Positions 1-64,000 of a stretch of 64,000 nt of DNA are shown piece after piece; position 1 is the stretch's first letter, and the number at the start of each line of letters is the position of its first letter. The notes below the pieces were generated by a model, which saw only the letters and a list, made by a program, of their open reading frames with translations, did not search any database and had not been told where the DNA came from. The position numbers and the translations under genes were made by a program. This DNA comes from Liolophura sinensis (taxonomy: Eukaryota; Mollusca; Polyplacophora; Chitonida; Chitonidae). The stretch covers positions 37,187,187-37,251,186 of the forward strand of contig NC_088301.1 of NCBI RefSeq assembly GCF_032854445.1, given 5' to 3'.

Positions 1-218
1 ACACATTTTAGTGGTTAGCAACCAAGAACCTCATAATCTAGCATATCCATAAGCTCACCACGATGAAGTATGGTATTATGATGATGCAGGAAAGTTTCAG
101 TGTTCTTTTGGCATCAGTTATACCGTGGCTTGTGGTGTGCAGAATGTACATATGTGTACGGTTCCATTTATGGCAGTTCGAGGTTAGGCTATATCTTTTT
201 GAGGCCTGGCCTTATTAC

Positions 219-434
219 ACTTTTTTGTTCACGCCTGCTTGTAAATTGGTTGCATGGCTATACGTCTTTGCTTACACCTGCATATAAACTGGTTGCATGC
301 TTACACTTTTTTGCTCACGCCTGCATGTAAATTAGTTGCGCGATTACACTTTTTGCTCACGTTTGCTTGTAAATTGGTTGCATGGTTATACTTTTTTGAT
401 TACACCGGCATGTAAAGTGGTTGCTTGGTTATAC
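219..434. repeat. tandem repeat, 42-43-bp unit, about 5 copies
   Basis: About five diverged consecutive units share the core TGTAAATTGGTTGCATGG followed by TTACAC/TTATAC and a T-run. Each starts near a TTTTTG(C/T)TCACxCCTGC block. The short + strand open frames over this interval follow the repeat period and are not treated as genes. Confidence 0.8.
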
Positions 435-580
435 ATTTTGTTAATCTTTCTCTGTGTGTATACAGTGTAAAGTACATGTATGTATGTTGGTGCCTGTGGA
501 TACATATATGTATGTTCAGGGTGTAAGAGCTGGGTTATGCTGTTTTGTTCACCAACCTAGCCTTATCTACACCATAACGT

Positions 581-752
581 TCATTTATTTATTTGATTGG
601 TGTTTTACACCGTATTCAAGAATATTTCACTCATACGACGGCGGCCATCATTATGGCGAGAGGAAATCGTGCACAGCCAGAGGGAAACCCACGCGCATCC
701 TCAGTTGCTGCCAGACATTTCCACATACGGCCGGTGAGGAAGCCAGCATTTA
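581..752 (-). repeat. mollusc-type tRNA-derived SINE (antisense copy)
   Basis: The + strand reads TTTATTTGATTGGTGTTTTAC, then CAAGAATATTTCAC, CGACGGCGGCC and GAGGAAGCCAGCA. This is the complement of the 3' two-thirds of the SINE seen complete at 34645-34865. The tRNA-like head is missing or too diverged to see. Confidence 0.75.
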
Positions 753-1059
753 ACGTTCATTTGAGAGCTAGGGCTAAAACAATTGGTATCAAACTATGCG
801 TCGACACAGACATTCGTGTACCTGCCGTCAACCAAAATCGACGTTCGGGGTAAATAATCGAAATTCCCAAAACCACGTTTATCACAAACCACCAAAGAAT
901 TAATAATGTATATAAAGTAAGAAATCGTAAAGAAATCATGTTAAGACATAAGAAATGTTCTGTTGAACACCTAAACAATTAGCGATCGAATTCTTTGTGA
1001 CGAATAGCATAGTACAGAGGATGGAGAAATGTCCTATGACGGTGCGTGTATTTGAGCGT

Positions 1060-1392
1060 CTAGTAATTTAGTGACACAGTCAGAGTTTTTAAGAGATTAC
1101 ACATAGCTGACACCTGATTTTTTTTTGCAACTGCACGATAATACTTACTCCAAAATGACTGTATACCTACTTGTGAGAGACTAGATTCAAGTTTGGTGGT
1201 ACAGCTTCTTAACTCCACATTAAAGGGAGCTTTACAAGTTAGGCAAATGTTGTGGTAAATCCGTGTGACGGGAAGGTATGGATAAACTTCTCTGTTTAAG
1301 AAATAACCGATGCTTCTTAAATTAAATAGTTCCTCCAGAGTGTAGGTACGTACGTTATATATGCACTGTGGTGTTATTACAGCTGAAGTCAT
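1060..1392 (-). CDS. unrecognised - strand reading frame, possible terminal exon
   Basis: A 110-codon frame opens at an ATG and ends in TAA. I do not recognise the product. Its middle and C-terminal half carry spaced cysteines (CLTC, then single C residues) and mixed polar/hydrophobic residues that look less like random AT-rich translation than neighbouring frames. A possible acceptor (CCACAG|TGC) lies inside the 5' end and is phase 0, compatible with a candidate exon at 3036-3131 upstream on the same strand. It could equally be a chance frame or an old mobile-element remnant. Confidence 0.2.
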   Translation of the reverse strand: MTSAVITPQCIYNVRTYTLEELFNLRSIGYFLNREVYPYLPVTRIYHNICLTCKAPFNVELRSCTTKLESSLSQVGIQSFWSKYYRAVAKKNQVSAMCNLLKTLTVSLNY

Positions 1393-1439
1393 TATTATCT
1401 AATTCATTATTGATCTTTTACCTGTCTGAGTCGCTGTTA

Positions 1440-2200
1440 CCCACTGATGGGATGACATCTATATGAACAATCATGTCACGTGAAAGACGTCGTCATCGCA
1501 ACAACACATATGACGCCGAAAGATTTTCGGCCGTTTCCGACATTCCTGTAAACAAGCTCGGGTTTTTCCGTGGCGTCAGGCTCCCAGCTCTTTAATAAAT
1601 ATTCAATAACCCTCGACCATTTTCGTATTACCTATAAAGAAGACGATCAAAGAATATAATATCATGTTTTACTCCCTCTCATGTTTTACTGGCGCGCGTG
1701 CGAAACACTCGTCCGATGATGTAAATAGAACGGACGAGTATTTTGAAATGGGATGTTGTTTTCGCTAACAAAAATGAATGGATACCATCAGACGCCAGGT
1801 CTTACCAGAGCAACGTCTCGCAACATTGTTAATTTCATTCCATCCCATCTGGACGAAAGTAAGGTGACATGTCCAACGCCCGGGAGCAGGATCATGACGT
1901 CATTTTATTGACGTCAAATGTTCCTTACCCAGCTCATCATGTTGACGTCACACTACATGTTACATGTTGACGTAGCGGTGTGAGGCAGCGAGGTAGCGAG
2001 TTTATGTTGGCAGCGAGGTAGCGATGCAAGGCCTCGCTACCTCGCTGCTCTCATCGCTACCTCGCCACCTCGTTACTTCGCTACCTCGTTACCTTTTTCC
2101 AGTATTAGAAGGGTCGAGGTAGATAGGTAGCGAGATATCCTCTATATCGGCTTAAGACAATTACGTCACAGAAAGACACTTGGCAGCAGTGTTCATTTCA
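1440..2200. promoter_or_regulatory. GC-richer stretch with CRE/ATF-type sites
   Basis: This block has visibly more CG dinucleotides than its surroundings. It contains a CACGTG E-box near 1478 and three perfect TGACGTCA palindromes (1895-1902, 1909-1916, 1943-1950), plus a half-matching TGACGTAG (1968-1975). TGACGTCA is the consensus for CREB/ATF bZIP factors. A promoter role is inferred; I found no confident gene start beside it. Confidence 0.35.
1983..2140. repeat. palindromic GAGGTAGCGA array
   Basis: The motif GGTAGCGA recurs in direct orientation (about 1991-2025 and again near 2115-2135) and in inverted orientation (about 2033-2095). A perfect 14-bp inverted pair, 2010-2023 and 2035-2048, flanks an 11-base loop and could form a hairpin or cruciform. 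Confidence 0.75.
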
Positions 2201-2439
2201 CGGCAAAGAATGTGTCATTATCGAAGATTACAAGCAGGCGGGTATCAACGAATGCTTCACAGTTCAAAACACTTCACAGAATTTCAGTAGGCGCATTTGG
2301 TGTCTGGTACCCCTTTTTATTAACTTTAGAAAGAATGCTTTTGTCTGGTGTGTATAGTGGTGTTTCCTGCGCCAAAGTATTATGGTTATGTAGTTCAGGT
2401 TACATCATGTCAGTGTGTGTGTGCACCCTGCCTTCAAGG

Positions 2440-2453
2440 GGGGGGGGGGGGGG
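2440..2453. repeat. poly-G run
   Basis: An uninterrupted run of about 14 G residues on the + strand, an outlier in this AT-rich window. Confidence 0.8.
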
Positions 2454-2617
2454 TCGCCCTGGTCCGTTTTCGCTCTCTTCCTGTTCCTGTTCTGTTGTTG
2501 GACTGCGTTTGGTATTGTGCATTGTGAACGAAAATACAGCTCTACCTTACTGATACATGGTCATCGCGCTTGTGGTTTTATCGCTGTAACATCGGGACTC
2601 CTCCTACCTCAACTGGC

Positions 2618-2762
2618 GCTGCTATGGGTGTATAGCGGCAGTTTTATAGTGAATAAGGTGGACGAGATTTTAAAAAATTTAGGTCTCGGTCTACGCCTTC
2701 GACCTAAAATAACGTCATCCACCTTAGTGACTATAACACTGCCGCTAGACATCCATCGCAGG
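2618..2762. repeat. imperfect inverted repeat (hairpin), MITE-like
   Basis: The left arm (about 2618-2664) and right arm (about 2713-2762) are inverted copies with scattered mismatches. Both contain GCGGCAGT, TTATAGT and AAGGTGGA in matching order. A smaller inner inverted pair (TTAGGTC/GACCTAA) sits in the loop. No target duplication was recognised. It could be a foldback transposon or a structured transcript. Confidence 0.6.
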
Positions 2763-2787
2763 AACATTATTTCTTAAATAACCAGTC

Positions 2788-2789
<2 letters not shown>

Positions 2790-2818
<29 letters not shown>
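2790..2818. repeat. (AAAT)n microsatellite
   Basis: A run of AAATAAATAAAT units, similar to the 3' tail of the SINE family in this window. Confidence 0.8.
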
Positions 2819-3035
2819 ACGTTACATTAAGGACAGACCGACGTTACAGTAGCAACTGGTATACTGTAATAATGTACACCTTACGCTACAAGATTGGAAA
2901 GATATGCCGCTTCCCATTATTGTTATTATTAAATGTGGCGTTAAATATGTTTGTCGAGGACTATCTGCATCTGACTGACATGTTTTAGTACACAGTGTAA
3001 GATGTGCATGTATTAATTATTCTGAAAAAACTTAC

Positions 3036-3131
3036 GATATCCGCCAAGGGGATTCCATCCTTGTTCGGGTCATACGTTTCTGCATCCCGCATATATTCGC
3101 CAGCCAAGTGATGTATAGATCCGATGCTCTT
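3036..3131 (-). CDS. candidate internal exon of an unrecognised gene
   Basis: On the - strand an open frame ends in ...DPNKDGIPLADI immediately before a consensus donor (ATC|GTAAG, complement of 3031-3036). A possible acceptor (TTAAG|A) lies at 3132-3133 but lacks a clear pyrimidine tract, so the upstream boundary is weak. The product is not recognised. No confident partner exon was found; the frame at 1060-1392 is phase-compatible only in principle. Confidence 0.25.
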
Positions 3132-3181
3132 CTTAAGTATATACATATACCTTTGGCTCGGGGAAAAATGAATCCCCAAAT

Positions 3182-4011
3182 TACTTTTACGCCTAATGCG
3201 TTAGTACTCTTTTATAATCGTAAATTAGATACATGTGCTAAGTTGGAGTAGAATACACCTATAATCTACCAAAACCTCACAAAACTGAGAATAAATAACC
3301 ATTTACTAGAAACTGAAAGCGGTCGGTATATTAGACATGCTATACCGAGAGAGCCCCGCCTTTGTCTTCGCCTTAATATCTCAAAATAATATCTGTGATA
3401 ACTCTACATTACTTTGTGATGGACAATGTCCATGTAATACATATACAAGGAAGAATTTATAAATAGGTAGCCGTCCCTGTAACTTTCGCTCTGTGCTTGC
3501 AAGTCTTGTGAGGTGTAGGCCTAATACACCAGAGTACTTGCTAAATTTGTGAATTCGAGTTTTCTGGAACGAACATCCACTTCAAACTAACTAGACTGTT
3601 ACCATTAATTTTCTACATTTTCTTCATATAATGTTTATTTGTGTATATATTTTTTTTCTTGAATCTTAAACTTGGTCAGGACCAACTTGTATTGTGCCAT
3701 ATTTCACTATCTATACAAGGAAACTTCATTCATCGCGATATGGTCGAAATAATGATAAAACGATCTTAACTCCAAAACCCAAACTAACAAATAAGTAATC
3801 TAGAACTGTATACATTTATACCTGTGCTGGTTTATGTTGTGTCTTTGTACTGATTTAACTATTAAAGACATTTCAATGAAGACAGAACACTGTTGTGTAA
3901 CTGCACACTCCCACGGTCTATTCCTTACCATAATACTCACTCGCTCGGTGATACAAAAACCTAACTTGTGCAAGTGCGGAACACTACAGTTTATTTAAAT
4001 AAAACATGCTT
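3182..4011. other. no gene seen
   Basis: AT-rich sequence with no convincing exon, RNA gene or recognised repeat. A 118-codon - strand frame from ATG at 4012-4368 lies just beyond it and is unrecognised; I do not call it. Confidence 0.5.
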
Positions 4012-4771
4012 TCAATTATCCAGCTGAACCAATTGTGACAAGTAAGAACAATTAACGATATAATTCGTCCGCTGCTTTTGTTCCAATTTTCTTCGATATG
4101 ATTGTAATATCGCCAAAATGTGGTGTTTGATAGTGAAAATCGAATAGACAATGCCATTATGGGTGCCAGTGTCCGCCATTATGTGAGCCTGATGTATTAT
4201 GGACTGTTGAAAGGTTATAGCTTTATTCCGTGAAATGTAGAACTGTAGCTGTTTTCGAGGACTACCTATTTCCGTAGTGTATAGAACTGTTATAGCGGTT
4301 TCAGTGCATGCCGCCAAAAGCGTAACACCGTTCTCCCCGGGCAGCGTTGAATCCGAGTCATTCATCATACTGATGAATCATAATGTTTCCTGGTTCTATT
4401 ACTTTGTAGACAAGATATGGCCATAAACTTAGCGTGGATACGGTATAAAGCTATTCTCCCTGGACACTTCACGAGCTATCTTCTCAAGAACTATAACCAA
4501 CTGATAAAGGTTTCAGTCAATACAAAGTGTAACGCTAGGCTATTTGTGTAAAATAAAGCAGCACTGAATAAAAGCATCGTGAATGACATACATTCCTAAT
4601 CTTTGTGTAGCAGTCTAACTCGTCTACGCTTGAGAAAATTAGAACGCATATGTACATATAACTGCACAACTTTTGAGGCTCTGCTCGTGCAAACTCCGCA
4701 TCAAGCTGAAGGAGAGAAAACGGGCCTGTCCGCCATGTTGGCTTCGAATCACTAATATTACCAAGACAAAA

Positions 4772-4877
4772 ATGGCTTGCACCGTACTAGAAAACTTAGG
4801 ATCAAGGAAGCTGTATGCTTTGGCGGCCGGCTTAACTTTGTTACTGGGAGTATTCGTCTTAGTTGGAGCTGTCCTTG
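4772..4877 (+). CDS. wls: wntless copy A exon 1 (outer first exon)
   Basis: Residues 1-35 plus one base. Begins [14 protein letters not shown] and continues into a hydrophobic segment, matching the cytosolic N-terminus and first membrane span of Wntless. Donor G|GTAAGT. Phase 1 matches exon 2 (G+CA gives the Ala before PSPSN). It lies outside the duplicated block and is diverged from the first exons at 6434 and 43427. Confidence 0.85.
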
Positions 4878-7800
4878 GTAAGTACAAGCTATACTTGGGT
4901 ATGCTAAGAGCAAATATAATAGTTAATTATGTCTGCTGGACTATATGTTCATCAGACACTGCAGTGTAGAAAACAGACCTACATAACTTACAGTGTTACT
5001 TTTTTAAGTTTGACACAAAGTATTCTGTGGGTCACACAAGTAAGCTGAGTTGAAGTAAAAATGGTTTTCTTTGACTTGTGTTTTGTGACTCCGTACATAC
5101 ACAAAGTATTTTCACGTATGGCGTTAAGCAACTGATAAAATATACATGAACGAATGTGTATATTGTACATTAACTGTCGACACGCGAATGTCTATACAGG
5201 AGAGGTTTTGTGTGAGTTACATAATACAGTTTTTTAAGATGGTACACTTATACGGCCCAAATCCATACAAAGTTGTGTTATCACATCAAGGTTAGAGGTA
5301 CGAATACTTATTTTGGGGGCTATTTTGGCCTGGTTTTTTATTTATTTATTTATTTTTATTTGTATTTTTTTTGGTCTGTCTTCCTTTTGGTATTGGTATC
5401 ATTTTGTATGACACACTAGCACTTTTTTACCTTTGGTATGGGCTTTAGGGCTTTTATGATACAAGAGGATGAACTTGAAACTCCCTTATTCTTGAGTACA
5501 GCAATTAACAACAATCACTGAAATCAATAAATAAACTGGGATGCCCTGGAAAGTATTATATGTAAATCTTGCATGGTTTTGTGACGGAAAGTGATTTGTT
5601 TTCAAGTTGCAGATGCTTGTAGGGGAGTGTATTGCAATTTTAAGTTCGATTGATGTGTAGATAATATATTTAGTTTAACTGATTGTCTGTAAATGTGTTA
5701 CTACTTAAACAAGTTTCTGGATCTTGTGTTCACACGAACAACTTAATTCATTCAGATTTAATATGGGGCCATTCTTCCCATGAGTACACTTTAGACACAG
5801 TATTTATTTTTTTTAAAAAGTACAATTACTTGCGGTCTGAGAATGATGATATGAACACACCTCACCTAAGGTTTTCACGCCTACCAGCACAACGTTTTGT
5901 TAGAAATACAATTTTGACTAATATGTGTTCAAAAGTGTATCACTTCCTCCCCTGTGTATCAGATGGTTATCTGAATTAAACTTGCAATTTTAACCTCATA
6001 CTTTTACAAATGCCCGTCGTCTGCTACAATCTATAAAGGTTAAAGTGCTATCATACAACAGGGGTGACGTCATTAACATTACTGTCAACATCAAAATGAA
6101 AATATAACTTCTAAACTCTTGAGGCAGTGTAGCCAATATATTACCAAATTTTTTGTAATTTGGAGACAAAGATGGTTCATTATATTTCAAACTTGGTATA
6201 ATTTAAAGAAATTTGTGAGAAAATCCCCACCCCCATCCCTCTCTATAAGGAGAGTGTTTTGTTAAAATGTCTGAGGTGGAGCTATTATACAAACTCGTAC
6301 CTTGGCCATGCTGTAAGATATCACTCACTGAGAGGTACGTGTGTATTAGAAGACGATTCAGGATAACTTGAGGCGGAATATTGTCTTAATTGTCTCAGCT
6401 TCTTCAACATATTGTAGCTTATCAACGTTAAAAATTGCAGGGGTCGTGCTAGAAAATTTAAGTTCAAGGAAACTGTATGCCTTGGCAGCCGGTCTGTTTT
6501 TGTTGCTTGCTGCATTCTTTTTCGTGGGAGCTATCATTGGTAAGTTACTTTTCGTGGCCTTATGTGTACCACCACGGTATTTGTAATGCACAAAAATCAG
6601 TCAATCAGTTAACCTCTGCAGTTATGTCGTCATTGATTGTGTTGTCCGTGATGAATTTATAGGTGTTTCAAGTCTGACATTACATTCAGAGGTCAGTCTC
6701 AACAGGTCTTCTCATACTGGACTTTTTTTATTCTTTTTTTAATTTCTTTTTTATACTATTATTATTATTTTGTGAGAGGAAAACCATCACGTGAAGAAGA
6801 AGAGTCATTCTACAGTAACTGCAATATTTATGTCACAGGACATTTGGAGTGATTTGTGTTGGGATTTGAACGCCTTTCTCGACAGCATATCTACGATCTG
6901 CATGTGTCACATACTGTTCACTTGTAAATGCATGAAGATTTAAAATTAATTACATTGTACTGAACATAAACGGCCTCAATATCGGCTCAATTGCTATGTC
7001 ACCAGTCCGATTGTATATTTTCCGCCTTCAATTTAAAGTGCTAATTATGAATAAATGCTGTTGATTTTGTCCTGGTCTATTACTACTACTCTTACAGCCT
7101 AAGTATATAAAAACACGCAAAACTATCATAACGACCAGTAAATTATGATTTGAATTCATGTCACTAGTTTTTATGTCAGTGGTGTTACCCAGACTGGCAT
7201 GAGCACCAAAACAAAGAGTACTCCCTCTTGTTGCAAATCTCTGCCACTAGAGGGCGCAGTGAGTATTGGCGCGGTTTTTGGTAAGAAGCGTGGCGGACCT
7301 GTTGTCGGCGAAGTGTGAACAAATGCGGAAAACTCAGGGCAAGGCAAGTGCGAGTTTTTTTTATAGGTCATTGGTGTTACCACCATTCAACAGGTCTAAT
7401 TTAATAACAATATAAACTATTTAATCTAGGGCATTGGCCGGTTCGTCTTCTCACTAGATTGCCATTCATGTCCAGGCCTCCATCTTATGCAAGGGAGTAA
7501 TCATTATTTTTGTTCGAAATGTCTGGTGTTACCAGTCAGTGGTGTTACTAGGTTATGTGTAACACCACTGACATCAAAGTCACACCACTGACTTTAAGAC
7601 CAAATGCGCTAATCTTTCATGCCATGGCTACTTGCAGATTACATTATGGGGCGCATAAGCAACGCCGAGAAGCAAACACTGTATAGACAGAGGCATGATT
7701 CGGATCCTGAGCGGCGAGCTGAGTATTTATTGAAGAAAAAGCAGAAGTATGAAGCGGATAAAACATCAGGAAAGCGCCAAGGCATAAATAACAAGACTCC

Positions 7801-8084
7801 GAGGGGAAAACGTCTCCAGAGGCGGATATGGGCACAACAACAGCGAAACAGCCGCAATAAGAAAAGGTTGCTGGAATTAACACCGCCCCCAACACCACAA
7901 GTTGATATGGACATACCAAGGTAAATGTTATCTTTGTGACATAACACTGTAAAACGTGTCAGAAAATGGTTGAAGAAGCTTTTATTTCACCTTTTCATTT
8001 AGCTCGATGTACATTTGTCCATACCACATATACACACATACATGAAAAACACATATATGGAAAAAAACGCAACATTAGGCATAT

Positions 8085-8142
<58 letters not shown>

Positions 8143-11100
8143 ACATATTATATAAGCAAAAATAGGCTACATAAAATTAGATAAAAAAGCATCTGTATAC
8201 TCACAATTTTACAATAAACGACAATATAACTAAAACGTTTAATATTGCAAAATCCCGTGTATATACAGTTTTAAGATAAGGTTAATAAATGGTAAAGTAA
8301 ATCCATTTTTTTTCTCCAGGCAGAGAGTTCAGGGGGAAGAAGATTAGTGGCAAAAAGCATATCAAAAATGTACCGAGACAATCTGAAGTTAAGAGAAACA
8401 GTGCAGAGGCAACTGAGGGAAATCAACAGGTACAAAAAGCGAATCAGTAGACTCTCGAACCCACCAAATCAGGATAGCCCAAGGTCAAAAACCAGAAAAC
8501 TACTCCGAAACATATACCGCTCACCACAGAAAGTACGAAAGACTGACATTTCATCACGCAATGATCCAAGGTCTTCAGCACTGCTACAAGGCTTCCAAAA
8601 CTCAGCGAGATAAGCCACAGATTGCCCGACTTTTCACAGGACGAATCTTGCGAAAGTACAAACTTCTATCAATGGCTGCAAACACAATTGGGTTTTCAAG
8701 CAACCAACAACGAGGGACCATCAGGGCTAGTCGAGCTGCAACTGGCCTACGTAAACAACTTCATGATAACTTTATGCGAGATGATGTGAGCCGCGTAGCT
8801 GCGGGTAAGAAAAATACCATCACATTGAAGAAGGAAAAAAAGCAGCGACGCTTGGTTACAGATAGCTTGGAAAATCTTCATCTGAAATTTTTGACAGAAA
8901 ATACCTTCACTGTGTCTTACTCATTCTTTTGCCGCATGAGGCCATTCTGGGTTGTGCCCCCGACAGAAAGGGACAGGGAGACGTGCTTATGTATGACACA
9001 CGAAAACATGCAGTTTATGGCTGACAAACTTTACAATTTAAACATCATCGATACAAGGAATCTAAGCAGCATTGTTACAGCAGTTGTATGCGACACCAAA
9101 TCAAAAGACTGTGCGTATGGTACCTGCAGTGAGTGTAAACTAACGGCCTACCCAGTAAATAAACCTCCTAGTCAAGACCTCGTGTCCGTAACTCAGTGGC
9201 AGAGACAAAGAAGACAACGCAAGCAGAAAAACTCAGAAGAATTGGTAGATTCTGTCGTAACAGTGAAAGGTGCTGTGGATATCCAAGAGGACCAACTGGT
9301 TCAGAGGTTTCAGTCTTATCTTGATCGCTAGAAAAAGCACATCTACAACATCCGGAGGCAGTTCCATATATATCAAACCCTACGACAAAGTCTACAACCC
9401 AATGAGTGTCTGATCCACACTGACTTCAGTGAGGATTACCAATGCCGTTATTCGACCGAAATCCAGTCTGTGCATTTTGGGGGCTCACACCAACATGCTT
9501 GCATACACACAGGGGTTTTGTACGTCTCTTCGTCACAAGATGCAATACCATTCAGCACCATATCAAATTCAACGCGACATGACCCAGCTGCCATCTGGGC
9601 TCACCTGGATCCAGTTCTGTCATGGATTCATCAGAAACATCCATTGATAAACACCTTGCACTTTTTCAGCGACAGCCCTTCAACGCAGTATCGGCAAAAA
9701 GCCAACTTCTTCCTTCTTTCTACAGAGCCATTCAATCACGGATTCTGTAAAATTTCATGGAATTTTTTTGAGGCAAGTCACGGAAAAGGCGCTCCAGATG
9801 GTGTGGGCGGCGCTGTTAAAAGAACTGCAGACCGATTAACACGCGAAGGAGTTGACATTGATAACGCCTTTACCCTGTTCCGTCACCTGAAAACCGCAAA
9901 CACCAACGTTCACCTATTTTTTGTAAACAGCGATGCAGTGGGTCTTAAAACTGAAGAACTTGTCAAGGCCCGTACGCTTACTGCTGTTAAGGGCACTATG
10001 CAAATACACCAAGTTCTAAGCCTAGCTCCTAATACTCTGAAAGTTAGATCTGTAAGTTGTTTGTGTGGCAAGGAGCAAGGCGTTCTTGACTGTCTGTGCT
10101 TTAACCTAAGAGATACAAGCGTCTTTAAGCAACCTGCAGATGGCAGAGGCTCAGATGGAACTCCTCGCTTAATCCCACGCGATGTACCAGCCGAGGTGCC
10201 AGTTGACTCAACAGTCGGGGTGCCTGTTGATTCAACCGCCGACGAGCCAGTTGATACAACTGCCGACGAGCCAGTTCATGTAACAGCTGATGCGCCAGTT
10301 CTTGTAACAGCCGCTGTTAGACCAGAAAATACCACAGAGCCGTCACAAGCATCACCCCATACATTATCTGGCATAAATTGTCCAGAGTTCATCTGTTTGG
10401 ATAAAGTTGGAGAGTGGTGTATCATTGAATACGACGGCGAAAGATATCCTGGTCGAGTCTTAGCTGTAGAGAACGATGATATCCAAGTGCAATGTATGCA
10501 AAAAGTTAGCATGAATCGCTTCTTCTGGCCCCTACACCCAGACGTTAATTGGTACACAGACGAGCAAATCCTTTGCTTTATTCCCGAACCAGTGTACGCC
10601 AATAGACGCCATGTCATGGTTGAGAAATTAATTTGGGAGCAAATCGAAGCCACATTTCCACGTGATTAACCTTACTTTTTTCAGAAACTGTTATTTGTTG
10701 GATTTTTGAAAATTTGTCCTACTGCGCAAAAGCCTTATATTAATGTTGACCACATTCGGTTTTAACATTGGCAGTATCCTGTCAAGCAGACATTTTAAGT
10801 TTCTTCAGTGCTATAAACTACACACATGTCATTATCATTCAACATATTTGTGCCCAAATGGCAATGTCAAAGAGCGTTATAATTGACATTGGCCATTGTG
10901 TATAAAAATTGTCAAGCCCCAAACACCACAATTTCTACTTTTTCGTCCGTGTCAGAATTACATCTATGATAGTCAAATTGACAAAAGTCTGTTCCCATTA
11001 ATAGCCGTTTTTGCTTTACCTGAAGTGAGACAGAATGTTAAACTTAAATTCAACACAGTTTGTTTCACATACATTTGGTAAAATATATTTGTATGCTGTG

Positions 11101-14100
11101 AAAACTCTGTGCAGGTTACCATATTGTCAGTGGTGTTACTTGTGTCAGTGGTGTTACACCCATTTCAGTGGTGTTACCGGCTACTTTTTGGAAATAATAA
11201 CGAAAACTGTAATCTTTCTGTGAGGTGTTTGCCTAGGAGAATAAAGATTACTGTATACATGTGTTCACTGAGAAGTCGTTTTGTCGATGTGTGCGATAGT
11301 ATGTAAAATTTTGGGTTTTAAACCAGGGCGGTCCTACATGGATTTCCCCTGCATAGTATTAGCATAGGCCCAATAACTTCACCTTAAGAATAAACAAGAA
11401 AAATATTTTTGCATTCTTATCAGGTGACATATAACAAAGCTTGCCGTGCCTTTATAGTTTCTGAACATAGACTGTTTTCAGCTTCACGGGTTGGTGTTTG
11501 TCAGTAACACCACTGACAGCTGCACCGACTGGGGCTCTATGATTTTCTCTTCCCAGAGAATATCGTGAACACGTAAGCTCTAATTTGACTACGTGTGGTT
11601 TCCCCAAGTCCAACTGAATGTGTAATGAACGTGATTCGTTGCTTTTATTCAAAGCCCGTGGGAATCAAAATACCTCGAACAATATGTCAGTAACTGTAGA
11701 ATGACTCAGAAACGTGTGGGAGTTGTAAAGACTAGGGTAATATTTACATGTTGATTTCTTTGTGCATTCTGATGTCATTTTTTCCCCACGGCCAGAGCTT
11801 TACTTGATGTTGAATAAAATATTTGACAACTTGGTAAAGAATACGTGAATTCCAAGTATGTGTCACTTTAAAGTTGGAAGGGCTAAAGAGCTTATTGATT
11901 TGATCATTTTGATCATTATGTGATCATGCTTAGCTTTATCAAGTTACTCTCCTGTGTTGTGGTGAAAAATTGTAAAAGACATCAATACACGGATCACAGC
12001 AATCACTGTTTTCATGGATGTGTATCTCCAGAGGCACCCCAAAAAGGTCAGAGGTATGTTTAAAATACATGAGTACAGTTAGTACAGTTGATTCTCGACA
12101 TGGTAATTTGGCCTGGTCCAGATATGATGAATCATTCCGCTGGAGAATGGTAAAGAATCCATTAAGATCGTGGGCAGAGATAGATAGTGAGTTATGGATT
12201 ATGACGGTAACAGCTCCAGTTGGACAAAGCACCCAGTTGATGTTTCAAAAAAGCACTAAAGTGTGGTTCAGCTACAACCAGGGTAAATGCGAATATGCTA
12301 ACTGCAAGTACTTGCATGCATGTAAATTTTGTGATTAATTAGGTCACCCCGAACTAAGATATTTTAAAGCTAATAACTCCAAGGGGAATCCCCAGAGCAG
12401 CAAGCAGCCCTTTCTATCTGGCCTCCACCCCAATCAAGGTAGAGGAGCTGGAAAGTCAACTTAAAGATTACCCTAATGAGCAAGATGCCAAGTATTTGTT
12501 AGAGGGATTTAAATACAGGTTCCCTTTGCATTATAATGGGCTTGAGGCGTCTTTTGAGGCTAACATCTTAAGATCAGTTAGGGACAATCCTGAAATAGCC
12601 TTACAAAAGATAAATAAGGAGATACAAGAAAATAGGATAGCGGGTCCTTTTCAGTTACCTCCCTTTGATTCTCTACGCGTCTCCCTAATTGGATTTGTTC
12701 CAAAAAGGCGAAGGGTGAATTTAGACTAATACATCACTTATCATATCCTGAGGGTGAATCACTTAATGATTATATAGATCCGGAAAAGTGTTCAGTTCGC
12801 TATTCCAGCATTGACAATGCGGTTGGTTTGATTCAGCAGGTAGGTGGTGATGTGTATTTGGCAAAGGCAGATATCAAATCAGTCTTCAGACTTCTTCCTG
12901 TGCATCCGAAAGATTTTAACCAGCTAGGGTTTAAATTTCAAGGCTCTTATGATGTAGACAAAACTCTACGAATGGGTTGTTCGATACCTTGTGCCACATT
13001 TTACACCTTTAGTACTTTTGTGGAATATTGAGTTAAGCAAGCATTAGGTAACCAAGGTACCTATTATGTAGGTAAGGGTGTTGCTAAATATCCAGATGAT
13101 TTTTTCTTTGTTGGAGAGTCAAGGAGTGCCTGTCAGCACATTCTAGATAGTTTTATGAATGTCTGTGACTCATTGGGAATACCTGTGACTGAAGGAAAGA
13201 CAGAAGGGCCGACCAAAAGTTTAGTATTTTTAGGCCTGGATTTAGACACTTACTCTAATCAGATATGCCTGCCATCTCCAAAGGTGGAACAGCTGAATTT
13301 GGAGACTTAGAGAAGTACATCCTCTGATAGGGACTCTAAACTTTGCTTGCAGAGCAATTAAACCGGGAAGATCATTTTGTAGGAGATTAACTGATGCCAC
13401 TTGTCATGTTAAGAAGCCACATCATTTCATTCGAGTGACCTCAGGAATGAAAGCCGATCTCCTCATGTGGCAAAGCTTCCTAGGAAGGGTTAATGGTACA
13501 TTGTACTTTTCGGACAGATTTTGGTTGTCTAACGACAGGATACAGTTATTTACAGATACATCTAGGTCGGGCAGTTTTGGGGCATATTTCAGTGGCAGAT
13601 TGGAATTGGGTAAAACAGGGGATTTGCTCGGACATAACTTTTCTAGAAATATTTCCGATAGTTTTGGCGGTTATGGTTTTGGGAAAGCTTCCTGTCAACA
13701 AGAAAGTTGTTTTTTGATGTGATAATCAGCCTGTGGTTACTGTTCTGAATTAGGCATCCTCGAAGTCCCCGCAGGTGATGAAATTAGTTCGCTTTATTAC
13801 ATTGCGGTGCATAACTCATAATATTGTACTGACATGTCCGTGGAGTAGAGAACAATATTGCTGATTCGCATTCTTGTTTAGAGTTAGCAAAATTCCGAAG
13901 ACTTGCACCTATGGCAGACAGGGCACCAACGGCAGTCTCCGCAGCAATATGGCACATTTGTGGGTAGAGACGGAGGAATTGTTAAATAATGCACTGGCAG
14001 TATGGACGTGGAAAGTTTATTCTACTGGCCTTCAGGCATCTATATCTTTCAGAAGGCGCCTGAATATCCCACAGCAATGGCCAGCACCCGTTAGTCATGT

Positions 14101-17100
14101 CATTTTGTTTATTGCAGACCTGTCAGCAAATGGGTTTGCGCGCTTGTCTGTAGCTTCTTACCTAGCTGGTGTGGGAAATAAGCATAATTTAATGGATTGG
14201 GACGACCCGACTCATCACTTCATTGTGAGAAAGTTAGTGGAAGATTTCAGGTGTAAGTCCTGCCGCTGTAACACCCGTTCTCCAATTACATTTGATATTT
14301 TAATGAAATTAATTGGGACTCTTCCTCATATATGCACATTTGTTTATGAATTTATAGTGTTCGGAGTAGCGTACCTGCTTGCCTTTTTTGGGTTCGTACG
14401 GGTGAGTGAAATAGATTCCGACAGTGCCACGGATGATTCCCTCAGAGAATTGATGTTCATTGATGTTAGTTTTATTAACAGAAGTGTAGGTTTGTGCTTA
14501 TCACTGCAACTGAGATTTTCAAAGACGGACCAGTATGGCAGCCAGGCCCATCTTCTCCTTCACCCATTGGACAATAAATAATTATGCCCAGTCTTACCAC
14601 TGAGGGAATTCCTTAACGTTCGAAATCCAATGGATTCTTGCCGATACTTGTTTTGTCACTTTGATAACAGCCATGTTACACATTATCAATTCACTTTGTT
14701 GTTGAAGAAAGCCCTAACTTTTGCAAACATCCCATGTGATACTTACTCCTCATATTCATTCCAAATTGGAGCTACCACAACAGCTGCCCTTTGTAGACTG
14801 TCTGAAAGTGATATAAAATCAATGGGGCTTGTAGTGAGCATGTTGTTGGAATATTGTACTTGTGTTGTTATCGCGTGGTATCACATTTTACAACAATAGG
14901 GGTATAATTTTGGTGAGACATTACCATAGGCTTCGTGCTATTAAGAGTTATACCAGGTGTATAGCTGGACGGGTAGTACGTTGTATGGTATCTCACAATA
15001 TACCAAGTTGAGTGAAAAGGTGATCAGGTGGTACATGTAGTACTAGTAATGATGACTGTGCTTGTTCCACACTGGGTTACCACGGATGGAGGTAAAGTTA
15101 GAACATTTATGGTTGCCAGTGGCCTGTCCGTGCATAATGACGGCCACATGGTGGTATGTGTGGTTATGTGGGTATGATAATATACCCTTATAAGTTCTGT
15201 TGGTTACAGTATACCCTGACATGCTCATTTTGGTTATCCCACGTCATGCCCTGGATTATGTACACTCCCTGTCATTTTTAATAAATGCTGCGACCAGTTT
15301 AAATCCACACTACTGGTTTTTGTTGAGTGTATTTCAGCTTTAGTTCAATTATTTAGGATATCATTTGTTTCCCAGTCTCAAGGTAACGGTGCTGTTAGTA
15401 GCTGATGTAACCACCATTTGGTTAAAGGTACATCTTTCATGAGAATCTAGTGGTCAGTCTTGAATTAAGTAGCCTGCTTATTGATGTCAAAGGTGATAGC
15501 TGTGAAAACAACTTTGTTGGGGGAGAGCCCAAATTAAGGGTGCTAAGCTGGTTCCAGATTCACAGTATATTCATATTCACCCTTCACAGATGACTTGATT
15601 TCACAATATTCCCAACTATCCACAGAAAATATGCATATCATAGAGGGGCTATTAAAATGATAAAGTATGCCTGAAAAATGTTCCCATTTTTTGGGGCAAA
15701 TCTTTCTTCATTTTCCTTAAAGCTATACTTTTTGCTCTATAGTACATGTACCCTTAAGCCTTTAAAGCCCTTATTACTCCCCCAAAATATGTGTATGTTG
15801 GGACACATCCTTAATTACATGTAAAAATCAAATGTTTCATGTATTCCTGAAGATTTGATTTGACTGTATGTACCTACCAATTCTTTCATCATTCATTGTA
15901 GTGTCATTTTTCAGTCCTTCAGATTTTCCATTTTTCAGACAAAATCACACAATTTTTCGTACATACATGTACATATATACTGTATGTGATTCAGCGGAAT
16001 AAAATTTACATTAGAATTATTTACATCCTTGGTTAATATCACCAATGGCTTTAAATGTCAGCTCCTTCAAAATTAGACTAAGATTTCATAGCTCATATTA
16101 GATTTGGATTAGAGTCCATGTAAGAGTTTTTGCATTCACTGTAGTTCTGACTACGAAATATGAAACTATGAAAAATATATAGAACTTGAAATAGTGTACA
16201 TGTAGGTGTTTACTATTTCAAACAAAATTTGACCTTTAACATAAACCCAATAAAATGAAATACATTTGGTCAAAGGATGAATCTTTGTTTATAGTTAGTT
16301 TAAAGTACAAGATAAAAATTACAAGGTATATACAATATATGTAGTTTCTTTGTTACCAGTATTCATTGTAGTCTGGCTGTTATATTGCCACAGGCTGTAA
16401 AAGGCACACCCACTGTCAATGTTTGCACCCTGCGGCTCAAATGCATGTACCTCACATTTAGGTGAGAAAGCTTTCTCCCCCCTCACAGGGAATAGTGTTT
16501 ATCTTTGTTTTATTGCTACTCCTAAGCCCATCCTGAAATAGCACCCTACTTCTTTTTTCTAGGTTGAACTTCCAATAGGTGCAAGCTATAGCTCCAAACT
16601 TTCTGGCATCTGTCTCTGAATTCTGATGAGTCAGTCTTTGGTGTACATATAGATCTATTCCTGATTCAATAAACCTATGTAATCTCCAAAGTCACGAAAA
16701 GGTTATTTTTCATATAGGTGTAACAAGTTGTTGTTAAGTACTGGAATGTTATAAATTGTTAATTCACTTATTCTTTAAGCTTGTGAATGTTATAGCATTA
16801 ACCATTCTAAAACTGTATAGCTAATTCTACACATATCTTTCAATATGTTCATGGCAAAGCAGGTGCTGTATTTCACCTAAAGTTTGGTATGTTAAACTGT
16901 TAAAAATAATGAGAAATTAGCCAGACTTGACAAAGATAAATGCTTAACTTTTGGTGTATTACAGTATTCTAAATTGTCAAGACAGCCATGGTAGGAAAGC
17001 TCGACCAGCTAAGTTACTCTTTCATGTATTTTAAACATACATGTAATTTTAGCTCTGTAGTTTTGCTACATGAAAATATATAATCTTGATTTTTGATTCT

Positions 17101-20100
17101 TTCTCTGGTCTACTCAGTACACAGAACAGAACTGTATGAGTTTTTTTCACTGACTTAAAATGTGCATGTTACATGTAATACAGGGCTTTCATCACTAAGT
17201 TTGCATTAATTTGTGTGACACCCTTGTCCGACTCATCACTTCATGCACAGAGGGAGATACCAGTGCAGTGCTAATAAATGCAAGTATATAAAATAGTAAT
17301 CATTATCCTTTCAGTAATTGTTATTTTAATATTTATTTTAGAGAATTTACATGGTTAGTGTGGACATTAAATCCATCTTCTGTATATGATTTTCATTGTT
17401 GTATATCAATGTATATCAGCCCATGTTAAAATGCATTTTGGTCATCGGTATTTTAGCTTATGTCATACCAGGAAAGCAACGTTTAAGTAAATATAACAGA
17501 TGATATCTCAAAATGTACTACATTTTATGTACTGACTCAAAGTTTAACCTGGATGTAAAGCACAATGACACGAGAGGGAAGTTCTATTGTGGGTGCGCTG
17601 TGTGCATATTATATAAGTACGGCAAATTACAAAATTCACGACTGAGTGTATTGCAATCAGTGTTAAGGTAAATGCAAGGGGTGGAAATTCGAAAAGTATT
17701 GCATATATCATACTGAAGTTTTCTATAAGAAAAATGGCTTCAGGGGATGTTCTGTTAATGCTGTGTGTATATATTAATTACTGCAAATTACCAAATTCAC
17801 GTCTTCAGTACATTGTGTATTGGGCTTCTTACCTTTTGCATTCATGTGTTCCCTAAGGCAAGCTCTGATTTATCAAATCTAAGCCACACATCAACAGGTT
17901 TCATCATCAATATTCAAATCTCTCATACATTGTAATTCATGAGTTTTTAAGAGGTCTGAGTATTCATAAGATTTTTGGTTGTTTTCTAATTTACTTCAGG
18001 TTTATTGCCACTGTTGACATGTATTATAGTTATATATTACACGACAACAGTGTCGCCATGTATCCATGCCTTGCATTGCCAAAAAAAGCACCAAGAACTA
18101 ATATGTTTTGAGGGCTGGCCATTACCTTGCCTATTCTCTTCTGATTTAAATTGTTAGAGTGTTTGTCGCAAAGTCTGGGAAACTGAGGATCAAATTCGGG
18201 TTGGGTCATACCAAAGCCTTTAAAAATGATACTTGTTGCTGCCTTGCTTGGTGCTTAGCATTGAAAAGTCGGAGCAAGGCAACAGGACTGGTTGGCCAAG
18301 TGTCTGTAAAATGTGATTGGGTGGTGTCTTGGGCATGATGGTTCAGTAGTGGTGGCAGCACTTTGGCGTCATGGACCTGCTTTGCCACAAGAAGACACAG
18401 TATATATAAACACACCCAGTGACTCCCTTGTCATCATATTACTGAAAAATAATTTAGTACAATTAGTAGAAATCTAGGTTGATATACAATGTGTTTAGCT
18501 GCTTGCAGGCTATTAAGATTTGCCTTTCATAGATTTGAAGAAACATTATAGAAGTTTCCAGTGTACCTGTATTGTCTCATTAGCTGTGACAGCACAGTGA
18601 CCCAGGAGCCTCTCTCCAATGTGGTCACTGTGAGTTCAAGCCCAGCTCATGCTGGTCATACATGGGAAGGTCTGGCAGCAACCTGTATACTGTTGTGGAT
18701 TTCCTCCCACCATAATGCTGGCCACTGTCGTGTAAGTGAAATATTCTTGAGTACAATGTAAAACACCAATCGATCAATCAAATAAATAAATACAGTTTAA
18801 TATAAAGGCAGAAAATTAACATTATATAGATAGTAAGTTGTGTGAACACAATGTATATGGAAGGAAATCAGATGCAGACATAAATGGTGCAAGTAATTTA
18901 CCAATGTTTTATTGGTGACTGTGATTCACTCTTGGTAAGAATCTGAAACTATGGGTTGTGCATGAAATTTGGCAGATAGTTATTTTAAGTAAGTTTTGTT
19001 GGCAGTGAAAATGGTACTCATAGACCAGTTCAAGTAAGAATTATTTATACTGTTGAGCAAGTTGACATTAGAGTTACTGCATGTAATCTATTCTGTAGGT
19101 TTAAATTTTTTTTCTAGGAAGGACAGTAATAAAATGTCAAAAGATTCATAATCCTTTCACATAGCAACTGTGCTGTTTTAAGGTCTTGTTTTACTCCATT
19201 CTGTGAGTCAAATCATTGTTAAATTTTGCTTACACAACACCATGCATCTAAGGAGGAGTATGTAAAAAATGTATCACATTTAACACATATTACTTTAATA
19301 TTTAATGTGGAATCTATATCCATGTCCCAGTTACCCTTTTGTTACATTCACTTTCTGTTGGCTGTATTATTAAGCTGTGTGTACAGTCAGCACAAAGTTC
19401 ACCGACAGTCAAATGCCCAGATCAGCTTCTGGAGGGGTTGTGCTGGTGATTTTGTACACAGTTAAATGTTTACAAAATTACAATAGTATTGTTCTACAAC
19501 TATGCTCAATTCTGAAACAAATGGAAATAAATCTAAGCACCACTGAAGCTGATCTGGGCATTTGACTGTCGGTGACAGTCAGCACAAAGTTCACCGACAG
19601 TCAAATGCCCAGATCAGCTTCAGTGGTGCTTAGATTTATTTCCATTTGTTTCAGAATTGAGCATAGTTGTAGAACAATACTATTGTAATTTTGTAAACAT
19701 TTAACTGTGTACAAAGTCACCAGCACAACCCCTCCAGAGGCTAGGAACTGAACCAGGAATATCCCGGCCGTGCATCTACAGGTTACATAAAATGTAAATG
19801 ATATAGCAGGCTTACTGTATCAACAGTTCAAGCAGTGGAAGAAATATTCTTCCAGTATGTCCTTTTTCCAAGAAAGCTATTTATCACTTCGACCTTCGAG
19901 CACAGGCTACTGCTTTGACTATAATATGGAAAACACCTTCGACAATTAGAGAGTTAGACTAAGCGTGACATCACTTTATTGTCGATAATGGAGACACGCT
20001 GAAGCTGTGTCAAGATGACGTTTCACTAAACATGTACTGGGTTGAAAAAAATCTATAAAAATATTTAACACCGGTTGATGACACTTTGAATGGTAGTTTT

Positions 20101-23100
20101 TTCAGCGGACATAAACATTAGTCAGGTACTGTATTTCAGTTTAATGTTAAGGTTCATTTACTCTGACCTACTTGCCTAATTTACATTACAGCTGGTGCAA
20201 AGCTCACGTGTTTTGCCAAGAGATGGTCATCATAAATTCAGCAGATAATATGCACATAACTTATTTATTTATTTCATTGGTGTTTTACTCTGTACTCAAG
20301 AATATTTCACTTATACGATGATGGCCTAAATTGTGGTGGAAACAAATAATTTATCTGATTGAGCAGTTCAAGTAAAACTGAGCATCAATCTGTAATCCAT
20401 TACGTTAATTTCAAGTGACTTGTAGGGAATTGTCTAATATAGTGCTTTACTATAAAATGTCATGCCATATATGTACTGTGTATTATGCAGTATATATATA
20501 CATATTACTTACATGGTTTACCAGGGCCTTGGTTCAATTATATTTCAGATCTTTTACAAAAGTGTTGGTCAGTGTGTGCATTGTCCTGCCTTTTGTCTAA
20601 TCAATTGACTTTTTTTTTTTATAGCACCATCCCCATCCAATGTACAGCAGATTTTGGGAACAAATTGTATTCTGCCAAGGAACAAAGATTTTTGGGAACA
20701 TTGGTCTTTCCCACGTGGAACAGGAAGGTGTGAAAAAATTTCATCTTTCGATGATAAAATTATACAGAAAGAGAAGATCGTAACACAAGATGTTGTTTTC
20801 TCATTCTTGATTCCTGGTGTGAGGGATAACATTCAGCTGACCATGACACCCTGGTTTCAGACCATTCTTGGCATTTTAATGATGGAGTTGTCATACAACC
20901 CACAAAATGAACACAGTAAGATCATAATGTTGTATACTTAAATACTACTGAACCTACAGGTATCTTTTTTATGATTTTAAAGTTTTTGTTTAGAAAAAAT
21001 GTTTCTGTTTTAATATGTACAAATGTACATGCAATTTTTATGTGAAATTGTTTTAATTTGGTGATGTAATTATTGTGGCTCAACATCCTATTTTATTTTG
21101 TAGTTATGCTATTTTATGGTGACATGTTTAAATACAACATTTAAATTAATTTGGATGGTGATTTTCAGACTGGTTCTGATGAAGAAAGAGAATTTGCCTA
21201 TGCTTACCAGATATCCCCTCTGTTTTTGAAGAGCAAATGTTACTATATTCTCCATTGTTGTGTCATCTGAACATAATCATCCTATCCTGAACCCCTGATA
21301 GTTCTCCTATAAACAGTGGTAACAATTGATGGGCACAATCAAGTATTTTTACTCTAACACCTCTGAACTAGTGTTTTTTTTTTGGTTTTTGTTTTAGAAA
21401 GTGATGATTTAAGACTAGAACTCAAGCTCGGGTATCGCAGTATTTCAGACGAACCGTCAGACTGGAAAAGCTTGGCTAATTCAACTGAATCTCGAAAACT
21501 GGAATGCACAATGGGCCCTGAAGAGGTAGGTCATAGAGTCATTTAGGAGAATTGAGATTTTCATGCTGTAATCCAGTAGGTGCGCTAGAGGTTTTTGGGG
21601 TTGAGTATTATTTTTTGCCAAAAATCTCTGGTATAACCTCTTTAAATCATTATACCCCTGCAATAGATCTGGAGAGGACAGGGAGGTGTAATGGATTCAT
21701 GATGTCTGGTGGTCTGTCAGTTTTTGTCTCTGTAAACACAATTTTGTCCACTGCAGCAATTCTGTGGAAATTCAAACACATCTTCCCCATGATCTAAACT
21801 TGTACTTGTATAGTTTTAATACAATGTAGTTAAAAAGTTACCACCCTTGAGGTACTTAGTATCAGACCTCTAGCTAGGATTTATGAAAGGCATGGGGGAT
21901 GAGCGTATAATCATAATGGCTGGGGGTCCAGGGGCTGCAGGTCCCCATCCGCCAAGAACTTGCCACTGTTGGAGTTGGCCATATTGCCATTCAAAACCAG
22001 TTTAGATCTAAAGTCATAGTTTAATATATGTCAATATTAATAACGTGTCCCCCGTGGAAAGTTTATTTCCTATATTTTTTTAATTATTTTATTTTTGTGA
22101 TTTCCACTGCATCAAATACAAATAGCACCATGGACATAAATGTTATTTGTTCAGAAATTATTACTAAAAGTATTGGGTACTGCATTTGAGACAAAATGGT
22201 CCAATGACTGACATCACTTAAGTTATTTGTAAAATTCATTCCATTAGAATTCTGTTGTTTTTTTTCTCAGAAGGTACCAAAAAAATTCATTTTCTTTAAT
22301 AGTTTTGACTGGTAAGCTTGAGGAGTATGTAATATAAAGATATTCTTATCCTAAAAGATTGTATTAATCTTCAATACAGAGGGCCCACTTGTTAGTTGTC
22401 GCTGTTGCTTTGACAGGTGAGTTCATCCAGTTTGTGAAAAAAGATCGAACAGACTTTTTCTGTGTGGATTACTCTTCGATATCTGGAGGGAAAAAATTGT
22501 CCGGCAATCGAAAGTGACCAGCCAATGAAAGTATTTACAGTATTGTTTTGCAGAAAAAGACAGCAAATCAAATTAGAACTACAAAGCAGTTTCGGCCCGT
22601 GTTCAGGTTGTTTGTTGTCGGCATTATCTTTGTACACTGTCACATGGGAGACAGCTCAACTATATCTAAATGTACAAAGTCTCGGGGAAGTCGTTCCCAG
22701 TGCAGCAGAAACAATCAAGTCATATTTGTCCTGTTTAACTCAGTGTTAAAGCAATAGGATAAAGATGCATTTGTGGAAAAAGGTGTTTCATTTAAATATT
22801 TTTAGCTAGCAAACAACTTCAGGTATAGGGAAATTTTACTGCAAAATATGAAGAGAATTAGTCAGATGGTCTTTGCTGTAGCCAGCGCACAAATTTAAAT
22901 AAATAATAACTAGAACTGCAAAGCAGTTTTGGCCGGGTTGCACGTTGTTTGTTGTTGTAGTTATCATTCTACGCCATCAATTAGAAGACAGCATAGCTAT
23001 ATGTAATCACACAACTGTTTCAGGAAGTCACAGACAGTGCAGGAGAAAGCATTAAGTCACATACCATAAGCCTAGTCCAGTTCCCATCTAACTCTATGTT

Positions 23101-26100
23101 AAAGCAATATGATTAATATTTATTTGTAAAACAAAAACTGTATTGTCATTTAAACACTTCTAACGAGAAAATTATTAATCGTAGCTCAAATTTGTTGGCA
23201 TACTCCAGAAAGAGCATGTCTTGGGCTACAATTTGGTGCAAAAAATTAAAGCAGTCAGTCGCTCAAAATACACCAGAATATGTTAAATATAATTGAAATT
23301 TCAAAACTAGTAGTGTTGTCACAACTTCGACCAATGGCGAGCTTCCAAAGTTTTTACTGTAATCAAACTTTAAAGCCAGGATGAGTCACCCTGCATATTA
23401 AATTTCAGACCAATCTGTTCCGTGGTTGTTTAGAAGAAGATGTGTAAGCAATTTTCATAAAGACACCTTGCGTCATGTTACCTGAAAACAGCTGATGGAA
23501 CAGCTGATTGCATCATCTGTTACAGTGACAATCTATACAGTTACAAAAAACCAAATACAACTTAGTCATACCGGACCAGGGCTGAAATTTAAAGGAAAAC
23601 TATATATCGCAGGAAAAAACTAAAACCACGGTTGTATTCAGCAGGCCAGACTGCCCCCAATTGCTATCTTGTTTTTTCAAGATTCGTCCAGAGGTCCAGT
23701 AGCGAACTTCCACATTTCTCGATCGATTTGCACAAGATTTTCAATCCTGATACCCCCAGTAGTCTTGTACATGCATATCTATTTTCATTGCAATGGGAAT
23801 AGCAGTTCTGGAGAAACTTTTTCTAAAATTTCCATAATGCTCTAATATGACCGAAAAGTGGGTTACAGGTGGGTTAAGTGTTACACTTCAGCAGATAGCC
23901 CAAGCCATTTGGTAATGAAGGTGTAGAAAGCTGTGACACACAGTTTTCTCAAAAAAACGAAAAAAACAGTTGTCAGAGAAGAAGAAAAATAATGTGAGAA
24001 AGAACAATGGTCTTCCAAGCAAAGGGTGGAAGCCTAATAATAATCCAAACGATTTCAATAGGTGTCACGCAGTACTACGGGGTTCAAGCCGGTATTTCCG
24101 GCATATCAGTGTTACTCCGGTTCCTTGAATGGTGTCTGTGCATTGATATATAACCAACTTAATAAGAAAACCTACAATCTTTGCAGCCATTATGCATTGT
24201 ATGTACACCTTATAGCATGTATATGTAGACCTTTGGAGAGAATTTAAAGGCGTACATGGCCTCAGCTTATGTATACATTTATTTTTTATGTGCATTTTTT
24301 TTGTATAAATTTTTATACAAATTTCAGAACATATATAGTCCTTTTCACACAGCCATTTTCAGCTTTACTGTTGTACTGTATACAGTTTTCTGTCATGTTA
24401 CCTCCAAATATGGGTGAAATTGTGTTTTTTCGCATTTCCGACAAAAGTATAGTTTGCAAGATAAAAATAAGACCGGGTTCGTAATCAGGATGTTAGACTA
24501 CATAGAATAGCATACTTACAGTATTCGTACATTCATCCTAGACATGAATGGATCGAAATGTATTAGATAACACATGAGTCTAGAAGTGTCAAATATAGTA
24601 AATCGGCCTTTGGATAATTTTTTAAGCTCTGCAAGTCCTGCATTTATTAAGAAACCTCAACGATTATCACCACACATACAGTCGATATATAGCCCTTTGC
24701 ACTAAGCCATTTTCAGATTTACTGCTATAGTGTTTTTCTATCATATGACCACCAAATACTGGTGGAATTGTATTTTTTCGAACTATTATTGCAATTTGCG
24801 ACAGAAGCAAGAACAAGACCAGATTCGTGATGAGGACATCAAACTACGTCAGATAGAATACTAAAAATATTTAAATTCAGAAAATATTGTTCACATGACA
24901 TGTTCAGTAAACATAGCATTTCCACAGTTTTCAGGATAAATAACTGATTTTTTGCACGCTTCATTTGCCCCAACATGCTCTATCTGTATTCGAAATTTCA
25001 GCTTAATCACATAAAACCTTCTCAAGAAAATGACACGTAAAGGTTTCTGTCAACTGCAATAAGGCAGCAAAAGTAGGTTAACTGAATGGTATGCATTTAC
25101 ATATAACAAACTTAATTAGAAAGCGCACATTCTTCATAACTGTCAATAGTATGTACACTTTATAATGTCGATCGACCTGCTCTGTTTTTTCAAGAAGCTC
25201 GAGAATTTTCAGCATGCATATAGTACATACATAGCCCTTATTACACAGCCATTTTCAGCTTTACAACTACGACAGTTTTCTGTGACATGACCTGCGAAGA
25301 TGGGAGAAATTGCGTTTTCGCACAGTTTGATAGCAATTTATACACGTGAGGAATATATGACCGGATTCGTGATCAGGATGTCAAACTACGTTGGGTGGCA
25401 TACTTCCTAGAAAGGAATAGATTGTATATGCACTATATAACATACACTTGTAAATGTTCCAAAATATAGTAAATTGGCCTGTGGCAAATTTTGAAGCCCT
25501 GTACATCCTGTATTTATTAAGACAGCTCTAACATTCACGTGAACTACAGATGGGGAAAATTGCAAATTTTTTTATTTTTGATCAATTTGCGACATAAGTA
25601 CCTCTCAGAGGAAAAAAATAAAACCAGATTTGTGGTCAGGAAAAAAATCAGTTCTGCTGTATTAGCTAAAATCTAATTTGCATAAATATTGTATTTTTTC
25701 TGAAAACCCCAGGTTTTACTCATAAGATCACATTTCTGGGTCTGCCACATACCTGCCTGAATGGCGATTTTTTTTTTTTTTTTTTTTGGCATGTACTACT
25801 TTCTGTTTGCTGACGTCAGTTCTGGTTTTGTAAAATATGTCTGTTGCCTTGGGATATTGTTAAGCCTTAAGATTGCATCTCTGGTTTCATTAGTTAATGA
25901 CCAGCCTCGATAGCAAAGTTGATATCCCATAAGGGGATAGTGCAACGACTGGTTGACCCGTATCAGTATAATTGCTTGGGCGGACAGCTTACTTGCCTGC
26001 GGTAAGGCATCTCAGTGAAGCAGCACTAGATAAATGAGTGGTGGAAATCCATCCTGCAACAAGGAGGCACATTACATGCGCTCTAAGGATTCATTCGTCG

Positions 26101-29100
26101 TCATATGACTGAAAAATTGTTCAGTGCGATGTTAAACCCCAAGCACTCACTCACCCATTAGTCAAGGAAATGTACCCACTTCTGGCTTTGAAGATGTCAC
26201 TTCCTGTTTTGCAAAAATGGCATTTTTGGAATCGGTGTCCAAAACATCATCAGATAAAACTTTTTGCAGGACATAATCATAAGAAGTGTAGAAATTATTA
26301 GCTAAGAAAGGAAATTTGTGTCACATTACATCTGTACCCAATTGCGAGCTTGTACAATTTTTAACCAAGAAAGTTCTCATTCTCAAAATTCAGTTTAAAT
26401 TACAGCTCAGTCACATCAGCCATTCTGGAGAAGATTTTTTAAGATTTTGTGAAAATTCAAGATGGCCACCAAATCTCCCCAAAAGTTATGGTGCACAACT
26501 TCAAGTTCTACAGATAAAGATATTAGAATTTCATAAACTGTTTTCGCTGTCACAGTTTTGCTAATAATAATAATAGAAATAAACTAGAACTGCACAGCAG
26601 TTTCATACAAGGTTGACATCGTTTATTGTTGTAATTGTCATTCTACACCATCAAATAGAAGACAGCATAGTTATATGTAATTGCACAATTGTTATAAGAA
26701 ACCATGGACAGTGAAGCAGAATACATTAAGTCTAATACCAGAAACCTAGTCCAGTTGCCATTTAACTCGATGTTAAAGCAACAGGATTAACATCTGTTTC
26801 TAAAAAATATCAAAAGTGGTGTTGTCATTTAAACACTTCCAGTGAGAAAATTATTGATCGTAGCTCAAATCCGTTTGCATACTACAGAAAGAGCATGTCT
26901 AGGGTTACAGGTCGGCGCAACTTCACATTTGTAGCTCTTTTTTGCAATTAAAAGACACCAACCTAAAGACCTGCTTAATGCACCCACTGCAACACCACCA
27001 TATGCCCCTACTGGCTTTAGAATAGCCATGAAGGCTTCCAGGGCACAAGCTCCTCGGCCGTAGATCCCTTATAATCCTAACAGACTAACAGATACAAAAG
27101 CGATTCAAAGTCAAATGTCTTGAACCCCTACTAATCTGAATGGTAACAATAGGTGTCCCGCAGGACTACCTTAGTTTTTTAGATGCAGGGCGAACTGCAC
27201 TGTGGCTTCACAGAGACATGACGGACCTCCTGATAGTCATGGCGCTGTGCCATGCGATCAACAGCCAACTAGAGGTCTGTAGAGGTCTACAGATGTGAAT
27301 ATGCAGTTCATGGCAAATTTCATGGGGTGCTGAATTTACATGTACCTATTTCACTATATAGTGTAATACACCTTAGGAACATGTTAAAACAAAGTCTTTG
27401 ATAAATTCATTTACAGGTCTTTTTGAATAATAGAAACTTAGACTTAAATTGCCAGCTCTCATATCATCTATTGACTGCACTGTGATGACTGAGTGGTCAA
27501 AGCATTTGCCTTGTATGCCGGAGACGTTGGGATCAAAACCAAGTCTTGTCTTACATAATATTTATATACTGTCCATGCCTAACATTGGTAGAATTCATGT
27601 TTCCTTGCTGTAGTGTCATGTCTTCCCTGGTATGTTGACATGAAATGAGGCAGTATCGTAGATATGTATGCTGATATTGAAATGCTGTGACTGCAAAAGT
27701 CTGTTTTTAAAAATCTTTTCAGAAGGTTCCTGGGGCCAGGTATCACTGTTCAATGTTGTCGTTGTTTGAGCTGGGAAGCTGTGCTCATGAGTTATACCTT
27801 CTAAACCTTCGAATACCAACTCACAGAGACCTCAATAAGGACATTGGAGAACTGAAGGAAATAACGCTTGTGGTCGGTTTGATCTTATTGCTTTTATAAT
27901 GGCCTTAATTAAAGTAAAGAGTTGTCTTGCATATATACATATTAATAGATGTATGAGTACAAGACAAAACAAAAATATAAAGTAAATTTCTACTTTTCAC
28001 CACTTTTTTTTGCCAGTCTGCATGTATGTTTGATATCCTAATGCTATATGACTTTCCTTAATTTATTTATATTTGATTAGTGTTTTGTACTCTACGCATG
28101 AGTATTTCACGTATACGACGGGGGACAGCATTATGGTGGGAGGAAACGGCTGATGGAGGCATGATTCTTATAACATGGTTGATTCTGTTTTCAGGTTATC
28201 CACCAAAATGGAGGCTTCACCAAAGTCTGGTTTTCCCTAAAGACCGTTATGTTTCCTGTGGTCCTGATAGCTTTAATTTGGTATTGGAGAAGAATCCGAC
28301 ATCTTAATCGAGATCCAACTCTTTTGGAAAAGTAGGTTGTTTTTTATAAGCAGTTAAACGGTCTTTAATATTTGTAAAAGATTATGGATCACTTTTGGGG
28401 AAATGCCAGCTCATAAATAATAAAAGACATGTGATTCAGCAGCATTGAAAGGTAAACAGTATAGGATGATGGTTTTTACCCCCCTTGGAACTGGCGTGTG
28501 TAGACTGGATACGATCAGATAAGACTTAAAAACATAGAATCATGAAAAATACGTATTGAACAGAAAAACAGCATATGTCGTTATTATGGGTATATCTTTA
28601 AGGGCTACTTTTCAGATGGCATTGAGTGTATATGTTTTCCATATGGCCCCGTATTGGAGCTTTTGTGGTGATCACGTGTTTCGGTGTCGACTAATGTAGC
28701 AACATTTCAAGATGTGTTGGATTTATCATATTTATCATGGCTTCCTATGTCCAAATTTTAGTCACACAAAATCAGAGCCTTTGGGGCCTAGCCAACTGAT
28801 AAATGGAGATTGTATTCCAGTTCTAGATTTCCTCCCACCATGATGCTGGTCACTGTTGTATGAGTGAAACATTCTTGAGTATGGTATAAAACACCAATCA
28901 GATAATTAAATATTCCTATTATATTGATTTATGCCCCCACCCCTTCCTCTAGAAAAAATGTATGATGTATGTATGTATGTATACATACGACAATTCAATA
29001 ACCATTAGGCTTTCTCAGGTGCTAAATGATATGTTCAGATAATAAATAAATATTTATAAAAAAATGATTGTCGTGATCTTTATATTTACTACATTTACTA

Positions 29101-29623
29101 CATAACGTAAGAATTATGGCTAGGATGCATCTCTGGCTGACTACAGTTAGAGCTTGTGGGGACTTGGCCTAGTTTAAGAAAGTTGGTCATTTTGGCTAGG
29201 ATAGTTCGACATCGCTCTACTTTCCATTACAGTGGATATTAAAGATATTGAGCTGTTTCATTGTTAAGAGAGATGTACAGATAGTAGGGTGGAAGAAAAC
29301 CATACATTCATTCTTTTATTGATTCATTTTGTGTGTCTACTGTCTTGACCATGTGCCATGGATGCATTGGGTAAGTTTTGTGGTTGATATTGATTCTTTA
29401 TCTACAAAAAATTTTGTGAGATAACTATAAATTGTCAGATCTTTTTTTAATCATTGTGGTTGCAATTTTATATAAAATTATTAAGTATGGATTTTTGTGA
29501 CTTTTTTTTTTTTGGAAGGGGAGGGGGTGATGAATTTAGTTTTCACTACAACTACATTTGTACGAACTGCGTTCGTTCTTAATACATGTAAAGTATAGCT
29601 TGTGGAAAGATACACATGTACAT

Positions 29624-29662
<39 letters not shown>

Positions 29663-32600
29663 GCTTTTACAGGACACTTTTTGCCCTGGGCATCACAATC
29701 ACTTTCCTGAACTGTAAGTATGTTTTCAATAAATGCTCTAAATCCATGAATGAATTAACAATGACTGTGTGAATAATCATTTTTCACAACTGTTGGTCCA
29801 AGTTTGCCTACCCTTCTCATTGTAGCCAAATTTACACATTGGTATCTGCACTGTTACTTAGTTTCAGTGTCAACATATTCTTCTGTTTGCTAGTGGACTG
29901 TTTTTACTTTTTTGTATGTTTGACTGGAGGGAAATGCAGATGTTAATTTTAATTAATTAATTTTTTCTTCAAATTATTTTAGCATTTGTTTGTTTAATTT
30001 CATAATAAACTATTCATGCATTAGAATCTGTCAGCAGCATTGCTTCTATGTTCACAATTCTAAATTTTTGATGTTTTCTAGCATTTTTATTTGATATTGT
30101 CTGCTTACCTGGTCACTGGAAATCTGATAATCACATATATGCATACTGGCTTCCTCTCCAGTCGTGTGTGGATAGGTCTGGCAACTTGCGAATGGTCCTG
30201 GCTTTTGCACTTCTCTCCTACCATAATGCTGGTCGCTGTCATATTTTAAGTGAAATAATGTTGAGTAGGGCGTAAAACCTCTATCAAATAAAGATTACAT
30301 GTATGTTAAAATATCTTTAGAGTAAATATTACATCAATCTTGTGAACAATAAGTGAAATATTTGTAAGGATTGATTTTTATAGGTTTGGCTACACTTTGA
30401 TCGGATTTAAAGTGTATCAATATAATGAACATTGTGTTTCAGTTCCTGTCGAGTGGTTGTCCATCTGGACTGAAACTCCCTTCATGCTGTTGTATGTTGA
30501 TATCAGACAGGGATTGTTCTCAGCCATGCTTCTTTCCTTCTGGCTCATCTTTGTTGGTGAACACTCAATGGTAAGGCAGATGAGAATTATTTATTTATCC
30601 TATGGGTTTCAAGCCTATCACATGTTTAGAGGATTTCACTAAGTTTTAAATTTTGGGTGAAGCTCTGGTGTTAACAAACCCACCAAATCAAAAGTTTAAG
30701 ATGGATAATTTGTTTTTTAACTTAAAGGTTTAAGAAATTTAAATAGGGTATGAAAGTAAGTCTTGTGAGACTTCCCAGTGCATTGTGTAGAAGTTTCAAG
30801 AAAAAGAAAATGTTGTCTGACACAACCTGCCCCAGCACTCAGCATAGCACAATAGACAAACTATTAGTTGACTAGGTGTCAGCATGGATTGGTGTGCCAT
30901 GCCAGATACTGTCCACACTGCACAAGTAAATTTGTCCTTATTCAAACCGGCCTGCTGACAAGAGGGACCCTCACTGGCTTAGACATTGACCAATGAGTAT
31001 GCATGTTTGAATCCAGTTTGTTTCATTGTTTCATTGGTTGAGCTGTGCTTTAGGCCAAGAGGTTTGTCATATAGTGTTGAGTTTGGTGGGTTTTAAACTC
31101 TGGTCATTCCTGTTTCCTCCATCCATAAACCTAACTACCGTCATATATAAATGAAATATTATTCAGTATGGCATTAAACGTCAATGAAACAAAATAAACA
31201 TTAACACAAAATATTCTTCAGCACTCAGACCCCTTCAAAATGCATACTAATAATTATTGGTTCATTCAGATGATTATACACATACAGTGTGATGATTATA
31301 CAGATTCAATGTGATGATTATACAGATTCAATGTATCAGACTGCGCATGACTGACAAGTTATTTTCCTCGTCAGATGCACATCTCTATATACAAATAAGC
31401 TATTGTGAGGGAACTTCAATATTTTATTTCTTAGATATATTTGGTATGTGCTTTGTACAGGTGTCTGCTTTTACAGAGAGTAAGTATATTGATCTTCAGT
31501 GTATATGAGATAGCAACAGAACTCTTTGAGGAATGCATCAAGCTTGGCTCGTTCTGACTGTATGATGGACATTAGTTGAACATATTGTATTTTGTTCCTC
31601 GAATGCAGGATCAGATTCAGAGAAAGACACTGGCCTCCTATTGGGTACATTTGAGTGCTGTGGCATTTGGTTGTATTGCCATGTTTGTCTTCAAAATGTG
31701 CGAATGGTAAGCATGATGAACTACCTTACAATTTAAATTGAAAAAAAGAGAAGACAAACTTGAAAAGTTACTTGATAATTTTTACATTAACTCTCGGCTT
31801 CCTTAAGTAAGGGAATTTTGTTATCCCGTCCTGGATAGTATTTCAGTATGCTTCGTTTACATTTGGATTTCATACTCTTTAGTTGGTAAAGAAGTTAGTG
31901 ATGAACCTTTTGAGACAAGGATACCAAACTTGATGGACAACATGAATTGGGTCATCAATTTCACTTGGTTCATGAATGAGGTCTTTGTGTATTCTCTGCA
32001 CCTGGTTGCTTGTCAAGCAAAGACATCAACATCTCTTCCTGTTATGATACAAAATATGCAAGTTGTGTTTAAATGTGTACATTTACTTGTTTGCAGGGGT
32101 ATTCAGCTGAAGAATCCATTTTTCTCCATCTGGGTCACAGATGTGGGAAGAAATATGGCTGTATCCGTTATCAACTAGAAAATTATCTGATTTTATATTA
32201 ATTGTGGGCAATACAGAGGACCTTTGTTACTGTCATTGCAACTGATATCACAGATTAAGGAGACATATTGCAGACGGCATAAAAATTGTGCTGTTATTTT
32301 AGACATCCCCTTCCAGATGTCTCCTGACATGTATCTGACTTTCGGTGAACAATCAAATGTTCAGTTTTATGCGTGCTTTCCCTGCTTGCCACTCAAATCA
32401 CTATATTTAGAAACATGGCAGAAGGGTGTCCTTTTTGACAGGGTTACCTTCCCTTGTACTCTAGGCGATGTTCAGGAACCGCAAATGTCAGATTAGTCAA
32501 GACTAGGTACTGTGTCTTAATTATGCCTCCTGCCATATAGATGGTTGGGAATTACAAATATTTTTGATACATTATCAGTGGAATGGAAGATCATATTTGG

Positions 32601-35600
32601 ATTACTAGATTTATAATTGTGTTCAATCTGTCATATTGTTTACATGTAGTATCCACGAGTGGACATTGCATTGTGGGAATATTTATGTTGCCTCATTTGC
32701 ATGTTATCTTGTTGGGCAGACATTTTAGACCAGTGGCAGATTTCCCATATAATTTTCTTACTTGGCAATTTCAGAAAATATATATCCAGGATGTTTAGTT
32801 AGGAGTCAGGTGCCACATATTTTTGTATTTAGCTGAACCAACTCAAAAATTCTCAATTGCTTTGCACTGCATTTGATATAATGATAGGCTAAACTCATGA
32901 TTGTCATTAAATTTGTGAAGTAAGCATTGCACAAGTTGATAAACTTTCTTATTTTTTAAGAAAATTCTATTATACATCTGCCCAGATTCAGCCAGCAGTA
33001 GTAAATAAATGTGACAAACAATTCTAAAGCATCTGGTCAAAGAAGGTGAAGTCTTGGGGCTGGTTATTTTAATTGAATTTAATAATTCATCACTAGTTTC
33101 AGTTATTTACTTGACACTTGAAGTTGTATTTGTAGAACTAATATAAAGTTTGGGTGATTGAAAGCGTTTACAAGATTCTCAGTTTTGACTCAGATTGGAT
33201 AGGTCTGCACCTTACAGTAATTTGTTGATAAATGTTAGGATATGATTTGACTTTATTAATTCCTTGACTCTTTTGTTAGCTGGCCTTCATCATCATCGCT
33301 GGAATATCTGCCTGTTTGTACTTCCTGTTTCTCAGCTACATTATCAACAAAGTGTTCTGCAACATCAGCGCTAAAAAGACGGCCCTTCCTAGCATGAGTA
33401 GTGCCAGGAGGAAGTGCTACTCTGGAAGTCATGAGAAAACTTTGTTTACAGTAATTTTGATGTATTTTGATGTATTAAAAGTTTATCTATTTGTTTATTT
33501 GATTGAACACTGTACTAAAGAATTCATCATTCATAAGATAGTGGTCAGATTGATGAGTGGAGGAAACGAGTGTGCAAGGATAAACCACCAAACTTTGACA
33601 AGTTACTTTTTAATTTTGCCATGATTGACATACAGACTTGCATGCCATATTAGTCAATGACAGGTGCTCTTCAGCTTAAGTAAAACTGCAAACATTCCCA
33701 TAGGTTTAGACTGTTTTTGTTAGTAAGATGAGTGAATATCTGTGCATATCTGCAAATTAACTGACCAAACGTTCTTGAAAGTGCATAATAGGGTCAAATC
33801 CGTATTTGTATTTTTGTTAGACTTTGCATTAGCATCAAGTCAGTTATTGACACCACATATATGTGTATGACATCCTACCAGAAGTTTGTGACAACTACGC
33901 TGTTCTCTTTGTGCTCATGAAAGGCATTTTAATCTGTTTGTAGGGGATTATTTACCGCTTCAAGTTCCTGATGATCACCACCCTGCTGTGTGCAGCATTT
34001 ACGGTCGTCTTCTTCATCTTGAGTCAAGTCCAAGAAGGTCATGGTCACTGGGAGGAAAACTCCTCTCTGGAGTACACATCAGGCTTCTTCATAGGTGAGA
34101 CACTTTAAGCTGTATGCCTTGTACTGCACAAAATTTCCCAGATTTCTCCATTGTTTTGGATATTAAAATATATACATGTACCTATTGCTGAACAATACTG
34201 ACAATACTGAGTTATATCAGTCTACGGAGAATAATGTCCTGGAGATTTTTATGAGCACCATATTCTGATTCTCATCAGCAAAAACCTCCTACCTTTTCAT
34301 ACCTGTGAAATGGTTGAAAAACTAAGAACAATACTTGATCGTTATTTAAACAGGTGTGTACGGTATGTGGAATGTGTATGTGCTGGCTCTGCTTGCCCTG
34401 TACGTCCCTGGGGAAGAATGTGGTAAGTCATCATTGTCATCTCCTTCCTTCAAGAAAAGATCAATTTAAGGGTATGTGAGAAGATTATTCTATATGAAAA
34501 ACTTAAATGATCTGATTGTACAAACAGAATTTGTAGCAGTTATTAACCTTGCTTGTCTAGATTTTGCCCAACAGTCAACAGATTCCCAGAAATGTAACAG
34601 GTTACATTATGCATGTTGCAATAAAAACATTTAATTCCATGTTATGGGGGACCTCTGTGGCCAAGGGGTTAGCACGCGAGTGCGGCGCAATGACCCATGA
34701 GCGTCTCAGCAATATTGTCACAGTTCAAGTCCAGTTCATGCTGGATTCCTCTTCCACCGTACGTGGGAAGTTCTGTCAGTAGCCTGCGGATGGTTGTGGG
34801 TGTCGTTCGGACTCTGCCTGCTTTCCTCCCACCATAACAGCAATCAGATAAATGAATAAATAAATTGGGACTGCATTGCTGTTTCTGTCTTCCATGCACA
34901 CATTCACCAAATCGGTTATTACCTTGACAAACCAAAACCCTTACATACACTTCTTTTAAGAAAAACAGCAAAGATGCTTCACTATCTGGGTGTTTCTATC
35001 TTTGAAATTGATGTAAACTCTTTCAGAACATAACTGTGACCACACCCAATCTGTTCAGTTCTGAGTTAGCTTTGGATTTTGCATTGTTGATTGAGACTTT
35101 TACAACTGACAATAAAGTCATTGTGTCGCAAAACAGTTTCTACAACTTTGTTTACACATTGCACGGCAAACTTTAAAAGACCAAGATATTTGATGTACTG
35201 ATTACCCGGCTGTATATAGCTTATACCATGGACAACGCTTTCTTGATAATTCGGTTAACATGATATACAAGAAATATTGTAAACACCGTGTTGTCCACAA
35301 ATCAGTCAACATCTATAGTTTTGTATAGTGGAAATGGGACTTTTTTGATAACAGGTAAACCATACCATTGCCAATCATGGTAAATACACATGACGCTTAT
35401 ATGCCCTTCAGTAGCTGTGACAAACGAGGTGCAGGTTCAATCCCGACCTTGAACAAGGGTTTTGTGGCGAATGGTTACAAAAAAAAAATACAAAAAAAAA
35501 ACCAGGCCACATAGTACGCAGTTATTTATGTATACAGGGCTAGTCTTTCCTATAAGACTGACGATTTTCATATTACTTTTTCACAAAAAAAATCTTACTG

Positions 35601-36270
35601 TGCATTCACATATCTATATAGTTGAAAAATAATACAACCCTTACATCATGGCATGACGTAGTAAGTATTAAATGTGGCTTCTGGTCTAATAAATGTTTTC
35701 AATGTTTGCATTTTGCATTTTTTGACAGGATTAATATTTGACAGTAACAATACCTTTCTTTCCCCTTCCTTGGTGAATGTGGATGAAACCTTGAACCAGT
35801 ATAAAGTTGGTCAAAACAGGTATCAGACTATCAATATTTGAAAAGCCCAGGAAAGTCTATATTTGATGGTCATAATGTCTTGGGAAGAAAACACTCGGTT
35901 TTATGCCATCTATCCTTTTTCAGTTGCTTTGAGTACAGACTACACATTTCCATAATTAAGTGTTGGTATATTGCACTGTTTATACATGAATGAATGGGTT
36001 TACAAATACTACATAGTATGCCTTTGCTGTCAGTGTTTATGGCACTGCAACAAAACACAATCTGTATATCTGCTAAGCAAACTTGTTAGGTTATAGGCCT
36101 GTATAAAAGCCAATTTTAAAATGCATTTTTGTACATTCCATTTCTCTAATTATCATCTATACATTATATAACATAACAAATCATATAAAATATCATGTCC
36201 TTTTATTCGTTGCAGGATTCCATCAGAGCCTACTGTCTTTATGGTTGGGGCTCACGCATGTGTGTCTTAA
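4772..36270 (+). CDS. wls: Wntless (Evi/GPR177), copy A, complete
   Basis: Multipass membrane escort that binds palmitoleoylated Wnt in the secretory pathway and delivers it to the cell surface. CDS = join(4772..4877, 20625..20915, 21398..21525, 27723..27872, 28195..28331, 29673..29713, 30443..30570, 31609..31706, 32097..32160, 33280..33450, 33944..34094, 34354..34422, 35729..35819, 36216..36270): 1680 nt, 559 codons plus stop, against about 541 in vertebrates. Every junction keeps phase. Recognisable family blocks are the N-terminal membrane anchor, a lumenal region with MTPWFQ, then [61 protein letters not shown] and [13 protein letters not shown]. The start is the only ATG-initiated first exon in copy A. 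The exon 10 donor and the last two exons are the least certain parts. Two transposons sit in intron 1. Confidence 0.88.
6065..6072. promoter_or_regulatory. TGACGTCA (CRE-like) upstream of in-block first exon, copy A
   Basis: A perfect TGACGTCA about 360 bp before the first-exon start codon position. The same site is kept at 43060-43067 in copy B at almost the same distance. Function is inferred from motif and position only. Confidence 0.35.
6434..6539 (+). pseudogene. wntless in-block first exon, copy A, start codon lost
   Basis: 106 bases aligned to copy B exon 1 (43427-43532), with the same phase-1 donor (G|GTAAGT). The first codon is ATT (6434-6436) where copy B has ATG. The frame then reads [19 protein letters not shown] and a hydrophobic span. 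No in-frame ATG precedes it in this exon. It could still be transcribed as a non-AUG-initiated alternative first exon, or be dead. Confidence 0.8.
6802..6821 (+). repeat. left terminal inverted repeat of the DNA transposon
   Basis: 20 bases pairing with 11688-11707 with one mismatch. Immediately preceded by the target duplication AGAA. Confidence 0.85.
7175..7592. repeat. left cluster of 14-bp subterminal repeats
   Basis: GTCAGTGGTGTTAC occurs perfectly at 7175-7188 and 7535-7548, and inverted at 7559-7572. Near matches are at 7367-7380, 7521-7532 and, inverted, 7579-7592. Clustered subterminal repeats of this kind are usually transposase-binding sites; that role is inferred. Confidence 0.85.
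8090..8140. repeat. (TA)n microsatellite in the transposase intron
   Basis: About 25 uninterrupted TA units. Confidence 0.9.
10190..10320 (+). repeat. in-frame degenerate coding repeat in transposase linker
   Basis: Four to five units of about 8-12 residues, each with PVDST/PVDTT/PVHVT/PVLVT followed by ADEP or similar, join the catalytic domain to the C-terminal module. Likely a flexible linker grown by repeat slippage. Confidence 0.7.
11126..11517. repeat. right cluster of 14-bp subterminal repeats
   Basis: GTCAGTGGTGTTAC at 11126-11139 and 11144-11157, a one-mismatch copy at 11164-11177, and a perfect inverted copy at 11504-11517. Matches the left cluster. Confidence 0.85.
11688..11707 (-). 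repeat. right terminal inverted repeat of the DNA transposon
   Basis: Complementary to 6802-6821 with one mismatch and followed by the AGAA duplication at 11708-11711. Confidence 0.85.
12018..12338 (+). pseudogene. Gag-like fragment of YR retrotransposon
   Basis: Reads [10 protein letters not shown]...[13 protein letters not shown], then a short Cys/His cluster, [15 protein letters not shown], like the CCCH-type finger near the end of DIRS/Ngaro first open frames. It begins without a convincing ATG and is probably only the C-terminal part of the ancestral protein. Confidence 0.6.
12428..13308 (+). pseudogene. reverse transcriptase of YR retrotransposon, broken
   Basis: Starts [16 protein letters not shown] and runs through SLIGFVPK. 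A one-base loss in the A-run near 12700 shifts the frame to [13 protein letters not shown], then the palm motif [16 protein letters not shown] and, after an in-frame TGA at 13029-13031 where the family usually has Trp, YPDD at 13089-13100 (usual YxDD). [10 protein letters not shown] follows. Catalytic Asp residues survive but frameshift and stop prevent a full product. Confidence 0.75.
13380..13722 (+). pseudogene. RNase H-like region of YR retrotransposon
   Basis: [11 protein letters not shown]...[28 protein letters not shown] follows the reverse transcriptase in a new frame and ends early. The FTDTSxxGxGAYF-like motif is the usual RNase H signature in DIRS-type polyproteins. Confidence 0.6.
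13874..14899 (+). pseudogene. tyrosine recombinase of YR retrotransposon, inactivated
   Basis: The first frame (to 14581) has [43 protein letters not shown] (Arg of box I) and [10 protein letters not shown]. After a stop and short gap, 14630-14899 has [15 protein letters not shown], where the family normally has SHSFRIGAATTAA. The box II His and Arg are thus Tyr and Gln. The interruption and the two lost catalytic residues mean it cannot be an active recombinase. Confidence 0.7.
18580..18790 (+). repeat. mollusc-type SINE
   Basis: Carries the B-box-like GAGTTCAAGCCCAGCTC, then CACCATAATGCTGGCCACTG, TATTCTTGAGTAC, AACACCAATC and an AAATAAATA tail. Same insertion in copy B at 51175-51390, so it predates the duplication. 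Confidence 0.85.
19383..19738. mobile_element. MITE inverted dimer
   Basis: A MITE unit starts with ACAGTCAGCACAAAGTTCAC (19383). Its terminal repeat is replaced by the start of a second, inverted unit at 19575. Arms 19428-19575 and 19591-19738 (148 bp each) are near-perfect inverted copies with one mismatch seen, around a 15-base spacer. Copy B has a single unit at the same place. The second arm makes a strong hairpin. Confidence 0.8.
20262..20345 (-). repeat. partial SINE, antisense
   Basis: TTTATTTCATTGGTGTTTTAC...CAAGAATATTTCACTTATACGATG, the complement of the SINE 3' region. Shared with copy B (52216-52300). Confidence 0.75.
20625..20915 (+). CDS. wls: wntless copy A exon 2
   Basis: Residues 36-132. 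Acceptor after a T-run (ATAG|CACC), donor A|GTAAG. Encodes the start of the lumenal domain with paired cysteines (TNC, GRC), [12 protein letters not shown], the hydrophobic [14 protein letters not shown], and phase-1 end. Intact here, frameshifted in copy B. Confidence 0.9.
21398..21525 (+). CDS. wls: wntless copy A exon 3
   Basis: Residues 133-175, lumenal: [11 protein letters not shown]...[10 protein letters not shown], like the vertebrate VSLAYRDD...KLKCTF block. Acceptor GTTTTAG, donor GAG|GTAGGT, phase 0 at the end. Confidence 0.9.
22530..22760. repeat. interspersed repeat family R1, copy 1
   Basis: Opens with AGAACTACAAAGCAGTTTCGG and runs to a TTAAAGCAATAGGAT motif. Related diverged copies lie at 22908-23215 and 26582-26905. 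Each includes a small hairpin (ACTGCAAAGCAGT). Coding-length frames over it are repeat-derived. Confidence 0.6.
22908..23215. repeat. interspersed repeat family R1, copy 2
   Basis: AACTAGAACTGCAAAGCAGTT at the start, then a long match to 26582-26905 including AGAAGACAGCATAG, CATTTAAACACTTC and CAGAAAGAGCATGTC. Confidence 0.75.
24325..25660. repeat. degenerate tandem array, about 0.3-0.5-kb units
   Basis: Three to four diverged units contain, in order, CAGCCATTTTCAGCTTTAC, CTGTCATGTTACC or ATGACC, a GGGTGAAATTG-like stretch, AAGACCGGGTTCGTAATCAG-like and ATACTTACAGTATT-like blocks. Unit starts near 24325, 24665, 25220 and a partial one near 25530. Conserved in copy B at 56170-57510. Confidence 0.65.
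25890..26160 (+). repeat. second tRNA-related SINE family (CACTCACTCAC tail)
   Basis: Head GACCAGCCTCGATAGCAAAGTTGATA resembles a tRNA A-box. The body has AAGGCATCTCAGTGAAGCAGC, CCTGCAACAAGGAGGCAC and TCGTCATATGACTGAAAAATTG, ending GTTAAACCCCAAGCACTCACTCACC. I recognise this from memory as another common molluscan repeat. Copy B: 57755-58015. Confidence 0.75.
26582..26905. repeat. interspersed repeat family R1, copy 3
   Basis: AACTAGAACTGCACAGCAGTT start and long similarity to 22908-23215. Confidence 0.75.
27478..27545 (+). repeat. tRNA-like SINE head fragment
   Basis: GTGATGACTGAGTGGTCAAAGC (A-box-like) and GGGATCAAAACC (weak B-box) about 40 bases apart. The stem structure is too decayed for a functional tRNA. 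Copy B: 59317-59382. Confidence 0.4.
27723..27872 (+). CDS. wls: wntless copy A exon 4
   Basis: Residues 176-225: [20 protein letters not shown] then GELKEITLV, the end of the lumenal domain (vertebrate RYYECDVLPFMEIGSVAHKFYLLN block). Acceptor TTTTCAG. Donor GTG|GTCGGT has C at +3, copy B has GTCAGT. Confidence 0.9.
28058..28150 (-). repeat. partial SINE ending just before exon 5
   Basis: TTTATATTTGATTAGTGTTTTG...GGGAGGAAAC is antisense SINE and ends about 45 bases before the exon 5 acceptor. Same in copy B (59891-59985). Confidence 0.7.
28195..28331 (+). CDS. wls: wntless copy A exon 5
   Basis: Residues 226-270: [16 protein letters not shown], a family hallmark, then a membrane span ([14 protein letters not shown]) and [15 protein letters not shown]. 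Acceptor TTTTCAG, donor AA|GTAGGT, phase 2. Confidence 0.93.
28830..28912 (+). repeat. partial SINE
   Basis: TTTCCTCCCACCATGATGCTGG...CATTCTTGAGTATGG...AACACCAATCA. Shared with copy B (60660-60745). Confidence 0.7.
29627..29660. repeat. (TA)n microsatellite before exon 6
   Basis: TA repeat ending 12 bases upstream of the exon 6 acceptor; a different length in copy B (61459-61491). Confidence 0.85.
29673..29713 (+). CDS. wls: wntless copy A exon 6 (41-nt mini-exon)
   Basis: Residues 271-284, [13 protein letters not shown], a membrane segment. Acceptor TTTTACAG directly after the TA microsatellite, donor CT|GTAAGT, phase 1. Confidence 0.88.
30150..30290 (+). repeat. partial SINE
   Basis: Contains GGTCTGGCAACTTGCG, CCTACCATAATGCTGGTCGC and a degraded GTTGAGTAGGGCGTAAAAC tail. 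Copy B: 61985-62125. Confidence 0.65.
30443..30570 (+). CDS. wls: wntless copy A exon 7
   Basis: Residues 285-327: [42 protein letters not shown]. Strongly Wntless-like (vertebrate PVEWFSIG...[22 protein letters not shown]). Acceptor TTTCAG, donor ATG|GTAAGG. Confidence 0.93.
30895..31195 (+). repeat. decayed SINE
   Basis: GTTTGAATCCAG B-box-like, TTTCCTCCATCCATAAACC, ATATAAATGAAATATTATTCAG and a GGCATTAAACGTCAATGAAAC tail. Copy B: 62750-63015. Confidence 0.6.
31270..31335. repeat. 22-bp minisatellite
   Basis: GATGATTATACAGATTCAATGT repeated about 2-3 times with one variant unit. Copy B (63090-63155) has the same array with a different unit variant. Confidence 0.8.
31609..31706 (+). CDS. 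wls: wntless copy A exon 8
   Basis: Residues 328-359: [20 protein letters not shown], then a membrane span and KMCE. Ends GAA TG, so the split codon with exon 9 is TGG (Trp). Copy B reads EMCE and AGG (Arg), matching vertebrate DMCERG. Confidence 0.9.
32097..32160 (+). CDS. wls: wntless copy A exon 9
   Basis: Residues 360-381: [21 protein letters not shown], like vertebrate GVQLTNPFYSIWTTDIG. Acceptor TTTGCAG, donor GCT|GTATCC. Confidence 0.9.
33280..33450 (+). CDS. wls: wntless copy A exon 10 (3' end uncertain)
   Basis: Residues 382-438: [20 protein letters not shown] span, then the cytosolic loop with [20 protein letters not shown]. The only GT donor downstream that keeps phase 0 with exon 11 is at 33451 (ACA|GTAATT), adding about ten residues (SHEKTLFT) absent from the relatives I recall. 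An earlier GT at 33428 would break the frame. Confidence 0.75.
33487..33605 (-). repeat. SINE fragment immediately after exon 10
   Basis: TTTGTTTATTTGATTGAACAC...GAATTCATCATTCATAAGATAG...GGAGGAAACGA is a diverged antisense SINE, starting about 36 bases past the exon 10 donor. Confidence 0.6.
33944..34094 (+). CDS. wls: wntless copy A exon 11
   Basis: Residues 439-488: [38 protein letters not shown], with one membrane span (vertebrate FRFKFLMLITLACAAMTVIFFIVSQ). Acceptor TTTGTAG, donor ATAG|GTGAGA, phase 1. Confidence 0.9.
34354..34422 (+). CDS. wls: wntless copy A exon 12
   Basis: Residues 489-511: [20 protein letters not shown], the last membrane span (vertebrate IYGMWNLYVFALMFLYAP). Acceptor AAACAG, donor G|GTAAGT, phase 1. 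Confidence 0.9.
34645..34865 (+). repeat. full-length tRNA-derived SINE
   Basis: GACCTCTGTGGCCAAGGGGT (A-box-like TGGCCAAGGGG), GACCCATGAGCGTCTCAGCA, B-box GTTCAAGTCC at about 34725, CATGCTGG, CGTACGTGGGAAG, CCTGCGGATGGTTGTGGG, CCTCCCACCATAA, then a shortened tail ending in AAATAAATAAA. Best representative of the family here. Promoter boxes are polymerase III type. Confidence 0.85.
35729..35819 (+). CDS. wls: wntless copy A exon 13
   Basis: Residues 512-541, cytosolic tail: [20 protein letters not shown], then LNQYKVGQN. Called from a good acceptor (TTTTTTGACAG), an open phase-1 frame and a consensus donor (AG|GTATCA). No family motif is expected in this variable tail, so support is structural. 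Confidence 0.7.
36216..36270 (+). CDS. wls: wntless copy A terminal coding exon 14
   Basis: Residues 542-559, [17 protein letters not shown] then TAA. Strong acceptor (TTTTATTCGTTGCAG) and phase 2 fit exon 13. An AATAAA at 36443-36448 could be the polyadenylation signal. The alternative of splicing exon 12 directly here gives a different short hydrophobic tail. Confidence 0.65.
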
Positions 36271-36442
36271 TAGAGGGTGTAGACTTTGAACTTTTTTCAG
36301 GGCATGTCCTTGTTAAAGGTGGACAGTTGCAGAAAAGCTTCCAGTCAAGACAAGTCTTTGATTGTAAAGGACTTATTATATATGTTCATGATACAATATG
36401 CAACACATTCATCCTTTGAAAATAATTATACAATTCTTGGTC

Positions 36443-36448
36443 AATAAA
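36443..36448 (+). terminator. possible poly(A) signal of wntless copy A
   Basis: AATAAA 173 bases after the stop codon. Chance AATAAA is common in AT-rich DNA, so this is tentative. Confidence 0.3.
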
Positions 36449-36449
36449 G

Positions 36450-39106
36450 AGGATAAAGAGGATAGTGCAGAAAACTTATAAAATGGAAATCCATGAATAC
36501 AACAGGCAATGTATTATATATATGCAAGTTATGGTACGGTAGCATATATACCGCATGTATTCAGAGAATAATGAAGCATTTGTGTTGACTTGCATGTAAA
36601 TCTGTCTTTAGGCAGGTACCTCTATATTACTTGTGGTATCATATTCATGGATATTTTTCAGTTCTTGCATGGAAAATCAGAGATTGTCAAATGCAAAGGA
36701 AATATTTTTAAGGTGATGAAAGAATATAAGAGCCATTTTAACATATAAGATTGTTAAAAGATTCATCACAGAATCTGACAAAATTTAAATAAATTGAAAT
36801 CTATAGGTCTATATCTGTTATAGTTTTAGGATTGTTATGGACGAAAAAAAGACAGAAAGACATAAATTACATATTTCGAGCAATATTTACATGTCCATGG
36901 TTTCAGAGCTGCATTAAATCTTTTTCTTTTATGTACCAGTCTGTACGTCTTAATATTATATTGTATTCCTGCATAAACAAGGATTCTCCTAGTTTGACTA
37001 AGCGTCTCCGAGGCTTGGTCCTTTCGCATTGTTTCAATTTTATTGTATGTTAAACGTGATGACAACACAGCGTTGAGTAACGCTAGTCTATAAAGAAGTC
37101 TAATAAATTGCAATTAACATAACTGCAATTGTTCTTACCTAATTCTGCTTAAGCCATGATGCTAGGAGGCACATATTTCACTGGTTTCGTGTGACCATTT
37201 GCCAGCTATCATACTGTCGTCACTGCTCAGGTTTTTCTCTCTATGTTGTACATCTTAATTATATGTAGTATATTGTTTGTTATATATGTCTAATTAAGCT
37301 TTTTCATAATCAGACCTAATTATTTATATATGTTTTTGTGACTATTAATTGTACACGGTACCATTTTGAAAGATGTCAAAAGAGACGAAACACGTTATTG
37401 TTTTAAATACAAGAATGATGTTATATTCACCCGATTGTTTGTTCACTGTACACTTCACAAGTTATTCTCCTGGATATACCACAAGCAAGGTCTTCATTTC
37501 TATATACATTACGTTGTATTTATTTTATTTACCTTTCTCAGCAATACCAGTACTTATAACACCTCGTTTGTTTATCTTTTGTTCTCTTTGTCACCCAAGT
37601 CTGAAAATGAGGCTACAAGATCTCAGTAATATTTCATATAACTCTTTCTCGTGTATCCGTATGGGAGCAAAATGGAGCATCCAACCTGTTTCTCACTTAG
37701 GACTGCTACACGCAGGTGTACAATGGAGCTCCAATAATTCAAAAGATTACATTTGTAATGGGTAGCATACCATTTAATTAGGGCCTCTTTTTATATTTTA
37801 ATGACTTCCTGATCAATGTACAGTTGTCCTTATATGACCAAACAATTCTTAAATGGCAATATTCTCGGATATTTTGCTGGAAAATGTATTAGCATACTGT
37901 ATTTATAAGTTGTGTGATAAAGACATGTTTATCTTTATATTCTTTAAAATATATATTTATATTCCCTAAATATAAAGAAGTACCCTGCTTTATATACATG
38001 TAACTGACCTATATCAAAGCCAATGCACAGTCCTGTGTTGCATGGTTCTTCCCTCAAAAAGAGCAAGAAAATAATTGTGAGTTTATCATCAAAATGGTTG
38101 ACATTTAGTTCTTCTGCCTCTGTAGATTATAAAAGCTTTGCTACAGTGTGCTATTCACACTAGGCCAAGCAGCACTCACCATAGTGTGATATCGAGCTGA
38201 TACTGCCACACAGCTTAATAACCTATGTTTACGGCTCTTAGGGTATTTAAGCATGCTAGTTTCCTTCAATGTTAATCCAGAAGCTGAACCTGTATTTCAG
38301 AACTGTTTGTTAAATTTTCTTCTACTTGATCATAAAAAATGCATGTAATTGATTATAGACACTGCAATAAATAAAAGAAAACAATACGACAATTACCACA
38401 GACAATGGATTTTTATGACTTTAATTATAATTACAACACTGTCATAAATATTTGAAACCTGACTTTGTGGGAAAAACAGTTATAAATTATACCTGAATCA
38501 GAACATGTATAGTGAACAAATTCAACTGAGTTGAATAAACCATGAAAAATCAGCAGCATGGTAGGCTGTGATTGCATTTAGATCATTGTCAAAACAGAAA
38601 TTTAACATTAATCACAATTTATAATAAAAGAAAATTAACACATGTACACAAAGGCAGAGCACACAAGTATATCACAGCTTATCAGTCACACTCACAGTTT
38701 TAATGCTCATTACTTATGAGTTACATATAAAAGATGTCCTTTAGCCAGAGGTGTGCAATGTTTGTGTTACCTACAGTGCAATGTGGGTTTTGTGTACACC
38801 GTAGTAGTATCTGAAAAACTAAATCTTTACTATGCCCCATCCCAATGCAGTTTAGCTGATGTACTGGTAATAAAGAGTTACACATTGTTTCTTGTTATTA
38901 ATACAATATATAATGTCTTGTAATATCCCTTCTTTCTTAAAGGCATAAAAGATTGTAATAATTAAACATTCCAATTCTAACTTGGTGTTTGAACAGAGTC
39001 AAAATGTTGTGAGAATGTTTTCACAATCTTTCTGTCAGCTTGTGCATCTGAAGATGCTTTTAGACATTACACGAAGATCGGCTTGTGAAAAAACATCTCC
39101 ATGGTA
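36450..39106. other. spacer between convergent wntless and SYCE2-like genes
   Basis: AT-rich with no exon or repeat recognised. 3' untranslated regions of both genes probably lie here. Frames around 37366-37765 have no acceptable splice context or recognised motif. Confidence 0.5.
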
Positions 39107-39295
39107 TTAATCATCCTGTTGCAACTGTTGGAAAAGAACTTGGAATGCCTCCTTGAACTGTAGAAACTCAACTTCTATATCTCTTATTCGATCCAAAGTT
39201 GCGAAAAGCTCATTTAACATTACCTGGATTTGATGTGTGTCATTGTCATAAATGGCAATCATCTCCTGTTGCAAAAAATCACATACCTTACCTGC
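39107..39295 (-). CDS. syce2: syce2-like exon 3 (terminal)
   Basis: 62 codons and TAA. Acceptor CTTTTAG|GCA on the - strand, phase 0. Encodes the second half of the predicted coiled coil, from AGKVCDFLQQ to LQQDD. Confidence 0.78.
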   Translation of the reverse strand, partial: AGKVCDFLQQEMIAIYDNDTHQIQVMLNELFATLDRIRDIEVEFLQFKEAFQVLFQQLQQDD

Positions 39296-41358
39296 CTAAA
39301 AGAGAAAATAATAAAGAAAGATCAGAAATAAACGAGGGAATTCTTAGGGTGAACATATATACATACAGACACTGACTATTCTATTTCGCCGAAGATACAG
39401 TTTTTTCTTATATATATATATTTGATTGGTATTTAATCTATTGGCATGCTCAAGAATTTTTCACTTATCTGATGGCAGACAGGTTTATCAATGGAAGAAG
39501 CTAAAATGCCAGAATAAACCACCAACCTTTGTCAGGTAGGTGAATTAAAGCTGCAGTCAGAACAGCAATAGATAACACACCAATTTATAAACATTACTTC
39601 CATTAAGATTAAAGGAGAAGAAAATTTAAATATCCATCAAATAACATTGAAAAGAGTATGCACTTCCTCGCAGGGGGATGCCATAAAAAACATTCTAATA
39701 TGTACCTCAAGCTGACAAATTATAAATAATGTCTGCGCCAACATCTGCTGTGGGCAACTCCATTTTGCCTAAGAACTAGTCCTGAAGCCTTCTGTGTTAA
39801 GAGGAGAATTGTCATCGGAAACCGCAGTTCATACATTTCCGGTAGAACTCTTCTTCACAGAAGGTAGCGAACAGTACAGTTCGTTTTCTGCTTGATGATC
39901 GGGAAACCGGAATGTTGGACGTAGGTTCCGAGTTTACACAAACAAGCCGGCAGTTTTAACGACTCGCCTTGGCTGAGAGATGTTAAAGATGGAGGCCAGC
40001 TTTGCCATATTCAGGCTTTACGTGTATGTCGAGGAAAAATTGCAAAAATATGCAGCAGGCACCACCAGATAGAAAAAAAAATGCGCTCTTTTCAGCCCAT
40101 AGTGTCATTTAAGTCTGTGAAAACTGCTTTAAATTTTAAATGCCACAGTTGTTGGCAGTGGGCAGTGGGAATCCAAAACAATTTCCCAAGAACCAAAATG
40201 CACAGAATTCAGGACAAAACCGTGTCGATAAACTGTTCAGTAATGAGTAGCCTTATTCATGGCAGCTCTATAACAATCACTCTGTAACAATAGCATCACA
40301 TATCCTTAGACTATAGTAGTGATCAAAGTTGATCAAGTTCCTACCTGTATTTCCATGGCATTCCTGAAATCACCCATAAGCTTAATATCTTCAGCTCGTT
40401 TCTCGTTTATCCAAGCAATGAAGCTATGAGCACTTTCAAGTAAGGTCTCTCTGCTGGATACAGGGAGCACATTGTTGTGGGAAACACTGCAGGACCTTCC
40501 ATAAGATGATGACTGATTTGATAATGAGGCAGATTCTATGTGCGTCCTTAAATCAACAAAAATGTCAGTCACAAAACCAAATTTATACGATTACTAACCA
40601 CACAAAAAAACTTGTAGCAAGAAGTTGAAGAGTCAAAAGTGAATATAAAAAAGAACAAAAAAATAAAAGATGGATAAATGAAGCATTTTCACCATTTCAC
40701 TATTCAAGTTTTTGACTTTCCATAGAAAGAAAGAAATACAAAAGAAATTCTTAAACAAAAAAGGCAAAGCCAAATGCCTCAAATGCTGGATCAGGCAGTT
40801 AAAGTGCTGGCTTCTTATTGTGTACAGTGGCTGTCAAGTCTTTGACCCAACAACGTTTTAAATAGCCTGCGTGGATGGTTGGTGTGAGTTCAAGTCCAGC
40901 TCATGCTGGCTTCTTCTTCAGCCATGCGTGTTGAGGTCTATCATTACTGTGAATGGTAGTGAGTTTAATTCCACTAATTTGATAATGATCTGCCTGAAGC
41001 TTTAATTCATGATTTTTGTCAGATACCTAGTGAAGGGTGGTAGTTTCATTACTCCAACTATAGCCTGACTGCCATCATGTAAGTGAAAAATTCTTGAGTA
41101 TGGCATTATACTTAATACAATCAAATAAATAAACAAATAAAAATGACTATATGTATCTTAAAAACTACACAAAAGGTATTACACATACCTCTGTGAAGCA
41201 TTACATTCTCCAGTACTGACCATCTCTCCTTCATTTCCTCTCACCTCAGGGGTAGATCTGCAGGCTGATGAAGAGTAAACTTTGTCCTCCCAATAATCAT
41301 GTCTGTTCAGTTCTAAACCATGAGAACTGGTGTAACTACTTTGCCTCACTGAATCCAT
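39107..41358 (-). CDS. syce2: SYCE2-like synaptonemal complex central element protein
   Basis: CDS = complement(join(39107..39295, 40345..40546, 41189..41358)), 186 residues plus stop. Phases fit exactly (2, then 0). The N-terminal half is Ser-rich and polar. From about residue 88 it is helical/coiled-coil: AHSFIAWINEKRAEDIKLMG, DFRNAMEIQAGKVCDFLQQE, then IYDNDTHQIQ and a Leu/Phe-rich helix to the end. This aligns by eye with vertebrate SYCE2 (NINKSRQKDHALMTNFRN...IYQIYNDHNKIIQEKLQEF). SYCE2 pairs with TEX12 to build the fibrous central element that holds homologous chromosomes together in meiosis. Vertebrate SYCE2 is about 218 residues, so this is slightly short. Confidence 0.75.
39418..39535 (-). 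repeat. diverged SINE in syce2-like intron 2
   Basis: TTTGATTGGTATTTAATC...CTCAAGAATTTTTCACTTATC...AATAAACCACCAACCTT, antisense SINE. Confidence 0.6.
40345..40546 (-). CDS. syce2: syce2-like exon 2
   Basis: Acceptor GATTTAAG|GAC, donor CAG|GTAGG on the - strand. Encodes the Ser-rich end and the start of the conserved helix (ETLLESAHSFIAWINEKRAE, DIKLMGDFRN). Confidence 0.8.
40860..41135 (+). repeat. diverged SINE in syce2-like intron 1
   Basis: GTGAGTTCAAGTCCAGCTCATG B-box region at about 40890, then after an interrupted middle GACTGCCATCATGTAAGTG, AAAATTCTTGAGTATGGC and CAATCAAATAAATAAAC. Confidence 0.7.
41189..41358 (-). CDS. syce2: syce2-like exon 1 (start)
   Basis: ATG at 41358-41356 (read on the - strand), 56 codons plus two bases, donor CAGAG|GTATGT. 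Begins MDSVRQSSYTSSHGLELNRH. Polar and Ser-rich, as expected for the variable N-terminus; identity rests on exons 2-3. Confidence 0.7.
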
Positions 41359-43426
41359 TCACACACATATGTTTGGCAATGATCTGACAGGTCTAGATGG
41401 AACACAGAAAAAGATAGAACTTTTTTATGTTTCAAGCTACATGTATTTATGCATTCTTCTTACTTTCTTAACCATTGGTCTCTTCCACAAATATAGTGTG
41501 CTTATTTGTAAGTCACACATGAGAGAGTTTGTCAGTCACTGGTAAAATGTTTGTGGTTTACCCTGGTTTCCTCCACCATGAAACTGACATTCATTGCATA
41601 AGTAACAAATAGGTAATTTACAGTTCAAACTTCTTTGTCACTAAAGGTAAAGACAGTCCCACTGTATCGTGTGACCTGTCACAAATATTAGCCAACAGTC
41701 ACCGATCACCTGTTTGTTTGTGTTCCAGAAGTACACTTTACTCTTCTTTCCTTCAGGAACTACTTAAGTTCACAAATATTTAGCACCTCAGTTTTCTTCC
41801 TGTTTTGTCTACTATAAATATCTTTGTGTGCAACCTTTGTCAGACTTCCAGACTTCTGTTGTAGTAAACTTAGCTGGTTCCCTCCCCTTGACATGTGATA
41901 GAGCTAAATGCTTTAGCCAAAGGGACAGGCACAGGATGAATTCATTATTGCTGATCTAAAGCACTCTTTCAAACACAGCAATGGAGACACCCGATAGTAG
42001 CTCATCATGATGACGTCACATTAAAGACGGTAGACGTTACGCTACAATCCATTCCTGACGTAAAAATGGCTTGAGGTCGTGCTTCACACTTGCACCACCT
42101 CGCGGGATTGAAAAATATGCCTCCTTGATCCCATTTATATGTAGCCATTAATTTTCTATTTGTGCGTAGCTAGTGGTGTACATTAACTGTAACGTCAAAT
42201 CCTAGCACTTGGACCTCACAACAATCCTTTCATATGCCATATCTTGTTGATAGGCTTCCCCCGCGGTGAACATTTAATATACATATAATCATCCAATCAT
42301 AAGTAGATAGCTTTGTACTGAATGTGATTCAGTAACGGAGACTATGAGGGAACTACACTGGTAGCAATTGTGATCAAATATAGTTGTCTAAAATTTTTGG
42401 CAGGTCACATAACACACTAGCTCTTTTTTACCTTTAGTATTGGTTATACGGCTTTAGTGATACACAAGGATGAACATGAAACTCCCTTATTCTTGAGTAC
42501 AACAATTAACAACAATCACTGAAATCAATAAATAAACTGGGATGCCCTGGAAATGTAAATCTTGCATGATGTCGTGATGGAATGTGATTTGTTTTCAAGT
42601 TGCGGACCCTTGTGGGTGAGTCTATGACAGTTTTAAATTAGAGTGAAGCAGATAATACATTTAGTTTAACTGAATAACTGTAAATGTTTTACTACTAAAA
42701 CAGGTTTCTGGATCACTTATTTTGTTCAACACGAACAACTTAATTCATTCAGATTTAATATGGGGCCATTCTTCCCATGGTTACACTTTAGACACAGTGT
42801 TTATTTAAAAAAAAAAAATAAAATTACGGTCTGAGAATGATTAGGCCTATATGAACACACCTAACCTAAGGTTTTCACGCCTATCAGCATAACATTTTGT
42901 TAGAAATACAATTTTGACTAATATGTGTTCAAAAGTTTATCACTCACCTGTGTATCAGAATGTTATCTGAATCAAACTTGCAATATTCTCTTCGTACTTT
43001 CACAAATTTCCGTCGTCTGCTACAATCTGTAAAGGTTAAGTGCTATCATACACCAGGGGTGACGTCATTACTGTTACTGTCATCATCAAAATGAAAATAA
43101 AACTTCTAAACTCTTGAGGCAGTCTGGTCAATATATTACCAAATTTTTGGTAATTTGAGGGCGACGATAGCTCATTATTTTTCAAACTTGGTACAATTTA
43201 AAGAAATTTGTGAGAAAATACCCCCTCTACAAGGAGAGTCTAAGTTTTGTTAACATGTCTACCGTGAGGTGGCGCTGTTAAACAAACTCGTACCTTGGCC
43301 ATGTTATAAGATATCATTCATTGAGAGGTACGAGTGTATTAGAAGACGATTCAGAATAACTTGAGGCGGAATATTGTCTTAATTGTCTCAGTTTCTTCAA
43401 CACCCTGTAGCTTATCAACGTAAAAA
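41359..43426. promoter_or_regulatory. divergent spacer between syce2-like gene and wntless copy B
   Basis: The two start codons face away from each other about 2.07 kb apart. A perfect TGACGTCA lies at 42011-42018 and another at 43060-43067. The duplicated block begins at about 42412, so the wntless side of this promoter region was imported by the duplication. Confidence 0.4.
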
Positions 43427-43532
43427 ATGGCAGGGGTCGTGCTAGAAAATTTAAGTTCAAGGAAACTGTATGTCTTGGCAGCCGGTCTGTTTTTGTTGCT
43501 TGCTGCATTCTTTTTCGTGGGAGCTATCATTG
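43427..43532 (+). CDS. wls: wntless copy B exon 1
   Basis: ATG intact: [20 protein letters not shown] and a hydrophobic span. Donor G|GTAAGC, phase 1. Closer to vertebrate MAGAIIENMSTKKL at its start than the outer exon at 4772. Confidence 0.87.
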
Positions 43533-46500
43533 GTAAGCTACTTTTCGTGACAAAAATGCACAAAAATCAGTCAATCAGTTAATTTCTGCAGTTATGTCGT
43601 CATTGATTGTGTTGTCCGTGATGAATTTATAGGTGTTTCAAGTCTGACATTGCATTCAGAGGTCAGTCTCAATAGGTCTTCTCATACTGGAATTTTTTTT
43701 TATTTTATTTTTTTTTATATTAATTATTATTTTGTGAGAGGAAACCATCACATATGAAGAAGAACGTGTGGGAGTAAAGACTATGGTAATATGTCATTAC
43801 GTGACACTACGTGCATATTGATGTAATTTTTTCCCCACGGTCACATGCCTTTAATGATTTTTCATTCGTTAAAATTGAATGGGGAGATGTTCAATTTGCA
43901 TACAAAGAAAATTAGCGTAAATAAGACGTTTGTCACTCTAATTTCTGTCATGTGTCACTGTTATATATGAGATTTCTGCATTGTATTATTCCCAGTTCAT
44001 ACATTTTTGAAAGGATTTCTGTAAGTTGTGAAACACTCTGGATTTGAATTTCCATCAGACAGCCGGTCCGGTCTGTAGCTGGTTGCTTATATCACTACAA
44101 AACTCAAGTTGTCCTGCTAAAACCTGGTTTTTAGTCATCTTTAAACCAGATGAACATGGTAAGGGTTGAATGCGCATGTGCGTGTGTCACATGCTTTTGT
44201 CACATGGACTACATCTGCAAAGGGTTAACTCAAGATTTGGCCAGCCTTATTCAGGGAAGCATGAATGAATTGACATCAGTAGTGACATAGAAAGTAACAC
44301 TTAGATATTACCCTAGTCTTTGCAACTTCCACATGTGTAACATCTTGCTAAAACAGATTGGATTAGTTAATGTGAATACGACAGAATCGGCATTTCAGGG
44401 ATCTTTCCGAGTTCAAGCAGATATCGGTGAGACAGGTAGAAACTCCTGTGAACTGACGTTGATAAAAGATGTTATTTTATGGTAGTGGCTGGATTGAATA
44501 CACATCTGTGTGTTGTCTCGTCTGCCCCATTGGTACCTAACGTAAAATCACGTCTTTTAGCTGCAGAAGTTTTCAATGTCTGAACTCGCGAGAACCGTGA
44601 AACACCAACTGGGCTTACATAGCTGATCTTGAATTTAAAATATCGGTGTCAGACTGCAACAAACATTGATTTAACTAATTGATACAAGAAAATATGACTG
44701 CGACTGTCACAAGAAACATAGGCCTTATATAACTGGAATCTGTCCTTGGAAATTCACTCTTCATGCAAAATTTCAAGAAACCTTAAAAGAAATTAAGACC
44801 CCATTTGTTACATGTACAACTATCCCCCAAATGGCAGAGCTTTACTTGATGTTGAATAAAAGATTTGACAACCTTGCAAAGAATATGTGAATTCCAGGTA
44901 TACGTCACTTTAAAGTTGGAAGATTTAGAAGCTTAAGAGCTTATCTATTTGATCAGTTTCATTATGTGATCATGCTTAACTTTATCAAGTTACTCTTCTG
45001 TGGTGTGGTGGAAAAATTGTAACAACCATGAAAGCATAGAGATTCCATCTCTGATGGGTGAGTTTCGTTCAGGTTACAACAATATAAGCCGAATCGGCAT
45101 TTAAGGAGTTCCCTAAATTCATGTAAATATGGACGAGACAGGATTGGGGCTTTCACAAACTAGCACAGATAAAAAGTGAGATTTTACGGTACTTGCAAAA
45201 CTTAATACATATCCCGCTTAGCTGAGTCTGTTGTCCCAACAATGCTCTTAGTAGCTGATGTAAAATCATGCCTTTTATCCGCCTTAGTTCGTACGAGCCC
45301 CACCATGTCTCATCTCAAACTGCGTGAACTTCCAAGCTTCCTGATATGGTGACTCGTCTTATTAGTTTGGACCAAGTCTGAGGATGATAACAGAGATATA
45401 TATGGGGAAACTTGCTTTGTGCTATTGTCATTGCAACCTGTTTCTTTTGCTATCTGCACTGCTGAGAATAAATGCATATGTTGCAATGGCCAACACAGAA
45501 GACAAGGTCTTGCATGCTAAGTTATTGGTAGTGGTTCTGTTTTGTGGTCTCGTGACATGGTTCAGCGTAGAGAGCGTAAATGAGAGTATAGATTTTGACG
45601 GGCATTTCATAGGACTCAGTCATGTTTTGTTTCGCCTGTTTTAGGTAATTATTTATTGTTTCATATTTTTATGACCCCGTTGGAGCATATTAAAATTATT
45701 GGCTACCTTTAGAAAATCAGGAAATAATTGATTACAATGATAGTTAGCATAACCACAGTAAAAAGCATAGGGACACCACAGCAAATATTCATGAGAAGAA
45801 TTTGTAGCCTCTCAGTGGTTTAGCCTTAAACATGGCAAAACATTGGAATGTGCTAATTGTGTTAAATACATGTAATATGAAGTTTCAAAGGTTTGATCTC
45901 TCTTAAAGTTGTGTGTTTGGGCAAAGGTCATGAACACTTCCGATGTCCTGTAAGCAACCAGACACTCTCTCCTTAACAGCTAGACCATCCATGATCTGTT
46001 GCAAAACACTAGTTTTACAATGACGTATAGTCATGAAAGTCCAGGTAAATTTAGAAAATATATTTTCTGGCATGATGCTTGTCTTCCCCTGTCAAATCTT
46101 TAAAGTCTTGGTCAAATTTGTGGATGACTTTAATGGGGACTTTTTGACAATATGGGACATTTGGAAGCATATATTCCATAGTCATCATGGTGAAAAATGC
46201 AGAAATTAGAGTATAATTTTTTTAATTTATTAGCTCACTGTTACAATCTAAGGCAAAGTGTTGTAAGATTGGGGAAAAAGTAGTGTCTGTGCCTGAGTAA
46301 CCTTTTTTGTTTGGGTCAGTTGAGTAAGGTTTTATGTTTGGACCTGCCAGTCTCACAGTTTTCATATCACCATTATGAAACTTGGTGGATATGATGAACT
46401 GGATTTGGACATTTACTCATTTTTATGATCAATTAGGGATGTTTGCATTTTTATTCAAATGTTCAGGTTTTGGGCTGAGCCATATTATCCAAGCCAGTAC

Positions 46501-49500
46501 TATTGGAGGCAGTGGAAAGGTTGTTTTTGTTTGGGTCAGCTGTTGCCACAGTTTTTACACCATCTTGGTGGGAAGATGGGCATGCTTTAAAGACTTCATG
46601 AAATAAATAATAATTTTAAATAATTAGGTATGTTTGTATTTTTATTGAAATTATCAGGTTTTTGACTTTGCAATTTTATCTTAGCCAGTACTATTCAGTT
46701 TTGTTTGCCAGGGTGAGGTTTTATGTTTGGGTCAGATATTCCAACAGTTTTCACGTCATTTTTATGAAATTTGGTGGGAATGATGAACAGAACATGGGGA
46801 TTTACTCATTTTGAATGATTAGGAATATTTTCTTTTTAGCTCTTTTGTTTGTCGAAGTTTTCATGGTATACTCATGAAAGTTCATGAGCTTGATAAACAT
46901 GCTTTGAAGATGTTGAGATTATACTTGATTTTTCTTGGTAAAAACTACCATGTTTTGGACTTGCTGTTTTCACATTGACTTCACAGGTGTATAGTTAGCC
47001 TGATAGTAAGGTTTTATGTTTGGGTCAGCTGTTATCAGTTTGCAACATATCTTCATGAAACATCATGAGCTTGATAAACATGCCTTGGTTGATATACACG
47101 TATGAATTTTGATATTATGTTTGATTTTTTTTTATTGGAATTACCTTGTTTTGTACAAGGGTTTGTATTACAGCTTTCACTGTACATTGAACCCCAGTTA
47201 AGTACGACGTTAAACCCTAAACACTCACTTTAAACATGAACTCCCAACCTTCACACTGTGTGCATGCCATGAAGACACTACCTACTGAATATGAATTTAA
47301 ATGTCCTGTCAACTTAAACGGCTATTTGAAGTGAAGCAATTACCAGCAAGCTGTCGGGTTCCTCATAACCGTTGTTACCTGTAGCTATATGATAATTTGG
47401 TAATGGTATATATGATAAAGCGTTACTGTTTATTAACTCATACTGATTTTAGCTGTAGGGGTTAAACTTCCTGTACCCTTGCCAGGCTGGTTTACATTTA
47501 TCCCTGTCGCCATCATACAGACACACCTCTTCACCTCTTTTCTAGAACTGGTGACTTCTGCCACATGTAAGGTGTTCAGCCTGACAGAAATACCACACAT
47601 TTTTGCCATGGCTTGTATCAAACAGGGCCCTAAAGGATTAAAACTGCTTTTGTGTGTTAGCATGGCACCCCAAAGAATTTGAGTGCACATATACTGTAGA
47701 ATCAGTCTGTTGAACCATGAGGAAAAAGTTCTTTGTTTGCTGGCCAGGTAGACATTTGAACTTACTGGCACCACTCACCCCATGTGTAATGCTCTTCTTG
47801 TGATATTGAAAGTGTTATATGATAGAGGACAAGAATGGCAAATTTGAGTGATATGATGTAAGGAATTTTTATAAACTGAAATCTGCATGTTGAAGTTACG
47901 GTTTTAAGGGAAATGCATGAAAGGTTTTGTTTTTTTTTTAATTTTCAAGGCATATTTTATGGCTCTTAGTTTTTTCTTTATCTCAGCAAGTTTTTTCTTT
48001 ATTTAAGCATTGTTTTTGTAGTTTTCAGCATTTGCATCACAACTGCAGGCTATTTAATATTCATACAGACCACTGGGGCCCGGGAAATCTAGTTCAAAAG
48101 ATACATAAAACGCTTGGTTTCTATTTCTCATTGCAGAGAATTGATGTGGCCTAGCCTATTAAAGTACAAGAAATCTTTTCAGCTTTCTTCTTAGAAACTT
48201 AAAATGGCTTTAAGTTACATCTTTCATGAGAATCTAGTGGTCAGTCTTGAATTATGCAGCCTGCTGATTGATGTCAAAGGTGATAGCTGTCAAAACAACT
48301 TTGTTGGGGGAGAGCCCAAATTAAGGGTGCTAAGCTGGTTCCAGATTCGCAGTATATTCATTGATGACTTCATTTCACAATATTCCCAACTATTGACAGA
48401 AAATATGCATAAAATATAGGGGCTATTAAGAATGGTAAAGTGTGCCTAAAAAATGTTCCCATTTTTTGGGCACATCTTTCTTCATTTTCCTTAAAGCTAT
48501 ACTTTTTGCTCTATAGTACATGTACCCTTAAGCCTTTAAAGCCCTTATTACTCCCCCAAAATATGTGTATGTTGGGACACATCCTTAATTACATATAAAA
48601 ATCAAATGTTTCATGTATCCCTGAAGATTTGCTCTGATGCACTGTATGTACCTACCAATTCTTTCATCATTCATTGTAGTGTCATTTTTCAGTCCTTCAG
48701 ATTTTCCATTTTTCAGACAAAATCATACAACTTTTCGTACATACATGTACATATATACTGTATGTGATTCAGCGGAATAAAATTTACATTAGAATTATTT
48801 ACATCCTTGGTTAATATCACCAATGGCTTTAAATGTCAACTCCTTCAAAATTAGACTAAGATTTCATAGCTCATATTAGATTTGGATTAGAGTCCATGTA
48901 AGAGTTTTTGCATTAACTGTAGTTCTGACTACGAAATATGAAACTATGAAAAATATATAGAACTTGAAATAGTGGATGTGTGAATGGCAAAGGTTTTGAG
49001 TATTTTGACTGATATACACGTACATGTAGGTGTTTACTATTTCAAACAAAATTTTACCTTTAACATAAACCCAATAAAATGAAATACATTTGGTCAAAGG
49101 ATGAATCTTTGTTTAGTTAGTTTAAAGTACAAGATAAAACTTACAAGGTATATACAGTATATGTAGTTTCTTTGTTACCTGTATTTATTGTAGACTGGCT
49201 GTTATATTGCCACAGGCTGTAAAAGGCACACCCACTGTCAATGTTTGCACCCTGGGGCTCAAATGCATGTACCTCACATTTAGGTGAGAAAGCTTTCTCC
49301 CCCCTCACAGGGAATAGTGTTTATGTTTGTTTTATTGCTACTCCTAAGCCTATCCTGAAATAGCACCCTACTTCTTTTTTCTAGGTTGAACTTCCAATAG
49401 GTGCAAGCTATGGCTCCAAACTTTCTGGCATCTCTCTCTGAATTCTGATGAGTCAGTCTTTGATGTACATATAGATCTATTCCTGATTCAATAAACCTAT

Positions 49501-52500
49501 GTAATCTCCAAAGTCTCGAAAAGGTTATTTTTCAGATAGGTGTAACATGTTGTTGTTAAGTGAGAAATTAGCCAGACTTGACAAAGATAAATGCTTAACT
49601 TTTGGTGTATTACAGTATTCTAAATTGTCAAGACAGCCATGGTAGGAAAGCTCGACCAGCTAAGTTACTCTTTCATGTATTTTAAACATACATGTAATTT
49701 TAGCTCTGTAGTTTTGCTACATGAAAATATATAATCTTGATTTTTGATTCTTTCTCTGGTCTACTCAGTGCACAGAACAGGACTGCATGAGTTTTTTTCA
49801 CTGACTTAAAATGTGCATGTTACATGTAATACAGGGCTTTCATCACTAAGTTTGCATTAATTTGTGTGACACCCTTGTCCGACTCATCACTTCATGCACA
49901 GAGGGAGATACCAGTGCAGTGCTAATAAATGCAAGTATATAAAATAGTAATTATTATCCTTTCAGTAATTGTTATTTTAATATTTATTTTAGGGATTTAC
50001 ATGGTTAGTGTGGACATTAAATCCATCTTCTGTATATGATTTTCATTGTTGTACATGTATATCAGCCCATGTTAAAATGCATTTTGGTCATCGGTATTTT
50101 AGCTTATGTCATACCAGGAAAGCAACATTTAAGTAAATATAACAGATGATATCTCAAAATGTACTACATTTTATGTACTGACTCAAAGTTTTACCTGGAT
50201 ATAAAGCACAATGACACGAGAGGGAAGTTCTATTGTGGGTGCGCTGTGTGCATATTATAGAATTACGGCAAATTACAAAATTCACGACTGAGTGTATTGC
50301 AATCAGTGTTAAGGTAAATGAAAGGGGTGGAAATTCGAAAAGTATTGCATATATCATACTGAAGTTTTCTATAAGAAAAATGGCTTCAGGGGATGTTCTG
50401 TTGTTAATGCTGTGTGTATATATTAATTACTGCAAATTACCAAATTCACGTCTTCAGTACATTGTGTATTGAGCTTACCTTTTGCATTCATGTGTTCCCT
50501 AAGGCAAGCTCTGATTTATCAAATCTAAGCCACACATCAACAGGTTTCATCATCAATATTCAAATCTCTCATACATTGTAATTCATGAGTTTTTAAGAGG
50601 TCTGAGTATTCATAAGATTTTTGGTTGGTTTCTAATTTACTTCAGGTTTATTGCCACTGTTGACATGTATTATAGTTATATATTACACGACAACAGTGTC
50701 GCCATGTATCCATGCCTTGCATTACCAAAAAAAGCACCAAGAACTAATATGTTTTGAGGGCTGACCATTACCTTGCCTATTCTCTTCTGATTTAAATTGT
50801 TAGAGTGTTTGTCGCAAAGTCTGGGAAACTGAGGATCAAATTTAGGTTGGGTCATACCAAAGCCTTTAAAAATGATACTTGTTGCTGCCTTGCTTGGTGC
50901 TTAGCATTGAAAAGTCGGAGCAAGGAAACAGGACTGGTTGGCCAAGTGTCTGTAAAATGTGATTGGGTGGTGTCTTGGGCATGATGGTTCAGTAGTGGTG
51001 GCAGCACTTTGGCGTCATGGACCTGCTTTGCCACAGTATATATTAACACACCCAGTGACTCCTTTGTCATCATATTACTGAAAAATGATTTAGTACAATG
51101 TAGAACAGCAGGTACGAAATTGGCGTTTCGTATATTTGAAGAAACATTGTGGAAGTTTCCAGTGTACATGTGCTGTCTCAGTAGTTGTGACAGCACAATG
51201 ACCCAGGAGCCTCTCTCCCATGTGGTCACTGTGAGTTCAAGTCCAGCTCATGCTGGTCGTACATGGGAAGGTCTGGCAGCAACCTGTATACGGTTGTGGG
51301 TTTTCTCCCACCATAATGCTGGCCACTGTCGTGTAAGTGAAATATTCTTGAGTACAATGTAAAACACCAATCGATCAATCAAATAAATAAATACAGTTTA
51401 ATATAAAGGCAGAAAATTAACATTATATAGATAGTAAGTTGTGTGAACACAATGTATATGGAAGGAAATCAGATGCAGACATAAATGGTGCAAGTAATTT
51501 ACCAATGTTTTATTGGTGACTGTGATTCACTCTTGGTAAGAATCTGAAACCATGGGTTGTACATGAAATTTGGCAGATAGTTATTTTAAGTAAGTTTTGT
51601 TGGCAGTGAAAATGGTACTCATAGACCAGTTCAAGTAAGAATTATTTATACTGTTGAGCAAGTTGACATTAGAGTTACTGCATGTAATCTATTCTGTAGG
51701 TTTAAATTTTTTTTCTAGGAAGGACAGTAATAAAATGTCAAAAGATTCATAATCCCTTCACATAGCAACTGTGCTATTTTAAGGTCTTGTTTTACTCCAT
51801 TGTGTGAGTCAAATTATTATTAACTTTTGCTTACACAACACCATGCATCTAAGGAGGAGTATGTAAAAAATTTATCACATTTAACACATATTACTTTAAT
51901 ATTTAATGTGGAATCTATATCCATGTTCCAGTTACCCTTTTGTTACGTTCACTTTCTGTTGGCTGTATTATTAAGCTGTGTGTACAGTCAGCACAAAGTT
52001 CACCGACAGTCAAAAGCCCAGATCAGCTTCTGGAGGGGTTGTGCTGGGGATTTTGTACACAGTTAAATGTTTACAAAATTACAACAGTATTGTTCTACAA
52101 CTATGCTCAATTCTGAAACAAATGGAAATAAATCTAAGCACCACTGAAGCTGATCTGGGCATTTGACTGTCGGTGAACTTTGTGCTGACTGTCACCGACA
52201 CATGTGCACATAACTTATTTATTTATTTCATTGGTGTTTTATGCTGTACTCAAGAATATTTCACTTATACGATGATGGCCTAAATTGTGGTGGAAACAAA
52301 TAATTTATCTGATTGAGCAGTTCAAGTAAAACTGAGCATCAATCTGTAATCCATTTCGTTAATTTCAAGTGACTTGTAGGGAATTGTCTAATATAGTGCT
52401 TTACTATAAAATGTCATGCGATATATGTACTGTGTATTATGCAGTATATATATATATATATACATATTACTTACATGGTTTACCAGGGCCTTGGTTCAAT

Positions 52501-55500
52501 TATAAATGAGATCTTTTACAAAAGTGTTGGTCAGTGTGTGCATTGTCCTGCCTTTTGTCTAATCAGTTGACTTTTTTTTCTTTTATAGCACCATCCCCAT
52601 CCAATGTACAGCAGATTTTGGGAACAAATTGTATTCTGCCAAGGAACAAAGATTTTTGGGAACATTGGTCTTTTCCACGTGGAACAGGAGAGTGTGAAAA
52701 AATTTCATCTTTCGATGATAAAATTATACAGAAAGAGAAGATCGTAACACAAGATGTTGTTTTTCTCATTCTTGATTCCTGGTGTGAGGGATAACAGTCA
52801 GCTGACCATGACACCCTGGTTTCAGACCATTCTTGGCATTTTAATGATGGAGTTGTCATACAACCCACAAAATGAAACACAGTAAGATCATAATGTTGTA
52901 TACTTAAATACTACTGAACCTACCTAGGTATCTTCTTTATGATTTTAAAGTTTTTGTTTAGAAAAAATGTTTCTGTTTTAATATTTACAAATGTACATGC
53001 AATTTTATGTGAAATTGTTTTAATTTGGTGATGTAATTATTGTGGCTCAACATCCTATTTTATTTTGTAGTTATGCTATTTTATGGTGACATGTTTAAAT
53101 ACAACATTTAAATTAATTTGGATGGTGATTTTCAGACTGGTTCTGATGAAGAAAGAGAATTTGCCTATGCTTACCAGATATCCCCTCTGTTTTTGAAGAG
53201 CAAATGTTACTATATTCTCCATTGTTGTGTCATCTGAACATAATCATCCTATCCTGAACCCCTGATAGTTCTCCTATGAACAGTGGTAACAATTGATGGC
53301 ACAATCAAGTATTTTTACTCTAACACCTCTGAACTAGTGTTTTTTTTTTGGTTTTTGTTTTAGAAAGTGATGATTTAAGACTAGAACTCAAGCTCGGGTA
53401 TCGCAGTATTTCAGACGAACCATCAGACTGGAAAAGCTTGGCTAATTCAACTGAATCTCGAAAACTGGAATGCACAATGGGCCCTGAAGAGGTAGGTCAT
53501 AGAGTCATTTAGGAGAATTGAGATTTTCATGCTGTAATCCAGTAGGTGCGCTAGAGGTTTTTGGGGTTGAGTATTATTTTTTGCCAAAAATCTCTGGTAT
53601 AACCTCTTTAAATCATTATACCCCTGCAATAGATCTGGAGAGGACAGGGAGGTGTAATGGATTCACGATGTCTGGTGGTCTGTCAGTTTTTGTCTCTGTA
53701 AACACAATTTTGTCCACTGCAGCAATTCTGTGGAAATTCAAACACATCTTCCCCATGATCTAAACTTGTATAGTTTTAATACAATGTAGTTAAAAAGTTA
53801 CCACCCTTGAGGTACTTAGTATCAGACCTCTAGCTAGGATTTATGAAAGGCATGGGCGTATAGTCATAATGGCTGGGAGTCCAGGGGCTGCAGGTCCCCA
53901 TCCGCCAAGAACTTGCCACTGTTGGAGTTGGCCATATTGCCATTCAAAACCAGTTTAGATCTAAAGTCATAGTTTAATATATGTCAATATTAATAACGTG
54001 TCCCCCGTGGAAAGTTTATTTCCTATATTTTTTTAATTATTTTATTTTTGTGATTTCCACTACATCAAATACAAATAGCACCATGGACATAAATGTTATT
54101 TGTTCAGGAATTATTACTAAAAGTATTGGGTACTGCATTTGAGACAAAATGGTCCAATGACTGACATCACTTAAGTTATTTGTAAAATTCATTCCAATAG
54201 AATTCTGTTGTTTTTTTTTTCTCAAAAATTACCAAAAAAATTCATTTTCTTGAATAGTTTTGACTGGTAAGCTTGAGGAGTATGTAATATAAAGATATTC
54301 TTATCCTAAAAGATTGTATTAATCTTCAATACAGAGGGCCCACTTGTTAGTTGTCGCTTTTGCTTTGACAGGTGAGTTCATCCAGTTCGTGAAAAAAGAT
54401 CGAACAGACTTTTTCTGTGTGGATTACTTTTCGATATCCGGAGGGAAAAAAATTGTCCGACAATCGAAAGTGACCAGCCAATGAAAGTATTTACAGTATT
54501 GTTTTGCAGAAAAAGACAGCAAATCAAATTAGAACTACAAAGCAGTTTCGGCCCGTGTTCAGGTTGTTCGTTGTCGGCGTTATCTTTGTACACTGTCACA
54601 TGGGAGACAGCTCAACTATATCTAAATGTGCAAAGGCTCGGGGAAGTCGTTCCCAGTGCAGCAGAAACAATCAAGTCATATTTGTCCTGTTTAACTCAGT
54701 GTTAAAGCAATAGGATAAAGATGCATTTGTGGAAAAAGGTGTTTCATTTAAATATTTTTAGCTAGCAAACAACTTCAGGTATAGGGAAATTTTACTGCAA
54801 AATATGAAGAGAATTGGTCAGATGGTTTTGACTGTAGCCAGCGCACAAATTTAAATAAATAATAACTAGAACTGCAAAGCAGTTTTGACCGGGTTGCACG
54901 TTGTTTGTTGTTGTAGTTATCATTCTACGCCATCAATTAGAAGACAGCATAGCTATATGTAATCACACAACTGTTTCAGGAAGTCACAGACAGTGCAGGA
55001 GAAAGCATTAAGTCACATACCATAAACCTAGTCCAGTTTCCATCTAACTCTATGTTAAAGCAATATGATTAATATTTATTTGTAAGACAAAAACTGTATT
55101 GTCATTTAAACTCTTCTAGCGAGAAAATTATTAATCGTAGCTCAAATTTGTTGGCATACTCCAGAAAGAGCATGTCTTGGGCTACAATTTGGTGCAAAAA
55201 ATTAAAGCAGTCAGTCGCTCAAAATACACCAGAATATGTTAAATATAATTGAAATTTCAAAACTGGTAGTGTTGTCACAACTTCGACCAATGGCGAGCTT
55301 CCAAAGTTTTTACTGGTTTTTACTGTAATCAAACTTTAAAGCTAGGATGAGTCACCCTGCATATTAAGTTTCAGACCAATCTGTTCCGTGGTTGTTTAGA
55401 AGAAGATGTGTAAGCGATTTTCATAAGACGCCTTGCGTCATGTGACCTGAAAACAGCTGATGGAACAGCTGATTGCATCATCTGGTACAGTGACAATCTA

Positions 55501-58500
55501 TACAGTTGCAAAAAACCAAATACAACTTAGTCATACTGGACCAGGGCTGAAATTTAAAGGAAAACTATAGGCCTATATCACAAGATTTGCACAAGATTTT
55601 CAATCTTGATACCCCCAGTAGTCTTGTACATGCATATCTATTTTCATTTCTGGAGAAACTTTTTCTAAAATTTCCATAATGCTCTAATATGAACGAAAAG
55701 TGGGTTACAGGTGGGTAAAGTGTTACACTTCAGCAGATAGCCCAAGCGATTTGGTAATGAACGTGTAGAAAGCTGTGACACACAGTTTTCTCAAAAAAAA
55801 CCCGAAAAAAACAGTTGTCAGAGAAGAAGAAAAATAATCTGAGCAAGAACAATGGTCTTCCAAGCAAAGGGTGGAAGCCTAGTAATAATCCAAACGATTT
55901 CAATAGGTGTCACGCAGTACTGCGGGGTTCAAGCCGGTATTTCCGGCATATCAGTGTTACTCCGGTTCCTTGAATGGTGTCTGTGCATTCATATATAACC
56001 AACTTAATAAGAAAACCTACAATCTTTGTAGCCATTATGCATTGTACGTACACCTTATAGCATGTATATGTAGACCTTTGGAGAGAATTTAAAGGCGTAC
56101 ATGGCCTGAGCTTATGTATACATTTATTTTTTATATGCATTTTTTTTGTATACATTTTTATACAAATTTCAGAACATATATAGTCCTTTTCACACTGCCA
56201 TTTTCAGCTTTACTGTTGTACTGAATACAGTTTTCTGTCATGTTACCTCCAAATATGGGTGAAATTGTGTTTTTTTTCGCATTTACGACAAAAGTATAGT
56301 TTGCAAGATAAAAATAAGACCGGGTTCGTAATCAGGACGTTAGACTACATGGGATAGCATACTTACAGTATTCGTACATTCATCCTAGACATGAATGGAT
56401 CGAAATGTATTACATAACACATGAGTCTAGAAGTGTCAAATATAGTAAATCGGCCTTTGGATAATTTTTTAAGCTCCTGCATTTATTAAGAAACCTCAAC
56501 GATTATTGTCACACATACAGTCGATATATAGCCCTTTGCACCAAGCCATTTTCAGATTTACTGCTATAGTGTTTTTCTATCATATGACCACCAAATATTG
56601 GTGGAATTGTATTTTTTCGAACTATTATTGCAATTTGCGACAGAAGCAAGAACAAGACCAGATTCGTGATGAGGACATCAAACTACGTCAGATAGAATAC
56701 TAAAAATATTTAAATTCAGAAAATATTGTTCACATGACATGTTCAGTAAACATAGCATTTCCACAGTTTTCAGGATAAATAACTGATTTTTTGCACGCTT
56801 CATTTGCCCCAACATGCTCTATCTGTATTCGAAATTTCAGCTTAATCACATAAAACCTTCTCAAGAAAATGACACGTAAAGGTTTCTGTCAACTCCAATA
56901 AGGCAGCAAAAGTAGGTAACTGAATGGTATGCATTTACATATAACAAACTTAATTAGAAAGCGCACATTCTTCATAACTGTCAATAGTATGTACACTTTA
57001 TAATGTCGATCGACCTGCTCTCTGTTTTTTCAAGAAGCTCGAGAATTTTCAGCATACATATAGTACATACATAGCCCTTATTACACAGCCATTTTCAGCT
57101 TTACAACTACGACAGTTTTCTGTGACATGACCTGCGAAGATGGGAGAAATTGCGTTTTCGCACAGTTTGATAGCAATTTATACACGTTAGGAATATATGA
57201 CCAGATTAGTGATCAGGATGTCAAACTACGTTGGGTGACATACTTACAGTATTTTTATATTCATCCTAGAAAGGAATAGATTGTATATGCACTATATAAC
57301 ATACACTTGTAAATGTTCCAAAATATAGTAAATTGGCCTGTGGCAAATTTTGAAGCCCTGTACATCCTGTATTTATTAAGACAGCTCCAACATTCACGTG
57401 AACTACAGATGGGGAAAATTGCAAATTTTTGAATTTTGATCAATTTGCGACATAAGTACCTCTCAGAGGAAAAAAATAAAACCAGATTTGTGGTCAGGAA
57501 AAAAATCAGTTCTGCTGTATTAGCTAAAATCTAATTTGCATAAATATTGTATTTTTTCTGAGGACCCCCAGTTTTTACTCATAAGATCACATCTCTGGGT
57601 CTGCCACATACCTGCCTGAATGGCGATTTTTTTTTTTTTTTTTTGGCATGTACTACTTTCTGTTTGCTGACGTCAGTTCTGGTTTTGTAAAATATGTCTG
57701 TTGCCTTGGGATATTGTTAAGCCTTAAGATTGCCTCTCTGGTTTCATTAGTTAATGACCAGCCTCGGTAGCACAGTTGGTATAGCATGAAGAGGATAGTG
57801 CAACGACTGGTTGACCCATATCAGTATAATTGCTTGGGCGGACGGCTTACTTGCCTGCGGTAAGGCATCTCAGTGAAGCAGCACTAGATAAATGAGTGGT
57901 GGAAATCCGTCCTGCAACAAGGAGGCACATTACATGCGCTTTAAGGATTCCTTCGTCGTCATATGACTGAAAAATTGTTAAGTGTGATGTTAAACCCCAA
58001 GCACTCACTCACCCATTAGTTGAGGAAATGTACCCACTTCTGGCTTTGAAGATATCACTTCCTGTTTTGCAAAAATGGCATTTTTGGAATCGGTGTCCAA
58101 AACATCATCAGATAAAACTTTTTGCAGGACATCATCAGAAGAAGTGTAGAAATTATTAACTAAGAAAGGAAATTTGTGTCATATTACATCTGTACCCAGT
58201 AGCGAGCTTGTACAATTTTTAACCAAGAAAGTTCTCATTCTCAAAATTCAGTTTAAAATACAGTTCAGTCACATCAGCCATTCTGGAGAAGAAGATTTTT
58301 CAAGATTTTGTGAAAATTCAAGATGGCCACCAAATCTCCCTAAAAGTTATGGTGCACAACTTCAAGTACTACAGATAAAGATATTAGAATTTCATAAACC
58401 GTTTTCGCTGTCACAGTTTTGCTAATAATAGAAATAAACTAGAACTGCACAGCAGTTTCGTCCAAGGTTGACATCGTTTATTGTTGTAATTGTCATTCTA

Positions 58501-61452
58501 CACCATCAAATAGAAGACAGCATAGTTATATGTAATTGCACAACCATTTCAAGAAACCATGGACAGTGAAGCAGAATACATTAAGTCTAATACCAGAAAC
58601 CTAGTCCAGTTGCCATTTAACTCCATGTTAAAGCAACAGGATTAACATCTGTTTCTAAAAAATATCAAAAGTGGTGTTGTCATTTAAACACTTCCAGTGA
58701 GAAAACTATTGATCGTAGCTCAAATCCGTTTGCATACTACAGAAAGAGCATGTCTAGGGTTACAGGTCGGCGCAACTTCACATTTGTAGCTCTTTTTTTG
58801 CCAATAAAAGACACCAACCTAAAGACCTGCTTAATGCACCCACCGCAACACCACCATATGCCCCTACTGGCTTTAGAATAGCCATGAAGGCTTCCAGGGC
58901 ACAAGCTCCCTTATAATCCTAACAGATACAAAAGCGATTCAAAGTCAAATGTCTTGAACCCCTACTAATCTGAACGGTAACAATAGGTGTCCCGCAGGAC
59001 TACCTTAGTTTTTTAGATGCAGGGCGAACTGCACTGTGGCTTCACAGAGACGTGACGGACCTCCTGATAGTCATGGCGCTGTGCCATGCGATCAACAGCC
59101 AACTAGAGGTCTGTAGAGGTCTACAGATGTGAATATGCAGTTCATGGCAAATTTCATGGGGTGCTTAATGTACATGTACCTATTTCACTATATAGTGTAA
59201 TACACCTTAGGAACATGTTAAAACAAAGTCTTTGATAACTTCATTTACAGGTCTCTTTGAAAAATAGAAACTTAGACTTAAATTGCCAGCTCTCATATCA
59301 TCTATTGACTGCACTGTGATGACTGAGTGGTCAAAGCATTTGCCTTGTATGCCGGAGACGTTGGGATCAAAACCAAGTCCTGTCTTACATAATATTTATA
59401 TACTGTCCATGCCTAACATTGGTAGAATTCATATTTCCTTGCTGTAGTGTCATGTCTTCCCTGGTATGTTGACATGAAATGAGGCAGTATCGTAGATATG
59501 TATGCTGATATTGAAATGCTGTGACTGCAAAAGTCTGTTTTTAAAAATCTTTTCAGAAGGTTCCTGGGGCCAGGTATCACTGTTCAATGTTGTCGTTGTT
59601 TGAGCTGGGAAGCTGTGCTCATGAGTTATACCTTCTAAACCTTCGAATACCAACTCACAGAGACCTCAATAAGGACATTGGAGAACTGAAGGAAATAACG
59701 CTTGTGGTCAGTTTGATCTTATTGCTTTTATAATGGCCTTAATTAAAGTAAAGAGTTGTCTTGCATATATACATATTAATAGATGTATGAGTACAAGACA
59801 AAACAAAAATATAAAGTAAATTTCTACTTTTCACCACTTTTTTTGCCAGTCTGCATGTATGTTTGATATCCTAATGCTATATGACTTTCCTTAATTTATT
59901 TATATTTGATTAGTGTTTTGTACTCTACGCATGAGTATTTCACGTATACGACGGGGGCCAGCATTATGGTGGGAGGAAACGGCTGATGGAGGCATGATTC
60001 TTATAACATGGTTGATTCTGTTTTCAGGTTATCCACCAAAATGGAGGCTTCACCAAAGTCTGGTTTTCCCTAAAGACCGTTATGTTTCCTGTGGTCCTGA
60101 TAGCTTTAATTTGGTATTGGAGAAGAATCCGACATCTTAATCGAGATCCAACTCTTTTGGAAAAGTAGGTTGTTTTTTATAAGCAGTTAAACGGTCTTTA
60201 ATATTTGTAAAAGATTATGGATCACTTTTGGGGAAATGCCAGCTCATAAATAATAAAAGACATGTGATTCAGCAGCATTGAAAGGTAAACAGTATAGGAT
60301 GATGGTTTTTACCCCCCTTGGAACTGGCGTGTGTAGACTGGATACGATCAGATAAGACTTAAAAACATAGAATCATGAAAAATATGTATTGAACAGAAAA
60401 ACAGCATATGTCGTTATTATGGGTATATCTTTAAGGGCTACTTTTCAGATGGCATTGAGTGTATATGTTTTCCATATGGCTCCGTATTGGAGCTTTTGTG
60501 GTGATCACATGTTTCGGTGTCGACTAATGTAGCAACATTTCAAGATGTGTTGGATTTATCATATTTATCATGGCTTCCTATGTCCAAATTTTAGTCACAC
60601 AAAATCAGAGCCTTTGGGGCCTAGCCAACTGATAAATGGAGATTGTATTCCAGTTCTAGATTTCCTCCCACCATGATGCTGGTCACTGTTGTATGAGTGA
60701 AACATTCTTGAGTATGGTATAAAACACCAATCAGATAATTAAATATTCCTGTTATATTGATTTATGCCCCCACCCCTTCCTCTAGAAAAAATGTATGATG
60801 TATGTATGTATGTATACATACGACAATTCAATAACCATTAGGCTTTCTCAGGTGCTAAATGATATGTTCAGATAATAAATAAATATTTATAAAAAATGAT
60901 TGTCGTGATCTTTATATTTACTACATTTACTACATAACGTAAGAATTATGGCTAGGATGCATCTCTGGCTGACTACAGTTAGAGCTTGTGGGGACTTGGC
61001 CTAGTTTAAGAAAGTTGGTCATTTTGGCTAGGATAGTTCGACATCGCTCTACTTTCCATTACAGTGGATATTGAGCTGTTTCATTGTTAAGAGAGATGTA
61101 CAGATAGTAGGGTGGAAGAAAACCATACATTCATTCTTTTATTGATTCATTTTGTGTGTCATTTTTTTTTTACTGTCTTGACCATGTGCCATGGATGCAT
61201 TGGGTAAGTTTTGTGGTTGATATTGATTCTTTATCTACAAAAAATTTTGTGAGATAACTATAAATTGTCAGATCTTTTTTTAATCATTGTGGTTGCAATT
61301 TTATATAAAATTATTAAGTATGGATTTTTGTGACTTTTTTTTTTTTTGGAAGGGGAGGGGGTGATGAATTTAGTTTTCACTACAACTACATTTGTACGAA
61401 CTGCGTTCGTTCTTAATACATGTAAAGTATAGCTTGTGGAAAGATACACATG

Positions 61453-61493
<41 letters not shown>

Positions 61494-63886
61494 GCTTTTA
61501 CAGGACACTTTTTGCCCTGGGCATCACAATCACTTTCCTGAACTGTAAGTATGTTTTCAATAAATGCTCTAAATCCATGAATGAATTAACAATGACTGTG
61601 AATAATCATTTTTCACAACTGTTGGTCCAAGTTTGCCTACCCTTCTCATTGTAGCCAAATTTACACATTGGTATCTGCACTGTTACTTAGTTTCAGTGTC
61701 AACATATTCTTCTGTTTGCTAGTGGACTGTTTTTACTTTTTTGTATGTTTGACTGGAGGGAAATGCAGATGTTAATTTTAATTAATTAATTTTTTCTTCA
61801 AATTATTTTAGCATTTGTTTGTTTAATTTCATAATAAACTATTCATGCATTAGAATCTGTCAGCAGCATTGCTTCTATGTTCACAATTCTAAGTTTTTGA
61901 TGTTTTCTAGCATTTTTATTTGATATTGTCTGCTTACCTGGTCACTGGAAATCTGATAATCACATATATGCATACTGGCTTCCTCTCCAGTCGTGTGTGG
62001 ATAGGTCTGGCAACTTGCGAATGGTCCTGGCTTTTGCACTTCTCTCCTACCATAATGCTGGTCGCTGTCATATTTTAAGTGAAATAATGTTGAGTAGGGC
62101 GTAAAACCTCTATCAAATAAAGATTACATGTATGTTAAAATATCTTTAGAGTAAAATATTACATCAATCTTGTGAACAATAAGTGAAATATTTGTAAGGA
62201 TTGATTTTATAGGTTTGGCTACACTTTGATCGGATTTAAAGTGTATCAATATAATGAACATTGTGTTTCAGTTCCTGTCGAGTGGTTGTCCATCTGGACT
62301 GAAACTCCCTTCATGCTGTTGTATGTTGATATCAGACAGGGATTGTTCTCAGCCATGCTTCTTTCCTTCTGGCTCATCTTTGTTGGTGAACACTCAATGG
62401 TAAGGCAGATGAGAATTATTTAATCACCCTATGGGTTTCAAGCCTATCACATGTTGAGAGGATTTCACTAAGTTTTAAATTTTGGGTGAAGCTCTGGTGT
62501 TAACAAACCCACCAACCAAAAGTTTAAGATGGATAATTTGTTTTTTAACTTAAAGGTTTAAGAAATTTAAATAGGGTATGAAAGTAAGTCTTGTGAGACT
62601 TCCCAGTGCATTGTGTAGAAGTTTCAAGAAAAAGAAAATGTTGTCTGACACAACCTGCCCCAGCACTCAGCATAGCGCAATAGACAAACTATTAGTTGAC
62701 TAGGTGTCAGCATGGATTGGTGTGCCATGCCAGATACTGTCCACACTGCACAAGTAAATTTGTCCTTATTCAAACCGGCCTGCTGACAAGAGCGACCCTG
62801 ACTGGCTTAGGCATTGACCAATGAGTATGCAGGTTTGAATCCAGTTCTCATTGGTTGAGCTGTGGCTTTAGGCCGAGAGGTTTATCATATACTGTTGAAA
62901 TTTGGTGGGTTTTAAACTCTGATCATTCCAGTTTCCTCCACCCATAAACCTAACTACCGTCATATATAAATGAAATATTATTCAGTATGGCATTAAACGT
63001 CAATGAAACAAAATATACATAATGACACAAAATATTCTTCACCACTCACACCCCTTCAAAACGCATACCAATAATTATTGGTTCATTCAGATGATTATGC
63101 AGATTCAATGTGATGATTATACAGATTCAATGTGATGATTATACAGATTCAATGTATCAGACTGCGCGTGACTGACAAGTTATTTTCCTCGTCAAATGTA
63201 CATCTCTATATACAAATAAGCTATTGTGAGGGAATTTCAATAGTTTATTTCTTAGAAATAGCATCAAGCTTGACTCGTTTTGGCTGTATGCTGGACATTA
63301 GGTGAACATACTGTTTTTTGTTCCTTGAACGCAGGATCAGATTCAGAGAAAGACACTGGCCTCCTATTGGGTACATTTGAGTGCTGTGGCATTTGGTTGT
63401 ATTGCCATGTTTGTGTTCGAAATGTGTGAAAGGTAAGCATGATGAACTACCTTACAATTTAAATTGAAAAAAAGAGAGGACAAACTTGAAAATTTACTTA
63501 ATAATTTTGCCATTAACTCTTGGCTTCCTTAAGTAAGGGAATTTTGTTATCCTGTTCTGGATAGTATTTCAGTATGCTTCGTTTACATTTGGATTTCATA
63601 CACTTTAGTTGGTAAAGAAGTTAGTGATGAACCTTTTGAGACAAGGATACCAAACTTGATGGACAACATGAATTGGGTCATCAATTTCACTTGGTTCATG
63701 AATGAGGTTTATGTGTATTCTCTGGAGCTGGTTGGTTGTCAAGAAAAGACATCGATATCTCTTCCCATAGTGATACAAAATATGCAAGTTGTGTTTAAAT
63801 GTGTACATTTACTTGTTTGCAGGGGTATTCAGCTGAAGAATCCATTTTTCTCCATCTGGGTCACAGATGTGGGAAGAAATATGGCT
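43427..63886 (+). CDS. wls: Wntless, copy B, partial at window edge, exon 2 frameshifted
   Basis: Exons visible: 43427..43532, 52589..52881, 53364..53491, 59557..59706, 60028..60164, 61504..61544, 62272..62399, 63335..63432, 63823..63886; exons 10-14 would lie beyond 64000. Exon lengths and phases equal those of copy A except exon 2, which is 293 instead of 291 nt because of one extra T near 52765 and one extra A near 52877. The first insertion leads to a stop at 52792-52794, so the sequence as given cannot encode a full protein. The rest of the gene is well kept, so either the loss is recent or these are assembly errors in homopolymers. Same predicted role as copy A if functional. Confidence 0.8.
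44388..45290. repeat. diverged direct repeat of about 0.2 kb, two copies
   Basis: 44388-44580 and about 45085-45280 share GAATCGGCATTT, GAGACAGG, a TGTTGTC...CC block and TAAAATCA(C/T)G(T/C)CTTTTA in the same order, about 0.7 kb apart. Only in copy B within this window. An 80-codon frame at about 45400-45644 lies between repeats and is not called. Confidence 0.45.
46320..47120. repeat. degenerate tandem array, about 200-bp units, copy B only
   Basis: GTTTGGGTCAG-like blocks recur near 46333, 46530, 46725 and 47017, each followed by CAGTTTTCA(T/C)-like, ATGAAA(C/T)TTGGTGG-like and TTTACTCATTTT-like blocks in order. The unit is about 195-200 bp with one longer interval. Confidence 0.6.
47190..47235 (+). 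repeat. SINE tail fragment
   Basis: CCAGTTAAGTACGACGTTAAACCC then AAACACTCACTT, the 3' end of the second SINE family. Confidence 0.55.
47236..48216. other. copy B intron 1, unmatched segment
   Basis: No coding exon or recognised repeat. Similarity to copy A resumes at 48217 (ACATCTTTCATGAGAATC). Confidence 0.5.
51175..51390 (+). repeat. SINE, copy B counterpart of 18580-18790
   Basis: Same element with B-box GAGTTCAAGTCC, one base closer to the family consensus than copy A. Confidence 0.85.
51984..52192. mobile_element. MITE, single unit
   Basis: 209 bp with inverted ends of about 45 bp: ACAGTCAGCACAAAGTTCAC at the left and its complement GTGAACTTTGTGCTGACTGT at the right. No protein-coding capacity. 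The copy A counterpart is an inverted dimer. Just downstream, copy B lacks about 500 bp present in copy A (19740-20245). Confidence 0.8.
52216..52300 (-). repeat. partial SINE, copy B counterpart of 20262-20345
   Basis: TTTATTTCATTGGTGTTTTAT...CAAGAATATTTCACTTATACG. Confidence 0.75.
52589..52881 (+). pseudogene. wls: wntless copy B exon 2, two 1-base insertions
   Basis: Aligns end to end with copy A exon 2 but has five Ts instead of four after GATGTTG (near 52765) and an extra A in GAAACACA (near 52877). The net +2 shift is not compensated. Acceptor and donor are intact. Confidence 0.85.
53364..53491 (+). CDS. wls: wntless copy B exon 3
   Basis: Same length and predicted protein as copy A exon 3; intact splice sites. 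Confidence 0.88.
54484..55180. repeat. repeat family R1 copies, copy B
   Basis: Counterparts of 22530-22760 and 22908-23215 (AGAACTACAAAGCAGTTTCGG near 54531 and AACTAGAACTGCAAAGCAGTT near 54865). Confidence 0.65.
56170..57510. repeat. degenerate tandem array, copy B counterpart of 24325-25660
   Basis: Same unit order as copy A with small indels (for example an ATACTTACAGTATTTTTATATTC-like stretch retained near 57240 that copy A lacks). Confidence 0.65.
57755..58015 (+). repeat. second SINE family, copy B counterpart of 25890-26160
   Basis: GACCAGCCTCGGTAGCACAGTTGG is a better A-box match than in copy A. Ends in CCCCAAGCACTCACTCACCC. Confidence 0.75.
58436..58760. repeat. repeat family R1 copy 3, copy B
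   Basis: AACTAGAACTGCACAGCAGTT start; counterpart of 26582-26905. Confidence 0.7.
59557..59706 (+). CDS. wls: wntless copy B exon 4
   Basis: 150 nt as in copy A. Donor GTG|GTCAGT. Confidence 0.88.
59891..59985 (-). repeat. partial SINE before exon 5, copy B
   Basis: Counterpart of 28058-28150, reading CGACGGGGGCCAGCATTATGG and so closer to the family consensus than copy A. Confidence 0.7.
60028..60164 (+). CDS. wls: wntless copy B exon 5
   Basis: [12 protein letters not shown] block and membrane span, same as copy A; intact splice sites. Confidence 0.9.
60660..60745 (+). repeat. partial SINE, copy B counterpart of 28830-28912
   Basis: CCTCCCACCATGATGCTGG and CATTCTTGAGTATGG. Confidence 0.7.
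61459..61491. repeat. (TA)n microsatellite before copy B exon 6
   Basis: TA run ending 12 bases upstream of the exon acceptor. Confidence 0.85.
61504..61544 (+). CDS. wls: wntless copy B exon 6
   Basis: 41-nt mini-exon, identical in phase and predicted residues to copy A. Confidence 0.86.
61985..62125 (+). repeat. partial SINE, copy B counterpart of 30150-30290
   Basis: CCTACCATAATGCTGGTCGC and GTTGAGTAGGGCGTAAAAC. Confidence 0.65.
62272..62399 (+). CDS. wls: wntless copy B exon 7
   Basis: PVEWLSIW...GEHSM, same as copy A; donor ATG|GTAAGG. Confidence 0.9.
62750..63015 (+). repeat. decayed SINE, copy B counterpart of 30895-31195
   Basis: GTTTGAATCCAG, TTTCCTCCACCCATAAACC and GGCATTAAACGTCAATG. 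Confidence 0.6.
63090..63155. repeat. 22-bp minisatellite, copy B
   Basis: GATGATTATACAGATTCAATGT units, about three. Confidence 0.8.
63335..63432 (+). CDS. wls: wntless copy B exon 8
   Basis: As copy A but ends EMCE plus AG, giving Arg across the junction, the residue expected for the family. Confidence 0.9.
63823..63886 (+). CDS. wls: wntless copy B exon 9 (last exon in window)
   Basis: [21 protein letters not shown], same as copy A; donor GCT|GTATCC. The rest of the gene lies beyond 64000. Confidence 0.88.
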
Positions 63887-64000
63887 GTATCCTTTATCAA
63901 CTAGAAAATTATCAGATTTTGCCTCAAGTGTGAGCAATACAGAGGACTTTGGTTACCGTCATTGCAACTGATATCACAGATTGAAAAGACATATTGCAGA

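What the first reader, a model, noticed from the sequence alone, without database searches (positions are those of the whole stretch)
4772..6539. Two alternative Wntless first exons, the inner one with its start codon lost
4772-4877 and 6434-6539 are both 106 nt, both phase 1, and encode similar N-terminal anchors. The inner exon has ATT where copy B has ATG. So copy A would depend on the outer exon while copy B depends on the inner type, with different N-terminal membrane anchors and different promoters. This could be reciprocal loss after duplication, or near-cognate ATT initiation.
Basis: partly seen in the sequence, partly recalled or inferred. Interest (0 to 1): 0.75.

Follow-up and report, generated by a model that had tools for sequence, protein, structure and literature searches.

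The report
Half-duplicated Wntless gene, complementary exon damage
An animal's Wntless gene (needed to secrete Wnt signals) carries an internal tandem duplication in which each copy is broken in a different place, so in this assembly the full-length ATG-started reading frames found all begin at the outer first exon, use the first copy's early exons and finish in the second copy's late exons.

Summary
In detail: 4772-4877 (ATG) and 6434-6539 (ATT) are 106-nt, phase-1, Wntless-type first exons, and copy B's inner exon (43427-43532) keeps ATG. The two exon types are old (dS about 0.96, dN about 0.20). The outer one lies outside the duplicated block, so only copy A has it. But A and B are not two complete genes. 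The duplication ran from between the two first exons to intron 12, so the single last coding exon (E13, beyond the window) follows B only. Copy A has also lost the inner start, the exon-10 donor and a conserved C-terminal stretch. Of 25 full-length chains enumerated, 8 are intact with ATG: all start at the outer exon, use A's exon 2 and cross into B after one of exons 2-9; 8 more are intact but start at ATT. I favour the outer promoter with A-to-B splicing. The main rival: B is the real gene and this haplotype has a null or misassembled exon 2. No RNA, reads or relatives were available; ATT initiation is untested.

The parts
4772..4877 (+). outer first exon (E1 outer), ATG, 35 codons + 1 nt, donor TTG|GTAAGT; lies upstream of the duplicated block, one copy found in the genome
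5408..34837 (+). duplicated block, copy A (pairs with 42409-64000 and on to 66624 outside the window)
   Evidence: segment divergences
6434..6539 (+). inner first exon of copy A, ATT in place of ATG; 2 of 106 differences from copy B
20625..20915 (+). exon 2 of A, 291 nt, the intact one of the two exon 2 found
21398..21525 (+). exon 3 of A
27723..27872 (+). exon 4 of A (weak donor GTCGGT; GTCAGT in B)
28195..28331 (+). exon 5 of A
29673..29713 (+). exon 6 of A
30443..30570 (+). exon 7 of A
31609..31706 (+). exon 8 of A; K and W where B has E and R in the MCER stretch (human D and R)
32097..32160 (+). exon 9 of A; U12-like donor GTATCCGT (GTATCCTT in B)
33280..33423 (+). exon 10 of A; U12-like branch TTCCTTGAC at 33260; donor lost (TCT|GGAAGT, TCT|GTAAGT in B); 5 residues differ from B
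33944..34094 (+). exon 11 of A; 4 residues differ from B
34354..34422 (+). exon 12 of A; 69 nt against 87 in B, the APSHK stretch shared by B and human is missing
42409..64000 (+). duplicated block, copy B (continues to 66624 in L002)
43427..43532 (+). inner first exon of copy B, ATG
52589..52881 (+). exon 2 of B, 293 nt: two 1-nt insertions against A, frame lost
53364..53491 (+). exon 3 of B
59557..59706 (+). exon 4 of B
60028..60164 (+). exon 5 of B
61504..61544 (+). exon 6 of B
62272..62399 (+). exon 7 of B
63335..63432 (+). exon 8 of B
63823..63886 (+). exon 9 of B, donor GTATCCTT; exons 10-12 of B and the single exon 13 follow at 64976-65119, 65653-65803, 66065-66151 and 68312-68424 (outside the window, L002)

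Best explanation
One Wntless gene with two old alternative first exons underwent a tandem duplication whose breakpoints lay inside the gene: one between the outer and inner first exons, the other in intron 12. Copy A therefore keeps the upstream outer exon but has no last exon; copy B keeps the last exon but has no outer exon. Both copies then decayed, in different exons (the lesions are shown, their history inferred). Inferred: the working transcript starts at the outer exon, uses A's exon 2, crosses to B after one of exons 2-9, and ends in the single exon 13, giving a 545-residue Wntless. The inner promoter is a relic: in A it lacks ATG and in B it leads into a frameshifted exon 2. One possible aid to the crossing is that intron 9 looks U12-type. 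U12 donors should not pair with U2 acceptors, so if exon 10 of A is not recognised (its donor is gone), exon 9 of A could join only exon 10 of B.
For: Block limits 5408-34837 and 42409-66624; outer exon and exon 13 each found once, exons 2 and 10 twice. Lesions: inner-A ATT; E10A donor GG; E12A 18 nt shorter without APSHK; E2B 293 nt against 291. Enumeration of 25 full-length chains (3 starts): 8 are intact with ATG, all outer start with A through one of E2-E9 and then B; 8 more are intact but start with ATT; 9 are broken. The chain of outer exon, A exons 2-7 and B exons 8-13 matches human Wntless at 3.4e-162 over residues 1-520 and covers PF21883 1-183 of 183 and PF06664 1-247 of 247. In E8-E11, 11 residues differ between copies; B equals human at 5, A at none, neither at 6, by my reading. 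1-nt indels between copies occur only in exon 2 (2 in 293 nt of E2B; 0 in the other 2960 nt of modelled coding exons, P 0.008; the 18-nt difference in exon 12 is not counted). Outer and inner exons evolved under constraint.
Against: No RNA evidence. By the exon list, every one of the 8 crossings passes over 11 exons and the inner exon of B, several with normal splice sites. One further ATG-started frame is open: inner B with exon 2 skipped, 448 residues without the 97 of exon 2. Damage in different exons is not in itself improbable, since B has one frame-broken exon. Exons 3-7 differ at only 1 of 584 sites between copies against 180 of 10041 noncoding sites (P 0.0003; 0.03 if only one copy were constrained), which suggests both sets were in use until recently, or gene conversion. 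A's exon-9 U12-like donor is itself altered, and the U12 motifs are no commoner in the window than chance (4 matches against 5.0 expected, 3 against 1.3), so that reading rests on their place at the exon ends. The E2B lesions could be an allele of this individual or an assembly error.
Confidence: 0.42

Rival explanations
1. Copy B is the real gene, driven by its inner promoter and ATG and ending in exon 13. Copy A is a decaying partial copy without a last exon, refreshed in its middle by gene conversion. The two insertions in B's exon 2 are a null allele carried by the sequenced animal, or an assembly error.
For: B has the ATG inner exon, open exons 3-13, the human-like residues and the APSHK stretch. 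A has no exon 13, a lost donor and a lost start. Noncoding divergence is 6.0% and 8.9-9.4% towards the ends but 1.2-3.2% from 15.4 to 31.4 kb, as conversion would give, and that would keep A's exons 2-7 clean.
Against: E2B has 2 frameshifts and 4 substitutions in 291 sites, about the noncoding rate (expected 5.2). No 1-nt indel is seen in the other 2960 nt of modelled coding sequence. Mitochondrial copies of this assembly show no indel in 3 of 4 6-kb comparisons and one 8-nt gap in the fourth, though that contig may have deeper coverage than nuclear ones.
Confidence: 0.35
2. ATT at 6434 works as a near-cognate start, so copy A has two active first exons.
For: Context A at -3 and G at +4 (rule recalled). 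Inner A differs from inner B at 2 of 106 sites against 115 of 1217 noncoding sites (P 0.002). At the difference outside the start codon, outer and inner A have alanine and inner B valine, so A's exon body shows no change of its own there.
Against: The start codon is the one change assignable to A's exon. The conservation may mean that the loss is recent, or that the region was converted; the sequence directly downstream also differs less (12 of 230). No ribosome or RNA data.
Confidence: 0.08
3. In A the inner exon has turned from a first exon into an internal 141-nt cassette: the outer exon joins an acceptor-like site ending at 6398 (TTGTCTTAATTGTCTCAG) in frame, runs through 6539 and on to exon 2.
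For: The join is in frame by my reading of the phases; 28 codons upstream of ATT are open in A, while B has TAA two codons before its ATG where A has TTA.
Against: It would put two membrane anchors in a row, which should disturb topology. One join in three is in frame by chance. The acceptor-like letters are also present in B.
Confidence: 0.04
4. The two copies are haplotypes or repeats wrongly placed in tandem by the assembler.
For: Middle divergence of 1.2-3.2% is in the range of allelic differences in variable marine animals (recalled).
Against: No N gaps in the window and its 10-kb and 20-kb extensions. The 7.6-kb spacer resembles A's upstream and B's downstream flank only at the block edges and in short repeat-like pieces. 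Divergence is 6-9% towards the block ends and 18% in the last 231 bases, though that last piece also matches repeats. The outer exon and exon 13 were each found once.
Confidence: 0.08

Closest known systems
Wntless / Evi / GPR177 (WLS)
   Same: Full-length match of the joined protein to human WLS and both Pfam domains; the first residue of exon 2 aligns with human residue 36, so the first exon supplies the same N-terminal anchor.
   Different: Two first-exon types, and an internal duplication with damage in each copy. A 2023 review (PMC10112924, passages seen) says the human genome has one gene with three transcript variants and that primate variant 2, with another C terminus, cannot sustain Wnt secretion; the passages shown say nothing on duplicated exons.
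Intragenic tandem duplication with alternative or mutually exclusive exons, some enforced by U2/U12 incompatibility
   Same: Repeated exons of equal phase; a U12-like intron that should join exon 9 only to an exon 10. [quoted passage not shown]
   Different: Here a run of 12 exons is duplicated and the copies are damaged in different exons, rather than kept as a choice of one exon.
Tandem gene and pseudogene pairs with gene conversion (CYP21A2/CYP21A1P type; recalled)
   Same: Low divergence in the middle and higher towards the ends; one copy bears several lesions.
   Different: Neither copy is complete here, and only one last exon was found.

Membership tests
Wntless (WLS) | full-length similarity to solved human WLS | tested here: met
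   joined protein, 3.4e-162, residues 1-520 of both
Wntless (WLS) | WLS GOLD domain and WLS-like transmembrane domain | tested here: met
   joined protein, PF21883 1-183/183, PF06664 1-247/247
Wntless (WLS) | needed for Wnt secretion | not testable with these tools
   needs the animal or a cell assay
alternative first exons of one gene | two first exons with equal phase before the same exon 2 | tested here: met
   both 106 nt, donor scores 9.0 and 9.0 with a recalled matrix, phase 1 into exon 2
alternative first exons of one gene | transcripts starting at each | not testable with these tools
   no RNA data held
alternative first exons of one gene | start codon in each | tested here: not met
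   inner A has ATT and no in-frame ATG until codon 109; inner B has ATG
U12-type intron (intron 9) | donor RTATCCTT (consensus recalled) | tested here: met
   B exact at 63887, right at the end of exon 9; A GTATCCGT; 4 matches in the window against 5.0 by chance, so only the place speaks for it
U12-type intron (intron 9) | branch TTCCTTRAC close to the acceptor (consensus recalled) | tested here: met
   TTCCTTGAC at 33260-33268, exon 10 of A starts at 33280; same letters before exon 10 of B; 3 matches in the window against 1.3 by chance
two complete tandem Wntless genes | each copy has its own start, intact exons and last exon | tested here: not met
   one exon 13 found; E10A donor GG; E2B frameshifted

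The most novel reading that the evidence does not exclude
A conserved animal gene survives only as a splice-made mosaic: after an intragenic duplication the back half of one copy and the front of the other were lost, and every full-length mRNA starts at the outer first exon and crosses a stretch of dead exons, perhaps held to the right crossing by a minor-spliceosome intron.
Probability: 0.3. Interest if true: 0.78.

Novelty: new variant of a known kind. Interest (0 to 1): 0.52.

Why it matters
If real, it shows reciprocal loss acting within a gene, exon by exon, with splicing rejoining the working parts. It would also make the outer promoter the only ATG source of a full-length Wnt-secretion protein in this animal. 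The two old first exons, kept apart by selection, are a separate and simpler point: they would give Wntless two membrane anchors and probably two promoters.

Tried and rejected
Considered: two complete genes (rejected: one exon 13 found, E10A donor GG, frameshifted E2B). Inner B with exon 2 skipped: in frame and open, 448 residues, but without the 97 residues of exon 2; thought unlikely to work, not tested. A read-through double protein: stops at codon 571 of 1013. Further copies elsewhere: none listed for exons 1, 2, 10, 13, with the tool's warning that only the best candidates are scored. The C1 hits to PF06664 gave weak partial matches to the typed human Wntless and were not pursued. Long open frames in intron 1 of A gave no Pfam match (0 of 5). 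tblastn with human tail pieces printed nothing; exon 13 came from an acceptor-and-stop scan of that call and was chosen by eye because it holds EELQLT, as human does, so it is the least certain exon. A first exon table had the exon 10 boundary one base too long and hid the donor difference; corrected. One script stopped with an error after printing the proteins. Papers: 9 searches; searches returned none; some searches returned listings, of which passages of PMC10112924 and PMC5740500 were seen. That nothing like this is in print rests on those searches only. The donor matrix and the Kozak and U12 rules are recalled. The 25 chains are single-crossing, full-length chains of my choice, not all possible splice paths. 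The donor of exon 4 is weak in both copies, so that boundary is uncertain.

Full report
What was checked. The two exons exist as described. Both are 106 nt and end before GTAAGT; the outer starts with ATG, the inner of copy A with ATT, and the inner of copy B, at 43427-43532, with ATG. The window is part of contig C7 of a 609-Mb genome of 632 contigs. I added 10 kb upstream and 20 kb downstream, because copy B runs past the end of the window; coordinates above 64000 below refer to that extension.

Age and constraint of the two first exons. Outer and inner A differ by 15 synonymous and 13 nonsynonymous changes over 27.7 and 74.3 sites, dS 0.96 and dN 0.20, start codon left out. So the pair looks much older than the duplication, whose noncoding divergence is 1.2 to 9.4% in the eight segments (and 18% in the last 231 bases of the block, a piece that also matches repeats), and both types have been kept as protein-coding exons. 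Inner A and inner B differ at 2 of 106 sites against 115 of 1217 in the noncoding sequence of the same segment (P 0.002), though the sequence directly downstream differs less (12 of 230). One difference is in the start codon. At the other, outer and inner A share alanine and B has valine. The inner exon of A was therefore held until recently, or converted.

Shape of the duplication. A pairs with B from 5408 to 34837 and from 42409 to 66624. The outer exon lies before the block and was found once in the genome. The last coding exon, 68312-68424, lies after the block and was found once. This is what a tandem duplication with both breakpoints inside one gene gives. Exon 13 was found by a scan for acceptors followed by a stop in the right phase, and chosen by eye for its EELQLT, which human Wntless has too; tblastn with human tail pieces found nothing, so it is the least certain exon. 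There are no N gaps, and the spacer 34838-42408 resembles the flanks only at the block edges and in short repeat-like pieces.

Damage in each copy. Copy A: ATT at 6434; K and W in exon 8 where B has E and R; exon 9 donor GTATCCGT where B has GTATCCTT; exon 10 donor GG where B has GT; exon 12 shorter by 18 nt, without the APSHK that B shares with human; no exon 13 found. Of 11 residues that differ in exons 8-11, B equals human at 5, A at none, and neither at 6, by my reading. Copy B: exon 2 has 293 nt against 291 through two 1-nt insertions, and 4 substitutions. No 1-nt indel is seen in the other 2960 nt of modelled coding exons (P 0.008), so a general error rate does not explain them. Exons 3-7 differ at 1 of 584 sites against 180 of 10041 noncoding sites (P 0.0003; 0.03 if one copy only were constrained).

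What can be made. I enumerated 25 full-length chains: outer or inner-A start with A used through exon n (n = 1 to 12, n = 1 meaning none of A's exons 2-12) and B after, and inner-B start with all B. Eight with the outer start (n = 2 to 9) are intact and start with ATG; the same eight with the inner-A start are intact but start with ATT; nine are broken. Inner B with B's exons stops at codon 104. Two further chains were translated: inner B without exon 2 is open (448 residues, lacking 97), and a read-through double copy stops at codon 571 of 1013. The outer exon, A exons 2-7 and B exons 8-13 give 545 residues that match human Wntless at 3.4e-162 and cover both Wntless domains. These are single-crossing chains chosen by me, not all splice paths.

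How it most likely works. Shown: the anatomy, the lesions, and the lack of a full-length frame within either copy. Inferred: that the outer promoter drives the working transcript, and that splicing crosses from A to B, passing over 11 exons. A possible aid is intron 9, which has a U12-like donor in B (63887) and a U12-like branch before exon 10 (33260); its donor scores -2.5 as a U2 donor in both copies with a recalled matrix. The two motifs are not enriched in the window (4 matches against 5.0 expected, 3 against 1.3), so the case rests on their place at the exon ends. A U12 donor should pair only with a U12 acceptor, and exon 10 of A has lost its donor. Against this, A's own exon 9 donor is altered at one place. 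U2/U12 incompatibility is reported as a rare feature of mutually exclusive exons (PMC5740500, passages).

The main rival. B may be the real gene and A a partial copy refreshed by conversion, with the E2B insertions a null allele or an error. I give it nearly the same weight. That A and B are damaged in different exons is not strong evidence by itself, because B has only one frame-broken exon. The mitochondrial copies show few indels (none in 3 of 4 comparisons, an 8-nt gap in the fourth), which speaks for a careful assembly, but they are not nuclear genes.

Known context. [quoted passage not shown] primate variant 2, with another C terminus, cannot sustain Wnt secretion (PMC10112924, passages). 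That bears on A, whose C-terminal end is altered. Searches for Wntless with alternative first exon, or with U12-type intron, returned no paper.

Noticed in passing
63887-63894; 33260-33268: Intron 9 of this Wntless gene looks U12-type (donor GTATCCTT in B, branch TTCCTTGAC before exon 10).
   Followed up: partly
8417-10666 and 13865-14896: Long open frames in intron 1 of copy A; the second looks like a tyrosine recombinase to me (recalled); no Pfam match for 5 of 5 frames. Neither stretch pairs with copy B. Probably mobile-element insertions.
   Followed up: partly
L008-L012 (G000 C99 and C632): Contig C99 holds several tandem mitochondrial genomes; the four 6-kb stretches compared differ from the separate one on C632 by 18 substitutions each: two mitochondrial haplotypes or a nuclear array.
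   Followed up: partly
15422-31439: Noncoding divergence between copies falls to 1.2-3.2% here against 6-9% on either side, with a step near 31.5 kb, as gene conversion would leave.
   Followed up: partly
19424-19742: Near-perfect palindrome (95.6%), with an inverted match at 52025-52200 in copy B.
   Followed up: no
6399-6539: An acceptor-like site makes inner exon A a possible 141-nt in-frame internal exon; the stop codon two codons before the start in B is TTA in A.
   Followed up: partly
4730-4741: CCGCCATGTTGG just upstream of the outer exon resembles a YY1 promoter element (recalled motif).
   Followed up: no
L003, window coordinates 74937 and 78961: Frames that look like exons of a GAK/AAK-type kinase (recalled), perhaps the next gene downstream.
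   Followed up: no
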